Assembly: GCF_019449275.2 (NCBI RefSeq)
Contig: NZ_JAHZQZ020000002.1
Span: 1-64,000 of the forward strand
Length of the DNA stretch: 64,000 nucleotides
DNA from: Microbacterium sp. HD4P20
Lineage (GTDB): Bacteria > Actinomycetota > Actinomycetes > Actinomycetales > Microbacteriaceae
Direction of reading: 5' to 3'
Positions 1-64,000 of the stretch are shown here, one piece after another. The notes under the pieces were generated by a model. The model was not told where the DNA came from and did no database searches. It saw only the letters and a program-made list of their open reading frames with translations. Within the stretch, counting starts at the first letter, position 1; every line of letters begins with the position of its first letter. The translations under genes were made by a program, and so were the position numbers.

Positions 1-57
1 GGACAGATGCGCGCATCTGTCCGGCCGCCTGGTGTGTGTGTGTGTGCTGTTCGGGCC

Positions 58-1161
58 TTACGGCGACGACGGCGAGGTGGCGTCGATCGAACCGTCGATG
101 ATGCCCTGACGGATCTCCTCGAGCTCGTCGGCGAGCGCCGGGTCGACCAGCGACTCGAAGTCGTGGAACGGCGAGATGCCGACGCCGTCGTTCTCGAGCG
201 TGCCGATGAACGGCGTCACGTCGAACTCGCCGTTGGCGGCCTCGGTCGCTGCCTCCTGGACGGCGACGTCCATGCCCTTGAGGATCGACAGGAGCAGCAG
301 GTCGGCCACCGACGAGTCGGTCTCGTAGACATCGGCGTCGACACCGAGCAGCGCGATGCCGCCGCCCGAGTCGCGGATGGCCTCAGCGGCCGACTGGTAG
401 ATCGGGCCGCCGACCGGCAGCAGAACGTCGACGCCCTGGTCGATGATCCCCTGCGCGACCTGCTTCGCCTTGTCGTTCGCCGCGAACTCCTCGGTGAACT
501 GACCTTCCTGCGTCTCGACGTCCCAGCCGACGACCTGCACGTCAGTGCCGTTCTGCTCGTTGTAGTACTCGACGCCGCGCTGGTAGCCGTCCATGAAGAT
601 CGTCACCGGCGGGATCTTGGCGCCGCCGAAGGTGCCGACCTTGCCGGTCTCGCTGAACGAGGCCGCCGCGTAGCCGCCGAGGAACGCGGCCTGGGCGGTG
701 TCGAACACGAGGGGCTTGATGTTCGGGGCGTCGGTCTCACCGTCGAAGTCGTTGTCGGCCCAGTCGTCGATGATGGCGTAGTTGATGTCGGGGTTGGCCA
801 GTGCCGCCTCGACCGTCGGGGCGCTCAGCAGGAAGCCGACCGAGACGATCAGGTTGCAGCCTTCCGCAGCGAGGTTGTCGAGGTTCGCCGCATAGTCGCT
901 CGCGGAGGCCGACTCGGTCGTGGCGATCTCGAAGCCGAGCTCGTCTGCCGCTGCTTCGAGGCCGGCGAGGCCGAGCTGGTTGAACGACTTGTCGTTGAAG
1001 CCGCCCTCATCCGAGACCATGCAGGCCTTGAAATCCGTCGCGGCGTCGCCGCCGTCGTCGGTCGGGTCCGCCTCAGGTGCGGTGCCGCAGCCCGCGAGGG
1101 CCAGGGCGATGCTCGCGGCGGCAGCCACGCCGGCGAGCTTCTTGGTGCGTGAGATGGTCAA
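58..1161 (-). CDS. BMP-family (PnrA-like) ABC transporter substrate-binding lipoprotein
   Basis: Extracytoplasmic binding protein of the basic membrane protein/PnrA family, whose studied members capture purine nucleosides for an ABC importer. The N-terminus has a short basic stretch, a hydrophobic segment and the lipobox LALAGC, so the mature protein should be a lipoprotein anchored at the Cys. The body has the two-lobe periplasmic-binding fold with family motifs such as DEGGFNDKSFNQ near the mature N-terminus. I chose the TTG at 1161 because GTGGAGG sits 5 nt upstream; the upstream GTG at 1173 would overlap that ribosome site. It gives 367 aa, normal for the family. The permease and ATPase genes are not in the window; they may lie beyond position 1. 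Family assignment is firm, ligand is inferred. Confidence 0.9.
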   Translation of the reverse strand: MTISRTKKLAGVAAAASIALALAGCGTAPEADPTDDGGDAATDFKACMVSDEGGFNDKSFNQLGLAGLEAAADELGFEIATTESASASDYAANLDNLAAEGCNLIVSVGFLLSAPTVEAALANPDINYAIIDDWADNDFDGETDAPNIKPLVFDTAQAAFLGGYAAASFSETGKVGTFGGAKIPPVTIFMDGYQRGVEYYNEQNGTDVQVVGWDVETQEGQFTEEFAANDKAKQVAQGIIDQGVDVLLPVGGPIYQSAAEAIRDSGGGIALLGVDADVYETDSSVADLLLLSILKGMDVAVQEAATEAANGEFDVTPFIGTLENDGVGISPFHDFESLVDPALADELEEIRQGIIDGSIDATSPSSP

Positions 1162-1293
1162 CTCAGCCTCCACTAGATGGCCCCGCGTCCTTCACGGGGA
1201 CTGCATAAAGTTACACACTGTGACGCCGCAGTTGCATACGCGGCGAACGCCTTCCGGGCAATGGTTACAAAGACGCAATACAGCCGTCATGAG

Positions 1294-1311
1294 CGGATGC
1301 CGCGGCATCCG
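1294..1311. repeat. 18-bp perfect palindrome of GGATGCC
   Basis: CGGATGCCGCGGCATCCG reads identically on both strands and lies just after the manC stop and before the BMP lipoprotein gene. It could fold as a short hairpin ending manC transcription. It is also two facing copies of the heptamer that recurs through the window; a near twin, with one central base added, lies at 6195-6213. Confidence 0.6.
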
Positions 1312-1325
1312 TCCCCCGCCGACGA

Positions 1326-2441
1326 TCAGAGCACTTCGCCCCGCCCGCTCAGCTTGAGCGCGTCGACGACGCCCTTCACGCGCTGGGCGTGCTCGCTCGT
1401 GGTGACCAGGAGTGCGTCCTCGGTGTCGACGACGACGATGTCGCGTACCCCGATGAGGCTGATCACGCGACGAGTCTGGCTCACGACGATGCCGCTGGCG
1501 GCGTCCGAAAGGATCCGGGCGTTCGGACCGAGGATCGCCAGGTCGTTCTTGCGTCCGCCGGAGTTGAGCTTGGCCAGGCTCGCGAAGTCTCCCACGTCGT
1601 CCCAGTCGAAGTGCCCGGGGATGACGGCGAGACGGCCACGTGCCGCGGCGGGCTCGGCGACGGCGTAGTCGATCGCGATCTTGGTGAGTGTCGGCCAGAT
1701 GCGGTCGACGACGGGACCGCGCAGGTCGCGGTCGTCCCACGCCTCGGCGAGGTCCATGAGGCCGGCGTACAGCTGCGGCTCGTTCTCGGCGATCTCGCCG
1801 AGAAGCACGTCGGCGCGTGAGATGAACATGCCCGCGTTCCACAGGTAGTTCCGATCGGCGAAGTACTCCTTGGCCGTCTCGAGGTCGGGCTTCTCGACGA
1901 AGCTCTCGACCAGACCGGCCTCAGGAGCACCGTCGACGACGAGCGCCGAGCCCTTCTTGATGTAGCCGAATCCGACGGATGCCTCGGACGGCTGGATGCC
2001 GATCGTGCAGATGTATCCCTCGCGAGCCGTGGCGACGGCCTGACGCACCGCCCAGTCGAACAGCTGCGGCACGCGGATGACGTGGTCGGCGGCGAACGAG
2101 CCGATGATCACGTCGGGCTCGCGACGCACCAGGATCGCGGCGGCCAGGCCGATGGCGGCCGTCGAGTCGCGGGGCTCGGACTCGAGGAACACGTTCTTGT
2201 CGGCGATGCCCGGCAGCTCCTTCTCGACGGCGGCGCGGTGCGCGCGGCCGGTGACGACCGCGATGCGATCGCTGCCGGCCAGCGGCTCGAGCCGGTCCCA
2301 CGTGTCGCGCAGGAGGGTTTGCCCGGACCCGGTCAGGTCGTGCAGGAACTTGGGCGCATCGGCACGTGAGAGGGGCCAGAGCCGGCTGCCGATGCCGCCG
2401 GCGGGGATGACGGCGTAGAAGTCCTCGATCGCGTGGGCCAT
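1326..2441 (-). CDS. manC: Mannose-1-phosphate guanylyltransferase
   Basis: Makes GDP-mannose from mannose 1-phosphate and GTP, supplying mannosyl lipids and cell-surface glycans. The nucleotidyltransferase signature GGIGSRLWPLSR is at residues 16-27, followed by the family block FVEKPD and a NAGMFISRAD motif in the central domain. The 371-aa length fits the short actinobacterial form that lacks the phosphomannose isomerase domain of bifunctional AlgA-type enzymes. The ATG at 2441 has no Shine-Dalgarno sequence; a TAGCCT box lies 7 nt upstream on the same strand, so the mRNA is probably leaderless. It is divergent from sdhC. Recognition is confident. Confidence 0.93.
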   Translation of the reverse strand: MAHAIEDFYAVIPAGGIGSRLWPLSRADAPKFLHDLTGSGQTLLRDTWDRLEPLAGSDRIAVVTGRAHRAAVEKELPGIADKNVFLESEPRDSTAAIGLAAAILVRREPDVIIGSFAADHVIRVPQLFDWAVRQAVATAREGYICTIGIQPSEASVGFGYIKKGSALVVDGAPEAGLVESFVEKPDLETAKEYFADRNYLWNAGMFISRADVLLGEIAENEPQLYAGLMDLAEAWDDRDLRGPVVDRIWPTLTKIAIDYAVAEPAAARGRLAVIPGHFDWDDVGDFASLAKLNSGGRKNDLAILGPNARILSDAASGIVVSQTRRVISLIGVRDIVVVDTEDALLVTTSEHAQRVKGVVDALKLSGRGEVL

Positions 2442-2557
2442 GCGTCACAGGCTAACCGGCTCTCGCTCACCGGGACGGGGTGAGGTCGCCCTTCGTCGCC
2501 GGTCGGCGAATGCGGGAATAGGATGAAACGGACAGGTTCCAATCAGGGAGGACGGCC

Positions 2558-2989
2558 GTGTCTGCACCAGCGCGCGTCACACCGTCGGTATCCGAGACCA
2601 CTTCCCGAGTCCCCCGCGGCACGTTGTACCGCGGGAACGAAGGCATGTGGTCGTGGGTGCTGCATCGCATCACCGGCATCGCCATCTTCTTCTTCCTCCT
2701 GGTGCACGTGCTCGACACGGCACTGATCCGGGTCTCTCCCGAGGCGTACGACGCCGTCATCGGCACGTACAAGAACTGGGTGATGGCGCTCGGCGAAGTC
2801 GCCCTCGTGGGCGCGATCGCCTATCACGCCTACAACGGCCTGCGCATCATCGCGGTGGATCTGTGGGCGTGGGCCACACGCCACCAGCGTCAGCTGTGGT
2901 GGGGCGTGCTGGGTCTGTGGGTCGTCACGATGCTCGGCTTCACGCCGCGCCATCTCATGCTGGCGTTCGCGACGGGAGGCGGCCACTGA
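2558..2989 (+). CDS. sdhC: Succinate dehydrogenase cytochrome b556 subunit
   Basis: First gene of sdhCDAB. This membrane anchor of complex II helps bind haem b and quinone. About three transmembrane segments are visible, with the family motif [20 protein letters not shown] around residues 30-50, where the SxxHRxTG region contributes to the quinone site and a His can ligate haem. GTG at 2558 is preceded by GGGAGGA at 2547-2553, and a TAGGAT box at 2518-2523 could be the operon promoter. The length, 143 aa, is normal. It overlaps sdhD by ATGA, which suggests translational coupling. Confidence 0.94.
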
Positions 2990-3447
2990 TGACAACCATC
3001 GCCGATCCCCGCGCACCGCGCACCCCCGTCCGCCGCAAGGGTCCGAACCTCGAGAAGTGGGGCTGGATCTACATGCGGGTCTCGGGCGTCTTCCTCGTGA
3101 TCCTCATCTTCGGCCACCTGTTCGTGAACCTGATGCTCGGCGAAGGCATTCACGGGCTCGACTTCGCCTTCATCGCCGGCAAGTTCGCGACCCCGTTCTG
3201 GCAGTGGTGGGACGTGCTCATGCTGTGGCTCGCGCTCATCCACGGCGCCAACGGCATGCGCACCATCGTCAACGACTACGTGACGCACCCCACGGCCCGC
3301 CGTGTGCTGGTGTGGGCGCTGTGGCTGTCAGCCGCGTTCCTGATCCTGCTCGGCACGCTCGTCGTGTTCACGTTCGACCCGTGCCTCGGCTTCGACCCCG
3401 AGACCGCGTCCGACGTGATCACCGAGATCTGCAGCGCGCAGAGCTGA
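2989..3447 (+). CDS. sdhD: Succinate dehydrogenase hydrophobic membrane anchor subunit
   Basis: Second anchor subunit of complex II, 152 aa with three predicted membrane spans. The first span begins near [20 protein letters not shown], and a later [13 protein letters not shown] motif is typical of actinobacterial SdhD. The ATG at 2989 overlaps the sdhC stop codon (ATGA) and GGGAGGCGG lies just before it. A longer open frame begins upstream but would run through sdhC, so it was not used. The protein is followed 38 nt later by sdhA. Recognition rests on order in the operon, membrane pattern and motif. Confidence 0.92.
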
Positions 3448-3485
3448 AGCGAATCCCCGCAAGAGACAATCGAGGCAATCGACAC

Positions 3486-5312
3486 GTGAGCACTCAGACC
3501 GCGGACTCCTACGTCAAGGACGGCGTCCACTACCACCAGTTCGACATCGTCATCGTGGGAGCCGGCGGCGCCGGCATGCGCGCGGCGATCGAGGCGGGAC
3601 CGGGGGCTCGGACGGCCGTCATCTCGAAGCTGTACCCGACGCGCTCGCACACCGGTGCGGCGCAGGGCGGCATGGCGGCGGCGCTGGCCAACGTCGAAGA
3701 GGACTCGTGGGAGTGGCACACCTTCGACACCGTCAAGGGCGGCGACTACCTCGTCGACCAGGACGCGGCCGAGATCCTCGCCAGGGAGGCCATCGACGCG
3801 GTCATCGACCTCGAGAACATGGGCCTGCCCTTCAACCGCACGCCCGAGGGCAAGATCGACCAGCGCCGCTTCGGTGGCCACACCGCCGATCACGGAAAAT
3901 CCCCCGTGCGTCGCGCGTGCTACGCGGCCGACCGCACCGGCCACATGATCCTGCAGACGCTGTTCCAGAACTGCGTGAAGCTCGGCATCAATTTCTTCAA
4001 CGAGTTCTACGTGCTCGACCTCATCACGGTGCAGGGCGAGGCCGGCGGCACCGAGGTCGCCGGAGTGGTGGCTTACGAGCTCGCCACCGGTGACCTCCAC
4101 GTCTTCCACTCGAAGGCCGTGATCTTCGCCACCGGCGGCTTCGGCAAGATCTTCAAGACGACCTCCAACGCGCACACCCTCACGGGCGACGGCGTCGGCA
4201 TCGTCTGGCGCAAGGGCCTGCCCCTCGAGGACATGGAGTTCTTCCAGTTCCATCCGACGGGCCTCGCCGGACTCGGCATCCTGCTCACCGAAGGCGCGCG
4301 TGGCGAAGGTGCGATCCTGCGCAACGCCTCGGGTGAGCGCTTCATGGAGCGCTACGCCCCGACGATCAAGGACCTCGCACCGCGCGATATCGTCAGCCGC
4401 TGCATGGTGCAGGAGGTGGCCGAAGGCCGTGGCGCCGGACCCCACCGCGACTACGTGCTGCTGGACTGCACCCACCTCGGCGCCGAGGTGCTCGAGACCA
4501 AGCTCCCCGACATCACCGAGTTCGCCCGCACCTACCTCGGTGTCGACCCCGTGGTCGAGCCGGTGCCGGTCATGCCCACCGCGCACTACGCGATGGGCGG
4601 CATCCCCACCAACGTCGAAGCCCAGGTGCTCAGCGACAACACCACCGTCGTTCCCGGCCTGTACGCCGCCGGCGAGTGCGCGTGCGTGTCGGTGCACGGC
4701 TCGAACCGTCTCGGCACCAACTCGCTCCTGGACATCAACGTGTTCGGAAAGCGGGCCGGGCGCAACGCGGTCGAGTACGTCAAGACCGCCGAGTTCGTGC
4801 CGCTTCCGGAGGACCCGGCTGCTGAGGTGCGCGGCCTGATCGAGGGCCTGCGCAACAACCAGGGCACCGAGCGGATCGCGGTGCTGCGCAAGACCCTCCA
4901 GGACGAGATGGACCGCAAGGCGCAGGTGTTCCGCACCGAGGAGTCCCTCGGCGAGGTGCTCGAGGTCATCGCCGAGCTGCGCGAGCGATTCAAGAACATC
5001 CACGTCGACGACAAGGGCAAGCGCTACAACACCGACCTGCTCGAGGCGGTAGAGCTCGGGTTCCTGCTCGACATCGCCGAGGTGGTCGTCGTGACCGCCC
5101 GCAATCGCAAAGAGAGCCGCGGCGGGCACATGCGCGACGACTTCCCCACGCGCGACGACGAGAAGTACATGCAGCACACCATGGCCTACCTGTCCGGAGA
5201 TGCCGGGTCGTCGCACGCGGACGACCACATCCGCCTCGACTGGAAGCCCGTCGTCTTCACGAAGAACGAGGCCGGCGAGTTGCGTTACCCGCCGTTGGAG
5301 AGGAAGTACTGA
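3486..5312 (+). CDS. sdhA: Succinate dehydrogenase flavoprotein subunit
   Basis: Catalytic subunit of complex II; oxidises succinate to fumarate with a covalently bound FAD at the inner face of the membrane. The dinucleotide fold [13 protein letters not shown] is near residue 20, and the SHTGAAQGG block at about residues 54-62 contains His55, the expected FAD attachment residue. The active-site region [20 protein letters not shown] and the late [10 protein letters not shown] block are intact. I used GTG at 3486; the same frame is open much further upstream but overlaps sdhD. The resulting 608 aa matches usual SdhA length. It overlaps sdhB by one base. Confidence 0.96.
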
Positions 5313-6115
5313 TGGCGACCACAGCCACAGACGTCATCGAGCGCACCGATGCCGACGCCCAGGAGATCGCTGAGGATGCCGCGGCGCAGGACACCGGCAT
5401 CCAGTCGTTCCTGGTGACCTTCATCATCCGCCGGTTCAACCCGGAGGTCGACGAGGAGCCGCGCTGGGTGGACTACGATGTGGAGCTCTACTCCACCGAC
5501 CGGGTGCTCGACGCGCTGCACAAGATCAAGTGGGAGGTCGACGGGTCACTGTCGTTCCGCCGCTCCTGCGCGCACGGCATCTGCGGCTCGGACGCGATGC
5601 GCATCAACGGCCGCAACCGGCTGGCGTGCAAGACCCTCATCAAGGATCTCGACATCTCGCAGCCGATCTACGTCGAGGCGATCAAGGGCCTGCCGCTCGA
5701 GAAGGACCTCATCGTCGACATGGAGCCGTTCTTCGCCTCCTACCGCGAGGTGCAGCCCTTCCTCATCGCGGGCTCCAAGCCCGAGCCCGGCAAGGAGCGC
5801 ATCCAGTCGATCGTCGACCGCGAGGTCTTCGACGACACCACCAAGTGCATCCTGTGCGCGGCGTGCACGTCGTCGTGCCCGGTGTTCTGGACCGACGGCC
5901 AGTACTTCGGCCCCGCGGCCATCGTCAACGCCCACCGGTTCATCTTCGACTCGCGCGACGACGCGGGCGATGTGCGCCTGGACATCCTCAACGACAAAGA
6001 GGGCGTGTGGCGGTGCCGCACGACCTTCAACTGCACCGAAGCCTGCCCCCGCGGTATCGAGGTGACCAAGGCGATCGCCGAGGTCAAGCAGGCCGTGCTG
6101 CGCGGACGGCCCTAG
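5312..6115 (+). CDS. sdhB: Succinate dehydrogenase iron-sulfur subunit
   Basis: Electron-transfer subunit of complex II linking SdhA to the membrane quinone. The [2Fe-2S] region has Cys86, Cys91, Asp94 (Asp in place of a third Cys, as in several bacterial SdhB proteins) and Cys106. The C-terminal ferredoxin domain has CILCAACTSSCPV and CTEACPRGI, ligands of the [4Fe-4S] and [3Fe-4S] clusters. The ATG at 5312 shares its first base with the sdhA stop codon. The N-terminal extension of about 30 residues before the conserved domain is longer than in enterobacterial SdhB but common in actinobacteria. Last gene of the operon by function; an MFS gene follows after 10 nt. Confidence 0.96.
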   Translation: MATTATDVIERTDADAQEIAEDAAAQDTGIQSFLVTFIIRRFNPEVDEEPRWVDYDVELYSTDRVLDALHKIKWEVDGSLSFRRSCAHGICGSDAMRINGRNRLACKTLIKDLDISQPIYVEAIKGLPLEKDLIVDMEPFFASYREVQPFLIAGSKPEPGKERIQSIVDREVFDDTTKCILCAACTSSCPVFWTDGQYFGPAAIVNAHRFIFDSRDDAGDVRLDILNDKEGVWRCRTTFNCTEACPRGIEVTKAIAEVKQAVLRGRP

Positions 6116-6125
6116 GACGCCCGCA

Positions 6126-7397
6126 GTGGGCGAGTCGCAACGGAGCGACCGGCCGCAGTACGAATCCGGCGGCGGCGGACGACATGACGACGAGCGGATG
6201 CCGACGGCATCCGTTCCGGTAGGTCTGCGGTCGTCGCGCTTCGCGGTCTCGGCCGCGTACGTGGCACAGGGCCTCGGCTACGCCGTGGTCGTCACGTCTT
6301 TGCCCGCCCTCAAGGCCCGCCAGGACGTCGATGACACGGTCGTGTCGCTGCTGGTTCTGGGCGTGGCACTGGCCGCCGCGGCGGGATCGGTGCTGGCCAA
6401 TCTCGTCGCCGTGCGCTTCGGCAGCCGCGCGGCACTCGCGCTCGGGCTCGTGATCCAGGCGGTCGCGCTTCCGGTGATCGCCGTGCCCACTCCTTTCGCG
6501 GGATTCGCGGCGGCCTTCGCGGTCTTCGGCATCGGCCTCGGCTGTGTCGACGCCGCGGCCGCGATGCAGGGCGTCGCCGTCCAGCGCGCATACGGCCGGC
6601 ATCTGCTCGGCGGATTCTTCGCCGGCGCCACGGCTGCTGCGATCGCCGGCGCCCTGCTGGTCTCGGTGGTTGCGGCATCCGCCCTTGCCGCCGGCATCGC
6701 GCTGACGTGCGCCGCCGCGATCGCACTCGGCGCCGCGATCGTCGTGGCCCGACTCGGCCTTCGCGAGACCCCGGTGGATGAGGCGCTGCCGAAGGCCGAG
6801 CGGGCGCGCCTCCCCCGGGCGGGCATCTGGGTGTTCGGCCTCGTGGTGCTCGCGGTCTTCGTCGCGGACTCGGCGGTGAGCACGTGGAGCACGGTGTACC
6901 TGCAGGACGACCTGTCCGCACTCGCCTGGATCGCGCCGCTCGGCTATGCCGCGTACCAGTCGGTGGTGCTGGTCACGCGGCTGGTGACCGACCGACTTGT
7001 GACGGCGATCGGCCGGCGCCGGCTCGTCGCGATCGCGGCGAGCGTCTCGGCCGTCGGCTGCGCCCTCGTCGCGCTGGTTCCGGTTCCGGCAGCGGCGGTG
7101 GCCGGGTTCGCGCTGGCCGGTGTGTCGGCGGGCGTGCTGATCCCGGTGACCTTCGGCGCCGCCGGCGAGCTCGACCCGCGCCATAGCGACCAGGTCATCG
7201 CGCGCGTGAACCTCTTCAACTACGCCGGGGCGATCCTCGGCGCCGTGGTGGTCGGACTGCTGGCGGATGCGCCCGGGCTCGGGCCGGCGTTCCTGCTTCC
7301 CGCGGTCGCGCTGGCGGCGGTGCTCTTCGCGGTGCCGCGATTCCAGACGAGAACGGATGCCGCGTCCACCGCGGGACGAGGCATCCGTCATCGCTAA
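6126..7397 (+). CDS. MFS transporter, substrate unknown
   Basis: An integral membrane protein of 423 aa with about twelve hydrophobic segments starting near residue 38 and the major-facilitator fold. The regions between helices 2-3 and 8-9 are short and basic (RFGSRAAL, DRLVTAIGRRRLV), as expected for the family. No signature identifies a substrate. The start is uncertain: GTG at 6126 has no clear ribosome site, and an in-frame ATG at 6198 would remove a hydrophilic 24-residue head without touching the first helix. Only 10 nt separate it from sdhB, so it may be read through from the sdh promoter. A 19-nt GGATGCC palindrome at 6195-6213 lies inside the uncertain N-terminal part. Confidence 0.8.
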   Translation: MGESQRSDRPQYESGGGGRHDDERMPTASVPVGLRSSRFAVSAAYVAQGLGYAVVVTSLPALKARQDVDDTVVSLLVLGVALAAAAGSVLANLVAVRFGSRAALALGLVIQAVALPVIAVPTPFAGFAAAFAVFGIGLGCVDAAAAMQGVAVQRAYGRHLLGGFFAGATAAAIAGALLVSVVAASALAAGIALTCAAAIALGAAIVVARLGLRETPVDEALPKAERARLPRAGIWVFGLVVLAVFVADSAVSTWSTVYLQDDLSALAWIAPLGYAAYQSVVLVTRLVTDRLVTAIGRRRLVAIAASVSAVGCALVALVPVPAAAVAGFALAGVSAGVLIPVTFGAAGELDPRHSDQVIARVNLFNYAGAILGAVVVGLLADAPGLGPAFLLPAVALAAVLFAVPRFQTRTDAASTAGRGIRHR

Positions 7398-7406
7398 TCT
7401 GACATC

Positions 7407-8651
7407 GTGAGCGAAAAGGGCCGATCCGGCCGGCACCGGCACCGGCACGCGCAGGTTCAGGCGGACGCGGCGCAGCGCGAGGAGGAGTCTCTGCGGGAGC
7501 GGTGGGAGGCGACCCAGGAGAGCCTGCGCGAACGCTTCGACGAGCCGATCAACCGGGCCACCGCCCTCACACAGCGCACGCTCGCGTGGTTTCCGGTGCG
7601 CGTGTGGCGACGGTTCCTGCAGCGCAACGGCTTCCTCCTCGCGGCGGGCGTCAGCTACCAGGCCCTGTTCGCCACGTTCGCGGGGATCTACGTCGCCTTC
7701 GCGATCGCCGGGCTGTGGCTCGGCGGCAGCTCGGAGGCGGTCGACGGGCTCATCGATCTCATCAACAGCTACATCCCCGGACTGATCAGCGAGAACGGCC
7801 TTTTCACGCCGGAACAGGTCACCGCGATCGCCACGAGCAACGCCGGCGTGCTCGGCATCACGGGTGCGATCGCCCTCGGGACACTGCTGTGGACCGCCAT
7901 CGGCTTCGTCACCTTCGCCCGGCGTGCCGTGCGCGACATCTTCGGGCTGCCGCCGGACCTTCGCAGCTACTTCATGCTGAAGGCTCGCGACCTGTTGGGC
8001 GCCATCCTGTTCGCGCTGGCGCTTCTGCTCGGCTTCGCTGCCACCTCGATCGGAACCTGGGCGCTGCAGCTCGTCTTCGGGCTGTTCGGGTGGAGCGATT
8101 CGTCGGGCTGGTTCGGCATTGCGACCCGCATCGGCTCGATCCTCATCTCGTTCGTGATCTTCACCGCGGCCCTGGCCGCGCTCATCCGTTTCCTCACCGG
8201 GACCAAGCTGCCCTGGCGGCGCATCTGGCCGGGGGCACTGCTGGGCGGCGGCGCGATCACCGTCCTGCAGCTGTTCACCGGATGGCTCTTCATCTACACG
8301 CCGACCAACGCGCTGCTGGCGACCTTCGCGATCTTCGTCGGCATGCTGCTGTGGTTCCGGATCATCGGGATCATCATCCTCGTTGCCGCCTCGTGGATCG
8401 CCATCTCGGCCGAGGACCAGGACATCCCGCTGCGTCCGCAGAGTGACGCGGAGCGCGTCGCCGCCGAGCATGCCGCGCTGGTGGTGGCCGCCCGCGTGCG
8501 CCTGCGCACCGCGCAGCAGGCCCGCGACGCTGCACCGTGGTTCCGCGCGTGGGCGGCCGACCGCGCGGTGCGCAGCGCCGAGCAGGAGCTGGCGCAGGTG
8601 CAGGCATCCGCTCCCCCCGCACCGAAGCACGCGGGCAGTTTGTTCGAGTGA
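7407..8651 (+). CDS. YihY/BrkB-family inner membrane protein
   Basis: A 414-aa membrane protein of the YihY/UPF0761 family (the old name 'ribonuclease BN' is not supported). After a charged N-terminus with a short coiled-coil-like stretch, residues about 80-330 hold six hydrophobic segments, with the family pattern AAGVSYQALFATFAGIYVAF at the first and FVTFARRAVRDIF in a loop. The C-terminus is a charged helix rich in Ala and Arg. Function of the family is unknown; roles in export or envelope integrity have been proposed. The GTG at 7407 follows TAATCT by 6 nt with no Shine-Dalgarno, so it appears leaderless. Confidence 0.85.
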   Translation: MSEKGRSGRHRHRHAQVQADAAQREEESLRERWEATQESLRERFDEPINRATALTQRTLAWFPVRVWRRFLQRNGFLLAAGVSYQALFATFAGIYVAFAIAGLWLGGSSEAVDGLIDLINSYIPGLISENGLFTPEQVTAIATSNAGVLGITGAIALGTLLWTAIGFVTFARRAVRDIFGLPPDLRSYFMLKARDLLGAILFALALLLGFAATSIGTWALQLVFGLFGWSDSSGWFGIATRIGSILISFVIFTAALAALIRFLTGTKLPWRRIWPGALLGGGAITVLQLFTGWLFIYTPTNALLATFAIFVGMLLWFRIIGIIILVAASWIAISAEDQDIPLRPQSDAERVAAEHAALVVAARVRLRTAQQARDAAPWFRAWAADRAVRSAEQELAQVQASAPPAPKHAGSLFE

Positions 8652-8681
8652 GTGTCGGCGGGGCTGGATAGGCTGGCGGGC

Positions 8682-9530
8682 GTGTCTCGCCGTGTTCGCA
8701 TCGCCTCTGTCAACGTCAACGGAATCCGCGCGGCAACGCGCAAGGGCATGCTCGAGTGGCTCGACGCCGCAGACATCGACGTGATGGCCCTCCAGGAGGT
8801 CCGCGCCACCGAAGAAGAGCTGCGCGCCGCCCTGCCCGGCTGGGAGATCGTCAACGATGAAGCGCTCGCGAAGGGCCGTGCCGGCGTGGCGGTCGCGAGC
8901 CGGATGCCGTCGGTCGAGGTGCGCCGCGTGCTCGGACCCGAGCCGTTGGACAGTGCCGGGCGGTGGATCGAAGCCGACTTCGACATCGACGGCGAGCGAT
9001 TGATCGTGGTCAGCGCCTACGTCCACACAGGCGAGGCCGAGACCCCGCGGCAGGATGCGAAATGGGCGTTCCTGGACGCGATGGAGGCGCGGCTGCCGCA
9101 GCTGGCCGCCGCGTCGCCGCTCGCCCTCGTGATGGGCGACCTGAACGTCGGGCACCGCGAGCTCGACATCCGCAACTGGAAGGGCAACGTCAAGAAGTCC
9201 GGGTTCCTCCCCCGCGAGCGCGCCTACTTCGACCGGTTCTTCGGCGAAGCCGGAACCGAGGTCGCCGGCGTCGACGGCTCGGTGGGAACGGGGCTCGGCT
9301 GGGTCGATGTCGGCCGACGATTCCACGGTGACGTCGACGGACCGTACACGTGGTGGTCCATGCGCGGGCGCGCGTTCGACAACGACGCGGGCTGGCGGAT
9401 CGACTACCACCTCGCCACTCCGGCGCTCGGCGAGCGCGTGGCGGACTACCGCGTCGTGCGCGCACCCTCGTGGGACACCCGCTGGAGCGACCACGCCCCC
9501 GTCGTCGCGGACTACACCGTCGGCAGGTAG
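8682..9530 (+). CDS. xthA: Exodeoxyribonuclease III
   Basis: AP endonuclease/3'-5' exonuclease of the ExoIII family for base-excision repair. Conserved blocks run in order: SVNVNGIRAA at the N-terminus (metal-site Asn), LQEVRA (metal-binding Glu), the MGDLNVGHRELDIRNWKGN block (catalytic Asp and Asn), WWSMRGRAF and the terminal WSDHAPVVADY containing the catalytic Asp-His pair. I used GTG at 8682, 7 nt after a TAGGCT box, which fits a leaderless start and puts the conserved strand five residues from the N-terminus; an in-frame GTG at 8652 has no support. The length of 282 aa is slightly above the E. coli enzyme. Confidence 0.92.
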   Translation: MSRRVRIASVNVNGIRAATRKGMLEWLDAADIDVMALQEVRATEEELRAALPGWEIVNDEALAKGRAGVAVASRMPSVEVRRVLGPEPLDSAGRWIEADFDIDGERLIVVSAYVHTGEAETPRQDAKWAFLDAMEARLPQLAAASPLALVMGDLNVGHRELDIRNWKGNVKKSGFLPRERAYFDRFFGEAGTEVAGVDGSVGTGLGWVDVGRRFHGDVDGPYTWWSMRGRAFDNDAGWRIDYHLATPALGERVADYRVVRAPSWDTRWSDHAPVVADYTVGR

Positions 9531-9646
9531 CCCGGTCGGAGCAAGCCGTCCGGCGCCGGGGCGGGCGGTGTCGAGGAGCGCCTTCTCTGGCGCGAAACCT
9601 CGTATGGCTAGACTCCGCGAGGGGAAGGCCACGGACGGGGGTTACT

Positions 9647-11530
9647 GTGCACGACCGGAAGATGCTCGCGAGCGCGAGCGCGCTCATGGCGGTGGCGGCC
9701 GCGCTGGTTCTGGGCGGCTGCGCCCCGGCGGCCGAATCGGAGCCGACGCTCACCGGATCCATCGACCCCGTCGCCGGTGGCGTCGACGCGGCCGGATGGA
9801 CGGTCACCGCGTGGACCCTCGGAGCGGACGCAGCCGAACCGGGCGCGACCGCCACGACCGACGATGCCGGCGCCTTCGAACTCGACGCCGGAGACGCCGG
9901 CATCGTGTACGTCGACGCACGACCGGCCGACTCGGATCGGGCCCTGCTGGCCGCGGTCGCGGCCGCCGACGCGAGCGAGGTCACGCTCAACGAGCGAACG
10001 ACGGTCGCGGCCGGATACGGGCTCGCCCAGTTCTACGACGACAGCGCCCCCTCGGGCGAAGCGAAGTGGCTGGCGAACGCGACGAGCATGGCGGCCAATC
10101 TCGCCGACCCGGTGTCGGGCGACTACGGCGAGGTTCTCACGACCTCGCCGAACGGATCCGAGACGAGCACGCTCGCCACCTTCACCTCACTGACCGACAT
10201 TCTGGGCGCCTGCCTGACCGACGACGACGCGTGCGACGTGCTGTTCGACGCCGGCGCCGACGACGCCGTGCCGGCGACCGCGCCCGCCGCCTTCGCGGCG
10301 ATCGCGCGCGACCCGTCGGCTTCGGTTGCGGCGCTGTTCGACGTGGCGACGAGAGCGAACGGCGAGAACCCGGGACTCTCCGACCCGCCCGCCGCTTGGA
10401 CGCTCGCGCTGCGCTTCGACGGCGACGGCGAGTCGCTCGCCGGCCCTGGCAACTTCGCCATCGACCCGGACGGAAACATCTGGATCAACAACAACTACCA
10501 GTACAACGCCGACCCCTCCGTCGCCGTGTGCGGCAGCGATCAGGCCTTCGGATTCGCCCCGAACGGCGAGCTGATCACCACGCTCGAGGGCGGCGGACTG
10601 AGCGGCTCGGGCTTCGGTATCGAGTTCGACCGCACCGGGCGGCTGTGGTTCAGCAACTACGGGTTCGCTGCGCCGGCTCCGGGATGCCCCGAGGAGGATC
10701 AGCCGCTGCACAACAGCATGTCTCTCTTCGAGGGTGACAGCCCGCTGTCTCCCGACACCGGTTTCACGCAGGGAGACCTGAGCTGGCCGCAGGGCATCGA
10801 GTTCGACGCCAACGGCGATCTGTGGATCGCCAACTGCGGCAACGATTCGGTGGCCGTCTACCCCGGGGGTGATCCTGCGCAGGCGCGCAACCTCGGCTCG
10901 TTCGGGCTCGATGCGCCCTTCGCGATCGTCGACAACGGACAGAACGTCTTCATCACCGGCACGGTGAACAGCGCCGTCGCCGTGCTCGATCGCGACGGCA
11001 CAGCAGCACCCTTCTCTCCGCTGACCCAGGGTTTCGATCGGCCGATGGGCATCGCCGCGGATGCGGCGGGCAACGTGTGGGTGGCGAACTCCGGCGGTAT
11101 CACGCTGCCGTGCCCCGACCGGACCGCGGAAGGACGCGGCACGCCGTCGGTCACGATGATCGCGCCGGACGGCACCGTCTCCACGCCGTACACCGGCGGC
11201 GGCGTGACACTCCCGTGGGGTATCGCGACGGACGGCGACGGCAATCTGTGGGTCGCCGACTTCAGCGAGCAGCGGGTCGCCGCATTCTGCGGAGCGGATG
11301 CCACCACCTGCCCGCGCGGCCTGGTCACGGGCGAGGCGATCTCACCCGACGACACCGGGTACGCCTTCGACGGTCTGACCCGCAGCACGGGCATCGCCGT
11401 CGACCCATCGGGCAACGTGTGGGTCACGAACAACTGGATCACCGTGGCGGAGCAGACGAATCCCGGCGGTCACCAGATCGTGGCGTTCGTCGGGGCGGCG
11501 GCACCGGTCCCGGTCGAGCCCTTCGAATAG
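9647..11530 (+). CDS. Secreted lipoprotein with NHL/SMP-30-like beta-propeller
   Basis: A 627-aa extracytoplasmic lipoprotein of unknown function. The N-terminus carries a signal peptide ending in LVLGGC. An all-beta, Asp-rich region of about 200 residues follows, beginning TLTGSIDPVAGG, perhaps a carboxypeptidase-like fold. From about residue 255 there are repeats of the form GI-x-D-x-x-G-N-x-W-V/I-x-N, for example GIEFDANGDLWIANCGNDS, GIAADAAGNVWVANSGG and GIATDGDGNLWVADFSEQ. At least six are visible, enough for a closed propeller; such domains often bind ligands, sugars or partner proteins. The GTG at 9647 is chosen because it gives an immediate signal peptide; a TAGACT box at 9608-9613 is a possible promoter. 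Neighbours give no functional clue. Confidence 0.8.
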   Translation: MHDRKMLASASALMAVAAALVLGGCAPAAESEPTLTGSIDPVAGGVDAAGWTVTAWTLGADAAEPGATATTDDAGAFELDAGDAGIVYVDARPADSDRALLAAVAAADASEVTLNERTTVAAGYGLAQFYDDSAPSGEAKWLANATSMAANLADPVSGDYGEVLTTSPNGSETSTLATFTSLTDILGACLTDDDACDVLFDAGADDAVPATAPAAFAAIARDPSASVAALFDVATRANGENPGLSDPPAAWTLALRFDGDGESLAGPGNFAIDPDGNIWINNNYQYNADPSVAVCGSDQAFGFAPNGELITTLEGGGLSGSGFGIEFDRTGRLWFSNYGFAAPAPGCPEEDQPLHNSMSLFEGDSPLSPDTGFTQGDLSWPQGIEFDANGDLWIANCGNDSVAVYPGGDPAQARNLGSFGLDAPFAIVDNGQNVFITGTVNSAVAVLDRDGTAAPFSPLTQGFDRPMGIAADAAGNVWVANSGGITLPCPDRTAEGRGTPSVTMIAPDGTVSTPYTGGGVTLPWGIATDGDGNLWVADFSEQRVAAFCGADATTCPRGLVTGEAISPDDTGYAFDGLTRSTGIAVDPSGNVWVTNNWITVAEQTNPGGHQIVAFVGAAAPVPVEPFE

Positions 11531-11548
11531 GACCTCCGCGCGATCGCC

Positions 11549-12592
11549 TCACTCACCGAGCGTGATGAGGACATTGCCGCGCTTGCGCCCGGTGGCGACG
11601 TACTCGTGGGCTTCGCGGATCGCCTCGAGCTCATACACGCGGTCGATGACGGGCCGGATGGCTCCGGTCGCGGCGAGCTCGGCGAGCCGCGCCAGCTGGG
11701 GGCCCGTCACGGCGGCGACGTCCTGGATGCGCCGGATGCCGTCACGCGTGGGTCGCAGCTTCGACCCCAGCATCCCTGCAAGATCGGCGATCACGAGCAG
11801 CAGCACCCCACCCGGCCGGAGCGCGCGTACCGACCGTGCGTGAGGCGCGTTGCCGACGCACTCGACGATCGCGTCGTATTCGATGCCGCCCGCCGAGAAG
11901 TCCTCGCGCGCGTAATCGATCACGTGATCGGCGCCGAGGTCGCGAGCCAGCTCGGCGTTGCCCGCGCTCGTGACGGCGGTCACCGTCGCGCCGCGCAGTT
12001 TCGCCAGCTGCACGGCCGCTGACCCCACGGCGCCCGACGCCCCGTTGACCAGCACGTGCTGCCCCGGCCCGATACGGCCGGCCTCGAGAAAGGCGTCCGC
12101 CGTGACGAAACCGAACGGCACGGCCGCCGCGTCGACGAACGAGACGCCGTCCGGGATCTTCGTCACCGCTCCTCCGGCGGAGATCGTCGTGTATTCGGCG
12201 TGACACCCGAAGCGCGCGCCGTGCATGAGCAGCACCCGGTCTCCCGGCGCGAACCCCGTCACGCCTGCGCCGACCTGCGCGACGACGCCGGCGGCGTCCA
12301 TGCCGAGCACAGGGTGCCGCGGCCGCGTCATGCCGAGCGCGAACATCGTGGGGATGCGCAGCCCGCGCGGCACGTCGCGCGCCCGGACCCGGTGGTCGGC
12401 GATGCTGACGCTCGCGGCGTGCACCCGGACGAGGATCTCGCCCTCGCGCGGCTCGGGTCGCGGCACCCGTTCCACCGCCACGACATCCGGACCGCCGAAG
12501 CGGTGGACGACGGCAGCACGCATGGTCTGGCCGGGAACGGATGCCACCGCAGGAGCTTTGCCGGGGGCGTGGTCGTGATCGGTGCTGCTCAT
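11549..12592 (-). CDS. MDR-superfamily NAD(P)-dependent oxidoreductase (quinone reductase type)
   Basis: A 347-aa medium-chain dehydrogenase. The GroES-like domain has the GMDAAGVVAQVGAGV block; the Rossmann domain has the cofactor motif VNGASGAVGSAAVQLAK. The structural zinc Cys cluster of classical alcohol dehydrogenases is missing, pointing to the zinc-free quinone-oxidoreductase branch that reduces enones or quinones with NADPH. The N-terminus has a 22-residue hydrophilic leader with a His/Asp patch before the conserved MRAAVVHRFGGP; an internal ATG at that Met is the alternative start, but the ATG at 12592 has GGAG upstream. It is divergent from a TetR gene with a strong palindrome between them, so it is very likely the repressor's target. 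Substrate unknown. Confidence 0.85.
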   Translation of the reverse strand: MSSTDHDHAPGKAPAVASVPGQTMRAAVVHRFGGPDVVAVERVPRPEPREGEILVRVHAASVSIADHRVRARDVPRGLRIPTMFALGMTRPRHPVLGMDAAGVVAQVGAGVTGFAPGDRVLLMHGARFGCHAEYTTISAGGAVTKIPDGVSFVDAAAVPFGFVTADAFLEAGRIGPGQHVLVNGASGAVGSAAVQLAKLRGATVTAVTSAGNAELARDLGADHVIDYAREDFSAGGIEYDAIVECVGNAPHARSVRALRPGGVLLLVIADLAGMLGSKLRPTRDGIRRIQDVAAVTGPQLARLAELAATGAIRPVIDRVYELEAIREAHEYVATGRKRGNVLITLGE

Positions 12593-12615
12593 CGGGAGTC
12601 TCCGCTCTGGATTCG

Positions 12616-12648
12616 TACCTTACGATGTACGACTTACAACGTAAGGTA
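12616..12648. promoter_or_regulatory. 33-bp TetR-type operator palindrome
   Basis: Two 13-bp arms, TACCTTACGATGT and ACAACGTAAGGTA, face each other across a 7-bp spacer with one mismatch (12 of 13 paired). The site lies 24 nt from the oxidoreductase start and 95 nt from the chosen tetR start, and is the only AT-rich stretch in the divergent region. Position and symmetry suit binding of one or two TetR dimers that would repress both genes. Confidence 0.75.
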
Positions 12649-12742
12649 GCGGATTTCGCAACCGATGTCCAGCCTTCTTTGTGCCTCCGTGTTCGCGCCC
12701 GAGCTTGCGCGGGGGCGGTACCGTGGACGCGGGAGGTCAGGC

Positions 12743-13441
12743 ATGACGACGGCCGCGACGACGCCGCGCAGGGAGCCGCTCTCGCGCGAGCGCGTGCTGC
12801 GCGAAGCGATCTCGATCGCCGACGACGGCGGGATCGACGCGCTCACGATGCGCCGTCTCGCACAGCAGCTGGGCGTCGAGCCCATGTCGATCTACTACCA
12901 CGTGCGCGGCAAGGACGCCGTCATCACCGGCGCGCTCGACCTCATCTTCGAAGACGTCGGAGAGCGTGCGGCACACGCGACCACTCCCCCGCCGCCGTCG
13001 TGGCAAGACCATCTGCGCACCCGGATCCTCGCCGCGCGCGAAGTGCTCCTCCACCACCCGTGGGTGCCCCGCGCCCTCGAGGCGCGCGGCACGATGACCC
13101 CCGCCTTCGCCACGTGGGTCGACACCAACGTCTCGGTCATGCGATCGGGCGGGCTGTCGTGGGACCTCATCCATCACGCCATGCACACGCTCGGCAGCCG
13201 CCAGTTCGGCTTCTCGCAGGAGCTGATCCTCGACGACCCGCCGGGGACCGATGGCGAGGTGGACCCCGCGCGGGTTGCCGAGCTCGGCGCCCTCATGCCG
13301 AACGTGCAGGCCATGCTCGCGGAGGTCGTGCACGAAGACGAGGTCGGCACCCTGGGCTGGTGCGACGACCGCGTCGAGTTCGAGTTCGCGCTCGACATCC
13401 TGCTGGAGGGACTCGAGCGTCGCGCGCGCGCGACCGGCTGA
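12743..13441 (+). CDS. TetR/AcrR-family transcriptional regulator
   Basis: A 232-aa repressor-type protein. Residues about 20-65 form the TetR helix-turn-helix, with ALTMRRLAQQLGVEPMSIYYHVRGKD as turn and recognition helix (split here into turn ALTMRRLAQQLGVE and helix MSIYYHVRGKD). The remaining 160 residues are helical and resemble the TetR_C ligand-binding domain found in tetracycline-repressor relatives. The ATG at 12743 is preceded by GGGAGG at 12731-12736; a longer frame to 12665 has no ribosome site. It probably controls the divergent oxidoreductase gene through the palindrome at 12616-12648. The inducer is unknown. Confidence 0.9.
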   Translation: MTTAATTPRREPLSRERVLREAISIADDGGIDALTMRRLAQQLGVEPMSIYYHVRGKDAVITGALDLIFEDVGERAAHATTPPPPSWQDHLRTRILAAREVLLHHPWVPRALEARGTMTPAFATWVDTNVSVMRSGGLSWDLIHHAMHTLGSRQFGFSQELILDDPPGTDGEVDPARVAELGALMPNVQAMLAEVVHEDEVGTLGWCDDRVEFEFALDILLEGLERRARATG

Positions 13442-13468
13442 AGCATCCGTCGCCCTTAGGATCGTGTG

Positions 13469-14473
13469 GTGAGCAAACCGCGTCTGTACTCCGGCATGCA
13501 GCCCTCCGCCGACTCGCTCCAGATCGGCAACTACATCGGGGCGCTCATGCAGTGGCGCGACCTCCAGCTCTCGTACGAGGCGTTCTTCTCCGTCGTCGAC
13601 CTGCACGCGATCACGGTCGCGCAGGACCCCGAGCACCTGCGCGAGAAGACCCGTCGCACCGCCGCGCAGTACATCGCCGCCGGCATCGAGCCGTCGAAGT
13701 CGACCCTGTACGTGCAGTCGCACGTGCGCGCGCACGCCGAGCTCGCCTGGATCCTGTCGACCATCACGGGCTTCGGCGAGGCCGGGCGCATGACGCAGTT
13801 CAAAGACAAGTCGCAGCGGTATGGCGCGGACGCGACCTCGGTGGGGCTCTTCACCTACCCGGTGCTGATGGCCGCCGACATCCTCCTCTATCAGACCGAC
13901 ATCGTGCCCGTCGGCGACGACCAGAAGCAGCACGTCGAGCTCACGCGCGACCTCGCCGAGCGCTTCAACAGCCGGTTCGGCAAGACGTTCACCGTGCCGA
14001 TGCCGGTGATCCAGCAGGAGACCGCGCGCATCTACGACCTGCAGAACCCGATCGCGAAGATGTCGAAGTCGGCGGAGTCGGATGCCGGGGTGCTCTGGCT
14101 GCTCGATGACCCGGCCGTGTCGGCGAAGAAGATCATGCGGGCCGTCACCGACTCCGAAGGCTCGGTGCGGTACGACCGCGAGGCCAAGCCCGGCGTGTCG
14201 AACCTGCTCGTGATCTACGCGGCATTGACCGGCCGCCAGATCCCTTCGATCGAGGACGAGTATGCCGGCCGCGGCTACGGTGACTTCAAAAAGGGCCTCG
14301 CCGACGTGGTCGTGGAGGAGTTCGGCCCGGTGCGCGCCCGCGCGCTCGAGCTGCTCGACGACCCCGCCGAGCTCGACCGCGTGCTGGCCATGAACGCCGC
14401 CAAGGCCGACGAGGTCTCGGGCCGTACGCTCGCCGACGTCTACGACAAGGTCGGCCTCCTCCGCCGCGTCTGA
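13469..14473 (+). CDS. trpS: Tryptophanyl-tRNA synthetase
   Basis: Class I aminoacyl-tRNA synthetase that charges tRNA-Trp. The HIGH-like signature is SLQIGNYIGAL near residue 15 and the KMSKS loop is intact at residues 197-201 (AKMSKSAES). The block GDDQKQHVELTRDLA, typical of TrpS, lies between them. The 334-aa length is normal. Several GTG codons are clustered; 13469 is chosen because a TAGGAT box ends 6 nt before it, the same spacing seen at other leaderless genes here, and because the protein then starts VSKPRLYSGMQPS. An unusual repeat hairpin follows the gene at 14527-14610. Confidence 0.95.
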   Translation: MSKPRLYSGMQPSADSLQIGNYIGALMQWRDLQLSYEAFFSVVDLHAITVAQDPEHLREKTRRTAAQYIAAGIEPSKSTLYVQSHVRAHAELAWILSTITGFGEAGRMTQFKDKSQRYGADATSVGLFTYPVLMAADILLYQTDIVPVGDDQKQHVELTRDLAERFNSRFGKTFTVPMPVIQQETARIYDLQNPIAKMSKSAESDAGVLWLLDDPAVSAKKIMRAVTDSEGSVRYDREAKPGVSNLLVIYAALTGRQIPSIEDEYAGRGYGDFKKGLADVVVEEFGPVRARALELLDDPAELDRVLAMNAAKADEVSGRTLADVYDKVGLLRRV

Positions 14474-14526
14474 CCCGCAGCCGCCGTCTCCCCCCTTCGC
14501 CTCCCTCTCCATCCCCCCGCCTCGTC

Positions 14527-14610
14527 GCCGAGCATGTGGGTTTTGCGCCGAGCATGTGGGTTTTGCGCCGAGCATGTCGACATGCTCGCTGCAAAACCGA
14601 CATGGTCGGC
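14527..14610. repeat. Tandem 20-bp repeat ending in a long inverted repeat
   Basis: GCCGAGCATGTGGGTTTTGC occurs twice head to tail (14527-14546 and 14547-14566). A third partial copy merges into an 18-bp perfect palindrome, GAGCATGTCGACATGCTC, at 14570-14587, and an inverted, slightly diverged copy follows to 14610. The arms 14547-14578 and 14579-14610 pair at 28 of 32 positions, so the transcript could form a very long hairpin after trpS. There is no U-tract, so a simple terminator role is uncertain. Confidence 0.8.
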
Positions 14611-14692
14611 GCGGGAGGGACATGGTGGGCGAAGGAAGCGGAGCGGGAAGGGAGGGAAGGAGGAAGGGATCCGGATCCCCTACGGTGGTGCG

Positions 14693-15259
14693 ATGGAGCC
14701 CGTCACCCTGCGCACCGAACGGCTCGAGCTGTCGCTCCCGACACTCGACGACGTCGACGCGATCTTCGACGCGTGTCAGGATGCCGACACCCAGCGGTAC
14801 ACGACGGTGCCGTCTCCGTACGAACGTCGTCACGCCGAGGAGTTCGTGCCGAAGGTCGCCGAGGAGTGGAAGAGCGGCGCGCACGTGACCTGGGCGATGC
14901 GCGAGGGCGAAGTGCTGGCCGGGATGATCGGCCTGTACCGGCTGGACGGCCGAGGTGGCGGTGAGCTCGGCTACTGGGTCTCACCGTGGTCGCGTCGGCG
15001 CGGGCTGCTGATCGAGGCATCGCGCGCGGTGATCGACTGGGGCTTCGACCCCGCCGGAGCGGATCTGCACCGCATCGAATGGCGTGCCGTCGTCGGCAAC
15101 GTCGGCTCGGCGCGCGCCGCACGGACCCTGGGCTTCCGCTACGAAGGCACCCTCCGCGAGGCGCTCGTCGGCTCGTTCGGCCGCGACGACGGCTGGATCG
15201 CGGCGCTCTTACGCACGGACGACCGGATGCCGCAGCCCTGGCCCGTCATCGAAGGCTGA
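14693..15259 (+). CDS. GNAT-family N-acetyltransferase (RimJ/RimL-like)
   Basis: A 188-aa acetyltransferase of the RimJ/RimL branch that uses acetyl-CoA, often on protein N-termini or amino groups of small molecules. The start LRTERLELSLPTLDDVDAI is the standard first strand and helix of the family; ELGYWVSPWSRRRGLLIEA is the acetyl-CoA binding region, with the usual R/Q-x-x-G-x-G/A loop represented as RRRGLL, and NVGSARAARTLGFRYEGTLR is the typical C-terminal motif. ATG at 14693 lies 6 nt after TACGGT and lacks a ribosome site, so it is probably leaderless; the longer open frame upstream runs into the repeat hairpin. Substrate cannot be told. Confidence 0.88.
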   Translation: MEPVTLRTERLELSLPTLDDVDAIFDACQDADTQRYTTVPSPYERRHAEEFVPKVAEEWKSGAHVTWAMREGEVLAGMIGLYRLDGRGGGELGYWVSPWSRRRGLLIEASRAVIDWGFDPAGADLHRIEWRAVVGNVGSARAARTLGFRYEGTLREALVGSFGRDDGWIAALLRTDDRMPQPWPVIEG

Positions 15260-15313
15260 AGCCGTTGCTGCCCTCGCGTGCGTCACGTCGGTGACGCGTG
15301 GCAGGATGAGCGC

Positions 15314-16174
15314 ATGCCCGAGATGCCCGAGGTGCAGGGGCTCGTCGACTTCCTCGGCGAGCGCGTCACGGGGCTGCGCATCACCCGCTCGATGGTGGGC
15401 AACATCGCGGCGCTGAAGACCTACGACCCGCCGATCGACGCGCTGAAGGATGCCGAGATCACCGGAGCGTCTCGCCACGGCAAGTTCGTGGACCTCGCTA
15501 CCACGGGGCCCCACCTGATCTTCCACCTCGCGAAGGCCGGCTGGCTGCGGTTCACCGACGAGCTCGCCCCGACCCTCATCAAACCCGGCAAGACGCCGAT
15601 CGCGTTGCGCGTCGCGCTCAGCGACGGGTCGGGGTTCGATCTCACCGAGGCCGGCACCAAGAAGTCGCTCGCCGTGTACGTCGCTCGCGACCCGTCCGAC
15701 GTCCCCGGCATCGCGCGGCTCGGCCCCGATCCCCTCGACCCGGGGTTCACGCGCGACACGCTGGCCTCGCTGCTCGAGGGGCGGCGCACCCAGATCAAGG
15801 GCGTGCTGCGGGATCAGGCGACGCTCGCGGGCGTGGGCAACGCGTACTCCGACGAGATTCTGCACGCTGCCAAGATGTCGCCCTATGCGCTCGCCTCGAG
15901 CCTCACCGCGGACGACATCGACCGACTCTACGCCGCGATGACACAGACGCTGACGGATGCGGTGACCGAGGCATCCGGCAAGCCTCCCGCCGAGCTCAAA
16001 GACGCCAAGCGGCGCGGCATGCAGGTGCACGGACGACGCGGCGAAACCTGCCCCGTGTGCGGCGACGAGGTGCGCAGCGTCTTCTTCGCCGACAACTCGC
16101 TGGAGTACTGCCCGACGTGCCAGACCGGCGGCAAGATCCTCGCCGACCGGCGCCTGTCACGCCTGCTGAAGTAA
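15314..16174 (+). CDS. Fpg/Nei-family DNA glycosylase
   Basis: Base-excision repair glycosylase with AP-lyase activity for oxidised bases. The mature N-terminus should be Pro-Glu (MPEMPEVQG), the catalytic pair of the family, and the conserved Lys lies in SRHGKFVDLA. The helix-two-turns-helix region contains LLEGRRTQIKGVLRDQ and GVGNAYSDEILH. The C-terminal zinc finger is complete: CPVC and, 17 residues later, CPTC. The 286-aa length is normal. A CAGGAT box 6 nt before ATG 15314 hints at a leaderless start. A second ATG three codons downstream would also leave Pro-Glu at the N-terminus. Whether it prefers 8-oxoguanine (MutM) or pyrimidines (Nei) cannot be decided by eye. Confidence 0.9.
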   Translation: MPEMPEVQGLVDFLGERVTGLRITRSMVGNIAALKTYDPPIDALKDAEITGASRHGKFVDLATTGPHLIFHLAKAGWLRFTDELAPTLIKPGKTPIALRVALSDGSGFDLTEAGTKKSLAVYVARDPSDVPGIARLGPDPLDPGFTRDTLASLLEGRRTQIKGVLRDQATLAGVGNAYSDEILHAAKMSPYALASSLTADDIDRLYAAMTQTLTDAVTEASGKPPAELKDAKRRGMQVHGRRGETCPVCGDEVRSVFFADNSLEYCPTCQTGGKILADRRLSRLLK

Positions 16175-16175
16175 C

Positions 16176-17714
16176 TCAGCCCTCGGTGGTGCCCATGAGC
16201 ACCCGGGCATCGTCGTCGACCCAGTCAAGCGACTTCGACACGGCCTTGCGCCACATGCGGCACCGGCGCTCGCGTTCGTCCTGCGGCATCCGCGGCTCGA
16301 AGCGCACGTCCTCCTGCCAGTGCGCCCGCAACTCGTCGCGGTCGCGCCACACCCCCGTGGCGAGCCCGGCCGCGTACGCGGCGCCGAGCGCCGTCGTCTC
16401 GATCACCTTCGGCCGCACGACGGGGATGCCGAGGATGTCGGCCTGGAACTCCATGAGCAGGTCGTCGCGCGTCATGCCGCCGTCGACGCGCAGTTCGTCA
16501 AGTCCTCGCCCCGTGTCGGTGATGACCGCGTCGATGACGTCGCGCGTCTGGAACGCGGTGGATTCCAATGCGGCTCGCGCGATGTGGGCCTTGTTGACGT
16601 ACCTCGTGAGGCCGACGAGCGCACCGCGCGCGTCCGGCCGCCAGTACGGCGCGAACAGGCCCGAGAACGCCGGAACGAAGTAGGCGCCTCCGTTGTCGTC
16701 GACGCTCGCCGCGAGCGTCTCAACGTCTTCGGACCGCTGGATGATGCCGAGATTGTCGCGCAGCCACTGCACGAGCGATCCGGTCACGGCGATCGATCCC
16801 TCCAGCGCGTAGCGCGCGGGCTCGTCGCCGCACCGGTAGGCCACCGTGGTGATCAGGCCGCTGCCCGACCGCACGATCTCGGTGCCGGTGTTGACGAGCA
16901 GGAAGTTGCCGGTGCCGTAGGTGTTCTTCGACTCGCCGGCGTCGAACGCGGCCTGCCCGAACGTGGCCGCCTGCTGATCTCCGAGGATGCCGGCGATCGG
17001 CACCCCGTCGAGCACGGACGGCAGGCGCGAGTGACCCATCACCTCGGACGACGACCGGATCTCGGGCATCATGGCGCGCGGGATGCCCCAGACCTCGAGC
17101 AGGTCATCGGCCCAGTCCAGGGTGCGCAGGTCCATCAGCAGCGTGCGCGAGGCGTTCGTGACATCGGTGACATGGATGCCGCCGCGCGTGCCGCCCGTGA
17201 GATTCCACACCACCCACGTGTCGGGCGTGCCGAACAACAGCTCCCCGGCCTCGGCGGCGGCCCTCGCACCGGGCACGTTCTCGAGGATCCACGCGACCTT
17301 CGACGCCGAGAAGTACGTCGCCAGCGGCAAGCCGGTCGTGTGCGCGAACCGGTCGGCTCCGCCGTCCTGCGCGAGCCGGTCGACGCGCGGCTGCGTGCGG
17401 GTGTCCTGCCAGACGAGTGCGTTGAAGACCGGGCGGCCGGTGCGCTTCTCCCACACGATCGCCGTCTCACGCTGGTTCGTCACGCCGATGGCGGCCACAT
17501 CGGATGCCGCGACTCGCGCACGCGACAGGCAGGAGGCGATCACCCATTCGGTGTTGGTCCAGATCTCGACGGGGTCGTGCTCGACCCACCCGGCGCGCGG
17601 GAAGATCTGCTCGTGTTCGCGCTGCGCGGACGCGACCACCTGGCCGCCGCCGTCGAAGACGATGGCGCGGGTCGAGGTGGTTCCCTGATCGATCGCGAGC
17701 ACGTGGTCGCCCAA
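16176..17714 (-). CDS. glpK: Glycerol kinase
   Basis: Phosphorylates glycerol to sn-glycerol 3-phosphate with ATP. The FGGY-kinase phosphate motif [13 protein letters not shown] is at residues 5-17, followed by the substrate region [11 protein letters not shown] and the phosphate-2/adenosine motifs around [11 protein letters not shown] and [20 protein letters not shown]. At 512 aa the length is usual. It lies 74 nt downstream of glpD on the same strand, so the two probably form an operon opposite a SorC-type regulator. No glycerol facilitator gene (glpF) is nearby. Its 3' end is one base from the stop of the convergent glycosylase gene, leaving no room for a separate terminator. Confidence 0.95.
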
Positions 17715-17788
17715 GATCGTCTCCTTCCTGACGGGCGGCTGCGCCCGCGTGCGTGGCCGGCACGCCCTCGCGTCCGGCTGCGGTCAGG

Positions 17789-19510
17789 CTATCGGCTGGC
17801 GGCGGTCGCCCCGGCCCAGGACGGGTCTGCCGCGTGCACGGCTCGCAGCCCGCGAGCGACCTCGGACTCGACGCGCGCGTCATCCCACTCGAGAACCGGC
17901 GCCACCGTCGCGGCGATCTCGGCCGCGGCGGCCTCGGTCGCTCCCCCGACGAAGGCGATGCTCGTGCGCCGCATGAGCAGGTCATCGAGATGCACGACGT
18001 CCTCGGTCTCGGCGAGGAAGCGCAGCTCGGCCGTGGTGAAGCCGGGCACGTGGTCGAGCATCCGATCATCCGGGTCGTCCGCGATCGCTCGGATCACACT
18101 CGTCGCGACGGTTCCATAACGGTCCAGGAGCGTCCCGACGCGATCGGCGGGAAGTCCGTCGGCGTGCCCCGAGATCCACTGCTGCCGCGCCCGCTCGGTC
18201 GTCGGGAACCCCTTGCCTCCGCCGATCGCGACGCCCTTGGTGGTGCGGCGTCGCGGCTGTGCCAGCAGCTCGAGAGCACGGTCGGCCAGGTGCTCTGCCG
18301 ACGCGCGGAAGGTCGTCCACTTGCCGCCGACGAGGCTCAGCACCGTGGCATCCGCGCCCGCGAGTGGTGTCGCCTCGATGCGGTAGTCCCGAGAGACGAA
18401 GCCGGGTGCGAGGTCGCCGTGCCCCGGCAGCGGCCTTACGCCGGAGAAGCGGTAGACGATCTGCGAGCGGTCGACCGGGATCTTCGGCAGCACCTGCGCG
18501 ATGAGGTCGATGAAGTAGTCGACCTCGGCCTCGGTGCACACGATCGGGTCGGCCATGTCGTGTTCGAGGTCGGTCGTGCCGACCAGCACCCGCCCCTTGA
18601 TCGGGTAGATGAGCACGATCCGGCCGTCCTCGTTCTCGAAGAACAGCTCGCGTCCGCCCGTCGCGGCCAGCAGCGCCGGATTGTCCACGACGATGTGGGA
18701 CCCCTTCGTGCCGCCCATGTAGCGGGTGGCGTGGCCGAGGGCCTCGTTCGTAAGGTCGGTCCACGGCCCCGAGGCGTTGATGACGACGGATGCCGCGAAC
18801 GCCACGTCGCGCCCCGACACCATGTCGCGCAGCACGACGCGGCCCTGCTCGACGCCCACCGCCGCCGTGTAGTTCGCGGCGCGCGCCGTGTCGACGCCGG
18901 CGTCGCGTCCGTCGCGCAGTACGTCGATCGCCAGCCGCTCGGGGTCGTGCAGCGAGGCGTCCCAGTATGTGGCGGTGTACTTGATGTCGGGGTTCAATTC
19001 CGGCAGTTCTCGAAGCGAGCGCTTGCGGCCGCGGAAGGCGTGCCGCGGGACGCGTCCGCCCCCGCGAGAGAACGAGTCGTAGATCACCAGTCCGATCTTG
19101 ATGAGCGCCGCGCCGCGCTCGGTGTGCGCGCCGCCGCCGTGCCGGAGGAATCTCAGGGGCGCGCTCAGTACGCCCGAAAACGTCGAGAAGATCGGGATCG
19201 TCGTCTGCAGCGGACGGACGTAGTGCGGCGCGATGCGGAGGAGGTCGTTGCGCTCTGTCACGGCTTCGTGCACGAGCCGGAACTCCCCGTTCTCGAGGTA
19301 GCGGATGCCGCCGTGGATCATGTGGGAGGAGGCGGCGGATGCCCCGCTCACGAAGTCATCGCGTTCGACCAGGACGACGTCGACGCCCTGCATAGCGAGG
19401 TCCCGGAAGGTGGCGAGCCCATTGATCCCGCCGCCGATGATGAGGACATCGGCGTAGGGCCGTTCCGCCAGAGAGTCGAACGTGCGCCCTGTGCCCCGGG
19501 TCATTGCCAT
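17789..19510 (-). CDS. glpD: Aerobic glycerol-3-phosphate dehydrogenase
   Basis: Membrane-associated FAD enzyme that oxidises glycerol 3-phosphate to dihydroxyacetone phosphate and passes electrons to quinone. The dinucleotide-binding motif LIIGGGINGLATFRDLA is at about residues 22-38, then GASAASSHMIHGGIRYLE, the family's FAD signature. Later blocks RGGGRVPRHAFRGRKRS and TGSHIVVD-like (GGTKGSHIVVDNP) are typical. With ATG at 19510 the protein has 573 aa, the usual size; AAGGAA lies about 10 nt upstream. The same frame stays open far upstream, but that part overlaps the divergent regulator. Probable operon with glpK. Confidence 0.94.
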   Translation of the reverse strand: MAMTRGTGRTFDSLAERPYADVLIIGGGINGLATFRDLAMQGVDVVLVERDDFVSGASAASSHMIHGGIRYLENGEFRLVHEAVTERNDLLRIAPHYVRPLQTTIPIFSTFSGVLSAPLRFLRHGGGAHTERGAALIKIGLVIYDSFSRGGGRVPRHAFRGRKRSLRELPELNPDIKYTATYWDASLHDPERLAIDVLRDGRDAGVDTARAANYTAAVGVEQGRVVLRDMVSGRDVAFAASVVINASGPWTDLTNEALGHATRYMGGTKGSHIVVDNPALLAATGGRELFFENEDGRIVLIYPIKGRVLVGTTDLEHDMADPIVCTEAEVDYFIDLIAQVLPKIPVDRSQIVYRFSGVRPLPGHGDLAPGFVSRDYRIEATPLAGADATVLSLVGGKWTTFRASAEHLADRALELLAQPRRRTTKGVAIGGGKGFPTTERARQQWISGHADGLPADRVGTLLDRYGTVATSVIRAIADDPDDRMLDHVPGFTTAELRFLAETEDVVHLDDLLMRRTSIAFVGGATEAAAAEIAATVAPVLEWDDARVESEVARGLRAVHAADPSWAGATAASR

Positions 19511-19562
19511 CGCCTGCCGTTCCTTCTTCGTCGTGACTCCATCATGACATCGCTGGACGTTG

Positions 19563-19589
19563 TTGCAGGGCATCTGCACATACGTGCAA
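19563..19589. promoter_or_regulatory. Candidate SorC-type operator between glpD and its regulator
   Basis: The divergent region holds an outer inverted repeat TTGCA (19563-19567) / TGCAA (19585-19589) and inside it a 14-nt palindrome TGCACATACGTGCA (19575-19588). It is close to the regulator start and about 55 nt from glpD, so it could serve both promoters. The assignment rests on symmetry and position only. Confidence 0.5.
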
Positions 19590-19600
19590 TGATGTCGCTC

Positions 19601-20560
19601 ATGGACGAGCTGGACGACGAGCGGGATGTTCAGCGAGCGCTCACGGCCGCGCACCTCTACTACGTGCAGGACCGCACGATGGAGGCCATCGCGCGGGAAC
19701 TCGGCACCTCGCGGTCGACGGTGTCGCGGCTGCTCGCGCGCGCCCGCGCGACGGGCATCGTCGACATCCGCATCCGCTCCCCTTTCGCGGCACCTCAGCT
19801 CCTGGAGGAACGGCTCGCCGACCGCTTCGGCGTGACCGCCCACGTGGTGCCCGTCCCCGACGATGCGAGCGAGGTCGAGCGTCTCGAGCGGGTGGCCGTC
19901 GCCGCCGCCCACCTGTTCGGCGACCTCATCGTGGACGACATGACAGTGGGCGTCGCGTGGGGCTCGACGACCGCCGCCATGAGTCGGCGACTGCTGCCCA
20001 AGCCGGTGCACGGCACTCGCTTCGTCCAGCTCAACGGCTCGGGCAACACCCAGACAACGGGACTCCTCTACGCGAGCGAGATCCTGAGCCGCTTCGCCTC
20101 CGCGTACGGCGGCAGCGCACAGCAGTTCCCCGTGCCGGCGTTCTTCGACGACCCTCAGACCAAGCGCGCGATGTGGCGCGAGCGCAGTACCCAGCGCATC
20201 CTCGCGATGCAGTCGGCCATGGACCTCGTCGTCTTCAGCACCGGCTCGGCCGGATCGACGGTGCCCAGCCACGTGTACTCCGGCGGCTATCTCGAGGCTC
20301 CCGAGCTCTCCGTCCTCGCGTCGGAAGGTGTCGTCGGCGATGTGGCGACAGTGTTCTTCCGCGCGGACGGGTCGAGCGACGGCATCCCGTTGAACGACAG
20401 AGCGACCGGCCCGCAGCTGGACGTCCTGCGCGCGGTTGCCCGACGGCTCTGTGTCGTGTCGGGCGTCGCGAAGATCACGAGTCTGCGCGGCGCGTTGGCG
20501 GCGGGCCTCGCGACCGATCTCGTCGTCGACGAGGCCGTGGCGAGAGCTCTGGCCGAGTGA
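19601..20560 (+). CDS. SorC/DeoR-type sugar-binding transcriptional regulator
   Basis: A 319-aa regulator with an N-terminal winged HTH (residues about 10-55; MEAIARELGTSRSTVSRLLA is turn plus recognition helix) and a C-terminal SorC sugar-phosphate-binding domain, with motifs VGVAWGSTTAAMSRRL and GVVGDVATVFFRADG. Family members sense phosphorylated sugars or polyols. Divergent position to glpD-glpK suggests it controls glycerol use and may bind glycerol 3-phosphate or a related effector; that is inference. Three in-frame ATGs (19589, 19592, 19601) are possible starts; none has a good ribosome site and the first overlaps the operator, so I used 19601. Confidence 0.86.
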   Translation: MDELDDERDVQRALTAAHLYYVQDRTMEAIARELGTSRSTVSRLLARARATGIVDIRIRSPFAAPQLLEERLADRFGVTAHVVPVPDDASEVERLERVAVAAAHLFGDLIVDDMTVGVAWGSTTAAMSRRLLPKPVHGTRFVQLNGSGNTQTTGLLYASEILSRFASAYGGSAQQFPVPAFFDDPQTKRAMWRERSTQRILAMQSAMDLVVFSTGSAGSTVPSHVYSGGYLEAPELSVLASEGVVGDVATVFFRADGSSDGIPLNDRATGPQLDVLRAVARRLCVVSGVAKITSLRGALAAGLATDLVVDEAVARALAE

Positions 20561-20625
20561 CGCCATGTTGCATGCGTCGACATGGAATGAATCCACCGAT
20601 GCGGCGTTGACTACACTCGAGAGCA

Positions 20626-20800
20626 TCAACGTGCTCCGGGGTCGGTGAGAATCCGAACCGGCGGTGATAGTCCGCGAGCCGAGGCTCCGCATCCGATTCG
20701 GATGCCGCCACGGTCGACCCGGTGGAAATCCGGGACCGACGGTGATGCGACGAGGTCCGAAAGTGGGCCGTGTCGCTAGTCCGGATGGGAGGCAGCACGG
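20626..20800 (+). ncRNA. FMN riboswitch (RFN element)
   Basis: The conserved RFN blocks occur in order: ACGTGCTCCGGGGTCGGTGA at the start, GAACCGGCGGTGATAGTCCG, then GACCCGGTGGAAATCCGGGA with GACGGTGATGCGA, and AGTCCGGATGGGAGGCAGCA at the end. These form the multi-stem FMN-sensing aptamer. It lies 5' of ribD with about 70 nt between aptamer and start codon, room for an expression platform hiding the ribosome site or ending transcription. A TACACT box at 20612-20617 is the likely -10 element. The aptamer tells that the rib operon is switched off by FMN. Confidence 0.96.
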
Positions 20801-20870
20801 GTGGCGTCACGCGCGCCGCCGCTTCCCCTGCCCCGGAGCGCCTGGAACACGGTGGCGAAACGAGGCACGG

Positions 20871-21953
20871 ATGGCGAGCGCAGCAGAACGCGAGTCGATG
20901 CGTCGTGCGCTCACGATCGCCGGGCAAGGTCCTCGCGGCGTGAATCCGCAGGTGGGCGCGGTGATCCTCGCCACCGACGGCACCGTGCTGGCCGAAGGGT
21001 GGCATCGAGGGGCGGGCACACCGCACGCCGAGGTCGATGCGCTCTCCCGGCTCGCGCCGGGCGAGGCCCGAGGAGCCACGGCCGTCGTGACCCTCGAACC
21101 GTGCAACCACACCGGTCGCACCGGGCCCTGTGCCGAAGCACTGATCGCCGCAGGCGTCGCCCGCGTCGTGTACGCGGTCGCCGATCCGGGGGCGCGGTCG
21201 TCCGGTGGCGCGACGAGACTGCGCCGAGCAGGCGTGGATGTCGAGGCCGGGGTTCTGCTCGAAGAAGGGCACGCTCTGCTGGATTCCTGGCTCGCGGTGC
21301 AGAGCCTCGGACGCCCGCACGTGACGGTCAAGTGGGCGCAGAGCCTCGATGGCCGGGCCGCGGCATCCGATGGCACCAGCAAATGGATCACGGGCCCCGC
21401 TGCCCGCGCCGACGTGCACCGCCGGCGGGCCCAGTCGGACGTCATCGTCGTCGGGACCGGGACGGTGCTCACGGACGACCCCGCGCTCACCGCGCGTGCC
21501 GAGGACGGAACGCTGCTGCCGCAGCAGCCGCTGCCGGTGGTGCTCGGTGCGCGTCCGGTCCCGGACGACGCGCTGGTGCACCGGCATCCCCACCGCTTCC
21601 TGCAGTACTCCGGCGACCTCATGGCGGTGCTCGACGACCTGCGCATGCGCGGCGCCCACCGTGTCTTCGTCGAGGGCGGACCGACCGTCGCGGCGTCCTT
21701 CGTGCGCGAGGGGCTGGCCGACGAGCTGCTCGTCTACGTCGCGCCGGTGCTGCTCGGGGGCGACATGCTCGCACTGCGCGACATCGGCGTCGACACCATC
21801 TCACACGCCCGCCGACTGTCGGTGTCGAGCGTTCAGACTCTCGGCGACGACATGCTCGTCATCGCCATCCCCACGCCCACTCCACACGCCGCTGACGCGT
21901 CGTGCGGAGCCTCGGGGCGCGTGGGCCCACCCACGTCAGAAGGAGACGCCTGA
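20871..21953 (+). CDS. ribD: Bifunctional riboflavin-specific deaminase/reductase
   Basis: Catalyses the deamination of the diaminopyrimidine formed by GTP cyclohydrolase II and then reduces its ribose side chain. The N-terminal deaminase domain has the zinc motif TPHAEVDAL (His52, Glu54) and TLEPCNHTGRTGPC with both zinc Cys. The reductase domain has VKWAQSLDGRAAASDGTSKW and, late, VFVEGGPTVAASF. ATG at 20871 gives 360 aa. The last 28 or so residues after IAIPTP are low in conservation and are encoded by a 68-bp repeat also found at 37228, so the natural C-terminus may have been replaced. The stop overlaps the start of ribE (TGATG). Confidence 0.94.
   Translation: MASAAERESMRRALTIAGQGPRGVNPQVGAVILATDGTVLAEGWHRGAGTPHAEVDALSRLAPGEARGATAVVTLEPCNHTGRTGPCAEALIAAGVARVVYAVADPGARSSGGATRLRRAGVDVEAGVLLEEGHALLDSWLAVQSLGRPHVTVKWAQSLDGRAAASDGTSKWITGPAARADVHRRRAQSDVIVVGTGTVLTDDPALTARAEDGTLLPQQPLPVVLGARPVPDDALVHRHPHRFLQYSGDLMAVLDDLRMRGAHRVFVEGGPTVAASFVREGLADELLVYVAPVLLGGDMLALRDIGVDTISHARRLSVSSVQTLGDDMLVIAIPTPTPHAADASCGASGRVGPPTSEGDA
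21868..21935 (+). repeat. 68-bp dispersed repeat, copy 1 (inside ribD 3' end)
   Basis: Matches 37228-37295 at 60 of 68 positions by eye, including an identical 19-nt end that contains CGTGGGCCCACCCACG. The copy encodes the last codons of ribD. Short inverted CCCACG/CGTGGG elements at both ends suggest the transcript can fold. Confidence 0.8.
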
Positions 21954-22636
21954 TGTTCACCGGAATCGTCGAAGAGATCGGTCGTATCACCGCCGTCGAG
22001 CCGTCGGGCGACGGCGTGCGCCTGACCGTCGAGGGACCGAAGGCGGTATCGGATGCCGCGCACGGCGACTCGATCTCGGTCAGCGGCGTGTGTCTCACCG
22101 TCGTCGACCAGGGCGACGAATGGTTCACCGCGGATGTCATGAAGCAGACACTCGACATGTCGACACTCGCCGGCGTCGAGGCGGGCCGAGCCGTCAATCT
22201 CGAGCGGGCCACCGCCGCCCACGGACGCCTCGGCGGTCACATCGTGCAGGGACACATCGACGGCACCGGTGACGTGCTCGAAGTGCGCCCGGGCGCGCAG
22301 TGGCGAGTTCTGCGGATCGGCCTGCCGTCCGAGCTCGCTCCCCTCGTAGTCGACAAGGGCTCGATCGCCGTGGACGGGGTGTCGCTCACGGTCAGCGGTG
22401 CCAGCCCCGCACCGGCTGCGGCGACCACAGACGGTGCATGGTTCGAGGTTTCGCTCATCCCCGAGACTCTCTCCGCCACCACGCTCGGCGCGCTGGAGCC
22501 GGGCGACCGGGTCAACCTCGAGACCGACATCCTGGCGCGCCACGTGCAGCGCCTCCTGGCTTTCGCCCCCGCCGCTCCGGCAGCGCCGGCTTCGCCTGCG
22601 GCCACCGCCGCACCGACGGAAGGAGGCTCCGAATGA
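21953..22636 (+). CDS. ribE: Riboflavin synthase, alpha subunit
   Basis: Dismutates two molecules of 6,7-dimethyl-8-ribityllumazine to riboflavin. The N-terminus MFTGIVEEIGRI is diagnostic, and the two homologous lumazine-binding halves are visible: the first with ISVSGVCLTVVD, the second with IAVDGVSLTVSG. The protein is 227 aa, slightly long because of an Ala/Pro-rich tail of about 20 residues. ATG at 21953 overlaps the ribD stop and has AAGGAG at 21940-21945. The end overlaps ribBA by ATGA, so the operon is translationally coupled. Confidence 0.96.
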   Translation: MFTGIVEEIGRITAVEPSGDGVRLTVEGPKAVSDAAHGDSISVSGVCLTVVDQGDEWFTADVMKQTLDMSTLAGVEAGRAVNLERATAAHGRLGGHIVQGHIDGTGDVLEVRPGAQWRVLRIGLPSELAPLVVDKGSIAVDGVSLTVSGASPAPAAATTDGAWFEVSLIPETLSATTLGALEPGDRVNLETDILARHVQRLLAFAPAAPAAPASPAATAAPTEGGSE

Positions 22637-23961
22637 GCCTTTCCACGATCCCCGAAGCACTGGAGGCGCTGCGCTCGGGAAAGCCCGTCATCGTCGCCGA
22701 CGATGAGAACCGCGAGAACGAAGGCGACGTCGTGCTCTCGGCACAGCTGGCAACGCCCGAGTGGGTGGCCTGGACCGTCCGCTGGACCAGTGGGTTCCTG
22801 TGCGCGCCGATGCCCGGCGACTGGGCGGACCGGCTCGATCTTCCCCCCATGGTCGAAGTCAACGAGGATGCCCGCGGCACCGCCTACACCGTGAGCGTCG
22901 ACGCCGCCGATCGCCAGTCCACGGGCATCAGCGCCTCTGATCGCGCACACACGCTCAACGTGCTCGCCGATCCCGAGTCCACCCCGGCGAGCGTCATCCG
23001 CCCCGGCCACATCCTTCCGCTGCGAGCGGTGGACGGCGGCGTGCGCGAGCGCGCCGGCCACACCGAGGCCGCCGTCGAGCTGACACGCCTCGCCGGCCTT
23101 GCCCCGGTCGGCGTCATCGGCGAGGTCGTCGCGGACGACGGCAGCATGATGCGGCTGCCAGGACTGCAGGAACTGGGAGCCGAGTACGGCATCCCCGTCA
23201 TCACGATCGAGCAGCTGACGGCGTACCTCGACGAGCACCACCCGTGCGACCCGGCGGTCCGCAGCGGTCACAAGCGCCGCGTGAGCCTGCGGGCCGAGGC
23301 CCGCGTGCCCACCGGACACGGCGAATTCCGATTCCTCGCGTACAAGGACCGCACCACCGGCACCGACCACATCGCGGTCGTGTCGGGCGAGCTGGGCGAC
23401 GCCCCGCTCGTGCGCGTGCACTCCGAGTGCCTCACCGGCGAGGCGTTCGGCTCGCTCAAGTGCGAGTGCGGCCCGCAGCTCGAGGCCGCCCTCGACGCGA
23501 TCGAGCAGGACGGCGGCGTCGTGGTGTACATGCGTGGGCACGAAGGACGCGGCATCGGTCTGATCAACAAGCTGCGCGCATACTCGCTGCAGGAGCGCGG
23601 CCTCGACACCGTCGACGCCAACCTCGCACTTGGCCTTCCCGCCGACGCCCGCGACTACGCCGCGGCCGCCGGCATCCTGGCCGATCTTGGCGTCGAGCGG
23701 GTGCGCCTGCTGACCAACAACGCCGACAAGGTGGCGCAGCTGCGGGCGCTGGGACTCGACATCGTCGAGCAGGTGCCGCTGCTCGTGGGCGTGGGGCCGA
23801 ACAACCACCAGTACCTGGCGACCAAGCGCGATCGGATGGGCCACCTCATCGCCGAAGAGGATCTCGCCGACGCCCTCGCGCTCATGCACGAGACCGCCGA
23901 GCGGAACGGGGCCGCCGAACAGCTCGGGGCCGCCGAACAGCACGAAGGAGCAGCACAGTGA
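22633..23961 (+). CDS. ribBA: Bifunctional DHBP synthase/GTP cyclohydrolase II
   Basis: Supplies both starting blocks of riboflavin. The N-terminal half (about residues 1-205) is 3,4-dihydroxy-2-butanone 4-phosphate synthase, with DDENRENEGD, TGISASDRAHT and RPGHILPLRA plus RAGHTEAAVEL, which carry the acidic and His active residues. The C-terminal half is GTP cyclohydrolase II, with the zinc cysteines in HSECLTGEAFGSLKCEC and the motif RGHEGRGIGL. The 442-aa protein ends in a repeated GAAEQ tail. ATG at 22633 overlaps ribE; the end overlaps ribH by GTGA. The frame is open further upstream but lies inside ribE. Confidence 0.96.
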   Translation: MSLSTIPEALEALRSGKPVIVADDENRENEGDVVLSAQLATPEWVAWTVRWTSGFLCAPMPGDWADRLDLPPMVEVNEDARGTAYTVSVDAADRQSTGISASDRAHTLNVLADPESTPASVIRPGHILPLRAVDGGVRERAGHTEAAVELTRLAGLAPVGVIGEVVADDGSMMRLPGLQELGAEYGIPVITIEQLTAYLDEHHPCDPAVRSGHKRRVSLRAEARVPTGHGEFRFLAYKDRTTGTDHIAVVSGELGDAPLVRVHSECLTGEAFGSLKCECGPQLEAALDAIEQDGGVVVYMRGHEGRGIGLINKLRAYSLQERGLDTVDANLALGLPADARDYAAAAGILADLGVERVRLLTNNADKVAQLRALGLDIVEQVPLLVGVGPNNHQYLATKRDRMGHLIAEEDLADALALMHETAERNGAAEQLGAAEQHEGAAQ

Positions 23962-24434
23962 GCGGCAAGGGCGCACCCCAGGTCACCGGTCCCATCGACG
24001 CCACGGGAGTGGACGTCGTCGTGGTCGCGGGCACGTGGCACGAGGTCATCACCGACGGCCTCATCGCCGGCGCACAGCGTGCCCTCGAAGCCGCCGGGGC
24101 CTCGTGGCGCCTGGTGCGGGTGCCGGGCTCGTTCGAGCTGCCCGTCGTGGCGAAGGCGGCGCTCGAGCAGGGCGCCGATGCCGTGGTGGCGCTGGGCGTC
24201 ATCATCCGGGGCGGCACCCCCCATTTCGAGTTCGTCTCGAATGCCGCGACGGACGGCCTGACCCGCGTCGCGATCGACACCGGAAAGCCGGTCGGCTTCG
24301 GCGTGCTGACCCTCGACGACGAAGCGCAGGGCATCGCCCGCGCGGGACTCCCGGGGTCTGAGGAGGACAAGGGCTTCGAAGCGGCGGATGCTGCGATGCG
24401 CACGGCCCTCATCCTGCGGAGCCTGCACGCCTGA
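23958..24434 (+). CDS. ribH: 6,7-dimethyl-8-ribityllumazine synthase
   Basis: Penultimate enzyme of riboflavin synthesis, which condenses the pyrimidine and butanone precursors. The characteristic VPGSFELPVVAKAAL segment and the catalytic GVIIRGGTPHFEFVSNAA block, with the active His before FEF, are both present. The protein is 158 aa, normal for the icosahedron-forming type. The GTG at 23958 overlaps the ribBA stop codon and has GAAGGAG nearby. Last gene of the FMN-controlled operon. Confidence 0.96.
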   Translation: MSGKGAPQVTGPIDATGVDVVVVAGTWHEVITDGLIAGAQRALEAAGASWRLVRVPGSFELPVVAKAALEQGADAVVALGVIIRGGTPHFEFVSNAATDGLTRVAIDTGKPVGFGVLTLDDEAQGIARAGLPGSEEDKGFEAADAAMRTALILRSLHA

Positions 24435-24517
24435 GCCGAGCGGGGGAACCGGCGGCGTACACCCGGTGAGGACGACCTTCCTGGCGCACGGACGCCGGTA
24501 CCCCTAGCGTGACGACC

Positions 24518-24868
24518 ATGGAAGTCCTTCGTCACATCGTCGTACTGATTCACCTCGTCGGGTTCGCGGTGCTCTTCGGAGCCTGGGTGGTCGAGGCTGT
24601 CGGCAAGCGTCGGATCACCCGCCTGATGGACTGGGGCCTGGCGATCGCGGGTCTCGCGGGCCTCATCCTCGCCGCTCCCTGGGGCATCGAGGGCGAGCTG
24701 AACTACGTCAAGATCGGCGTGAAGCTCGTCGTCCTGCTCATCATCGGTGCGCTGCTCGGCATCGGCGCCGGTCGCCAGCGCAAGAACGGCTCGGTCGCGC
24801 CGGCGCTGTTCTGGTCGGTCGGCGTGCTCACGCTTACCAACGCCGCGCTCGGGGTGCTCTGGCGCTGA
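24518..24868 (+). CDS. Small four-helix membrane protein, unknown function
   Basis: A 116-aa protein consisting almost entirely of four hydrophobic helices, with short charged loops (EAVGKRRITRLMDW and GAGRQRKNGS). The first helix contains a His pair pattern, RHIVVLIHLVGFAVLFGAW, reminiscent of small haem- or copper-related membrane proteins, but no family can be named. I prefer ATG at 24518, 7 nt after a TAGCGT box and thus leaderless like several neighbours; a GTG at 24509 adds three residues and would overlap the box. It stands alone between the rib operon and an MFS gene. Confidence 0.75.
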   Translation: MEVLRHIVVLIHLVGFAVLFGAWVVEAVGKRRITRLMDWGLAIAGLAGLILAAPWGIEGELNYVKIGVKLVVLLIIGALLGIGAGRQRKNGSVAPALFWSVGVLTLTNAALGVLWR

Positions 24869-25094
24869 CGCACCGCCGGCCCCGGATGCCGTGCGCCGCG
24901 TGGGCGTACGGCGTCCGGTCATCCCGTCCTCGGGGTGCGCCTGCCCGCCCCTAAGATGGATCTTCGCGCCTGGACGATCCCGTCCTCGCGCACGGTGACC
25001 CAGTGCAGTGCCGCCTGACGCGTCACCTCGCGTCGAGCGGCCGCCACCGCCCCGTCCCACGAGGACGCCAGCTCCCGCGACATACAGGTTCTCC

Positions 25095-26570
25095 ATGGCT
25101 TCCCCCACCGCCGCCACCACCGCGGCCCCCGCTAATCCCCGCTCCCGCGTCATCACCGCGAGCCTCGTCGGCACGACGATCGAGTTCTACGACTTCTACG
25201 TCTATGCGACGGCCGCAGTCCTCGTCTTCCCCATCCTCTTCTTCCCCACCGGCAACGACACGACCGCCCTCCTGGCCTCGTTCGGCGTCTTCGGGGCGGC
25301 GATGATCGCCCGTCCGCTCGGGGCCGTCGTGTTCGGCCACTTCGGCGACCGCTTCGGCCGCAAGGCCACCCTCGTTGCATCGCTGCTCACGATGGGCATC
25401 GCGACGTTCCTCATCGGGTGCCTTCCCACCTACACCGACATCGGGTGGTGGGCGGCGCTGCTGCTGCTGGTGCTGCGACTGGCACAGGGCTTCGCGCTCG
25501 GCGGCGAGTGGTCGGGGGCCGCGCTCGTGGCCACCGAGAACGCCCCGAAGGGAAAGCGCGCGTGGTACGGCACCTTCCCGCAGCTCGGCGCGCCCCTGGG
25601 CTTCATCATCGCCAATTCGGTCTTCCTGGGGATCAACTTCCTCCTCCCCCACCCCGAAGGGGCCGGCCAGCGTTCGGCGGACTTCCTGGCGTGGGGATGG
25701 CGCGTGCCGTTCCTCTTCTCGGCCGTCATGGTCATCATCGGCCTGTGGGTGCGCCTGCGACTGGTCGAGTCCGAGACCTTCGTCAAGGCGGAGCAGAAGG
25801 GCGTCATCCGCAAGTTCCCGCTGGCCACCGTGCTGCGCCACCACTGGTGGCACCTGATCCTCGGCACGTTCATCATGCTGGCGACGTATGTGCTGTTCTA
25901 TCTGATGACGAACTTCACGCTGTCGTACGGCACCAAGGCGGCCGATCTCGACACCGCCTCGGCGGCAGCCCAGGCGGCGGCCGAGGCGGCCGGCGAGTCG
26001 TTCGACCCCGCAGCATTCGCCGCGCAGTTCTATCCCGGGCTCGGGTTCGGATACACCGACTTCGTGCTGATGCAGATCATCGGCGTGGTGTTCTTCGGCA
26101 TTTTCACGCTGCTCTCCGGCCCGATCGCCGACGCGATCGGCCGACGCCGCCTGCTCCTGTGGGTGACGGCGCTGATCATCGTCTTCGGCTTCACGTTCAA
26201 TCTGTTCCTGCTCCCGCACGCCGACCCCAAGTTCACCGGCGCCCTCGTGCAGGCTTTCCTCATCTTCGGATTCATGCTGATGGGAGCGACGTTCGGGCCG
26301 ATGGGCGCGGTCCTGCCGGAGCTCTTCCCGACGAACGTGCGGTACTCGGGGTCGGCGATCTCGTACAACGTCTCGTCGATCCTCGGCGCCGCGCTCGCCC
26401 CGATCGTTGCCGTCTGGCTGTGGGCCGCAGCAGGCGGCAGTCCGGCGCTGGTGGGCATCTACCTGTCGGCCATGGGCGTGCTGACCTTCATCGCGCTGCT
26501 CCTTGCTCCGGAGACGAAAGATGTCGACTACGACGCCGAGCTCGGCGTGGGCGCGAGCGGTTCGCTATGA
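25095..26570 (+). CDS. MHS-family MFS symporter
   Basis: Metabolite:proton symporter of the MHS branch (relatives carry shikimate, alpha-ketoglutarate, proline/betaine or other acids). Family hallmarks are the start VGTTIEFYDFYVYATAAVLVF, the loop FGHFGDRFGRKATL and GGEWSGAALVATENAPKGKR. There are twelve membrane spans, with an Ala-rich extracellular insertion of about 45 residues after helix 7 (TKAADLDTASAAAQAAAEAA), which is unusual. ATG at 25095 gives 491 aa; an upstream in-frame start would add a Pro-rich unsupported head. A TAAGAT box at 24953-24958 may be the promoter. Its stop overlaps the next gene by ATGA. Substrate not identifiable. Confidence 0.87.
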   Translation: MASPTAATTAAPANPRSRVITASLVGTTIEFYDFYVYATAAVLVFPILFFPTGNDTTALLASFGVFGAAMIARPLGAVVFGHFGDRFGRKATLVASLLTMGIATFLIGCLPTYTDIGWWAALLLLVLRLAQGFALGGEWSGAALVATENAPKGKRAWYGTFPQLGAPLGFIIANSVFLGINFLLPHPEGAGQRSADFLAWGWRVPFLFSAVMVIIGLWVRLRLVESETFVKAEQKGVIRKFPLATVLRHHWWHLILGTFIMLATYVLFYLMTNFTLSYGTKAADLDTASAAAQAAAEAAGESFDPAAFAAQFYPGLGFGYTDFVLMQIIGVVFFGIFTLLSGPIADAIGRRRLLLWVTALIIVFGFTFNLFLLPHADPKFTGALVQAFLIFGFMLMGATFGPMGAVLPELFPTNVRYSGSAISYNVSSILGAALAPIVAVWLWAAAGGSPALVGIYLSAMGVLTFIALLLAPETKDVDYDAELGVGASGSL

Positions 26571-28591
26571 GGACGACGGCGATGCCCCGGCTCGGCCGTC
26601 TCGCCGCGCTGCGCGCCGTTGCCGCGGGCATCGCCGTCCTCGGGTTTGCCGCGTTCGGACCCGCGACCGCGGCAAGCGCCGAGGAGCCGCTCGATCTGGA
26701 CGGATCCCACGTCACCGACACGACCGGCACCCTCGTCGACGCCGAGCTCGATCGCATCCATGAGTCCCTCGACGCACTGTTCGACCGCACCGGCGAGAGC
26801 CTGTCGGTCGTGGTCACCGAGACCTTCGCCAATCCGCGGGATCCGGCCGGGTGGGCCGACGAGACCGCCGCGCTGAGCGGCCTGGGAGCGCACGACGTGC
26901 TGCTGGCGATCGCTATCGATGACCGCAACTACGCCTACTCCGTCGACAGCGCGTTCGCGCTCTCGAACGACGACATCGACGACGCGGTCAACGCCGCCCT
27001 CGTGCCGGCGCTTCGTGACGATCGCTGGGCGGACGGCATCACCGCCTTCTCGTCAGCCCTCGCCGATCGGCTGGATCCGCCGTTCCCGGTCGTGCCGGTC
27101 GCGATCGGCGCGGTGGTCTTCGCCGGGCTCGGCGGCTGGATCGTCCTGCGAGCCACCCGGCCCGCGCGGGAGGCCGCGCGAGCCAGGCGGGAGGCGGCTC
27201 GGGATCGCGCGGAGCGGACCGAGGACGCCAACGCCATGCTCGTGGCCACCGACGACGCGATCAAGACGAGCACGCAGGAGCTGGCCTTCGCCGTGGCCCA
27301 GTTCGGCGACGAAGTCTCGGACCAGTTCGCCAAGGCACTCGCCGACGCGCACGCGAAGGTCACCGAAGCCTTCACCTTGCGCGCGAGCCTGGACGATGTG
27401 GGAACGGACGCCACGGGGCAGGTCGACGAGACGCTCACGCGGATCGTCTCGCTGTGCGAGCAGGCGGACGCGGCATTGGACGATCAGGCTGCCGCGTTCG
27501 AGGCGCTGCGCGACATCGAGAAGCATGCACCGCAGCTGGTGGAGCAGTTGCACGCCCAGCGCGAGGGCATCCCCTCACGAATCGGCGCGGCCGAGGCATC
27601 CCTCGCGGCGCTGGCGGCAGCCTACGGTTCGGCTGCGGTGACGGGAAGCTCGGACTCGATCGCACGTGCACGCAAGCTCGTGCTCTTCCTCGAGGCGGAA
27701 CTGGATCAGGCCAGTGGCCGGCTGGCGGCCGGACGAGCCGGCGAGGCGGCGGTGGATGTGCGTGCGGCGCAGCAGGCTGCGGGCCAGATCGACCAGCTCC
27801 TCGCTTCGGTCGAGACGCTCGAGACGTCGTTGCCCGCTCTCTCGGCCGCGCTCACGGCCGCCGTCGACGACACGCGGGCCGATATCGGCGAGGCGGAGTC
27901 GCTGGCGGCGGAGGGCACCGAGCAGGCGTCCCGGCTGGCTCCCGCCGTCGCGGCGGCACGGTCGGCGATCGCCGGAGCCTCCGACGCCGCGCCGGCAGAC
28001 GCGCTGTCGGTGGTCGAAGCGGCCAACACCCAGCTCTCGGCGGCGCTCGCGCAGGTCCGCTCCGAACTCGCCCGCCGCGCACGGGCCGTCGAGCAGCTGC
28101 CACGCGCCATCGAGAGTGCGCAGCAGGCGCTGGCCGCCGCTTCCGGGTACATCACAGCGCGCCGCGCGATGATCACGTACGCGCCCCGCAGCCGACTCGC
28201 GGATGCCGAGAACGCCCTCGCCGCCGCGATGGCGGCCGCCGCGAGCAATCCCGAGCGCGCGCTGGAAGACGCCCGGCGCGCACGCGAGGACGCGCTCAGG
28301 GCCGACCGCATCGCCCGCAACGAGGTGAACCCGCCGCCGGACGACGACGACGGCTGGGCGACCGCAGCGGGCGGAGGGATCTGGGGCAGCCTGTTCGACT
28401 CGTCAGGCTCGTCCAGCAGCCGGGGATCGTCCGACCGCTCGGGATCCTTCAGCTGGGGCGGCGGCTCCTCGCGCCGCTCGTCGCGTTCCTCCTCATCGCG
28501 GCGCAGTTCCGGCTCACGGTCGCGTTCGAGCTCGCGAAGGTCGGGGGGTTCCGGTTCCCGCTCCCGGCGCTCCGGCGGCGGTCGGTTCTAG
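26567..28591 (+). CDS. TPM-domain membrane protein with Ser/Arg-rich tail
   Basis: A 674-aa envelope protein. Residues about 1-38 are a signal peptide (ending TAASAEE). Residues 45-165 form a TPM domain, with the typical VTDTTGTLVDAELDRI and LLAIAIDDRNYAYSVDSAF segments. A transmembrane helix follows (PFPVVPVAIGAVVFAGLGGW), then a long Ala/Glu/Arg-rich coiled-coil region of about 400 residues. The last 60 residues are nearly all Ser, Gly and Arg. TPM proteins of this layout occur in actinobacteria; some relatives act in photosystem repair or as phosphatases, but function here is unknown. ATG at 26567 overlaps the MFS stop, suggesting coupling. Confidence 0.85.
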   Translation: MRTTAMPRLGRLAALRAVAAGIAVLGFAAFGPATAASAEEPLDLDGSHVTDTTGTLVDAELDRIHESLDALFDRTGESLSVVVTETFANPRDPAGWADETAALSGLGAHDVLLAIAIDDRNYAYSVDSAFALSNDDIDDAVNAALVPALRDDRWADGITAFSSALADRLDPPFPVVPVAIGAVVFAGLGGWIVLRATRPAREAARARREAARDRAERTEDANAMLVATDDAIKTSTQELAFAVAQFGDEVSDQFAKALADAHAKVTEAFTLRASLDDVGTDATGQVDETLTRIVSLCEQADAALDDQAAAFEALRDIEKHAPQLVEQLHAQREGIPSRIGAAEASLAALAAAYGSAAVTGSSDSIARARKLVLFLEAELDQASGRLAAGRAGEAAVDVRAAQQAAGQIDQLLASVETLETSLPALSAALTAAVDDTRADIGEAESLAAEGTEQASRLAPAVAAARSAIAGASDAAPADALSVVEAANTQLSAALAQVRSELARRARAVEQLPRAIESAQQALAAASGYITARRAMITYAPRSRLADAENALAAAMAAAASNPERALEDARRAREDALRADRIARNEVNPPPDDDDGWATAAGGGIWGSLFDSSGSSSSRGSSDRSGSFSWGGGSSRRSSRSSSSRRSSGSRSRSSSRRSGGSGSRSRRSGGGRF

Positions 28592-28602
28592 CTCCAGGTG
28601 CG

Positions 28603-29421
28603 TCAGTCGAGGAACAGCGCGCGCAGTCGCTTTGTCGTGAAGACCAGGCCGATCGCGATCATGACGATGAAGTACAGGACGTGCCACAGCATGTCGGGAG
28701 TCAGGATGCCGGTGGTGAGCCCGCGGACCAGTTCGACGCCGTGCCAGAGCGGGAAGGCCATGATGATCGACTGGACCCAGCCGGGGTAGATCGCAATGGG
28801 GTACAGCGTGGCCGAGAAGAGGAACATCGGCAGCAGCACGAAGTTGATCCAGTCCATGTGCTGGAACGTCTTCATGTAGCTCGTGACCGCCATTCCGAGG
28901 CTCGCGAACCCGAAGGCGATGAGCAGCACCGCCGGAATCGCGAGAATCGCGGTCCATGCGAGGTTGAGCCCCAGCAGCTGCATGATGATCATGAAGCCCG
29001 TTGCGTAGAGCAGTCCCCGAAGCAGTGCGTAGAGGATCTCGCCGAGCGCCACGTCCAGCGGTCCCAGTGACGTCGCCAGCATGCCCTCGTAGAGCTTGCC
29101 GTAGTTGAGTTTGAAGAAGACGTTCCACGTCGAGTCGTAGATCGCCCCGTTCATCGCCGAGACGGCGAGCAGCGCCGGCGCGATGAACGCGGCGTACGAG
29201 ATCTCGACGCCGCTGGAGGTCTCGACGTCGCCGATGAGCGAACCCAGGCCGATGCCCATCGATGCCAGATAGAAGACGGGCTCGAAGAAGCCCGACAGCA
29301 CGACGATCCAGCTCGACGAGCGCGCGGCGATCAGGCCGCGCTGCACCACCGACTGGGGGTTCCCCGCCCACAGCGCGCGAACGCCGCCGCTGCGGGCGGG
29401 AGCATCCGTCATCGTCGTCAT
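28603..29421 (-). CDS. ABC-2 type transporter permease
   Basis: Integral membrane subunit of a DrrB/NodJ-type exporter, 272 aa with six membrane spans and the amphipathic N-terminal helix usual for the family. The segment MKTFQHMDWINFVLLPMFLF, with FSATLYPIAIYPGW after it, matches the ABC-2 signature region. It overlaps the upstream permease gene by ATGA, and AGGAGG lies 8 nt before ATG 29421. Works with the neighbouring permease and the ATPase at 30299-31240. It is tail to tail, 11 nt apart, with the TPM gene. The exported compound is unknown; drug or lipid efflux is typical of relatives. Confidence 0.88.
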   Translation of the reverse strand: MTTMTDAPARSGGVRALWAGNPQSVVQRGLIAARSSSWIVVLSGFFEPVFYLASMGIGLGSLIGDVETSSGVEISYAAFIAPALLAVSAMNGAIYDSTWNVFFKLNYGKLYEGMLATSLGPLDVALGEILYALLRGLLYATGFMIIMQLLGLNLAWTAILAIPAVLLIAFGFASLGMAVTSYMKTFQHMDWINFVLLPMFLFSATLYPIAIYPGWVQSIIMAFPLWHGVELVRGLTTGILTPDMLWHVLYFIVMIAIGLVFTTKRLRALFLD

Positions 29422-30302
29422 TTCGCGAGCCTCCTCTCGAAGAGGCGACGCGCGATGATCAGCCCGCCCACAGCGAGCACCAGCAGGTACGCAACGTGCA
29501 CCGTGACCATGAGCGGGTCCATCTGCTTGCCGTACGTGACCAGGCGTCCGAGCTCGGTCGCGTGCCACAGCGGCGAGATCCAGCCGATCCACTGCAGCCA
29601 GCCGATGTTGGCGAGCGGGTAGAACGTGCCCGAGAACAGGAACATCGGCATGAAGACGAACCGTTGCACAAGGGCGAACTGGCCCTTGTCGTCTTCGATC
29701 GTGGCGGCGTATGCCATGAGGGGAATGCCGAACGAGAGTCCGGCGAGCAGGCCGATGAACACCGACAGCCAGGCGGTCGAGGGCACCAGCGCGCCAGGCT
29801 GCAGAATGGCGAAGAACAGGGCGATGAAGGCGAAGTACAGCACGACGGTCACGGCCATGCGCGCGCCGGCGCCCGCAACGACACCGTTGGCGATCTGACT
29901 GGACGACAGCGGTGAGGCGTTGAAGCCGTAGAAGTATCGACGCCACTTGAATCCGGCCATGACGGGGTAGGTGAACTCCTCCGAGGCCACCGCGATCGCC
30001 GAGGTCATGAGCAGCGCGGGCGCGACGAACACCAGGTACGGCACCGTCTGTCCGCCGTCCTCGATCGGCGCGTCGATGATCGCGGCAAGACCCACCGCGA
30101 GGCCCAGGAGGTACAGCACTGGTTGCCCGAGGGCACCGACGATGATCGTCCAGCCGTACGCGCGCATGGCGCGCACCATGTGCTCGGTGACGTACCAGGT
30201 GCCGCGAGAGCGCGGCTTGCGACCCCACTCCATCGCCTCGGCGCGCAGCTCGTCCAGCGCGGGATCGGTCACCGCCGGCGCACGGTCGGGTCGCCCGCTC
30301 AT
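29418..30302 (-). CDS. ABC-2 type transporter permease
   Basis: Second membrane subunit of the exporter, 294 aa. A charged N-terminus with RSRGTWYVTEHMVRAMRAYG precedes six membrane spans; MFLFSGTFYPLANIGWLQW is the ABC-2 signature, closely matching the sister permease, so the two probably form a heterodimer. It overlaps the ATPase gene by 4 nt upstream and the sister permease by 4 nt downstream, so the three genes form one tight operon running leftwards. Confidence 0.88.
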   Translation of the reverse strand: MSGRPDRAPAVTDPALDELRAEAMEWGRKPRSRGTWYVTEHMVRAMRAYGWTIIVGALGQPVLYLLGLAVGLAAIIDAPIEDGGQTVPYLVFVAPALLMTSAIAVASEEFTYPVMAGFKWRRYFYGFNASPLSSSQIANGVVAGAGARMAVTVVLYFAFIALFFAILQPGALVPSTAWLSVFIGLLAGLSFGIPLMAYAATIEDDKGQFALVQRFVFMPMFLFSGTFYPLANIGWLQWIGWISPLWHATELGRLVTYGKQMDPLMVTVHVAYLLVLAVGGLIIARRLFERRLAK

Positions 30303-31240
30303 TCGATCAGCGACCTTCCGGTCAGCCGCAGGAACACGTCCTCGAGGCTCGAACGGCGCACCAGGCTCGTGATGGGGTGGAGCCCGCGCTGGGTGACCTC
30401 CTCCAGCGCCGCCTCCCCGTCGTGCGCGTAGACGAGCACACGATCGGGCAGCACCTCGACGCGATCGCCGATCCCTTCGAGCTGCCCGGCGACCTGCTGG
30501 TTGCGATCCGACCCGAAGCGCACCTCGAGCACCTCGCGGCTGGAGTGCTCACGGATGAGAGAGGCGGGTGTGCCCTCGGCCATGATGCGGCCCTTGTCGA
30601 CGACGATCAGTCGATCGCACAGCTGCTCGGCCTCATCCATGTAGTGGGTGGTGAGCACGAGGGTGGTGCCGCGCTCCTTCAGGCGGAACAGCCGATCCCA
30701 CAGCACGTGCCGCGCTTGCGGATCCAGGCCAGTGGTCGGCTCGTCGAGGAGGAGGATGCGGGGGTCGTTGATGAGCCCGCGGGCGATGGTCAGCCGGCGC
30801 TTCATGCCGCCCGAGAGCTGGTCGACCTTGCTCTTGGCCTTGTCTTCGAGCGCAGCGAAAGCGAGCAGCTCGTCGGCCTTCTGCGCGCAGACCTTGCCGG
30901 GCAGGCCGAAGTAGCGCCCGTAGATGTAGAGGTTCTCGCGCGCGTTGAGTTCGCCGTCGAGGTTGTCCTGCTGGGGCACGACACCCAGCCGCGAGCGGAT
31001 CTCGGGGCCGTACTGATCCGGGTCGAGCCCGAGGATCGACAAGTCGCCGCCGGTGCGCGTCGACACGGCGCCGATCATCTTCATCGTCGTGGACTTGCCG
31101 GCGCCGTTGGGGCCGAGCAGTCCGAACGACTCACCCGGAGCCACCTCGAACGACAGTCCGTCGACGGCGAGGAAATCCGGCTTGCCCTTCACCTTGTAGG
31201 CCTTCACGAGGTTGTTCGCTGCGATCACGGGGGCGGGCAC
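30299..31240 (-). CDS. ABC transporter ATP-binding protein (DrrA/NodI type)
   Basis: Energy subunit of the exporter, 313 aa. Walker A is LLGPNGAGKSTTMKM, the signature is LSGGMKRRL, Walker B is RILLLDEPTTGLD and the switch His lies in LTTHYMDEAEQL. The C-terminal 90 residues form the regulatory extension typical of DrrA/NodI-like ATPases. The GTG at 31240 has no ribosome site; TAGGGT ends 6 nt upstream, so a leaderless start is likely. It is divergent from a small HTH gene with two symmetrical sites between them. Confidence 0.93.
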   Translation of the reverse strand: MPAPVIAANNLVKAYKVKGKPDFLAVDGLSFEVAPGESFGLLGPNGAGKSTTMKMIGAVSTRTGGDLSILGLDPDQYGPEIRSRLGVVPQQDNLDGELNARENLYIYGRYFGLPGKVCAQKADELLAFAALEDKAKSKVDQLSGGMKRRLTIARGLINDPRILLLDEPTTGLDPQARHVLWDRLFRLKERGTTLVLTTHYMDEAEQLCDRLIVVDKGRIMAEGTPASLIREHSSREVLEVRFGSDRNQQVAGQLEGIGDRVEVLPDRVLVYAHDGEAALEEVTQRGLHPITSLVRRSSLEDVFLRLTGRSLIE

Positions 31241-31285
31241 CGGACTACCCTAGCGCCCGCCGCCGACACGCCGGCACGTGGTTTG

Positions 31286-31329
31286 TCAATGTAGGTTGAC
31301 GCGCCACAATCCGTCAACTAGCGTTGACG
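31286..31329. promoter_or_regulatory. Twin TCAA-N6-TTGA operator sites
   Basis: Two dyads share the pattern TCAA-N6-TTGA: 31286-31299, and 31314-31327, where symmetry extends to CGTCAAC-TAGC-GTTGACG (31312-31329). Their centres are 28 bp apart. They lie between the ABC exporter operon and the small HTH gene and overlap TTGAC sequences that could be -35 elements, as expected of an autoregulated divergent promoter. Confidence 0.6.
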
Positions 31330-31370
31330 CGACGGATGCCGCAGAGCGAGCGTCCGCAGCGACGAAAGCG

Positions 31371-31595
31371 GTGGACCCGGTGAGCGGTGACGACATTCGT
31401 ACACTGATCGGCGCGGCCCCCGAGCGCGAGCCGCTCGCCGAGCTGCGCCGTCTCGCCGAGGCGCGCCGCGAGCTGGCGCGCGCCGAGGAGGTGCAGGTGC
31501 GCAAGGCACGCAACCTGGGCTTCTCCTGGCAGGCGATTGCGAGCGCCCTCGGCGTGAGCAGACAGGCCGTCCACAAGAAGTACGGTCGTAGGTAA
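31371..31595 (+). CDS. Small helix-turn-helix protein
   Basis: A protein of about 74 aa: a charged helix (REPLAELRRLAEARRELARA) followed by a C-terminal HTH, NLGFSWQAIASALGVSRQAV, ending HKKYGRR. It has no effector domain, so it either dimerises through the charged helix or works with a partner. The start is uncertain: GTG at 31371 or 31380 are plausible; the frame is open back to 31278 but that would cover the twin dyads. It lies between a divergent ABC exporter operon and, 26 nt downstream, a fused ABC exporter, and may control both. Similar tiny HTH proteins are common and unnamed in this bacterial family. Confidence 0.65.
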   Translation: MDPVSGDDIRTLIGAAPEREPLAELRRLAEARRELARAEEVQVRKARNLGFSWQAIASALGVSRQAVHKKYGRR

Positions 31596-31621
31596 CCCCA
31601 TTGCACGAACGAGGTACACCC

Positions 31622-33604
31622 ATGCCCTCCGCCGAACTCGACCAGGCGCCCGAAGCTGACGTCGTCGCGCCTGCGACGCCGTCCAAGGGCCGCGGAATCC
31701 GGATCGGCCGCGGCAAAGCCGACGACGGGCCGCGCGCCAGTTTCGGACAGCTGCTGCCGTACATCTTCGAGCACAAGGGCACGCTCGTCGCGGTCGCCGT
31801 GCTCAGTGTGCTGGGCGCCGCCGCGACACTCGTCCAGCCCTTGCTCGTGGGTCAGGTCATCGAGCGCGTGCAGCAGGAGCTCCCCCTCGGCATCCTCATC
31901 TGGGCGCTCATCGGGTTCGTCGTGGTGGGATCCCTCATCTCGGGCTGGCAGCACTACCTGCTGCAGCGCACCGGCACCGCCGTGGTCTACTCCAGCCGCC
32001 GCAAGCTCATCGCCCGCATCCTGCATCTGCCGATCAGCGAGTTCGACGCCCGCCGCACCGGCGACCTCGTCTCGCGCGTCGGCAGCGACACCACGCTGCT
32101 GTACTCGGCCCTCACCCAGGGTCTCGCCGACTCGATCGGCAACGCACTGCTCTTCGTCGGTGCGATCGTCGCCATGGCCTTGATCGACCCGCTGCTGCTG
32201 GGCATCATCGTGCTGGTCATCGGCGTCTCGGTCGTGGCGGTGGTCGCCCTGAGCGGGCGGATCCGCACGGCGTCGACCGAGCAGCAAGAGAAGGTGGGCG
32301 AGCTCGCATCGGGCGTCGAGCGCGCCGTCGGCTCGATCCGCACCGTGCGCGCCGCCGGCGCCGCCGACCGCGAGACCGAATCCGTCACCGCGCGCGCGAC
32401 AGACGCCTACCGGGTCGGCGTGCGCATCGCGAAGGTGTCGGCGCTGGTCGTGCCGATCGCCGGCATCGCGCTGCAGGTGTCACTGCTCGTCGTCATCGGC
32501 CTCGGCGGGTTCCGGGTCGCAACCGGGGCGATCACGATCGCTAACCTCGTGACGTTCATCATGTTCCTCTTCCTGCTGATCGCGCCGCTGGGCTCGTTCT
32601 TCGGCGCCATCACCTCGGTGAACCAGGCGCTCGGCGCGCTCGGCCGCATCCAAGAGGTGCTCGATCTGCCAACCGAGGCGCAGGACGACGCCGAGATCGC
32701 CGCGAGGGTCCTTGAGAACTCCACCGAGCAGCAGGCAGCCGCGGCCTCGGCGATCGAGTTCCGCGATGTGCACTTCCGCTACCCCGAGAACGTGGTCGCC
32801 GCCCGCCGCAAGGCGGCAGACGAGGCTCGCGCGGTGCTCGAGAATGCACACCTCGACACCTCGGCGATCTCCACACAGCCAGCGGAGGAACCGGATGCTG
32901 CGTCCGGGCCGACCGGCCCGGACGGCGAGGTGCTGCGGGGCGTGTCGTTCTCGGTGCCGCGGGGAGCTCGCGTCGCCCTCGTGGGTCCCTCCGGGGCGGG
33001 CAAGAGCACGACCCTCGCCCTCATCGAGCGGTTCTATGACCCGACGGGCGGTGCCATCCTGCTCGACGGCGCCGACGTGCGCACGCTGGACCGCGACCTG
33101 CTGCGCGCGCAGCTGGGCTATGTCGAACAGGATGCCCCAACGTTGGCCGGGACGATCGGCGACAACCTGCGGCTGGCCTCACCCGAGGCATCCGATTCCG
33201 AATGCGAGGCCGTACTGCGCGCCGTCAATCTGGGCGAGGTGCTCGACCGCAACCCGCTGGCCCTGGAGGCGCCCGTCGGCGAGAGCGGCGTGATGCTCTC
33301 GGGCGGTGAGCGCCAGCGCCTGGCGATCGCCCGGGCGCTGCTGGCTGCTCCCCCGATCCTGCTGCTCGACGAGTCCACCTCGTCTCTTGACGGGCTGAAC
33401 GAGCAGCGCATGCGCGAGGCGATCGACGCCGTCGCCGCCGGCCGCACGCTCATCGTCATCGCGCACCGGCTTTCGACCGTCGTCGACAGCGACCACATCG
33501 TCGTGCTCGACCACGGTCGCGTGGTCGGTCAGGGCACACACTCCGAGCTGGTGACATCGACGCCGCTGTACCGCGACCTCGCGAAGCACCAGCTGCTCGT
33601 CTGA
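31622..33604 (+). CDS. ABC exporter, fused membrane and ATPase domains (MsbA-like)
   Basis: Half-transporter of 660 aa that should work as a dimer. Residues about 45-345 hold six membrane spans; the ATPase domain follows, with Walker A GPSGAGKSTT, signature LSGGERQRL, Walker B ILLLDESTSSLD and the H-loop IVIAHRLST. An oddity is an insert of about 40 residues between the aromatic A-loop (FRYPE, Tyr387) and the strand VLRGVSF (Val437), rich in Ala, Glu and Pro, where most relatives have about ten. ATG at 31622 has GAGG upstream. It is probably cotranscribed with the small HTH gene 26 nt before it. Multidrug or lipid export is the usual role; substrate unknown. Confidence 0.92.
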   Translation: MPSAELDQAPEADVVAPATPSKGRGIRIGRGKADDGPRASFGQLLPYIFEHKGTLVAVAVLSVLGAAATLVQPLLVGQVIERVQQELPLGILIWALIGFVVVGSLISGWQHYLLQRTGTAVVYSSRRKLIARILHLPISEFDARRTGDLVSRVGSDTTLLYSALTQGLADSIGNALLFVGAIVAMALIDPLLLGIIVLVIGVSVVAVVALSGRIRTASTEQQEKVGELASGVERAVGSIRTVRAAGAADRETESVTARATDAYRVGVRIAKVSALVVPIAGIALQVSLLVVIGLGGFRVATGAITIANLVTFIMFLFLLIAPLGSFFGAITSVNQALGALGRIQEVLDLPTEAQDDAEIAARVLENSTEQQAAAASAIEFRDVHFRYPENVVAARRKAADEARAVLENAHLDTSAISTQPAEEPDAASGPTGPDGEVLRGVSFSVPRGARVALVGPSGAGKSTTLALIERFYDPTGGAILLDGADVRTLDRDLLRAQLGYVEQDAPTLAGTIGDNLRLASPEASDSECEAVLRAVNLGEVLDRNPLALEAPVGESGVMLSGGERQRLAIARALLAAPPILLLDESTSSLDGLNEQRMREAIDAVAAGRTLIVIAHRLSTVVDSDHIVVLDHGRVVGQGTHSELVTSTPLYRDLAKHQLLV

Positions 33605-33670
33605 ACCCTCCCCTGTCGCCGATCGCAGCCCGCAGCGCTTGACAGTGCCCGGCGACCGCCCGAAAGAGTA

Positions 33671-33709
33671 GGCGCCCGGCCCCTCTGCCAAGAAGAGGGC
33701 CGGGCGCCG
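33671..33709. terminator. Hairpin terminator between convergent genes
   Basis: Arms GGCGCCCGGCCCCTCT and AGAGGGCCGGGCGCC pair over 15 bp with one bulged C and a loop of about 8 nt. It lies between the converging ABC exporter and pckG genes and can serve both strands. There is no U-run, common in high-GC actinobacteria. Confidence 0.8.
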
Positions 33710-33725
33710 GTCTAGGGGCGGCGTG

Positions 33726-35606
33726 TCAGCCGCGCTGCAGGCGGTACCGCAGAGCCGCCAGCTCAGCCCACAGCGGGGCGGGGATGCGCCCGTCGAAGGT
33801 GCGGTAGAACTCCTCGGTGAGATCGGCCTCGCGCAGCCAGGGCTCACGGTCGACGGCGAAGAGCTCGGCGAGGTCGTCCTGACTGACCTCGATGCCCTCG
33901 AGGTCGAGGTCTTCCGTGCGGGGCAGCCGCCCGATCGGGCTGTCGATCGCCGGCACCTCGCCTTCGATGCGGCGGATGATCCAGTCGATCACGCGGGAGT
34001 TCTCGCCGAAGCCGGGCCAGAGGAAGCGCCCGTCCGAGCCCTTGCGGAACCAGTTGACCTGGAATACGCGGGGCGCCCGGTCGAAACGCAGCTTCTGCCC
34101 GATCTTGAGCCAGTGCCCGAAGTAGTCGGCCATGTTGTAGCCGCAGAAGGGCAGCATCGCGAACGGGTCGCGGCGCAGCTCGCCCACCGTTCCCTCGGCG
34201 GCGGCGGTACGCTCAGACGAGACGTTCGAGCCCATGAACACGCCATGCGTCCAGTCCGTGGCCTCGACCACGAGCGGCATATTGGTGGCACGGCGTCCGC
34301 CAAAGAGGATCGCGTCGAGCGGCACGCCTTGCGGGGCCTCCCAGTCGTCGGCGATCTGCGGGCACTGGGCCGCCGAGACCGTGAAGCGCGAGTTCGGGTG
34401 CGCGGCAGGACGACCGGATGCCGGCGTCCACGGCTTGCCCTCCCAGTCGATGAGTTCGGCCGGGGGCTCGTCGGTGAGCCCCTCCCACCACACGTCACCG
34501 TCGGGCCGCAGCGCCACGTTGGTGAAGATGGTGTTGCCCCACAGCGTCTCGACGGCTGTGACGTTGGTGCTGGCACCGGTGCCGGGGGCGACGCCGAAGA
34601 AGCCCGCCTCGGGGTTGATCGCCCACAGGCGCCCGTCCTCGCCCGGCCGCAGCCAGGCGATGTCGTCGCCGAGCGTCTCGACGCGCCAGCCGGGGATCGT
34701 CGGCCGCAGCATCGCGAGGTTGGTCTTTCCGCACGCCGACGGGAACGCCGCGGCGAGGTGGTACGCGCGACCGGCGGGGTCGATCACCCGGATGAGCAGC
34801 ATGTGCTCGGCGAGCCACCCCTCGTTGCGGCCGATCACCGAGGCGATCCGCAGCGCGAAGCACTTCTTGGCCAGGATGGCGTTGCCGCCGTAGCCGGAGC
34901 CGTACGACCAGACTTCGAGCGTGTCGGGGAAGTGCACGATGTACTTCTCGTCGTTGCAGGGCCACGGAACGTCGGTTTCACCCGGTGCGAGGGGCGCACC
35001 GACCGAATGCACGGTCTTGACCCAGTGCGCGCCGCCCGCGATCTCGCGCAGCACCTCGGTGCCCACGCGCGTCATGATGCCGATCGAGGTGACGGCGTAC
35101 GCGCTGTCGGTGACCTGCACGCCGATGTGCGACAGCGGACCGCCCACTGGCCCCATCGAGAACGGCACGACGTACATCGTGCGTCCTCTCATCGAGCCCT
35201 CGAACAGCGGCGTGATGGTGGCGCGGATCTCGTCGGGCGCGATCCAGTTGTTGGTCGGGCCGGCGTCCTCTTCGCGCTCGGAGGCGATGAAGGTGCGCGC
35301 CTCGGTGCGGGCGACATCGCTCGGGTGCGAGCGCGCCAGGTATGACCCCGGCCGCCACTCGGGATTGAGCTTGATGAGCTTGCCCTCGTCGACCATCTCG
35401 CGCAGCAGCGCGTCGTTCTCGGCGCGAGAGCCGTCGACCCAGTGGATGCGTTCCGGCTGCGTGAGCGCGGCGATCTCGTCGACCCACGCCTGCAGGGCGA
35501 CCATGCCCTCGCCCTGGATCGTCGGCACCTCGCCATATCGCCGTGCGACGGTGGCGCGTGTCGAGGCGGAGCCTTCGTTGCGGGTGAAGATGTCGGCAAG
35601 CGCCAT
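33726..35606 (-). CDS. pckG: Phosphoenolpyruvate carboxykinase (GTP)
   Basis: Converts oxaloacetate and GTP to PEP, CO2 and GDP, the entry to gluconeogenesis when the cell grows on acids. The GTP-dependent type is shown by the P-loop [13 protein letters not shown] with the hyper-reactive Cys, by the C-terminal [12 protein letters not shown], and by [13 protein letters not shown] in the nucleotide and metal region. The length of 626 aa is normal. I chose ATG at 35606 ([10 protein letters not shown]) because GAGGAG lies 6 nt upstream; another ATG 21 nt earlier has no such site. It is divergent from a ScfR/RamB-like regulator of carbon-acid metabolism, which suggests shared control. Confidence 0.95.
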
Positions 35607-35700
35607 GGTCGCTCCTCTTCGATTCAACGTGTCAGATTCTCGGTCTTCCTCTACTTTCCCCGCAGATGGACGCCTCTTCCGAAGAAATCGCGCGTCAAAA

Positions 35701-35722
35701 GTTGCGATTCTTTCGCTAACAT
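35701..35722. promoter_or_regulatory. Candidate RamB/ScfR operator over the regulator's -10 box
   Basis: Inverted arms GTTGCGA (35701-35707) and TCGCTAAC (35713-35720), preceded by AAAA, sit in the pckG/regulator divergent region. The right arm overlaps TAACAT (35717-35722), which ends 6 nt before the regulator's ATG. The sequence is loosely like the AAAGTTTGCAAA type reported for RamB. Suggests autorepression. Confidence 0.5.
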
Positions 35723-35728
35723 CAAGGA

Positions 35729-37165
35729 ATGCCCCCTACTCCGCTGGAGCTGACCACGCTGGGTCACCGCATCCGCCATCAGCGCCTCGCTCACGGCTTC
35801 ACGCTCGACGAGCTCGGTGCCAAAGTCGGCGTCGCCGGCAGTCAGCTGAGCCTGATCGAGAACGGCAAACGCGAACCCAAGCTGTCGTTGCTGCAGGCGA
35901 TCGCACACGCCACCGGGGCGCAGGTGGCCGACCTGCTCTCGACCGAGCCGCCCAACCGGAGGGCGGCGCTGGAGATCGAGCTCGAGCGGGCGCAGTCCAG
36001 CTCGGTGTTCCGTCAGCTCGGGATCGCTCCGGTCAAGGTGACCAAGGGCATGGCCGACGAGACGATCGAGTCGATCCTGGGGCTGCATCGCGAGCTGCAG
36101 CGCCGCGAACGAGAGGCGATCGCGACGCCCGAAGAGGCCCGGCGCGCCAACACGGAGCTGCGCTTGAAGATGCGCGAGCTCGACAACTACCTGCCCGAGA
36201 TCGAGAAGCTCGCCGAGAAGCAGCTGAAGTCCGCCGGGCACGTCTCGGGGGCACTCACTCACCGCACCGTGAGCATCATGGCCGAGAAGCTCGGGTTCGA
36301 GCTGATCTACGCGAATGATCTGCCCCACTCGACCCGGTCGGTCACCGACCTGGAGCACGGTCGCATCTACCTGCCCCCGGCATCCATTCCCGGCGGCCAC
36401 GGCTTGCGCTCGATGGCGCTGCAGGCGATGGCGCACCGGCTGCTGGGCCATGAGCGCCCCACCGACTACGCCGACTTCCTGCAGCAGCGGCTCGAGATCA
36501 ACTACTACGCCGCGTGCTGCCTCATGCCGGAGACGGCCTCGGTGGCGTTTCTACAGCAGGCCAAGAAGGACCGCAATCTGGCGGTCGAGGACTTCCGCGA
36601 CGCCTTCGGAGTGACCCACGAAGCCGCCGGCATGCGCCTGACCAACCTCGCGACCACGCATCTCGGCATCCGGCTGCACTTCCTGCGCGTCGACGGGTCG
36701 GGTGCGATCACGCGCGTCTACGAGAACGATGACCTGCCGCTGCCCATGGACGTCACCGGCGCCGTGGACGGTCAGGCCGCGTGCCGCAAGTTCTCAGCTC
36801 GGGCGGCGTTCTCGGAGCAGAACCGCACGACCGAGCATTACCAGTACACCGACACCCCCGCCGGCACCTACTGGTGCTCGACGCAGACCGGCACCACGTC
36901 GGCGGGAGAGTTCTCGATCACCGTCGGCGTCCCTTTCGACGACGCGCGCTGGTTCCGCGGGCGCGAGACGCAGAAGCGAGCCACCTCGACGTGCCCCGAC
37001 GAGTCGTGCTGCCGGCGCGCACCCGCCGACGTCGCCGAACGGTGGTCGGGCAAGGCCTGGCCGAGCGCCCGCGTGCACATGCAGATGTTCTCGCCGCTGC
37101 CGAGAGGCGCCTTCCCCGGTGTCGACGACAACGAGGTCTACGACTTCCTCGACCGCCACGCCTGA
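35729..37165 (+). CDS. XRE-family regulator with ScfR domain (RamB/PrpR-like)
   Basis: A 478-aa regulator. Residues about 9-64 form an XRE helix-turn-helix ([20 protein letters not shown]). The middle is an IrrE/ImmA-like domain whose usual HExxH zinc motif is not evident. The C-terminal 120 residues match the short-chain fatty acyl regulator domain, with FSARAAF, WCSTQTG and the cysteine pair in CPDESCCRR. Relatives are RamB (acetate metabolism) in Corynebacterium and RamB/PrpR (glyoxylate and methylcitrate cycles) in Mycobacterium, which sense acyl-CoA. Placement opposite pckG suggests it couples PEP formation to acetate or propionate growth. A TAACAT box 6 nt before the ATG indicates a leaderless mRNA. 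Confidence 0.88.
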
Positions 37166-37227
37166 GCCAGGCACCCGGCCGACGCCAAGCGAAAGCACCA
37201 GTCGGTGGGGTCAACGCGCCGTGACGG

Positions 37228-37295
37228 TCCCCACGCCCCCTCCAGGCGCCGCTGGCGCGTCGCCCGGAGCCTCCGAGCGCGTGGGCCCACCCACG
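37228..37295 (+). repeat. 68-bp dispersed repeat, copy 2 (intergenic)
   Basis: Second copy of the element at 21868-21935 (60 of 68 matching), here in the 172-bp region between the ScfR-type regulator and a convergent winged-helix gene. It ends with the same CGTGGGCCCACCCACG core. The surrounding region has no other recognisable element; the repeat could act as the bidirectional terminator of this convergent pair. Confidence 0.8.
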
Positions 37296-37337
37296 CCCCG
37301 GCGTGTCATGTGACGGGCTGGTGTTTTCGCAGCTCGG

Positions 37338-38450
37338 CTACGCGGTGATGAAATCCCGGTAGCGGTCCAGGGCGGCCGCGATCTCGGCATCCGTCGCCGC
37401 TCCCGGCGTGAACAGCTCGGGAATCGGGTCATCGGCGTGACGTCCGACCGCGACGGAGTGCGTCCACACCCCCACGACTTCGCCACGCGCGACGAGGATC
37501 GGACGGACGATTCCGTTCATGCTCGGGCCGATCGCCGCGAGGAACTCGGGGGCACACGGAACGGTGCGGTCGGCGTAAGAGAGGTAGTACTCCTCGAACG
37601 GCGGGAGGGCGAGAACCTCGGGGATGGCGGTTGTGCGCGGCGCGGGGGCGTTCACGACGTACTGCGGCTCGGGTTCTTCACCCACGAGAGTGAGGCGGTC
37701 GGATGCCGCTTCCGCAGCGCTGCGCGCCACCCCCAGTGGCAGCGCCGACCACCACGCGAAGTCGCGAGGACCGGCCGGGCCGTGCGAGGCGATGTAGCGC
37801 ACGAACATCTCGGCGTGCGGATCCGCCGGGGCCGCGGCATCCGCGATCCAATCCTCGGTCAGCACGATGTACTGCTCCCTCGTGGGCCCGCCCTGGCGCG
37901 GCACGACCGGCCCCTGGCACACCACCGCTCGCAGGGAGAGGGCGACCAGCAGGTGGTAGCCGCGCTGCTTCGCCGTCGAGACCCCGCTCGCCTCGAACAC
38001 CTCGAACAGTTCCTTGCGGGTGAGTCGGTTGCCGCCCGCGAGCGCACGCCGGGCGGCAGTCTCGGCACGCGCGAGTTCGTCTTCGTCGATCGCCTCGGCG
38101 CGGCGCACCGCCGCGGCCTGGCGCGACTGCCGCTCGCCCGTGATCGACAGCACCCAACCCAGGTCGGCGGCCGGGATCGCGTGGATCGTGCCGCGCATCG
38201 TCCAGGACCGCACGATCTCGCCGCGGTCGAACGCCGCATCCACATCGCGGATCGTCGCGCGCCCGCGCGTTCGTGCAGCCAGGGCCCAGCGCCCGCCCCA
38301 GAACTCCTGCGCCTGGGTGGCCAGCATGTGTGCGGCCGCTTCGGCGACGGTGGGGGCCGGTGCGCTCAGTCGGTGGGACCGGAGCCTCGTGCTGCGCAGG
38401 GCCGACGTCGCTTCCACGCGGCCGGTGTCTGAAGGGACGGTGGAGACCAT
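37338..38450 (-). CDS. Winged-helix DNA-binding domain protein (HTH_42 family)
   Basis: A 370-aa protein of the winged-helix family that includes the AlkZ/YcaQ DNA glycosylases. The N-terminal region has ATQAQEFWGGRWALAARTRG and the switch VRSWTMRGTIHAIPAADLGW, both characteristic; MRGTxH is typical of the non-YcaQ actinobacterial branch. The catalytic QxQ of true AlkZ is represented by ATQAQ (Gln-Ala-Gln), so glycosylase activity on bulky or crosslinked lesions is possible. The ATG at 38450 is chosen over an earlier ATG at 38477; a CATGAT box 6 nt upstream may make it leaderless. It stands alone. Confidence 0.82.
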   Translation of the reverse strand: MVSTVPSDTGRVEATSALRSTRLRSHRLSAPAPTVAEAAAHMLATQAQEFWGGRWALAARTRGRATIRDVDAAFDRGEIVRSWTMRGTIHAIPAADLGWVLSITGERQSRQAAAVRRAEAIDEDELARAETAARRALAGGNRLTRKELFEVFEASGVSTAKQRGYHLLVALSLRAVVCQGPVVPRQGGPTREQYIVLTEDWIADAAAPADPHAEMFVRYIASHGPAGPRDFAWWSALPLGVARSAAEAASDRLTLVGEEPEPQYVVNAPAPRTTAIPEVLALPPFEEYYLSYADRTVPCAPEFLAAIGPSMNGIVRPILVARGEVVGVWTHSVAVGRHADDPIPELFTPGAATDAEIAAALDRYRDFITA

Positions 38451-38486
38451 TCGCCCATCATGGCGCAGGGCGCCCACATTCTGGGA

Positions 38487-38663
38487 TCAGGAAGCGTCGT
38501 CCTCCGCCGAGTCGTCGGGCATCTCGTCGCTGCGCGGTCCGACGAAGTCCCCGGTGATCGTGTGCTCGCGTTCGACGTCCTTGATGACATCCGTCTTCAG
38601 GTCGCTCACGGGGTTGCCCTCCTCATCCGGCGACAGGCGCGGAACGGGGGTGTCGGTCATCAT
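38487..38663 (-). CDS. Small acidic hypothetical protein
   Basis: A protein of 58 aa, strongly acidic and without hydrophobic segments, starting MTDTPVPRLSPDEEGNPVSD and ending DDSAEDDAS. GGAGGGAG lies just upstream of ATG 38663, good evidence that it is translated. It follows a second small acidic gene on the same strand by 29 nt. Such short, disordered-looking proteins are frequent in Microbacterium; no function is known. Confidence 0.6.
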   Translation of the reverse strand: MMTDTPVPRLSPDEEGNPVSDLKTDVIKDVEREHTITGDFVGPRSDEMPDDSAEDDAS

Positions 38664-38692
38664 CGTCTCCCTCCGGCTCTTCGGATCCGTGG

Positions 38693-38854
38693 TCACGCCT
38701 GCTCGTCCTCTTCCGGCTCGAACGTCGAGGGCTCGCCGGTGTGTCCGGCGGCGACGCCATCCGGGTCGTCGGGGATTGTGCCGTCGCGTCCCAGTCCGCC
38801 CGGCTTCTCCGTACCCTCTTCGCTGGTAGGTGCGTCATCAGCCTTGTGGTTCAT
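38693..38854 (-). CDS. Small acidic hypothetical protein
   Basis: A 53-aa hydrophilic protein rich in Gly, Asp, Glu and Pro (MNHKADDAPTSEEGTEKPGG at the start, FEPEEDEQA at the end). GGAGGAG lies 4 nt before ATG 38854, so this start is preferred over an ATG 12 nt upstream. It probably forms a two-gene unit with the acidic gene at 38487-38663. Function is unknown; composition suggests a disordered or hydration/stress-type protein. Confidence 0.6.
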   Translation of the reverse strand: MNHKADDAPTSEEGTEKPGGLGRDGTIPDDPDGVAAGHTGEPSTFEPEEDEQA

Positions 38855-38866
38855 GTGCTCCTCCAT

Positions 38867-39202
38867 CTCTCGGCCTCGAATGTACGTCGACCGTCGAACG
38901 CGCGAAGGCGGCTTGACAAACGCCGAGTCGCCGCTGCCACCCGGAATCGTCACCGACGCGGTTTCTTGATCGCCCGGGCTGTTCCACTCCTGGAACTCGG
39001 CGACGGTCGCCCACGTTGTCGATGCCTTCGAGCGGCGGCAGCCCGGCTGAGGCGCGTGCCGAGATGATGTACGCGACACAATCCTCGGCGGACGCCTCGG
39101 CTGGGCACGGCGTCCGTGAACTGCACGTGGGCGCCATATCGCGTGTGCGGGCGGACAGGGCCTGCCGTCACCCGCGTGAACGGATGCCCCGTTCCAGCCC
39201 GG
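38867..39202. other. 336-bp region without a clear gene; possible gene remnant
   Basis: No intact, ribosome-site-supported gene was found. On the minus strand three frames in turn give protein-like pieces: VQFTDAVPS (around 39135-39105), AEASAEDCVAYIISARASAG (around 39103-39045), and ATVAEFQEWNSPGDQETASV (around 39010-38955). They would join with two frameshifts, which hints at a decayed gene of unknown family, but high GC keeps all frames open, so this may be chance. Confidence 0.3.
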
Positions 39203-40117
39203 TCAGCGCCTGCGGCTCCAGGCGACGCCGGCCAGGCAGAGCACGCCGCCCACGATGCCCAGGAGAGTCGGCAGTTCGCCGAGCAGCAGCCAGGCCAGAA
39301 GGACCACGATCGCGGGAACCGCCAGCGTCGCCGAGGCGGTCGCACCGGCGGTACCCCGCTGCAGCACGCGCGCCCACAGTAGGAAGGCGACCGCCGACGG
39401 GAATACGCCGAGGTACACCGCAGCGGCCACGGCCGTACCCGGCGCGTGAGTGACCTCGCCGGCCAACGCGGGGAGGAAGGGCATCAGCGCGATCGCGCCG
39501 ACCGCGCAGCCCACCCACGTGGCACTGAGGGCGTCGGTCGAGCGGAGGGCGACCTTCTGCACGAGCACACCGCTAGCGTAGAGCACGGCCGCGAGCAGGC
39601 CGAGCGCGATGCCCAGCGGATCGCTGTGCGCACCGACCCCGCCCGCCGCGATGAGCACCACGCCGACGAAGGCGATGCCGATGCCGATGATCAGCGGCTT
39701 GGGGAAGCCCTCTTTGAAGAGCACCCCCGCCACACCTGCGACGATCAGCGGAGCGATGTTGACGAGCATCGCGGCCGTACCGGCGTCGAGATGCCGCTCG
39801 GCGATATTGAGCACGAGCGTGTAGCCCCCGAACCAGAGCAGGCCGTACACGACCACGAGCACGAGCGAGCGACCACGCGGCAGCGGAGGCCGCCGCCACA
39901 TCGCGACGCCGACGAGCACGACCGTGGCCACGAGCTGCCGTGCGAAGGCGAGCGCGCCGGGCGAGAGGTCGTCACCGACCCAGCGGATCGCGACGAAGGC
40001 CGAGGCCCAGAGCACGAGCACTGTCGCAGTGGCTGCCGCGATCGTCCAGTCCGGCCGAGGACGCGCTGGGTCATAAGGGAGGTCGACTCGCGCCAGCGGA
40101 GTCGTCGGGGTGGTCAC
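39203..40117 (-). CDS. EamA/DMT-family transporter
   Basis: Drug/metabolite transporter superfamily protein, 304 aa with ten hydrophobic helices in two EamA repeats. WASAFVAIRWVGDDLSPGALAFAR is the characteristic first-helix region, and LLLGELPTLLGIVGGVLCLAGV the last. Family members export amino acids or related metabolites. The start is uncertain: GTG at 40117 has GGGGGAG directly before it, while an ATG at 40174 would take translation through the LysR operator region. It is divergent from a LysR regulator that likely controls it. Confidence 0.85.
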   Translation of the reverse strand: MTTPTTPLARVDLPYDPARPRPDWTIAAATATVLVLWASAFVAIRWVGDDLSPGALAFARQLVATVVLVGVAMWRRPPLPRGRSLVLVVVYGLLWFGGYTLVLNIAERHLDAGTAAMLVNIAPLIVAGVAGVLFKEGFPKPLIIGIGIAFVGVVLIAAGGVGAHSDPLGIALGLLAAVLYASGVLVQKVALRSTDALSATWVGCAVGAIALMPFLPALAGEVTHAPGTAVAAAVYLGVFPSAVAFLLWARVLQRGTAGATASATLAVPAIVVLLAWLLLGELPTLLGIVGGVLCLAGVAWSRRR

Positions 40118-40141
40118 TCCCCCACGATCGCGGCTCGCCCC

Positions 40142-40173
40142 GTTCAGCACAAGTGAACGTTTCTTTAGGTTCA
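40142..40173. promoter_or_regulatory. LysR-type operator with three GTTCA half-sites
   Basis: GTTCA (40142-40146), TGAAC (40154-40158) and GTTCA (40169-40173) alternate in orientation, forming two overlapping dyads with spacers of 7 and 10 nt. This lies between the divergent EamA and lysR genes and fits the multi-site binding of LysR regulators. Confidence 0.55.
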
Positions 40174-40198
40174 TTCAGAACTGCTGTACGGTTTCGGC

Positions 40199-41164
40199 AT
40201 GGCCGATCTGCAACGCCTCCGAGTGCTCCGTGCCGTCGTTCAGGCCGGCTCGATCAATCGCGCGGCAGCGCGCCTGGGTTATACCCCCTCGGCTGTGAGC
40301 CAGCAGATCAGCGCCCTCCAACGCGAGACCGGACTGACACTCATCGAGCGGCACGGCCGCGGCATCGTGCCGACGGCCGCCGGTCGCGCGGTCGCGGATC
40401 GTGCAGGTCGCGTGCTGGAGCAGCTCACCGATCTGGATGCATTGACCGACGACCTCAAAGCCGGCAGGAGCGGCACGCTCCGCATCGAGTGCTTCATGTC
40501 GGCGAATCGCGCGTGGATGCCCGACGTGGTGGCGGCGCTCGATGAGTTCAGCGACTTGCGCATCGAGATCGGTCTCGCCGAGTTGAAGGGGCAGCGGTCG
40601 ATCGATCCCGATCTGCAGCTCTACATCGCCGAGTCGGTGACCGCCGGGCACGACCCCACCGCCGCCGACGGCGAGCCCGACGGCTACGTCGTCGAACATC
40701 TCCTGACGGAGGAGTACCGCGCGGTGATGTTCCGCGACCACCCCCTCGCCCGCCGGCACTCGCTCTCGATCCAGGAACTGACCGGAGAGGCGTGGATCGA
40801 CAACGACCATGCACGTGGACCATGCCGCGAGATCGTGCTGGTGGCGTGCCGCGAGGCGGGGTTCAGCCCGCGATTCAAAGTGGCCGCGCCCGACTACGCC
40901 ACCGCCTTCGACTATGTTGCCGCGGGACTCGGCGTCACCGTCGTTCCGCGGCTGGGGGCTTACCTGCTTCCAGCGGGAACCGTCGCCGTGCCCGTCAGCG
41001 GTGCCGGCCTCCGGCGGCGGATCATGCTCAGGTTCAAGCGGTCGATGCGCAACCATCCCGCCGTCCAACGGGCGACGGACATCCTCCGTCAGCGCGCTGC
41101 GGAAGCCGCCGCTTCTTCCGCTGCATCCTCCGCCGCGTCAGCGACTGCAGCGTACGTCGGCTGA
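40199..41164 (+). CDS. LysR-family transcriptional regulator
   Basis: A 321-aa LysR protein. Residues 2-60 are the winged HTH, with INRAAARLGYTPSAVSQQIS and a linker helix (QRETGLTLIERHGRG). A type 2 periplasmic-binding effector domain follows from about residue 90. The C-terminal 20 residues are an unusual Ala/Ser-rich low-complexity tail. The ATG at 40199 comes 6 nt after TACGGT, so the mRNA seems leaderless. It probably regulates the divergent EamA exporter, an arrangement typical for amino-acid or metabolite efflux (as LysG with LysE). Confidence 0.92.
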   Translation: MADLQRLRVLRAVVQAGSINRAAARLGYTPSAVSQQISALQRETGLTLIERHGRGIVPTAAGRAVADRAGRVLEQLTDLDALTDDLKAGRSGTLRIECFMSANRAWMPDVVAALDEFSDLRIEIGLAELKGQRSIDPDLQLYIAESVTAGHDPTAADGEPDGYVVEHLLTEEYRAVMFRDHPLARRHSLSIQELTGEAWIDNDHARGPCREIVLVACREAGFSPRFKVAAPDYATAFDYVAAGLGVTVVPRLGAYLLPAGTVAVPVSGAGLRRRIMLRFKRSMRNHPAVQRATDILRQRAAEAAASSAASSAASATAAYVG

Positions 41165-41176
41165 GACGGATGCCGG

Positions 41177-41686
41177 TCAGCGCGAAGCCCGCCGGCGGAG
41201 AGCACGCGTGTACCGGTGGCGTGCGACAGTCTGGGCCACCACGAGCGCGGGGTAGACCAACTTCCAGAACGGCGTGCTCGCGGGCCGGGTGAGCGAGCGG
41301 ATGGTCAACAGGACCACGTCGCCCTCGCGGTGAACGACGAACGCTTCTTCGCCCGAAACCGGGTGGCCGGCGAGCGTCCGGTAGGCGAAGCCGACCCGGT
41401 CGGACGTCTCGACGACATCGACCACCTCCACCGGCTCTCGGATCGAGAGGCCGAACGGATGCGCCATGATGACCGGCCGGCTTCCCTGCGTCACCGCCGT
41501 GGCCGGAGTGACGGAGAACCCGCTGCGGGTCTTCACTCCCCAGCGCAGCACTTCCGTGGTCGCCCACGCCCAGACGTCCACCCCGGTGCCGAGCACGGTC
41601 GTCCGTTCCCAACGCCGGAAGCCGACGCCCTCCTCGCGCCACGCCGGGTCACCGGGCCGGGTCAGCGAAGTCCACTCCGCGCTCAT
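41177..41686 (-). CDS. DUF1990-family protein
   Basis: A 169-aa protein of the DUF1990 family, a small beta-rich fold of unknown function. Characteristic parts are GFRRWERTTVLGTGVDVWAW in the first half, and GHPVSGEEAFVVHREGD and VLLTIRSLTRPAS in the second half. ATG at 41686 is preferred over a longer frame. It is divergent, with 63 nt between, from a DUF4166 gene. No functional assignment is possible beyond the family. Confidence 0.8.
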   Translation of the reverse strand: MSAEWTSLTRPGDPAWREEGVGFRRWERTTVLGTGVDVWAWATTEVLRWGVKTRSGFSVTPATAVTQGSRPVIMAHPFGLSIREPVEVVDVVETSDRVGFAYRTLAGHPVSGEEAFVVHREGDVVLLTIRSLTRPASTPFWKLVYPALVVAQTVARHRYTRALRRRASR

Positions 41687-41749
41687 CACAGGTCGATCCT
41701 CGCAGCTGTGGCCCGGTGGCTCTTGCGTAGTCTCGAGGTGGAGGGCGGG

Positions 41750-42439
41750 ATGACACGGATCGGCACGGGGGCGGGCGGCGCGCGACAGCCGGACCCCGGG
41801 GAGGCATCCGTCTACCAACGCGTGCTGGGTGATGAATTCGCGCTCCTGCAGCCGCGCCTGCAGACGTACTTCGGTCCCATACCGCGCGGCAGCGTCGGCG
41901 TGGGATCGGGCATCTACGAAATGGCGGGCTCGCCCGCTCGCTGGCTCAGTCCTGTGCTGGCCATCATGGCGTCGCGGCACATCCTCTTCCCAGAGTTCGA
42001 GCGCGATGTGCCGTTCGCCATCACCAATACTCCGGGGCGCGATGGAAGCCTCAGCGCCACGCGGACGTTCCGCTTCGCCCGTCGGCATCGACTCATGGAA
42101 GACACGATGAGCGTCATCGACGGGCGCCTGGTCGATCGGCTTGGAAAGCGACGAGGACTGGAAGTCGCGCTCGACCTCTGGGTCGAAGACGGCGCACTGC
42201 GCATGGCATCCACCCGTTTGGCGCTGCGGGTCGCCGGCATCCGGCTTCCCCTGCCAAGACTTGCCACCGTGCACCTCGACGAAAGCGTCGACTCCGCGGA
42301 TCTCACGCTGCAGCATGTAGACGTCCGGATCACCGCGCCCCTCGTCGGCGAGATCTTCCGCTACGCCGGCGACTTCACGTACGAGCTGCGGCCCGCCTCT
42401 GACAAGGTCAGCCCCCCAGTTGATACAGGTTCTCGGTGA
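41750..42439 (+). CDS. DUF4166-domain protein
   Basis: A 229-aa protein matching DUF4166: SVYQRVLGDEFALLQPRLQTYF opens the domain (shown here as the segments SVYQRVLGDEF and LLQPRLQTYF), then GVGSGIYEMAGSPARWLSP, and later a TRTFRF and FRYAGDFTYEL ending. Function is unknown; the fold is sometimes fused to saccharopine-type reductases. ATG at 41750 has GGTGGAGGGCGGG just upstream and TAGTCT at 41729-41734. Its last 32 bases overlap the 3' end of the convergent lipoprotein gene. Confidence 0.8.
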   Translation: MTRIGTGAGGARQPDPGEASVYQRVLGDEFALLQPRLQTYFGPIPRGSVGVGSGIYEMAGSPARWLSPVLAIMASRHILFPEFERDVPFAITNTPGRDGSLSATRTFRFARRHRLMEDTMSVIDGRLVDRLGKRRGLEVALDLWVEDGALRMASTRLALRVAGIRLPLPRLATVHLDESVDSADLTLQHVDVRITAPLVGEIFRYAGDFTYELRPASDKVSPPVDTGSR

Positions 42440-42821
42440 TCTTCGTCGCACCAGTGGGCACCGGCGCACCGTCTGGCACGAGCGAGTAGACCCCCGAGCG
42501 CCCCGAGACCCCCAGCTGGCCGCCGTCGGAGCTGCACCCGACCACCCAATCTTCGTCACTCGGGTAGACGACCAGGCAGACGCTCTGCGGCTCGTCCATC
42601 CGCGCCAGCCAGAACTCGACGCCGTCATGCTCACCGACGTGGCGAGCAGAGTCCGCGTCGATGTCGTCGGATCCATCTGCGACGGCTTCCGGCAGCTCAT
42701 CACCTGCCTGACGCTCGCGGTCGAGCGCCGCATACGATGTGCCACCGAGCGCGCAACCGCTCAAGAGCAAACCCAGGCACGCTGCGGCAACTGCGGCTGT
42801 CGCACGCTTCTTCGACGTCAT
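42408..42821 (-). CDS. Small hypothetical lipoprotein
   Basis: A 137-aa secreted protein with signal peptide and lipobox LLLSGC at residues about 18-23. The mature part is acidic at first (ADGSDDIDADSARHVGEHDG), then shows a small beta-rich domain with a Cys pair in SVCLVVYPSDEDWVVGCSS that may form a disulfide. Function unknown. ATG at 42821 or the ATG five codons earlier are both plausible. Its 3' end overlaps the DUF4166 gene tail to tail by 32 nt. Confidence 0.75.
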   Translation of the reverse strand: MTSKKRATAAVAAACLGLLLSGCALGGTSYAALDRERQAGDELPEAVADGSDDIDADSARHVGEHDGVEFWLARMDEPQSVCLVVYPSDEDWVVGCSSDGGQLGVSGRSGVYSLVPDGAPVPTGATKITENLYQLGG

Positions 42822-42898
42822 CCTCACCCCATCCATCGGCCGACCCCGATTCTTCCATCCGGCGACGTGCCGAGGCATCCCGCGCGCCTCGCGGAGGC

Positions 42899-44380
42899 TC
42901 AGAAGGGGTTGGCGGTGAGCGTGTACTTCGTCTGCAGGTATTCGTGGATGCCTTCCGCGCCGCCTTCGCGGCCCAGGCCCGACATCTTCCACCCGCCGAA
43001 CGGGGCGGCGGCGTTGGAGACGACCCCGACGTTGAGGCCCATCATGCCGGTCTCGAGGCGCTCGATCATGCGCTGACCGCGCGAGAGGTTCTCGGTGAAC
43101 ACATACGACACGAGCCCGTACTCGGTGTCGTTCGCGAGGCGCACCGCGTCGTCCTCGGTGTCGAACGGGATGATCGCCAGCACGGGTCCGAAGATCTCCT
43201 CGCGCAGGATGTCCGAACCCGGCTGGACGTCGGTAACCACGGTCGGCTCATAGAACGTTCCGGGGCCGTCCAGCGCGTTGCCGCCGGTGGCGACGGACGC
43301 ACCGCGGGCGACGGCATCCTTCACCAGCGTCGACGCCTTCTCGACGGCACGGTCGTCGATGAGCGGGCCGATCGCGACGCCCTCCTCGGTGCCGCGCCCG
43401 ATCTTCATGCCCTGCACGCGCGCGGTGACCCGGCGCGCGAACTCGTCGGCGACCGATCGGTGCACGATGAACCGGTTCGCGGCGGTGCACGCCTGTCCGA
43501 TGTTGCGGAACTTCGCCAGCATCGCACCGTCGACCGCCTTGTCGAGGTCGGCGTCGTCGAACACCACGAACGGGGCGTTGCCGCCCAGCTCCATCGACGT
43601 GCGCAGCACACCCTGCGCCGCCTGCTCGAGCAGTCGCTGCCCCACCGGCGTCGAACCGGTGAACGAGAGCTTGCGCAGCCGGGGGTCGCGGATGATCGGC
43701 TCCGACACCGCTCCCGAGGTCGACGTCGTGAAGACATTCACCACGCCCGCGGGAAGCCCGGCGTCCTCGAGCAGCTTGGCGAACGCCAGCGTCGTCAGGG
43801 GCGTCAGCTCGGCCGGCTTGATCACCACGGTGCAGCCCGCGGCGAGCGCGGGCGCGATCTTGCGGGTCGCCATCGCGAGCGGGAAGTTCCACGGCGTGAT
43901 CAAGAAGCACGGACCGACCGGATGCTGCGACACGATCATGCGGCCGGTGCCCTCGGGGTTCGCGCCGTACCGGCCCTGCACGCGGGCGGTCTCTTCACTG
44001 AACCACCGCAGAAACTCGCCGCCGTACGCGACCTCGCCGCGCGCCTCGGCCAGCGGCTTGCCCATCTCGATCGTCATCAGCAGCGCGAAGTCCTCCTTGC
44101 GCTCCTGCAGCAGATCGAACGCGCGACGAAGGATCTCAGCCCGCTCCCGCGCCGACATCGCCGCCCACGCAGGAAACGCCTCGACGGCGGCATCCAGCGC
44201 CGCCTTGCCGTCCTCGGGCGACGCGTTCGCGATCTCTTTCACGACCTCGCCGTTGGACGGGTCATACACCTTGAGCGTCTTGCCACCGGACGCCGGCCGC
44301 CACTGCCCGCCGATGAACAGGCCATCGGGAACGGATGCCAGCAGCTCGGTCTCACGGTGCTGTGTCTGATTCGGTGTCAC
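42899..44380 (-). CDS. gabD: NAD(P)-dependent succinate-semialdehyde-type dehydrogenase
   Basis: Aldehyde dehydrogenase of 493 aa. Conserved elements: ITPWNFPLAMATRKIAPALA (cofactor binding), FTGSTPVGQRL, the general-base Glu in MELGGNAPF, the catalytic Cys in NIGQACTAANRF, and EEIFGPVLAIIPF. Overall resemblance is to the GabD branch, which oxidises succinate semialdehyde to succinate; other short aldehydes are possible. GTG at 44380 has GGGAG upstream. It lies downstream of a FAD monooxygenase on the same strand but separated by a hairpin (44486-44519). It could finish oxidation of aldehydes formed by the amine oxidase at 49637; that link is inference. Confidence 0.88.
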   Translation of the reverse strand: MTPNQTQHRETELLASVPDGLFIGGQWRPASGGKTLKVYDPSNGEVVKEIANASPEDGKAALDAAVEAFPAWAAMSARERAEILRRAFDLLQERKEDFALLMTIEMGKPLAEARGEVAYGGEFLRWFSEETARVQGRYGANPEGTGRMIVSQHPVGPCFLITPWNFPLAMATRKIAPALAAGCTVVIKPAELTPLTTLAFAKLLEDAGLPAGVVNVFTTSTSGAVSEPIIRDPRLRKLSFTGSTPVGQRLLEQAAQGVLRTSMELGGNAPFVVFDDADLDKAVDGAMLAKFRNIGQACTAANRFIVHRSVADEFARRVTARVQGMKIGRGTEEGVAIGPLIDDRAVEKASTLVKDAVARGASVATGGNALDGPGTFYEPTVVTDVQPGSDILREEIFGPVLAIIPFDTEDDAVRLANDTEYGLVSYVFTENLSRGQRMIERLETGMMGLNVGVVSNAAAPFGGWKMSGLGREGGAEGIHEYLQTKYTLTANPF

Positions 44381-44485
44381 GGGGACTCCCTTGTCGGTTC
44401 CGGATGCCACGGCTCGCCGCATCCGTCAATCGCTGTCTTTCGGCCAATTCTGCCGCTCGGAGCGGCACGGTCACATGTACTTCGA

Positions 44486-44519
44486 GTACAGCCGGCTCTC
44501 GGGTTTCGCCCGGCTGTAC
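44486..44519 (-). terminator. Hairpin terminator after the FAD monooxygenase gene
   Basis: GTACAGCCGG and CCGGCTGTAC pair perfectly over 10 bp around a 14-nt loop. The hairpin starts 25 nt after the monooxygenase stop codon and lies before gabD on the same strand. Confidence 0.7.
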
Positions 44520-44544
44520 CTGCCGTCCGTCTCACGGACCGGGG

Positions 44545-46473
44545 TCAGCCTGCCACGGCGGCGGAGGCGTGCTGCGGCAGGAACGCCTGTGCGAGGAAGC
44601 CCGACAGCTCTCCGGTCGCGTCCAGCGGGAAGACGCCGGCGACGTACTGGTCGGGACGCACCACCACGACGACGCCGTCGCGCGAGAGCCCACGCTCGGC
44701 GAAGATGTCGCTCTCGCTCCAGGCGCTGGGCGCGGCGGCATAGATCTTCTCCCAGTCGGTGAGGCCGAGCGGTCCGGTCTTCGGGAGGAACACGTCGGGC
44801 ACGCGCGAGATGTCGACGTCTTCGAAGCGCTGCTGGTAGATCGCCTTGACGTCGAATACCGCGTCGACGTCGGCCCCGGCTGGCGTGAACCGTGCGATCG
44901 GCGCCTCGGGCGACAGCATCCATTCCGCCCATCGCGACAGCGCCGACGACTCCCCCGCGGCTGCGGCATCCGCGAACGCGTAGATCCGCCAGCGGCCGTC
45001 GGCCTTGGCGTGATGCCCGAGGTGCACGACGTTGCCGTCGCACACGCGCACCACCTCGACCGACTTGAAGCGCTTGCCGAGCGGGAAGCCTTCGGCGAGC
45101 GCCTGATGGGAGGCATCCGTCACGATCATCGAGGGGCCGTACTGCGTCATGAATCCGGACGGGAACTCGGCCGTCGCGAGGTAGTACGTCGCAAGGTCCT
45201 GCGGGTCGGAGATCTCTTCGGGCTTGCGCGCCATGAGCGCCGACCACTCGCGGTCGAAGTCGATGAGCTGCTGGGCGACCGGCTGCCGCTCGGCCGAATA
45301 CGTCGACAGCAGCGAGGCGGGGCTGAGGCCGGTGAGCACGTGCCCGAGCTTCCAGCCCAGGTTGAAGCCGTCCTGCATCGAGACGTTCATGCCCTGGCCG
45401 GCCTTGGCACTGTGAGTGTGGCACGCATCACCGGCGAGGAAGACGCGCGGGTCGTGACCCTGATCGACGTCGACGTCGTCGAACTTGTCGGTGACGCGGT
45501 GGCCGACCTCGTAGACGCTGTGCCACGCCACCTGCTTCACGTCGAGCGTGTACGGATGCAGGATCTCGTTCGCACGGCGGATGATCTCGTCGATCGGGGT
45601 CTGGCGCACGCGGTGCTCGTCTCGCTCGGGCACCTCGCCGAGATCGATGTACATGCGGCTGAGGTAGCCGCCCTCCCGCGGGATGTGCAGGATGTTGCCC
45701 GCGGCCGAGTTGATCGCGCACTTGGTGCGCCAGTCGGGGAAGTCGGTGTTGACCAGCACATCCATGACACCCCACGCGTGGGATGCGAATTGCCCGACGT
45801 GCCTGCGGCCGATCGCCTCTCGCACGCCGCTGCGGGCGCCGTCGCAACCGACGACGTACTTGGCGCGCACGGTCTGCTCCTGCCCCGCACGCGGCCCGCT
45901 CGTGTGTCGCACCCGCACCTCGACAGGGTGCTCGCCGCTGTTCTGATCGGCGCCGCCGAGGACGGTCAGGCCGACGAACTCGATGCCGTAGTCCGGCACG
46001 ACCCGGCCCGGCCCATAGGCGGCGGCCTCGGCGAAGTAGTCGAGCACGCGCGCCTGGTTCACGATGAGATGCGGGAACTCGCTGATCTTGAACGCGTAGT
46101 CCTCGGTGCGCGCGGTGCGGATGATGTTGCGCGGATTCTCGGGGTCGGGACCCCAGAAGTTCATGTAAGCGATGTTGTAGGCCTCGGCGATGATGCGCTC
46201 GGCGAATCCGAAGGCCTGGAACGTCTCGACGCTGCGCGGCTGGATGCCGTCTGCCTGACCGAGCACGAGCCGGCCCTCGCGCCGCTCGATGATGCGCGTC
46301 GTGACGCCGGGGAACTGCGACAGCTGCGCGGCGAGAAGCATGCCGGCGGGGCCCGATCCGACGATGAGGACGTCTGTCTCGTCCGGAAGCTCCACCGGGC
46401 GATCGACGCCGGCGCCCACCGCATCCTGGATCCGCGGTTCGCCCGACACGTACCCGTGATGATGGAACTGCAT
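44545..46473 (-). CDS. FAD-dependent aromatic hydroxylase (3-hydroxybenzoate 4-monooxygenase-like)
   Basis: Flavoprotein hydroxylase of 642 aa, the size of MobA/phenol 2-monooxygenase enzymes with a C-terminal thioredoxin-like domain. The N-terminus MQFHHHGY resembles MobA; the ADP motif is VLIVGSGPAGMLLAAQL, the DG motif is VVGCDGARSGVREAIG and the GD motif FLAGDACHTHSAKAGQGMN. It should insert oxygen next to a phenolic hydroxyl using NADPH; 3-hydroxybenzoate to protocatechuate is the closest known reaction. AGAGGAG precedes ATG 46473. It is divergent from an IclR regulator with twin palindromes between, as for aromatic catabolic genes. No ring-cleavage genes are in the window. Confidence 0.87.
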   Translation of the reverse strand: MQFHHHGYVSGEPRIQDAVGAGVDRPVELPDETDVLIVGSGPAGMLLAAQLSQFPGVTTRIIERREGRLVLGQADGIQPRSVETFQAFGFAERIIAEAYNIAYMNFWGPDPENPRNIIRTARTEDYAFKISEFPHLIVNQARVLDYFAEAAAYGPGRVVPDYGIEFVGLTVLGGADQNSGEHPVEVRVRHTSGPRAGQEQTVRAKYVVGCDGARSGVREAIGRRHVGQFASHAWGVMDVLVNTDFPDWRTKCAINSAAGNILHIPREGGYLSRMYIDLGEVPERDEHRVRQTPIDEIIRRANEILHPYTLDVKQVAWHSVYEVGHRVTDKFDDVDVDQGHDPRVFLAGDACHTHSAKAGQGMNVSMQDGFNLGWKLGHVLTGLSPASLLSTYSAERQPVAQQLIDFDREWSALMARKPEEISDPQDLATYYLATAEFPSGFMTQYGPSMIVTDASHQALAEGFPLGKRFKSVEVVRVCDGNVVHLGHHAKADGRWRIYAFADAAAAGESSALSRWAEWMLSPEAPIARFTPAGADVDAVFDVKAIYQQRFEDVDISRVPDVFLPKTGPLGLTDWEKIYAAAPSAWSESDIFAERGLSRDGVVVVVRPDQYVAGVFPLDATGELSGFLAQAFLPQHASAAVAG

Positions 46474-46526
46474 GAATGTCTCCTCTGCGACGCCGCTGTC
46501 GAGGTGCTTGCGATCGTATCGCGCGT

Positions 46527-46561
46527 GTTCTATATTCGAACGCAACGTTCTGATTCTGAAC
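46527..46561. promoter_or_regulatory. Twin GTTC-N7-GAAC operators
   Basis: Two identical-pattern dyads, GTTC-N7-GAAC, at 46527-46541 and 46547-46561; their centres are exactly 20 bp, two helical turns, apart. They lie in the 168-bp divergent region of the monooxygenase and iclR genes, placing two dimers on the same DNA face, as in IclR-type control. Confidence 0.7.
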
Positions 46562-46641
46562 AGATCGTATACGACAGGCTCCGCTCGGGCAATGCTCCGC
46601 CCGCGGCCGCCTCGAGACTTGTCCGGGAAGGACTTCGCAGC

Positions 46642-47361
46642 ATGACAAACGTGGAGTCTCGCATCGCCTCCGCGCCCGCGTCGCAGACGCTGAGCCGCGG
46701 CATCCGGATCCTCGAGGTGCTCGCCGACGCACGCGAGCCGCTGTCGATCGATGATGTGGCCACCCGCCTGGAGGTGCATCGGTCGGTCGCCTACCGGCTG
46801 TTGCGCACACTCGAGGACCACGGGCTGATTACGCGCGACACCGCAGGACGCGTGCAGTTGGGCGCGCGGCTCGCCGCCCTCGCGGCCGGGGTGGCGCACG
46901 ACCTGCAAGCCGAAGCCCTCCCCGAGCTAACGACCGTTGCGAACGAACTCGGCATGACGTGCTTCCTCACGGTGCTCGACCACGACGAGTGCGTCACCCT
47001 CGCCTCGATCGAACCCCGGCATGCTGTTGCCTCGGTCGCGCACCGGCCGGGCACGCGGCATCCGGTCACCCGCGGCGCCCCCGGCAAGGCGATCCTGTCG
47101 CTCCTCCCGCACGCGTCGTGGCCGGGAGACGTTCCGACGACACTGACGGAGCAGGTGACGGATGCCGCGGCGCGCGGCTGGTTCGAGAGCCACGACGAGG
47201 TGATTCCCACGCTGCGCGCCGTCGCTGTGCCGCTCGTCGTGCGCGGGCGTGGTCCGGCCGCGATCGCAGTGGTCTACCTCGCCAGTTCGCACGAGCCGGC
47301 TGAGATCGCGGCGCGGCTGGCGCTTTCGGCCGCGGCCATCCGCGACGCACTCGGCGGCTGA
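46642..47361 (+). CDS. IclR-family transcriptional regulator
   Basis: A 239-aa regulator with N-terminal winged HTH (residues about 14-65; PLSIDDVATRLEVHRSVAYR is turn and recognition helix) and C-terminal IclR effector domain, with PVTRGAPGKAILSLLP and AVPLVVRGRGPAAIAVVYLA as family motifs. The ATG at 46642 has AAGGA upstream. It likely controls the divergent FAD hydroxylase and perhaps the neighbouring NIPSNAP and ThDP genes; the effector would be an aromatic acid or intermediate. Confidence 0.92.
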   Translation: MTNVESRIASAPASQTLSRGIRILEVLADAREPLSIDDVATRLEVHRSVAYRLLRTLEDHGLITRDTAGRVQLGARLAALAAGVAHDLQAEALPELTTVANELGMTCFLTVLDHDECVTLASIEPRHAVASVAHRPGTRHPVTRGAPGKAILSLLPHASWPGDVPTTLTEQVTDAAARGWFESHDEVIPTLRAVAVPLVVRGRGPAAIAVVYLASSHEPAEIAARLALSAAAIRDALGG

Positions 47362-47367
47362 GTACCG

Positions 47368-47679
47368 CTACGCCTTCGAGACCGGGAACTCCTCGACCAG
47401 CCGCGTGTCCGAGCTCGCGACGCGCTGCGGAACGCCGGCGAACGCCTCAGCACGGGCATCCGATGCCATGTACTCCTTCTCACGGGCCAGGAAAGCCTCG
47501 GCATCGCCCTCAGCGCTGACGGCCCACACGAACTCATTCGTCTCAGGGATGCCGTAGGCGAACTCGATGGCGAAGCCGGCCGCCGGCCGGACCTTCGGCA
47601 TCCATTGCCCCCACCACGCGACGAACGCGTCGTATTCCCCGTCGACGAGCGTGTACCGGCGCAATTGAATCGTCCTCAT
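47368..47679 (-). CDS. NIPSNAP-family protein
   Basis: A 103-aa ferredoxin-like fold protein of the NIPSNAP type: MRTIQLRRYTLVDGEYDAFV at the start and ETNEFVWAVSAEGDAEAFLA in the middle. Bacterial members often sit in catabolic operons and have no established enzyme activity. ATGs at 47679, 47688 and 47691 are all possible starts; GGGAGG lies immediately before the first. It is divergent from the ThDP enzyme gene and shares a TATA-rich promoter zone with it (47701-47708), and its stop is 6 nt from the iclR stop. Confidence 0.78.
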   Translation of the reverse strand: MRTIQLRRYTLVDGEYDAFVAWWGQWMPKVRPAAGFAIEFAYGIPETNEFVWAVSAEGDAEAFLAREKEYMASDARAEAFAGVPQRVASSDTRLVEEFPVSKA

Positions 47680-47772
47680 GCCTCCCATCATGGCCGAAGT
47701 CCTATACTCGACTCGTCCGGTGGCATCGTCGCCCGCCGGTGCTCGGAAAAGGGGCACGCAGCGCACACGCGC

Positions 47773-47812
47773 GAGACACATACGGCCTTCCATCCGTCTA
47801 TGTCTCAAGGGG
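47773..47812 (+). promoter_or_regulatory. Leader hairpin beside the ThDP enzyme ribosome site
   Basis: GAGACACATACGG (47773-47785) and CCGTCTATGTCTC (47794-47806) pair at 11 of 13 positions with an 8-nt loop, directly before AAGGGG (47807-47812) and the ATG at 47819. The likely promoter is the TATACT box at 47703-47708, giving a leader of about 105 nt. Confidence 0.45.
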
Positions 47813-47818
47813 TTCCTC

Positions 47819-49471
47819 ATGCCCACCGTCTCCGCCCACGTCGCCCTCACCCTCGCGCACCACATCGACCACGTCTTCGGGGTGATGGGCAACGGCAACG
47901 CCTACTTCCTCGATGCGCTCGAGCGCTCCACCGACGTGCACTTCACCGCGGTACGCCACGAGGCCGGGGGCGTGGTCGCCGCGGACGCCTTCCACCGGGC
48001 CTCCGGACGCCTCGCCGCCGCGACGGCGACGTACGGCGCCGGTTTCACGAACACGATCACGGCCCTTGCCGAGGCGGTGCAGGCCCACGTGCCGCTGGTG
48101 CTGGTCGTCGGCGACGAGCCGACGTCGGGCCCGCGCCCGTGGGACGTCGACCAGATCGCACTCGCGTCGGCCGTCGGCGCGCGCACCTACACCGTGGGCC
48201 GAACGGATGCCGCGGCCACGACCGTGATCGCGATCGAGCACGCGCTGACCTACCGGGTGCCGACGGTGCTCGCGATCCCCTACGACGTCGCGGCGCGCGA
48301 CGCCGGACCCCTGCCCCAGGCGCCGGAACCGCGGCTGCCGGACCCGCTCGCGCCGACGGGAGGATTCGCGCGGGCAACGGTGCGCGAGATCGCCGAGGCG
48401 CTCGCAGGCGCCCGCCGGCCCTTCCTGCTCGCCGGCCGGGGCGCCTGGATCTCAGGAGCCGGCGATGCGCTCGGCGCCCTCGCCGACGCCACCGGTGCCC
48501 TCACGGCTTCGACAGCACTCGGTCGGGGCGTGTTCCCGCGACCCGAGTTCGACCTCGGGGTCACCGGCGGGTTCGGAGCCGAGGGCGCCATGGACCTGGC
48601 TCGTCGGGCCGACGTCGCCGTCGTGTTCGGGGCATCCCTCAATCAGTTCACTATGCGGTTCGGCGACCTGTTCGCGCCGGGGACGCGCGTGTTCCAGGTC
48701 GACGTCGCGCCCACCGCGACCCACCCCCACGTCGCGGGCTACGTGCGCGGGGACGCCCGGCTGGTCGCCGAGGCGATCGCCCACGAGGTCCGCGCGATCG
48801 CGGCCGAGCCGAGCGACTGGCGCGACTCCGTCGACATCGCGGAGGCGCGAAAGCAAGAGACCGGCGATGCCCTCGCTCCCGACGGGCGGCTGGACCCACG
48901 GTCTGTCGCGAGCCGCATCGCCGAACTGCTGCCCGAGGATCGCGTGGTCGTCTCGGACGGCGGCCACTTCATCGGCTGGGCGAACATGTACTGGCCGGTC
49001 GCATCGCCCGACCGCATGATGATGGTGGGCACCGCGTTCCAGTCGATCGGGCTGGGCTGGCCGTCCGTGCCCGGAGCAGCGCTGGCGAAGCCCGAATCGA
49101 CGATCGTGCTCACCACCGGCGACGGTGGCGGCCTCATGGCGCTCGCCGACCTCGAGACGGCGGTGCGGGTCGCCGGCGGCCGCGGAATCGCCGTGGTGTG
49201 GAACGACGCGGCGTACGGCGCCGAGGTGAACCTCTACGGGCTCAAGGGGCTCGCGCAGGAGCCCATGCTCATCCCCGAGGTCGACTTCGCCGCCCTCGCC
49301 GCCGGCGTCGGCGCCGAGGGAGTCGTCGTGCGCACGCTCGACGATCTCGACCGTCTCGCGACGTGGGCGGCCGAGCCCGCGGCATCCCGCCGGTTCCTGG
49401 TGCTCGACTGCCGCATCTCGGGAACGATCGTCGCGCCGTACCAGCAGGAGATCATCCGCGTGAACTCCTAG
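47819..49471 (+). CDS. Thiamine diphosphate-dependent enzyme, acetolactate synthase/benzoylformate decarboxylase superfamily
   Basis: A 550-aa enzyme with the three POX-type domains. The N-terminal domain has the catalytic Glu in VRHEAGGVVAADAFHRASG; the C-terminal domain has the cofactor motif GDGGGLMALADLETAV with the Asn in WNDAAYG (GDG-x(n)-N). The central domain keeps the Rossmann-like fold but its FAD-binding pattern is weak, suggesting a decarboxylase or hydrolase rather than a true acetolactate synthase. No small subunit (ilvN) is present. Substrate unknown; given the hydroxylase and amine oxidase neighbours, a 2-oxo acid is plausible. AAGGGG precedes ATG 47819, just after the leader hairpin. 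Confidence 0.85.
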   Translation: MPTVSAHVALTLAHHIDHVFGVMGNGNAYFLDALERSTDVHFTAVRHEAGGVVAADAFHRASGRLAAATATYGAGFTNTITALAEAVQAHVPLVLVVGDEPTSGPRPWDVDQIALASAVGARTYTVGRTDAAATTVIAIEHALTYRVPTVLAIPYDVAARDAGPLPQAPEPRLPDPLAPTGGFARATVREIAEALAGARRPFLLAGRGAWISGAGDALGALADATGALTASTALGRGVFPRPEFDLGVTGGFGAEGAMDLARRADVAVVFGASLNQFTMRFGDLFAPGTRVFQVDVAPTATHPHVAGYVRGDARLVAEAIAHEVRAIAAEPSDWRDSVDIAEARKQETGDALAPDGRLDPRSVASRIAELLPEDRVVVSDGGHFIGWANMYWPVASPDRMMMVGTAFQSIGLGWPSVPGAALAKPESTIVLTTGDGGGLMALADLETAVRVAGGRGIAVVWNDAAYGAEVNLYGLKGLAQEPMLIPEVDFAALAAGVGAEGVVVRTLDDLDRLATWAAEPAASRRFLVLDCRISGTIVAPYQQEIIRVNS

Positions 49472-49636
49472 CCGGGCCTTGCGTCGTTCAGGGGGCGCAA
49501 CACGCGGCAACCCACCCCACGAGGCCGCAGAACGCGACACCCGAACCCCGCCGCGCGCCATCAGGCATCGGTCATGCACGGGCGGGCAAACGATCCGGCA
49601 GACGATCGGCGACAGTGGATCGTGGAGGAGAAGCGA

Positions 49637-51682
49637 ATGCCAGATCACACGACCACGTCCACGCACGCTCACGACCACGCAGGCGACAACCCCGACCTGC
49701 AGCCTGCCGTCCCGCCCCGCGCGACTCCGGCGCATCCGCTGGACCCGCTGAGCGCCGATGAGATCGAACGGGCGCGCGACATCCTCGAGGAGGGCGGATT
49801 CCTCGGCCCATCGGTGCGGGTTCCGATGATGCTGCCGCTCGAGCCGTCGAAGGAGCACCTGGCGGCATGGCGAGCCGGAGCCCCGATGGACCGTGGGGTC
49901 GACGTGACGCTCCTCGACACGCAGACCGGCGCCGTGGTGGAAGCGAAAGTGTCCATCACCAGCGACACCGTGCTCGAGCATCACGAATACCCCTCGACGC
50001 AACCGCCGTACGGTCAGCCGCAGTATCTGTTCGAGGAGTATGAGCGGGCGGCCGAGATCGTCAAGGCCTCCCCCGAATGGCGAGCGGCCATAACTCGTCG
50101 CGGGCTCGCTGACCGCATCGACCTGGCGTTCTGCACCCCGCTGGCGCCGGGATTCGTGGGGCGGGCCGAGGAGGTCGGGCGCCGGATCATCCGCTCGCTC
50201 ACGTTCTTGCGCGACAGCGAGGACGACATCGCATGGGCGCACCCCGTAGAGGGCCTCATCGTGCACATCGACCTCATCGAGAACCGCGTCATCGGGATCG
50301 AGGATGAGGGCGATGTCCCGGTTCCGACGGGAAGCGGGAAGTACACGCCGGATGCCGTGGGCCCGGCCCGCACCACGCTCAAGCCGATCGAGATCACCCA
50401 GCCCGAAGGCCCGAGCTTCCGCGTCACGGGATCGCTCGTGGAATGGGAGAACTGGTCGATGCGCGTCGACTTCAACGCGCGCGAGGGCCTGGTGCTGCAC
50501 GACGTGCGCTTCGACGGCCGGTCAGTGCTTGCGCGCGCGAGCGTGCCTGAAATGGTGGTGCCGTATGGCGACACCACGCCCACTCGCTTCTGGATCAGCT
50601 ACTTCGACGCCGGCGAGTACCTTCTCGGCAAGAACGCCAATCACCTCGAGCTCGGCTGCGACTGCCTTGGCGTCATCCATTACTTCGATGGTCACGTCGC
50701 GGACGACCACGGACACGCGGTGCGCATCCCCAACGTGGTGTGCATGCACGAAGAGGACTACGGGGTGCTGTTCAAGCACACCGAACTCGGTCCGGTGGGC
50801 GCGCACGTACGGCGCTCACGGCGCCTGGTGGTGTCGTACTTCTCGACGATCGGCAACTACGACTACGGCTTCTTCTGGTACTTCTACCTCGACGGATCCA
50901 TCCAGATGGAGACCAAGGCCACGGGCATCGTCTTCGTCGGCGGCGGGGAGCCGGGCTCGCACAACAGCCATGCCCCCGAGATCGCGCGGGGTGTCTTCGC
51001 TCCCGTGCACCAGCACCTGTTCAGCGCTCGCCTCGATGTCGCGATCGACGGGGAGGACAACCGCCTCGTCGAGATCGACGCGGTGCGCATCCCGATGGGC
51101 GAAGAGAACCCGTTCGGCAACGCCTTCACCTGGAACGAGACACCCGTGCGGAGCGAGGCCGAGGCCCAGCGGGAGGCTGACACCTCGACCGCCCGGGTCT
51201 GGGAGGTGCAGTCGGCGTCTCAGCGCAACGCCGTCGGCAGGCCGACGGCGTATCACCTGGTTCCCCAGCCCACCGCGCTGCTCATGGCCGACCCCGTCTC
51301 AACGGTCGCGGCCCGTGCCGCATTCGCCACCAAGCACTTGTGGGCAACGGCGTACGACCCGGAGGAACGGTGGCCGGCCGGACGCTATCCCAATGCCCAC
51401 CAGGGCGGCGGCGGCCTTCCGGCCTACACGGCAGACGACCGCTCGCTCGACGGCGAAGACATCGTGCTGTGGCACACGTTCGGGCTCACCCACATCCCCC
51501 GGCCGGAGGACTGGCCCATCATGCCCGTCGACTATGCGGGGTTCTGGTTCAAGCCGTACGGGTTCCTCGACCGGAACCCGGCGATGGACGTCCCAGAGTC
51601 CAGTCAGGCTCATGGGGGACGGGCCGGCGACGCGCAAGACGGCGGCTGCGGTCGAGGCGACGGCTGCACCTGCGGGCATTGA
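49637..51682 (+). CDS. Copper-containing primary-amine oxidase
   Basis: Oxidises primary amines to aldehydes with release of ammonia and hydrogen peroxide. The TPQ cofactor precursor is Tyr408 in IGNYDYGFFW; the catalytic base is Asp324 in YFDAGEYLLG; copper ligands are His458 and His460 (HQHLF) and His619 (LTHIPRPEDWP). Length 681 aa, a little above the Arthrobacter phenylethylamine and histamine oxidases. There is no signal peptide, so it is cytoplasmic. Both ends carry metal-binding-like extras: HAHDHA near residue 11 and a Cys-rich tail, GGCGRGDGCTCGH. GGAGGAG lies upstream of ATG 49637. A perfect terminator follows, beyond which a permease gene converges. Confidence 0.94.
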   Translation: MPDHTTTSTHAHDHAGDNPDLQPAVPPRATPAHPLDPLSADEIERARDILEEGGFLGPSVRVPMMLPLEPSKEHLAAWRAGAPMDRGVDVTLLDTQTGAVVEAKVSITSDTVLEHHEYPSTQPPYGQPQYLFEEYERAAEIVKASPEWRAAITRRGLADRIDLAFCTPLAPGFVGRAEEVGRRIIRSLTFLRDSEDDIAWAHPVEGLIVHIDLIENRVIGIEDEGDVPVPTGSGKYTPDAVGPARTTLKPIEITQPEGPSFRVTGSLVEWENWSMRVDFNAREGLVLHDVRFDGRSVLARASVPEMVVPYGDTTPTRFWISYFDAGEYLLGKNANHLELGCDCLGVIHYFDGHVADDHGHAVRIPNVVCMHEEDYGVLFKHTELGPVGAHVRRSRRLVVSYFSTIGNYDYGFFWYFYLDGSIQMETKATGIVFVGGGEPGSHNSHAPEIARGVFAPVHQHLFSARLDVAIDGEDNRLVEIDAVRIPMGEENPFGNAFTWNETPVRSEAEAQREADTSTARVWEVQSASQRNAVGRPTAYHLVPQPTALLMADPVSTVAARAAFATKHLWATAYDPEERWPAGRYPNAHQGGGGLPAYTADDRSLDGEDIVLWHTFGLTHIPRPEDWPIMPVDYAGFWFKPYGFLDRNPAMDVPESSQAHGGRAGDAQDGGCGRGDGCTCGH

Positions 51683-51693
51683 GCCGTTGATGC

Positions 51694-51735
51694 AAGAGGA
51701 AGAGACCGCGGAGATGTCCGCGGTCTCTTCCTCTT
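51694..51735. terminator. Perfect 19-bp stem bidirectional terminator
   Basis: AAGAGGAAGAGACCGCGGA (51694-51712) and its exact complement (51717-51735) surround a GATG tetraloop. It lies 12 nt after the amine oxidase stop and 17 nt after the stop of the convergent permease, so it serves both; the purine-rich outer arms give A/U-rich flanks. Confidence 0.93.
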
Positions 51736-51751
51736 CTTCGAGCGGTGGCGA

Positions 51752-53233
51752 TCAGACCGGAGCGAGCTCGTCGAAGCGCTCCAGGTCGTTGTTCAGCCCC
51801 TCGTAGATGTCGGGACGCTTCGTTCGCAGGTAGTGGGCGTACACCAGCCCGCCCACCACCGCGAGCACGAGAAGCCACGGCAACAGCTGCACGTAGAGGG
51901 CCTCCGAGCCTGCGACCAGCGTGAAGTTGGCGATCGCCATGATGCTGAACACCAAGAGCGCGATGAACCCGATACCGGGCGCGATGAAGGTGCTCCACCA
52001 CCGCGGATCACGCTTGCGACGGAAGTACACCACCACCGACAGCGCGGCGATCGCCTGCACGATCATGACCGCGAGGGTCGCGAATCCCAGCCCCACCGGC
52101 ACGAGGGTCAGCACGGGCGGGAGCGGGTTGCCCTCGGGGTCCGTCTCGACGAAGACGACGAAGATGCCTGCCACGACGAGCGAGAAGATGAAGTTCACGA
52201 GGAGCGCGCGCTGAGGTGCGCCGTTGCGGTTGGTGGTGGCGAGCCAGCGGGGCAGCACGCGAGCGCGCCCCAACGCGAACAGGTAGCGCGCGGCGGAATT
52301 GTGGAAGGCCAGCTGCGCCGCGAAGAGGCTGACGACGAGCAGCACGAGCGAGATCGCGCCGACGATGGGGCCGAGGTAGGTGTCGATCAGTATGAGCACG
52401 AGGTCTCCGGCGGCGATGCTGTCGAGCGCCGCGGCCTGCGCCTCGGGCACACCGAGCGCGCTCACGATGGCCCATCCGACGATCGCGTGGAGCACGCCGA
52501 TGATGATGATCGCAGCGTACGTCGCCCGGGGAATGGTGCGGCGCGGATCCTTCGCCTCCTCGCCGAAGAGCGCCGTGGCTTCGAAGCCGATGAACGCGGT
52601 GGCCACCAGAAGGAGCCCGATCCATATCGATCCCCCGACCAGGATCGTCGGGTCGAACGCTTGAGTGAAGGCCTCGATGCTGAAGCCCACCTGCACGAGC
52701 ACCGACACCGCGAAGGCGACGAGGATGGCGATCTCGAGGATGAGCGCGACACCCAGCACCGCTGCGCTGACGTGGATGCCCGAGCGGGCCAGAAGGAAGA
52801 CGATGACGAAGAGGATCACGGCCGCGACGTACCAGTGCACTTCGATGCCGAAGAGCGCGGGAAGCACGACGGCCCCGGTGAAGAACCCGATCGTGCCGAG
52901 TGCTCCCGCGACGAAGAAGTTGTAGCCGAGCGTCGCGATGATGCCGGTGACCAGACCTGCCGGGCGCCCCAGCCCCTTGACGGCGATGGCGTAGAAGCCG
53001 CCGGCGCTGACGAGGTCCTTCGTGATGGCGGCATACCCCACTGCGAACAGCAGCAGCGCGATCGCCACGATGATGACGGCGACCGGGATGCCGCCGCCGT
53101 TGCCGAAGGCGATCGCCAGCGGCAGGACGACGATGGCAACGGTGAGCGGGGCGACGGCGGCCAGGACGAGGAACACGATCGATGGCACGCCGAGCTGGTT
53201 CCGCTTGAGGCTGTCGTTTTCGGGTGTAGACAT
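51752..53233 (-). CDS. APC-family amino acid/amine permease
   Basis: Importer of 493 aa with about twelve to thirteen hydrophobic helices and the APC fold. Helix 1 has LAAVAPLTVAIVVLPLAIAF; later AFIGFEATALFGEEAKDPRR is the conserved helix 6/loop region of the family, and RYLFALGRARVLPRWLA the helix 8 loop. Specificity cannot be read, but convergent pairing with a copper amine oxidase and being downstream of an SDR/TetR pair suggest uptake of an amine or amino alcohol. A 132-nt gap separates it from the SDR gene; no strong terminator was seen in it. Confidence 0.9.
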   Translation of the reverse strand: MSTPENDSLKRNQLGVPSIVFLVLAAVAPLTVAIVVLPLAIAFGNGGGIPVAVIIVAIALLLFAVGYAAITKDLVSAGGFYAIAVKGLGRPAGLVTGIIATLGYNFFVAGALGTIGFFTGAVVLPALFGIEVHWYVAAVILFVIVFLLARSGIHVSAAVLGVALILEIAILVAFAVSVLVQVGFSIEAFTQAFDPTILVGGSIWIGLLLVATAFIGFEATALFGEEAKDPRRTIPRATYAAIIIIGVLHAIVGWAIVSALGVPEAQAAALDSIAAGDLVLILIDTYLGPIVGAISLVLLVVSLFAAQLAFHNSAARYLFALGRARVLPRWLATTNRNGAPQRALLVNFIFSLVVAGIFVVFVETDPEGNPLPPVLTLVPVGLGFATLAVMIVQAIAALSVVVYFRRKRDPRWWSTFIAPGIGFIALLVFSIMAIANFTLVAGSEALYVQLLPWLLVLAVVGGLVYAHYLRTKRPDIYEGLNNDLERFDELAPV

Positions 53234-53365
53234 GCGAACTCCTTCGGCCGGATGCAGAAGAGTCTGTCGACCGCCGTGCGGCGGCTGTTGCCGTACGGCG
53301 CGGGTTCTTTGACGCTCAGCGCACGGTGCGCCCGGCAGCGTGAAGCGTCCGCGTGGGACGCCGGC

Positions 53366-54166
53366 TCACATTCCGGCGCGCGCGAAGGCCGTCGTGGGCA
53401 GGTCGACGCTCGTGGCGCCGCCGTCGACCGGGATCACCGCGCCGCTGATGTAGGAAGAGGCCGGAGACGCCAGGAAGAAGATGACCTCGGCGATCTCCTG
53501 AGGCTCGGCCGGTCGCGCCAGGGGCACGTCGGCGGTGACGGTGCGGTAGGCGGCCGCCCGGTCGTCCAGTCTCGCCGCGTCGGCGAACTCGTCCATCTCG
53601 GCATCGGCCATGGGCGTGCGCACCCAGCCGGGGCAGATCGCATTCGCACGCACGCCGTCGCGACCGTAGTCTCGCGCGATCGATCTGGTCAATCCGATGA
53701 GGGCGTGCTTGGCCGTCGTGTAGCCGACCGTGCTCGGGCCGGCGGCCAGCCCTGCGAGCGAGGAGACGACGACCACGCTCCCCCGGGCCGCGCGGAGCCG
53801 GTCGATCGCGGCGCGCAGGAATACGAACGCCGACTCGAGGTTGCCCCGCATGCTGGCAGCCCAGTCCTCGTCGCTGGTATCGGCGAGCGCGGCGAACCCG
53901 TGTCCGCCGGCGTTGGCGACGACGGCATCCAGCCGACCGTGCTCCGCCATGATGGTGGCGACCGCGGCTTCGCTGTCGCGCGGATCGGCCGCATCTGCCG
54001 TGAGCGCCCGTGCGCCGATGCGCTCCGCGACTCTCTCGACGAGGGGGGCGCGGCGCCCGATGACGACCACGCGCCAGCCGGCCGCGGCGAATCGCGTCGC
54101 GGCGGCCTCGCCGATGCCCGTGCCGCCGCCGGTGATGGCGACCACCCGCTGATCATCGCCGGCCAT
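53366..54166 (-). CDS. Short-chain dehydrogenase/reductase
   Basis: Classical SDR of 266 aa. The NAD(P) motif TGGGTGIGEAAA is at residues about 11-22, NAG occurs in VVANAGGHGF, the catalytic Ser in VVVVSSLAGLA and the YxxxK pair in GYTTAKHALIG. The terminal ISGAVIPVDGGATS block is standard. The Asn-Ala-Gly and catalytic residues are complete, so it should be an active alcohol/ketone oxidoreductase; the substrate is unknown. Its start lies 14 nt inside the upstream tetR gene, so the two form one operon, and it may act on the alcohol or aldehyde side of the amine pathway. Confidence 0.9.
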   Translation of the reverse strand: MAGDDQRVVAITGGGTGIGEAAATRFAAAGWRVVVIGRRAPLVERVAERIGARALTADAADPRDSEAAVATIMAEHGRLDAVVANAGGHGFAALADTSDEDWAASMRGNLESAFVFLRAAIDRLRAARGSVVVVSSLAGLAAGPSTVGYTTAKHALIGLTRSIARDYGRDGVRANAICPGWVRTPMADAEMDEFADAARLDDRAAAYRTVTADVPLARPAEPQEIAEVIFFLASPASSYISGAVIPVDGGATSVDLPTTAFARAGM

Positions 54167-54776
54167 GCTGTCCTGCCTCGCCGTGGCGTGCCGTCTTCAG
54201 TCCGTCCAGGAGGCAGCGGATCGCGCGCACGAATCGCTCGGCCGATTCGGGGTCGCGCGCGGCCGCGATCCCGGCATCCCGAAGGCTGGACGACAACAGG
54301 ACCGCCAGCGACTCGGGGTCGGCGTCGGCCGAGAGCTCGCCGCGTTCTCTCGCCGCCGCCAGCTCGGCACCGATGGCTTCGCGGTAGCCGCGGGAACCGG
54401 CCCCACCACCTTCGCGGAATCCCACGAGGGCCGGGCCCGACACGCTGTAGAAACGCCCGAGCGCGCCGCCGCTCGAGAACTCGATCATCGTGCGCGCGTA
54501 CTCCTCGATGCGCTCTTCCCACGCGTCGAAGGCGGCGACCCGGGCACGGGCGAGATCCAGCAGCATGCGACCCGCCCGGTCGTACGCCGCCCGCAGCATC
54601 TCGTCGCGACCGTCCGGAAAGTGCGCGTACACGGTGGCGCGTGCCACACCCGCTCGCTCCGCGATGCTCTCGATGGTGGCGGCTCCGAGGCCTCCGTCCT
54701 CGATGAGACCCAGGGTGGCGGTGAGGATGTCGTCGCGCATCACACTGCGACGTCTTTCCCGAGCGGCGGTGGTCAT
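54153..54776 (-). CDS. TetR-family transcriptional regulator
   Basis: A 207-aa repressor-type protein with the HTH at residues about 15-55 (GAATIESIAERAGVARATVY then AHFPDGRDEML) and a helical ligand-binding domain. The SDR gene overlaps its end, and the APH kinase gene is divergent from it across 80 nt containing a dyad at 54795-54813. It probably represses both its own operon and the kinase/PLP operon. ATG at 54776 has GAGGCTCG just upstream. Confidence 0.9.
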   Translation of the reverse strand: MTTAARERRRSVMRDDILTATLGLIEDGGLGAATIESIAERAGVARATVYAHFPDGRDEMLRAAYDRAGRMLLDLARARVAAFDAWEERIEEYARTMIEFSSGGALGRFYSVSGPALVGFREGGGAGSRGYREAIGAELAAARERGELSADADPESLAVLLSSSLRDAGIAAARDPESAERFVRAIRCLLDGLKTARHGEAGQHGRR

Positions 54777-54794
54777 CGAGCCTCACTAGAACGA

Positions 54795-54813
54795 GAGTCT
54801 GGAAACTGGACTC
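54795..54813. promoter_or_regulatory. TetR operator candidate upstream of the kinase/PLP operon
   Basis: GAGTC (54795-54799) and GACTC (54809-54813) form a 19-nt dyad around TGGAAACTG in the divergent region of tetR and the kinase gene. The site is 19 nt from the tetR start. Size and position fit a TetR operator; the arms are short. Confidence 0.5.
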
Positions 54814-54856
54814 CGAGTATGGCATAGTGACGCCACGACCACCAGAGAGGTTTCCG

Positions 54857-55900
54857 ATGGAGATCGATGCCGCCTTCGAACTCGTGCAACGCACCCTTCC
54901 GCTGTACGGGATGGATCAGGAGTGCGCGGTGACGTTCGTGAAGTACCGCGAGAACCACGTCTTCCGCGTCGATGCACCCGACGGCGGCTCGGTTGCGGTG
55001 CGCCTGCATCGCCCGGGTTATCGCGATCAGCAGGAGATCCTCACCGAGCTCGCATATCTCGATGCCCTCGGCAGAGCCGGTGTTCCTGTCCCTGATGTGC
55101 TGCGCGCCCAAGACGGACGCCTCGTGTGCGACGTCGCCGTCGGCGAGCACGCGCGCAGCGTGTCCGTGCAGCGGTGGATAGACCACGCGACCCCCTTCGG
55201 CGACATCGACGGCGCGCTCTCCGGTCGCCATGACCCGCCCGCCGCGCAGTTTCGTGACATCGGCGTCGTGCTGGCCCGGCTGCACGACGCCGAAGCCATG
55301 GTCGGTCGACCGGGTTCCTTCCGGCGCGACGCCTGGGACGCGGATGGACTCGCGGGCAGCCGCCCCCTGTGGGGCGATCCGGCAGCGCTGCCCGGCCTCA
55401 CGCCGAGGGACAGGGATTCGGTGGCTCGCGGGAAGGTCCACGTTCACCGCAGGCTACGGGCGCTCGACACAGGTCCCGAGGTTTTCGGCATCATCCACGC
55501 GGATGCGACGCCCGAGAACGTGCTGATCACCCCCGACGGCGTCGTGCTCATCGACTTCGACGACTTCGGCACGGGGTGGTTCGCCTTCGATCTGGTGACG
55601 GCGCTCTTCCACCACGCGCGCAACCCCCGCTACCCCGAGTTCGAGCGCGCCCTCCGCGACGGGTACTCGGAACTGCGCCCGCTCCCGCCCGCCGAGGAAT
55701 CCGCGTGGGACGACCTCATGCTGGCGCGCGGCCTGACGTACCTGGGGTGGGCCGCCGAGCGGCCCGGCGACCCGGCCTCCGATTTCATCACCGAGGTCGT
55801 CGCTCCGTGGGTCGCTCGCATCGCCGACGCCGCCACCGCGGGCGAACCGGCCCCCTGGCGCGTGAGGGCGCTCGACGACGAACGACAGGAACACCGATGA
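54857..55900 (+). CDS. APH-type phosphotransferase (hydroxylysine kinase-like)
   Basis: Small-molecule kinase of 347 aa with the aminoglycoside phosphotransferase/choline kinase fold. The N-lobe has VTFVKYRENHVFRVD and the Lys-equivalent basic strand VAVRLHRPGY; the catalytic loop is IIHADATPENVL (Asp acting as base, Asn for metal) and the metal Asp is in LIDFDDFGTGW. Its gene overlaps a class III aminotransferase-fold gene by ATGA. That pairing is known from hydroxylysine kinase plus 5-phosphohydroxylysine phospho-lyase, so phosphorylation of an amino alcohol is the best guess; an aminoglycoside resistance role is less likely. AGAGAGG precedes ATG 54857. Confidence 0.82.
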   Translation: MEIDAAFELVQRTLPLYGMDQECAVTFVKYRENHVFRVDAPDGGSVAVRLHRPGYRDQQEILTELAYLDALGRAGVPVPDVLRAQDGRLVCDVAVGEHARSVSVQRWIDHATPFGDIDGALSGRHDPPAAQFRDIGVVLARLHDAEAMVGRPGSFRRDAWDADGLAGSRPLWGDPAALPGLTPRDRDSVARGKVHVHRRLRALDTGPEVFGIIHADATPENVLITPDGVVLIDFDDFGTGWFAFDLVTALFHHARNPRYPEFERALRDGYSELRPLPPAEESAWDDLMLARGLTYLGWAAERPGDPASDFITEVVAPWVARIADAATAGEPAPWRVRALDDERQEHR

Positions 55901-57189
55901 CCGAAGATCTGCTCGAGCGACGCTTCGCCACCATCGGACGCCACTCGCCGCTGTTCTACGACCAGCCCGTTCACCTCGTCTCGGGTTCGGGGGTGTGGCT
56001 GACCGATGCGGATGGGCGCCGGTACCTGGACGCCTACAACAACGTGCCGCACGTGGGGCACGCCCACCCCCGCGTCGTCGAGGCGCTGTGCCGCCAGGCA
56101 GCGACCCTCAACATCCATACGAGGTACCTCGACGAACGCGTCGTCGAATACGCCGAGGAGCTGCTCGGCCGCTTCGAGCCCGAGCTCGATCGCGTGGTGT
56201 TCGCCAACAGCGGTTCGGAGGCGAACGAGCTCGCCTTCCGCGTAGCCCTGCAGCACACGGGCGCCCGCGGCATCCTGGTCACGGATTACAGCTACCACGG
56301 CAACACCTCGCTGCTGGCCGGGCTCACCACCGGGCTCAAGACGCACGAGGGACTCGCGCCGCACGTGCGTTCGTTCCCGGTGCCCGATATGGACGCCGCC
56401 GCCAACGATGGGCGGGACCCCGCCGTTGTGCGCGACGAAGCACTCCGCCACGTCGACGAGGCCATCGACCAGTTGCTGGGATCGGGCTTCGGGGTCGCCG
56501 CGGTCATCGTGGAGTCGATCTTCTCCACCGAGGGTCTTCCCCGCGTGCCGGCCGGCTTCGTCGAAGGCGTCGCCGCTCGCGTACGAGCGGCTGGCGGACT
56601 GGTGATCGGCGATGAGGTCCAGGCGGGACTGGGACGCACCGGGAGCACGTTCTGGGGCTATCAGCGATATGACCTCGTTCCCGACCTGGTGACGCTGGGC
56701 AAGCCGCTCGGCAACGGCCACCCGCTGGCGGCCACTGTCACGACGGCGGCGCTGTGGGAAGAGTTCGGCGCCCGCAACGAGTTCTTCAACACCTTCGCCG
56801 GCAATCCGGTTTCGTCCGCGGTGGGTCTGGAAGTGCTGCGGATCATCGACGACGAGGGTCTCTTCGCCCGATCGGCGCGTCTCGGTTCTGTCATCCGCAG
56901 CGACCTGACACAGCTGACCGCCCAGCACGATCGGCTCGGCCCGGTCAAAGGCGACGGACTGTTCTTCGGCTTCTCGGTGTTCGAGGATGCCGGTCATGCG
57001 CGCCCGGACGGCCCGGCCACGCGCCGACTGGTGGAGGAGGTGAAGCGACGTGGTGTTCTGCTCAGCCGCATCGGTCCGACCGGATCGGTGCTGAAGATCC
57101 GGCCGCCCCTCGCCCTGCAGGACGAGGACGTCCCGACTCTGACGGGTGCGCTGCGCGAGTCCGTCCTGACCGTTCTCGGTCAGCCATGA
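55897..57189 (+). CDS. Class III PLP enzyme, probable amino-alcohol-phosphate phospho-lyase
   Basis: A 430-aa fold type I PLP enzyme. FANSGSEANELAFRVA binds the cofactor phosphate, DYSYHGNT and GDEVQAGLGRTGSTFWGY carry the ring-contacting Asp region, and the Schiff-base Lys is in LVTLGKPLGNGHP. The TLGKPLGNGHP context and YNNVPHVGHAHPRVV block match the AGXT2L (ethanolamine-phosphate and phosphohydroxylysine phospho-lyase) group rather than GABA aminotransferases. Such enzymes release phosphate and ammonia to leave an aldehyde, which would feed the aldehyde dehydrogenases nearby. It overlaps the kinase gene, so both are made together. Group assignment is from motif resemblance; reaction is inferred. 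Confidence 0.82.
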   Translation: MTEDLLERRFATIGRHSPLFYDQPVHLVSGSGVWLTDADGRRYLDAYNNVPHVGHAHPRVVEALCRQAATLNIHTRYLDERVVEYAEELLGRFEPELDRVVFANSGSEANELAFRVALQHTGARGILVTDYSYHGNTSLLAGLTTGLKTHEGLAPHVRSFPVPDMDAAANDGRDPAVVRDEALRHVDEAIDQLLGSGFGVAAVIVESIFSTEGLPRVPAGFVEGVAARVRAAGGLVIGDEVQAGLGRTGSTFWGYQRYDLVPDLVTLGKPLGNGHPLAATVTTAALWEEFGARNEFFNTFAGNPVSSAVGLEVLRIIDDEGLFARSARLGSVIRSDLTQLTAQHDRLGPVKGDGLFFGFSVFEDAGHARPDGPATRRLVEEVKRRGVLLSRIGPTGSVLKIRPPLALQDEDVPTLTGALRESVLTVLGQP

Positions 57190-57347
57190 CGGGCCCGTGA
57201 CTCCCCGGACGTCGCGTTGACACAGCCGTAACACCGCTGGGGCCACCGCGAAACCTCTCGCAGCGAAGATCGAGTGACTGCGGCGAGAGAAGGGTGTAAA
57301 GTGCCACTGATCATATACGATCCTAGTTTCACGATGGGGTGAGACCG

Positions 57348-58298
57348 ATGACTACCCGATACGCATTCCCTCCCGCCTCTCCCGCCAGCGTCCTGGCGCT
57401 ACCGGACTACCGCGCGGCGGTCGGCGACGCGGTGGTCGCCCTCGATGTGCAAGCCGAGGCTCCGTCGAGCTTTCGCGGCGCGATTCGGGGGCAGTCCATC
57501 GGCGACGTGCACGTCCTCGGCATCGCCGCCGACGCGCACTCGGTCCATCGCACCGAGACGCTCATCAGGACGACGGCTCAGCACTACTTCAAGTTCACGC
57601 TGGTCGAACAGGGCGCCGGCCTCATCGTCCAGAACGGTCGCGAGACGGCGCTGAGCGCCGGAGACATGACCTTCTACGACACCGATCGCCCCTACTCGCT
57701 CATCTGCGCCGACGACACCCGCGTGTCGGTCGTCATGTTCCCGAAGGACCTTCTCGCCCTTCCGGCCGACCTGATCACCCGGCTGACAGCCACCAAGCTC
57801 GGCGCCGACTCCCCGGTGGGCGCGATCGTCCGCCCGTTCGTCGCCTCCCTGTCCGGGCAGATCGGCGAGCTCGACCCCTATGCGCTGCGCCGACTGTCAC
57901 GAGGCGCCATCGACATGATCTCGACGCTCATCGAGGACGGCGTCGATGCGCGCGTGGCCGAGTCGGCGCACGAGACCCTCGTGCGCCAGGTCCTGGACTA
58001 TATCGACGAGCACCTGCCGTCGCCCGACCTCTCCCCGCCCACGATCGCCTCCGCACACTTCGTCTCGGTGCGGCATCTGCACGCCGTGTTCAACGACCAG
58101 GGCACCACCGTCTCTACGGTTATCCGCAACCGCCGGCTCGAGCGATGCTATGACCAGCTCATCGATCCCCGATCGGCGGAGCGGTCAGTGACGGCGATCG
58201 CGTTGGACAACGGGTTCGTGGATGCCGCTCACTTCAGCCGTACCTTCCGTGCGCACTACGGCGTGCCGCCGAGCGCCATTCGTCCTCGGCGCCCCTGA
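57348..58298 (+). CDS. AraC-family transcriptional activator (FeaR-like)
   Basis: A 316-aa regulator. The N-terminal half matches the AraC-binding-like domain of FeaR/NphR proteins (QHYFKFTLVEQGAGLIVQNG, AGDMTFYDTDRPYSL), and the C-terminal 100 residues hold two HTH motifs (PPTIASAHFVSVRHLHAVFN, then VTAIALDNGFVDAAHFSRTF). In E. coli FeaR activates an amine oxidase and aromatic aldehyde dehydrogenase. Here it stands between the kinase/PLP operon and, convergent, an ABC/amidohydrolase operon, so it is a good candidate activator of the catabolic genes. GGGGTGAG precedes ATG 57348. Confidence 0.88.
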   Translation: MTTRYAFPPASPASVLALPDYRAAVGDAVVALDVQAEAPSSFRGAIRGQSIGDVHVLGIAADAHSVHRTETLIRTTAQHYFKFTLVEQGAGLIVQNGRETALSAGDMTFYDTDRPYSLICADDTRVSVVMFPKDLLALPADLITRLTATKLGADSPVGAIVRPFVASLSGQIGELDPYALRRLSRGAIDMISTLIEDGVDARVAESAHETLVRQVLDYIDEHLPSPDLSPPTIASAHFVSVRHLHAVFNDQGTTVSTVIRNRRLERCYDQLIDPRSAERSVTAIALDNGFVDAAHFSRTFRAHYGVPPSAIRPRRP

Positions 58299-58307
58299 AC
58301 CCGATCG

Positions 58308-59309
58308 TTACGCCGCCATCGCGAGGCTCCGGGCTTTCGCGGCAGCCAGCCGGACCCGCAGCACGTGCGTGACGGCGCTGAGCCCGATCGCGATGATGAG
58401 CGCCAGGCCACTCGCCACGGCCTGCCAGAAGGTGGTCACGCCCAGGAGCACGAGCGAGTTGTTGAGCGCGCCGTAGAAGAGCACCCCGACGACCACGCCG
58501 AAGATCGTCCCTTCGCCGCCGGTGAGTGCGACGCCGCCGAGGAGCACGGCGGTCAGCACCACCAGCTCGAAACCGGCTCCGAGCTGACCCGCCGGGGCGC
58601 TGTTGAGGCGCGCGATCACGATGGTCCCCGCGAACCCGGCCATCGCGCCGGAGAGGACGAACAGTCCGAACGGCAGCGTCTTGACCCGGACGCCGGAAAG
58701 GTAGGCGGCCTCGCGATTCACGCCGACGGCGTAGACGTGCCGGCCCGTCGGCGTGAAGGCGAGGAAGATCCCGGCCAGGATCAGCAGCACCGTCGCGATC
58801 CAGACCGAGAGAGGGATCCCGGCCACAGTGCCGACTCCGAGCAGGCCGAACTCGTCGCCGAAGTTGTTACGCGGCGTGGGGCTGATCAGCTGTGCGACAC
58901 CACGCACGGCGGTGAGGGTGCCGAGCGTCGTGATGAAGGAGTTCAACCCCAGGACGGTGACCACGAAGGCGTTGAAGAGGCCCACTGCCGCCCCCGCCGC
59001 GATCGCGAGGATGATGGCCACCATCGGGTTGCCCGAAGCCTTGTCCATCACCAGCGAGGCCACCACCCCGCCGAGCGCGAGGGTCGACCCTACCGACAAG
59101 TCGATGTATCCGGCGATGAGGAGCATCGCGACCGGGATGGCGACGATGGCGATCACCGCGCTGTCCTGCAGGATGCCGCGGATGTTCTGCCACCCGAAGA
59201 AGGCGTCCGTGGCGATCTGCACCCCGATCACCATCACGATCAGCACGATCAGCAGCGGGCTGCGCACGATCCCTCCGAGCGCGGCGCTGACGAAGCGGTT
59301 GTCTGTCAT
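58308..59309 (-). CDS. Ribose-type ABC transporter permease
   Basis: RbsC-like permease of 333 aa with about ten membrane spans. The signature region GVALTGGEGTIFGVVVGVLFYGAL, near residue 250, and GIIVTAIPV-like loop (AIVAIPVAMLLIAGYIDLSVG) are typical; the latter, with IDLSVGS, contacts the ATPase. It overlaps the ATPase gene by ATGA. With the ATPase and binding protein it forms an importer for a pentose, polyol or similar compound; no rbsD or rbsK is present, so ribose itself is not assumed. Confidence 0.9.
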   Translation of the reverse strand: MTDNRFVSAALGGIVRSPLLIVLIVMVIGVQIATDAFFGWQNIRGILQDSAVIAIVAIPVAMLLIAGYIDLSVGSTLALGGVVASLVMDKASGNPMVAIILAIAAGAAVGLFNAFVVTVLGLNSFITTLGTLTAVRGVAQLISPTPRNNFGDEFGLLGVGTVAGIPLSVWIATVLLILAGIFLAFTPTGRHVYAVGVNREAAYLSGVRVKTLPFGLFVLSGAMAGFAGTIVIARLNSAPAGQLGAGFELVVLTAVLLGGVALTGGEGTIFGVVVGVLFYGALNNSLVLLGVTTFWQAVASGLALIIAIGLSAVTHVLRVRLAAAKARSLAMAA

Positions 59310-60838
59310 CGGATCGTTCCTTCGGGGATGTCGATGATGCGGGTATCGGGTGTGGTGTCGTGTACGGCAGACAGCAGTCCGTCGGCCGAGGTCTCCGAGA
59401 CCACGAGCTCGTCCACGACGGCTCCGCGCGCGAAGATGAGGCAGCGGTGGGCGAGGTCGACGACCTCTTCGGGTTCGTTGGTGGCGATCAGCACTCCGAC
59501 GCCGCGCTCCGCGGCGAGGCGCTTGACCGCGTCATAGATGTCTTTGCGGGCGCCGACGTCCACGCCCTGAGTGGGGTCGTCCAGCAGCATCACGCGCGTT
59601 CGGGCAGCGTCGTTCACCCACCGCCCGAGGAGGATCTTCTGCTGATTGCCTCCGCTGAAGCGCGCCGCCGGAAGCTCCGGGCTGACGGGCTTCAGCGAAA
59701 GCCAGGAGGCCACGCGATCGAACACGGACCGTTCAGCCGCGAGCGACCGGAAACCGCCCCGGCCCAAGCGGCGCATGGAGTTGACGACCGTGTTGTCGAG
59801 CGCGCTGAGCGAGCCGAAGAGCCCCTCCTTCGCCCGGTCGCTCGGCACGAGCGCGATTCCCCCTTTCAGCGCGCGCGCCGGCGACGAGGCGTCGCGCGGC
59901 ACGCCGTCGACACTCAGCGTCCCTCCCGATCGAGGGAGGCGACCGAAGAGCGTGCCGAAGAACCGCGTTCGGCCCGAGCCGATCAGTCCATAGCACGCGA
60001 CGATCTCTCCGGGAGCGACGGTGAGGTCGATCGGCCCCAGTCCCGGCCCCGTCAAGCCGCGAACCGCGAGCACCGGAGTGTCGGCGTAGCGCGGCGGCGC
60101 GGCGGGCTCGTGCGTCGCGCCGTGCCCGTCGCTGATCGCAGCGACCAGCGAGTCGCGAGTGATCGCCTCCCCGCGAGCCGACCAGACCGACCGGCCGTTG
60201 CGCATGACCGTGGCCGCGTCGGCCAGCTTGAGGACCTCGCCGAGAAGGTGCGTGACGTACAGGATGGCGATGCCACGGCCGGCAAGTTCGCGAACGAGTT
60301 CACCCAGGCGTTCCGCCTCGGCCCGCGAGAGCGCCGCTGTCGGCTCGTCCAGTATCAGGAGGCGCGCGTCGCGTTGGAGGACCTTGGCGATCTCCACCAT
60401 CTGCCGCTGGCCGATCGGCAAAGCGCCGACCTTCATGTCGGGATCGATGCCGTGCGCTCCGACTCTGGCAAGGGACTCACGGGTGAGTTCACGCTGCTCG
60501 CGGCGTCGGATCAGGCCCGCACGCGTGCGCTCCTGACCGATGAACAGGTTCTCGGCCACCGTGAGGTTCTCCAGCACGCTCAGATGCTGGTAGATGACCG
60601 CGACGCCGGCGCCGATCGCCTCTCGAGGAGAGAGGCCGGAGACCTCGCGGCCGTCCAGCTCGATCGTTCCGGAGCTGGGATGGACGCCCCCGCCCAGGCA
60701 CTTGATCAGAGTCGACTTTCCGGCGCCGTTGTGGCCGAGGAGGGCGTGCACTTCTCCGTCCGGGATGTGCAGGGTGACGTCGTCGAGGGCGACGGTCGCG
60801 CCGTAGCGCTTGGTGAGACCGTGGACGGCGACCGCCAT
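59306..60838 (-). CDS. Ribose-type ABC transporter double ATPase
   Basis: RbsA-like ATPase of 510 aa with two nucleotide-binding domains. The first has Walker A LLGHNGAGKST, signature region LPIGQRQMVEIAK and Walker B LLILDEPTAAL. The second has a degenerate Walker A (CYGLIGSGRTRFF), signature FSGGNQQKILLGRW and Walker B VMLLDDPTQGVDVG, the normal asymmetric pattern. ATG at 60838 has GGGAG 5 nt upstream; a GTG two codons earlier overlaps the ribosome site. It is 59 nt downstream of the binding-protein gene. Confidence 0.93.
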   Translation of the reverse strand: MAVAVHGLTKRYGATVALDDVTLHIPDGEVHALLGHNGAGKSTLIKCLGGGVHPSSGTIELDGREVSGLSPREAIGAGVAVIYQHLSVLENLTVAENLFIGQERTRAGLIRRREQRELTRESLARVGAHGIDPDMKVGALPIGQRQMVEIAKVLQRDARLLILDEPTAALSRAEAERLGELVRELAGRGIAILYVTHLLGEVLKLADAATVMRNGRSVWSARGEAITRDSLVAAISDGHGATHEPAAPPRYADTPVLAVRGLTGPGLGPIDLTVAPGEIVACYGLIGSGRTRFFGTLFGRLPRSGGTLSVDGVPRDASSPARALKGGIALVPSDRAKEGLFGSLSALDNTVVNSMRRLGRGGFRSLAAERSVFDRVASWLSLKPVSPELPAARFSGGNQQKILLGRWVNDAARTRVMLLDDPTQGVDVGARKDIYDAVKRLAAERGVGVLIATNEPEEVVDLAHRCLIFARGAVVDELVVSETSADGLLSAVHDTTPDTRIIDIPEGTIR

Positions 60839-60897
60839 GTCCACTCCCTTCGTGAGTGCGGGGTCGGGGCGGATCCATTCCGCCCCGACCGTGATGG

Positions 60898-61902
60898 TCA
60901 GCCGCCGAGTTCAGCGATGTAGGTCGCGAGGTTGGGGTCGTCGGCGGTCACGACCGTGACCGGCAGGTCGACGCTCGCGTCTTCGTCACCCTCCCCGAGG
61001 GCGATGGGGATGTCGATCACATTGGCAACGAGCTCTTCGAGCGAGAAGAAGGTGGCCGCGCGGAAGAATCCGCCTTCCTGCATCTTCTGCAGCAGGAACA
61101 CATTGGGATCGAGTCCCCCGACGTACGTGCTGGGGTCGTCCTCTGCGCGCCCCGAAGCCACCAGCGCCTGGTAGGCCCCCTGGGCGGCGTCTCCGACGGC
61201 GGAGACGACGATGTTGACGTCGGGATGCTGCGCGAGCAGGGCGGTCGTCACCGTCAGCCCCTCGTCGGGGGTGACGGCCTGCTGCTCGGCGACGATCTGC
61301 AGGTCGGGAGCAGTCTCGAGCAGGCCGTCGAGGAGCCCTTGAGTCCTCTCCTTTCCGATCTGACGCTCCGTCTCGTTCAGCACGATGACCTTCGCGTCGG
61401 GTCCGACATTCTCGAGGGCCCATTCGGCGGCGTTCTGACCGACGTCGTACCCGGACTGGTAGAAGCTGAACTGCAACGTCGCGTCCTGGTTCTCCATGTC
61501 GCCGCCGTAGGTGACCCAGTACTTCCCGGCGTCGCGGTACTGCTGCGCGATGCCTTCCAGGCTCGCCGGATCCACCGGGAACGACACGACGGCGTCGACG
61601 TCGCTGGTGAGGAACGTGTTGAGTTGGCTCACCTGCTTCTGAAGGTCCATCTCGTCATTCGTGAAGACGATCTCGACGCCCTTCTCGGCGGCGCGCGCTT
61701 CGACGATGCTCACGATCGCCCCGTATACCGGCAGCGCCGTGAACGGGTAGTCGAAGAGGATCTTGTCGACGGTGCCGCGTTCGGTCGGTGCCGCACTTTC
61801 CCCACCGCCCGCGTCGTCGGCAGTGGTGGTGCTGCAGCCCGAGAGGACGAGGCCGGCGGCGATCGCCGTGACCGTGGCGGTGATGCGGATGCTGTGCTTC
61901 AT
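60898..61902 (-). CDS. Ribose-type ABC transporter substrate-binding lipoprotein
   Basis: A 334-aa binding protein with signal peptide and lipobox LVLSGC. It shows the type 1 fold of RbsB relatives: DAVVSFPVDPASLEGIAQQY in the N-lobe and VNIVVSAVGDAAQGAYQALV in the C-lobe (the D in a typical ligand-contact loop is replaced by a G-D pair). AAGGAG precedes ATG 61902; the longer frame has no such site. It heads the ABC part of an operon whose first gene is an amidohydrolase, 46 nt upstream. The ligand is unknown and may not be a sugar. Confidence 0.88.
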   Translation of the reverse strand: MKHSIRITATVTAIAAGLVLSGCSTTTADDAGGGESAAPTERGTVDKILFDYPFTALPVYGAIVSIVEARAAEKGVEIVFTNDEMDLQKQVSQLNTFLTSDVDAVVSFPVDPASLEGIAQQYRDAGKYWVTYGGDMENQDATLQFSFYQSGYDVGQNAAEWALENVGPDAKVIVLNETERQIGKERTQGLLDGLLETAPDLQIVAEQQAVTPDEGLTVTTALLAQHPDVNIVVSAVGDAAQGAYQALVASGRAEDDPSTYVGGLDPNVFLLQKMQEGGFFRAATFFSLEELVANVIDIPIALGEGDEDASVDLPVTVVTADDPNLATYIAELGG

Positions 61903-61948
61903 GGTGCTCCTTGGTTGTGTGCTTCGGGTGACAGCGGACGCTGATGCG

Positions 61949-63598
61949 TCAGCGGGCATAGACCTCGCGGCCGGCGAACCACGTCTGGACCGCGTGGGTG
62001 TCGACGAGGCGTTCGATGGGCACGGTGTATGGGTCCTGATCGAGGACGACGAAGTCGGCGGACTTCCCCGGCGTCAGTGATCCGGTCACGTCGTCGACGC
62101 CCATCGCCTTGGCGCCGTTGATCGTGAAGACCTCGAGCGCTTCGTGGAGCGTGATGGCCTGTTCGGGCCAGAGTCGGCCCGGAGTGCGTCCGAGCGGGTC
62201 GGCCCGGGTTACCAGACCCTGGATTCCCTCCCAGGGGTTCGGCGAGACGCTCACAGGCCAGTCGGATCCGCCCGCGACCAGAACCCCGAGGTCGATCAGT
62301 TCGCGATTCGGCTGCATCTCGTGGGCGTCGGGCTGGGCGCGAACCTGCGCGATCGCATCCGGGATGACACCGGGGAACCACAGGTACGGCGAGATGTCGG
62401 CCGACACGTCCAGCGCCGCGAACCGGGGCCGGTCCTGCGGATGGACGAACTGTCCATGGGCGATCTGATAGCGCACGCCGGAGTGGCCCGCCTCGCGCAC
62501 GCTCTCGATCGCGTCGAGTGCGACGCGAACCGCGGCGTCGCCCGTGCAATGGATCTTCGCACCAAGGCCCTGGGCGGCGGTGCGCAGCAGCCAGGACTCG
62601 AGCTCGGCCGGCTCCATCGTCGTGACGCCGCAATGATCGTGGCCGTGCTCCTCGTCGGGAAGGTACGGCGTGAGGAACGCCGCCGTGTGCGTCGGCGGCA
62701 CGCCGTCCAGTGCGACCTTCACGAAATCCGGCCGGTGGTGAACGCTTCTGAACTCCTCGCGACGAGCGACCAGTTCATCCCCGAAGGGGGTGTTGGCGAA
62801 CAGGAAGCCGCTGGACAACAGCGACGAGACGACCCACGCGTGCAACTGGCCGTCGGCGTCGAGGTCTCGGAGGGCCCCCATGATCTCGACGGTGGCCGCG
62901 GCATCCTGGAAGGCTGTGATTCCGTAGGAGTGCAGGATCTCGATCGCGCGCGCGCTCGCACGACGGTATCGCTCGGGGGTGCGCTGGAGGCTGGCGTCGA
63001 CAGCCTCTGTCACGGCGATCGTGGCGGCTTCCATGAGAAGCCCGGTAGGTTCTCCCGTCACGGGGTCGCGGACGATGCGGCCCTGATGCGGGTCCGGGGT
63101 CTCGTCCGTGATGCCGGCCGCCCGCAGAGCGGCGGTGTTCGCGAACCGGTTGTGGTGGCTGTCGTCGGTGAGCACGACCGGACGCCCGCCTGCTGCCTCA
63201 TCGATCCGCCGCCTGGCCTCGACGCGCGAGAAGTCGTCCAGGAGCAGGCTCCCGAACGCTTCGCCGATCACCCAATCGCCGGGCGCCAGAGCATCGGCAT
63301 AGGCCCGCACCGCCTCCACTACGGCTTCGAAGGAGTCCGTGGGTGCGAAGCCGAGCTGGAAGAGGTCCGCCTCCCCCGCCATGAGGTGATGGTTGTGGAC
63401 GTCCACCAGTCCGGGAAGGATCGCGGCACCGCCCAGGTCGCGGATCTCGGTTGCGGGACCGGCCAGGGAACGGATCTCTTCGTCCGACCCGACGGCGAGA
63501 ATCCGCCCGCCGGCGACGGCGAGCGCGGTCGCCTGCGGGAGGGCGGGATCGAGGGTATGAACCACGGCGTTGGTGAGGACGAGGTCGGCAGCGCTCAT
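61949..63598 (-). CDS. YtcJ-type amidohydrolase
   Basis: Amidohydrolase_3 family protein of 549 aa. The metal-binding strand-1 motif is GLVDVHNHHLMAGE, with further ligands in YQIAHGQFVHP and the Asp in VAGGSDWPVS; the KIHCTGDAAVRVALD block contributes another His. Such enzymes hydrolyse amides, carbamates or N-acyl groups with one or two zinc ions. AAGGAG precedes ATG 63598. It is first in the operon with the ribose-type ABC importer, so it may act on the imported compound, for example freeing an amine from an amide. No signal peptide; cytoplasmic. Confidence 0.88.
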   Translation of the reverse strand: MSAADLVLTNAVVHTLDPALPQATALAVAGGRILAVGSDEEIRSLAGPATEIRDLGGAAILPGLVDVHNHHLMAGEADLFQLGFAPTDSFEAVVEAVRAYADALAPGDWVIGEAFGSLLLDDFSRVEARRRIDEAAGGRPVVLTDDSHHNRFANTAALRAAGITDETPDPHQGRIVRDPVTGEPTGLLMEAATIAVTEAVDASLQRTPERYRRASARAIEILHSYGITAFQDAAATVEIMGALRDLDADGQLHAWVVSSLLSSGFLFANTPFGDELVARREEFRSVHHRPDFVKVALDGVPPTHTAAFLTPYLPDEEHGHDHCGVTTMEPAELESWLLRTAAQGLGAKIHCTGDAAVRVALDAIESVREAGHSGVRYQIAHGQFVHPQDRPRFAALDVSADISPYLWFPGVIPDAIAQVRAQPDAHEMQPNRELIDLGVLVAGGSDWPVSVSPNPWEGIQGLVTRADPLGRTPGRLWPEQAITLHEALEVFTINGAKAMGVDDVTGSLTPGKSADFVVLDQDPYTVPIERLVDTHAVQTWFAGREVYAR

Positions 63599-63778
63599 GG
63601 AGACTCCTTTGATCTCGAGGACGGGTAGGAGACATGATCCGTGCTCTCCGGCGCGTGGCGCTTGACCGGGGACGCACCTGCATTGACAGCCGACGCATGC
63701 TCGGTCGCGCCTGCCCGGTGAGGCAATCCGCGTGCACCCGGAGGCAAATCGTCCGGTCGCCGCATAGGCGTGAGAAGG

Positions 63779-63816
63779 CGACAGACCGCCGGCCCCGCAG
63801 GGCCGGCGGTCTGTCG
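63779..63816. terminator. Perfect 16-bp stem terminator
   Basis: CGACAGACCGCCGGCC (63779-63794) and its exact complement (63801-63816) surround the 6-nt loop CCGCAG. It starts 28 nt past the stop of the partial aldehyde dehydrogenase gene on the minus strand and precedes the amidohydrolase operon, insulating the two. Confidence 0.9.
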
Positions 63817-63844
63817 TCGCGGTGAGACGCTCGACGTACGCGGG

Positions 63845-64000
63845 TCAGCCGTTGATGACCTGCGGGACGGCGACGGCCTTCAGTCCTTCGACACCGAACT
63901 CCAGGCCGTAGCCCGATCCTTTCACTCCGCCGAACGGAATCATCGGATGGACGCCGCCGTGGGAATTTATCCAGACGGTTCCGGCCTGCAGGCGCTGCGC
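63845..64000 (-). CDS. Aldehyde dehydrogenase, C-terminal fragment (cut by window end)
   Basis: The last 51 codons of an aldehyde dehydrogenase, read leftwards to a TGA at 63845. LQAGTVWINSHGGVHPMIPF followed by GGVKGSGYGLEFGVEGL is the classical ALDH C-terminal block, in which IN and PFGG-K-SG contact the substrate and cofactor region. Motif detail (IPFGGVKGSGYG) resembles betaine-aldehyde/aminoaldehyde-type enzymes. The gene continues beyond position 64000. As a second ALDH near an amine oxidase and a phospho-lyase it supports an aldehyde-forming pathway. Confidence 0.9.
   Translation of the reverse strand, partial: AQRLQAGTVWINSHGGVHPMIPFGGVKGSGYGLEFGVEGLKAVAVPQVING

Follow-up and report, generated by a model that had tools for sequence, protein, structure and literature searches.

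Two overlapping genes of Microbacterium sp. HD4P20 encode a small-molecule kinase and a PLP enzyme that probably convert a primary arylethanolamine of the octopamine type, in two successive steps, to an arylacetaldehyde, a substrate and a pair of reactions proposed here from the surrounding genes. In the 64,000-nucleotide stretch of DNA that was analyzed (the window; positions 1 to 64,000 of contig NZ_JAHZQZ020000002.1), the kinase gene occupies 54857-55900 (forward strand, 347 aa) and the PLP enzyme gene 55897-57189 (forward strand, 430 aa). Both reading frames are intact, and the sequence reads ATGA on the forward strand at 55897-55900, such that the ATG of the PLP enzyme gene (55897-55899) overlaps the TGA of the kinase gene (55898-55900). 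Matches of the kinase to APH (PF01636, E 8e-25) and of the PLP enzyme to Aminotran_3 (PF00202, E 2e-74, 251 bits) bear out the original prediction of an APH-fold kinase and a class III PLP enzyme joined by this overlap. The GC contents of the kinase gene (0.70) and the lyase gene (0.68) lie near the window value of 0.69, and recent transfer was dropped for want of a signal in base composition; of 198 Microbacterium genomes, only 2 contain a relative of the lyase at E <= 1e-120. Scans revealed no consensus promoter or terminator in 54600-57600 and no tandem repeats in 50000-60000.

Is the PLP enzyme a phospho-lyase, or is it an ordinary omega-transaminase that happens to lie beside an unrelated kinase? 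The class III fold fits the latter hypothesis, as do the database names of the closest homologues, which are those of aminotransferases (e.g. 'aspartate aminotransferase family protein'). However, the nearest proteins by both sequence and fold are phospho-lyases. PDB sequence matches include 5g4i (E 3.5e-155) and 6tor (E 2e-87), and the enzyme is 56% identical to A1RDF1, the phospholyase of Arthrobacter aurescens TC1 (PDB 5g4i/5g4j), and 39% identical to human ETNPPL. By comparison, eight class III relatives encoded by the same Microbacterium genome, three of which served as the outgroup of the lyase tree, reach 29-34%. The structure-prediction check proposed with the original prediction returned chains of 5g4i and 6tor at all of ranks 1-4, and comparison of the predicted fold with the A1RDF1 structure gave TM values of 0.95-0.97. 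Residues K269 and D239 (the PLP lysine and aspartate), K400 and R402 are invariant in 39 aligned sequences; Lys400 is also found in 5g4i and 6tor, whereas the three own-genome class III relatives that were aligned have Arg at this position. The motifs NNVxHVGH, [TS]R[YF]L and [LFM]K[IVM][RK]PP, which were derived from our own alignment and have no curated source, are likewise present. By sequence and modelled fold, the enzyme groups with the phospho-lyases A1RDF1 and ETNPPL and not with transaminases, and we predict it to be an arylethanolamine O-phosphate phospho-lyase.

The kinase, a predicted arylethanolamine kinase, retains H214, D216, N221 and D233 (motifs HADxxPEN and IDFDD), which are invariant in 36 aligned homologues. 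Its best fold match is 6ef6, an (S)-1-amino-2-propanol kinase (27% identity by fold alignment; E 5.7e-75 by profile comparison). The kinase-PLP fusion models PRK06148 and PRK06149 scored below their cut-offs (439 against 1128 and 333 against 973 bits), and, unlike the single fused proteins that these models describe, the window kinase and PLP enzyme are separate genes. Pairing was counted over 81 loci, the best 80 relatives and the window, with a kinase homologue defined as a match of at least 60 bits. Such a homologue is present in 77 of the 81 and lies within 500 nt of the lyase gene in 70 and within 2 kb in 75; the two genes are in tandem on one strand and at most 200 nt apart in 64. This pairing, which the original prediction had proposed to look for in genome neighbourhoods, is not chance, and it argues further against a transaminase with an unrelated kinase, a reading that is now very unlikely; the predicted kinase and phospho-lyase type, with no transaminase operon, holds. 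The pairing is already known in kind, and what is new is the aromatic-amine gene setting.

The neighbours named in the original prediction (TetR, SDR, APC permease, copper amine oxidase and aldehyde dehydrogenases) are all present. The TetR repressor gene (54153-54776, reverse strand; PF00440, E 5.5e-12) is divergent from the kinase gene, and a block at 54795-54824 in the divergent promoter, with inverted GAGTC/GACTC arms, is conspicuously conserved in an alignment of the window with loci L009, L010 and L011, marking it as a candidate TetR operator. The SDR gene (53366-54166, reverse strand; PF13561/PF00106) overlaps the TetR gene by 14 nt. Its best NCBIfam model, meso-2,3-butanediol dehydrogenase, reached 206 against a cut-off of 270, and a PDB search placed 2,3-butanediol dehydrogenase at the top of 701 matches, a result that is not informative. 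The same SDR group (at least 230 bits) is found in 9 of the best 80 loci, and genes of this group lie near copper amine oxidase genes in Leucobacter islands and in kinase-less Microbacterium islands; the SDR is possibly an amino-alcohol or amino-ketone dehydrogenase. The APC-family permease (51752-53233, reverse strand; PF13520, E 4.7e-29) is a likely importer; it fell under the cut-off in all 10 NCBIfam models listed and had no match in the PDB search.

Directly downstream of the lyase gene is an AraC-family, FeaR-like regulator gene (57348-58298, forward strand; PF14525 and PF12833), which the original prediction had missed. The FeaR model NF007243 gave 143 bits for this regulator and 152 and 153 bits for those of loci L010 and L112, all below the cut-off of 199, and despite this shortfall the protein could possibly work like FeaR. 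In 21 of the 81 loci, a FeaR-like gene (at least 180 bits) follows the lyase gene at a distance of no more than 500 nt, and a MoaF relative comes next in 12 of the 80 relatives' loci, all of them Leucobacter, with Pfam confirmation for L112 (the L022 genome). FeaR and MoaF have roles in the monoamine regulon of the FeaR/TynA type in E. coli and Klebsiella. The FeaR-like regulator, the copper amine oxidase and, in relatives, MoaF are held in common with that regulon, for which we know of no kinase-lyase branch for beta-hydroxylated amines. Two independent origins of FeaR adjacency, which changes label 3 times on the lyase tree and 4 times on a kinase tree with long-branch warnings, were considered and dropped because an AU test did not reject a single FeaR clade (p 0.523, with 24 rows kept together, including the unlabelled relatives L023, L025 and L049).

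The copper amine oxidase (49574-51682, forward strand) resembles AGAO, a phenylethylamine oxidase, with 842 for PRK11504 (cut-off 651) and phenylethylamine oxidase as best PDB match (E 2e-187). A FAD enzyme of the phenol 2-monooxygenase family (approximately 44545-46473, reverse strand, the start estimated from the HMM match), also missed by the original prediction, scored 974 for PRK08294 (cut-off 560) and is a candidate 4-hydroxyphenylacetate hydroxylase. An aldehyde dehydrogenase (42899-44422, reverse strand; PF00171) was closest to the SSADH model (571.6, below the cut-off of 646) and far under the cut-offs of two StyD models (392 and 355), while a second aldehyde dehydrogenase match crosses the right edge of the window (contig positions 63863-65185); no aldehyde dehydrogenase of this genome exceeded the cut-off of StyD model NF045736. 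An IclR/PcaR-type regulator (46600-47361, forward strand, start approximate; PF09339 and PF01614) reached 77.7 bits for TIGR02431 (cut-off 285). The same contig carries genes for PaaA, PaaZ, an HpaG-like protein, HpaE and HpaD 14-26 kb downstream, and PaaK was not found above its cut-off. In the window, the amine oxidase, phenol hydroxylase and aldehyde dehydrogenase genes sit outside the operon of the pair.

In some relatives, such genes lie close to the lyase gene or are fused to it. The lyase and an aldehyde dehydrogenase form one reading frame in Streptomyces loci L028 and L034, and the fused dehydrogenase parts exceed the cut-off of the phenylacetaldehyde dehydrogenase (StyD) model NF045736 (877 and 884 against 800); in the L028 genome, HpaD and HpaE genes (both over cut-off) and an HpaG-like gene come after the fusion. 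This model was passed in 3 of 29 lyase-bearing genomes and in none of 14 controls; each of the three passing genes is either fused to a lyase gene or 7.6 kb away from one. An aldehyde dehydrogenase 1.3 kb upstream in Paraburkholderia L067 passes StyD model NF045735 (924 against 850). Brevibacterium L140 has, in order, HpaD, HpaE and HpaG-like genes on one strand, phenol 2-monooxygenase (1002 against a cut-off of 560), kinase, lyase and FeaR-like genes, with an SDR gene opposite. Of 29 genomes searched, 9 have a copper amine oxidase gene no more than 21 kb from the lyase gene on its contig and 20 have none that near; outside those 29, such a gene is also present in the window, G146, L130 and L131; the order in L130 is PaaZ, FeaR-like, StyD, TetR, kinase, permease, lyase, amine oxidase, and in L131 amine oxidase, StyD-like, permease, lyase, kinase. 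HpaD (over cut-off) lies within 70 kb of the lyase in 14 of 28 HpaD-bearing genomes, where uniform placement expects 1.1; related genomes in these neighbourhood counts are non-independent samples. Presence of HpaD (16 of 16 FeaR-type genomes and 11 of the 25 others that have a lyase) was dropped as evidence, leaving adjacency alone, because every FeaR-type genome belongs to the Micrococcales, and HpaD is also carried by most of the other genomes searched in that group. Among 11 aldehyde dehydrogenases scored in relatives' loci, three exceed the cut-off of a StyD model, another is a truncated StyD-like fragment, four best fit the aminobutyraldehyde dehydrogenase PRK13473 below its cut-off and three have no model match at E 1e-120. 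Neither FeaR nor amine oxidase genes were found in the Arthrobacter loci L021 and L039 or in L031, which holds the nearest relative of A1RDF1 in the set.

The kind of amine oxidase, the FeaR-like regulator, the phenol hydroxylase and the downstream hpa/paa genes together suggest aromatic beta-hydroxyamines as the substrate class. The kinase would phosphorylate the beta-hydroxyl of an octopamine-like arylethanolamine, and the lyase would remove phosphate and ammonia from the resulting O-phosphate to give an arylacetaldehyde. Its oxidation would yield (4-hydroxy)phenylacetate, which the phenol 2-monooxygenase could hydroxylate ahead of ring opening via the homoprotocatechuate (hpa) pathway, whose genes lie on this contig. 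The amine oxidase may provide a parallel entry, converting tyramine-like amines that have no beta-hydroxyl to the same aldehydes. The APC permease probably imports the substrate, TetR and the FeaR-like protein are probably the regulators, and the SDR may convert amino alcohols to amino ketones and back. Because formation of the PLP external aldimine requires a primary amine, the scheme suits octopamine, phenylethanolamine and noradrenaline but not synephrine or adrenaline. An amino-alcohol pathway of import, phosphorylation, elimination and aldehyde oxidation, as originally predicted, is retained as the best reading of the sequence; the amino alcohol stands, and ethanolamine and hydroxylysine give way to aromatic substrates.

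An alternative hypothesis is a microcompartment-free aliphatic pathway, in which the substrate of the pair is ethanolamine or 1-amino-2-propanol, and aminoacetone and aminopropanol are connected through the SDR. The identity of the lyase to A1RDF1, the aminopropanol kinase 6ef6 as nearest kinase fold and a weak likeness of the permease to ethanolamine permease TIGR00908 (66 against a cut-off of 382 bits) are in keeping with it. Hydrolases, an SDR, an amino acid permease, a phosphotransferase and an aminotransferase also match the gene set described for RMM1 (PMC4207490). Against this hypothesis, the recurrent partners are aromatic (the StyD fusion, phenol 2-monooxygenase, hpa, paa, MoaF and the AGAO-like oxidase), no microcompartment family appeared among the subset of window reading frames scanned with Pfam, and the L075-type clade, with its own choline/ethanolamine-kinase-like gene, looks a truer ethanolamine version. 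We consider the aliphatic pathway unlikely. Catabolism of hydroxylysine by a hydroxylysine kinase and a 5-phosphohydroxylysine phospho-lyase would employ the two folds also found in the animal enzymes, but no lysine or aminoadipate gene is among the identified neighbours, and it is extremely unlikely. Given the aromatic neighbours, both hydroxylysine and plain ethanolamine are ranked lower.

With an arylethanolamine route preferred, how does the pair compare with known systems? The original prediction took hydroxylysine and ethanolamine to be the only well-known partnerships of these folds, and a free-standing bacterial version to be little described. The first claim fails since the closest solved kinase is the aminopropanol kinase of the RMM/Aaum microcompartment of Mycobacterium smegmatis; that system is a microcompartment, whereas the reading frames scanned in the window include no shell family and the neighbours are of aromatic-amine type. 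The second is contradicted by the structure of A1RDF1, which is free-standing and bacterial, and by kinase-lyase pairs being common in bacteria. A1RDF1, reportedly active on phosphoethanolamine, has its family and fold in common with the window lyase; the two differ in that DPLFSTEG and GPHDN of 5g4i are replaced by ESIFSTEG and GPTGS in the window clade. The animal enzymes HYKK/PHYKPL and ETNPPL (AGXT2L1/2) share the class of chemistry, in other organisms, on other substrates and outside any aromatic catabolic island. Octopamine dehydratase (EC 4.2.1.87) is a Pseudomonas activity for which we know of no gene. Its net conversion of octopamine to 4-hydroxyphenylacetaldehyde and ammonia is the one proposed here; our route would spend ATP via an O-phosphate. 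Among the literature matches listed, none described a kinase and phospho-lyase route for aromatic beta-hydroxyamines.

We tentatively hypothesize, with rather less confidence than for the pathway itself, that the pair represents the missing genes for bacterial deamination of octopamine, phenylethanolamine and noradrenaline, that 'octopamine dehydratase' in such bacteria is a kinase and a phospho-lyase, and that an amidohydrolase recurrent in these loci frees the amines from plant hydroxycinnamoyl amides. If the proposed route is correct, the public names of the nearest relatives would need correcting, and candidate genes would be at hand for an octopamine-type deamination known to us only as an activity. 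Besides hydroxylysine and small aliphatic amino alcohols, the kinase and phospho-lyase device would then also serve aromatic beta-hydroxyamines, with the neuroactive amines octopamine and noradrenaline among its substrates.

The kinase and the class III PLP enzyme are encoded by intact reading frames (54857-55900 and 55897-57189) that share an ATGA at the kinase end and PLP-enzyme start, and their Pfam families agree with the original prediction of an overlapping APH kinase and class III PLP enzyme. The top solved relatives of the PLP enzyme are the phospholyase A1RDF1 of Arthrobacter aurescens TC1 (PDB 5g4i; 56% identity, E 3.5e-155) and human ETNPPL (6tor; 39% identity, E 2e-87), with dialkylglycine decarboxylase and transaminases ranking lower; identity to eight other class III matches of its own genome is 29-34%. 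Structure prediction bears out the phospholyase assignment, as chains of 5g4i and 6tor occupy PDB ranks 1 to 4 for the AlphaFold model (mean pLDDT 93). Phospho-lyase type motifs are present, as is Lys400, a position held by Arg in the three outgroup enzymes that could be aligned. The kinase retains the HADxxPEN and DFDD residues, and its model (pLDDT 95) is closest to 6ef6 (E 2e-20), followed by amicoumacin kinases; it resembles this microcompartment-associated enzyme, titled aminopropanol kinase in the PDB, in fold but is only 27% identical to it. Based on the relatives, fold, motifs and Lys400 of the PLP enzyme, together with the residues and model of the kinase, the genes very probably encode a kinase plus phospho-lyase pair, which we regard as the safe reading. 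Names shown for lyase relatives among the 120 best homologues, many of them nameless, are aminotransferase names; public databases seem to have given this family the wrong name.

How common is such a pair? A genome-collection scan, from which the best 80 of at least 512 confirmed lyase relatives were kept, gave 81 loci with the window included. A kinase homologue (≥60 bits) is present in 77 of these and lies within 2 kb of the lyase in 75, in keeping with the pairing sought, and in 64 the two genes are in tandem on the same strand no more than 200 nt apart. As an enzyme kind the pair is ordinary; what is new is its setting. A relative of the window kinase (≥60 bits) is absent from four loci (L075, L081, L082 and L084), which carry an APH/choline-ethanolamine-kinase-like relative in its place. 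These are Alphaproteobacteria lyase loci that combine this gene with an aldehyde dehydrogenase (ALDH), as at L075:2590-3714, and are likely the true ethanolamine version. Of 198 genomes of the genus, 2 carry the lyase (E ≤ 1e-120) and 3 carry the kinase (E ≤ 1e-30), own genome included, so the pair is an accessory module.

A TetR gene (54153-54776) diverges from the kinase across an 80 nt gap and overlaps by 14 nt an SDR gene (53366-54166), after which comes an APC permease (51752-53233). Past the permease lie an AGAO-like copper amine oxidase, a TPP-dependent enzyme, an IclR regulator, a phenol 2-monooxygenase and an ALDH. The TPP-dependent enzyme (47678-49471, plus strand) is upstream of the amine oxidase; region L097 has a related enzyme, and so does region L110, at its edge. 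A FeaR-like AraC regulator (57348-58298) follows 158 nt 3' of the lyase. An aligned conserved block between the TetR and kinase genes (54795-54824) suggests local repression of the pair, and the FeaR-like proteins suggest induction together with the amine regulon. Beside the FeaR-like gene, on the minus strand, are a sugar-type ABC transporter (58308-61959) and a PF07969 amidohydrolase (61949-63598, 301 bits), which might release amines from amides; in 18 of 80 lyase loci the flanks that were fetched contain a relative of the amidohydrolase (≥100 bits), scoring ≥400 bits in 7 cases. Across the genus, a copper amine oxidase (E ≤ 1e-100) is found in 85 of 198 genomes. Among 20 regions fetched around strong matches chosen from these 85, one (in genome G146) contains the pair, and a FeaR-like gene is present in 16 of the other 19. 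Five pair-less regions (L092, L093, L096, L099 and L101) carry the phenol hydroxylase, IclR, amine oxidase, FeaR-like gene, APC permease and an SDR that groups with the one in the window (289-335 bits); L097 has this set minus the SDR, and the remaining 13 are more divergent in content. The pair and TetR thus seem to have been added to an island for aromatic amines.

A fundamental question is which substrate class the pair serves. In Streptomyces loci L028 (5935-8763) and L034 (5842-8760), phospho-lyase and ALDH share a single open frame, and the ALDH parts score 877 and 884 against the cut-off of 800 of the phenylacetaldehyde dehydrogenase model NF045736. This model is passed in 3 of 29 lyase-bearing genomes versus 0 of 14 controls, always by a gene fused to, or 7.6 kb from, the lyase gene; in genome G232 a match under cut-off (751 bits) lies 5.0 kb from it. 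The Paraburkholderia L067 ALDH passes the related NF045735 (924 vs 850), and L068, L073 and L074 have an ALDH at the same position. In the L028 genome the fused gene is followed, over a stretch of about 6 kb, by HpaD (386 vs 321) and HpaE (674 vs 638), and beyond these come two putative HpaG-like genes. Brevibacterium L140 has the order HpaD (425 vs 321), HpaE (643 vs 638), HpaG-like (PRK12764, 784 vs 444), phenol 2-monooxygenase (1002 vs 560), kinase, lyase, FeaR-like and SDR, and a second locus of that genus, L019, likewise has the phenol hydroxylase and HpaG-like gene in place. FeaR and MoaF are monoamine-regulon proteins; a FeaR-like gene lies directly 3' of the lyase in 21 of 81 loci, and in 12 of 80 the next gene is a MoaF relative. 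Among 30 hand-chosen loci, mostly Actinobacteria (29 genomes, with L013 left out), an amine oxidase lies within 21 kb on the lyase contig in 9 of the 29 genomes, lies 55 and 66 kb away in 2 more, and is absent in 5; the combination was found again in L130 (Mycobacterium) and L131 (Nocardioides). HpaD exceeds its cut-off in the window's own genome, in 27 of 41 lyase-bearing genomes and in 3 of 14 controls, and lies within 35 kb of the lyase in 7 of 28 (0.56 expected under uniform placement) and within 70 kb in 14 of 28 (1.12 expected), a rough comparison since related genomes are non-independent and the genes are on different contigs in 12 of 28. On the window's own contig beyond its right end, phenylacetate and homoprotocatechuate genes lie 14-26 kb 3' of the pair: PaaA (71510-72499), PaaZ (73466-75574), HpaE (80761-82371) and HpaD (82600-83487), all over cut-off, and an HpaG-like gene (78451-80061) that misses the HpaG C-terminal model cut-off. 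These lines of neighborhood evidence agree on the substrate class.

An alternative hypothesis is an aliphatic route for amino alcohols such as aminopropanol or ethanolamine, which explains several parts. A1RDF1, 56% identical to the window lyase, is reportedly active on phosphoethanolamine, and the nearest solved kinase is titled aminopropanol kinase. PMC4207490 describes RMM1 loci that contain hydrolases and a phosphotransferase along with an SDR and an amino acid permease, and PMC8007038 names the Aaum/RMM compartment and cites papers on aminopropanol kinase and dehydrogenase. This route perhaps covers the recurrent amidohydrolase as well. When 11 ALDHs from relatives were scored, the 3 from L028, L034 and L067 passed a phenylacetaldehyde dehydrogenase model; that of L052 is a truncated piece of this type, those of L039, L045, L056 and L075 fit PRK13473 best but under its cut-off, and those of L076, L120 and L122 matched no model at E 1e-120. 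The window ALDH is not of this kind, no ALDH of its genome passes NF045736, no PaaK over cut-off was found in that genome, and the window FeaR-like gene missed the FeaR cut-off. HpaD occurs in 16 of 16 FeaR-type genomes versus 11 of 25 others, a difference that tracks taxonomy. Confidence in the aromatic reading is slightly reduced because most scored ALDHs are not of the phenylacetaldehyde type; the pair nevertheless probably serves aromatic beta-hydroxyamines.

The mechanism that we infer for the pair is phosphoethanolamine lyase chemistry on a substrate whose beta carbon bears an aryl group. The amino alcohol would be imported and its benzylic hydroxyl phosphorylated by the kinase; the lyase would form an external aldimine with PLP, the carbon that carries the amine would lose its proton, the beta-phosphate would leave, and the released enamine would be hydrolysed to an arylacetaldehyde and ammonia. 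We favour a 4-hydroxyphenyl substrate, hence octopamine, because the hpa pathway and a phenol hydroxylase are nearby, and phenylethanolamine fits where paa genes adjoin. EC 4.2.1.87 is octopamine dehydratase. As a tentative proposal, held at somewhat under even confidence, the pair may be the missing gene set for bacterial deamination of octopamine, phenylethanolamine and noradrenaline.
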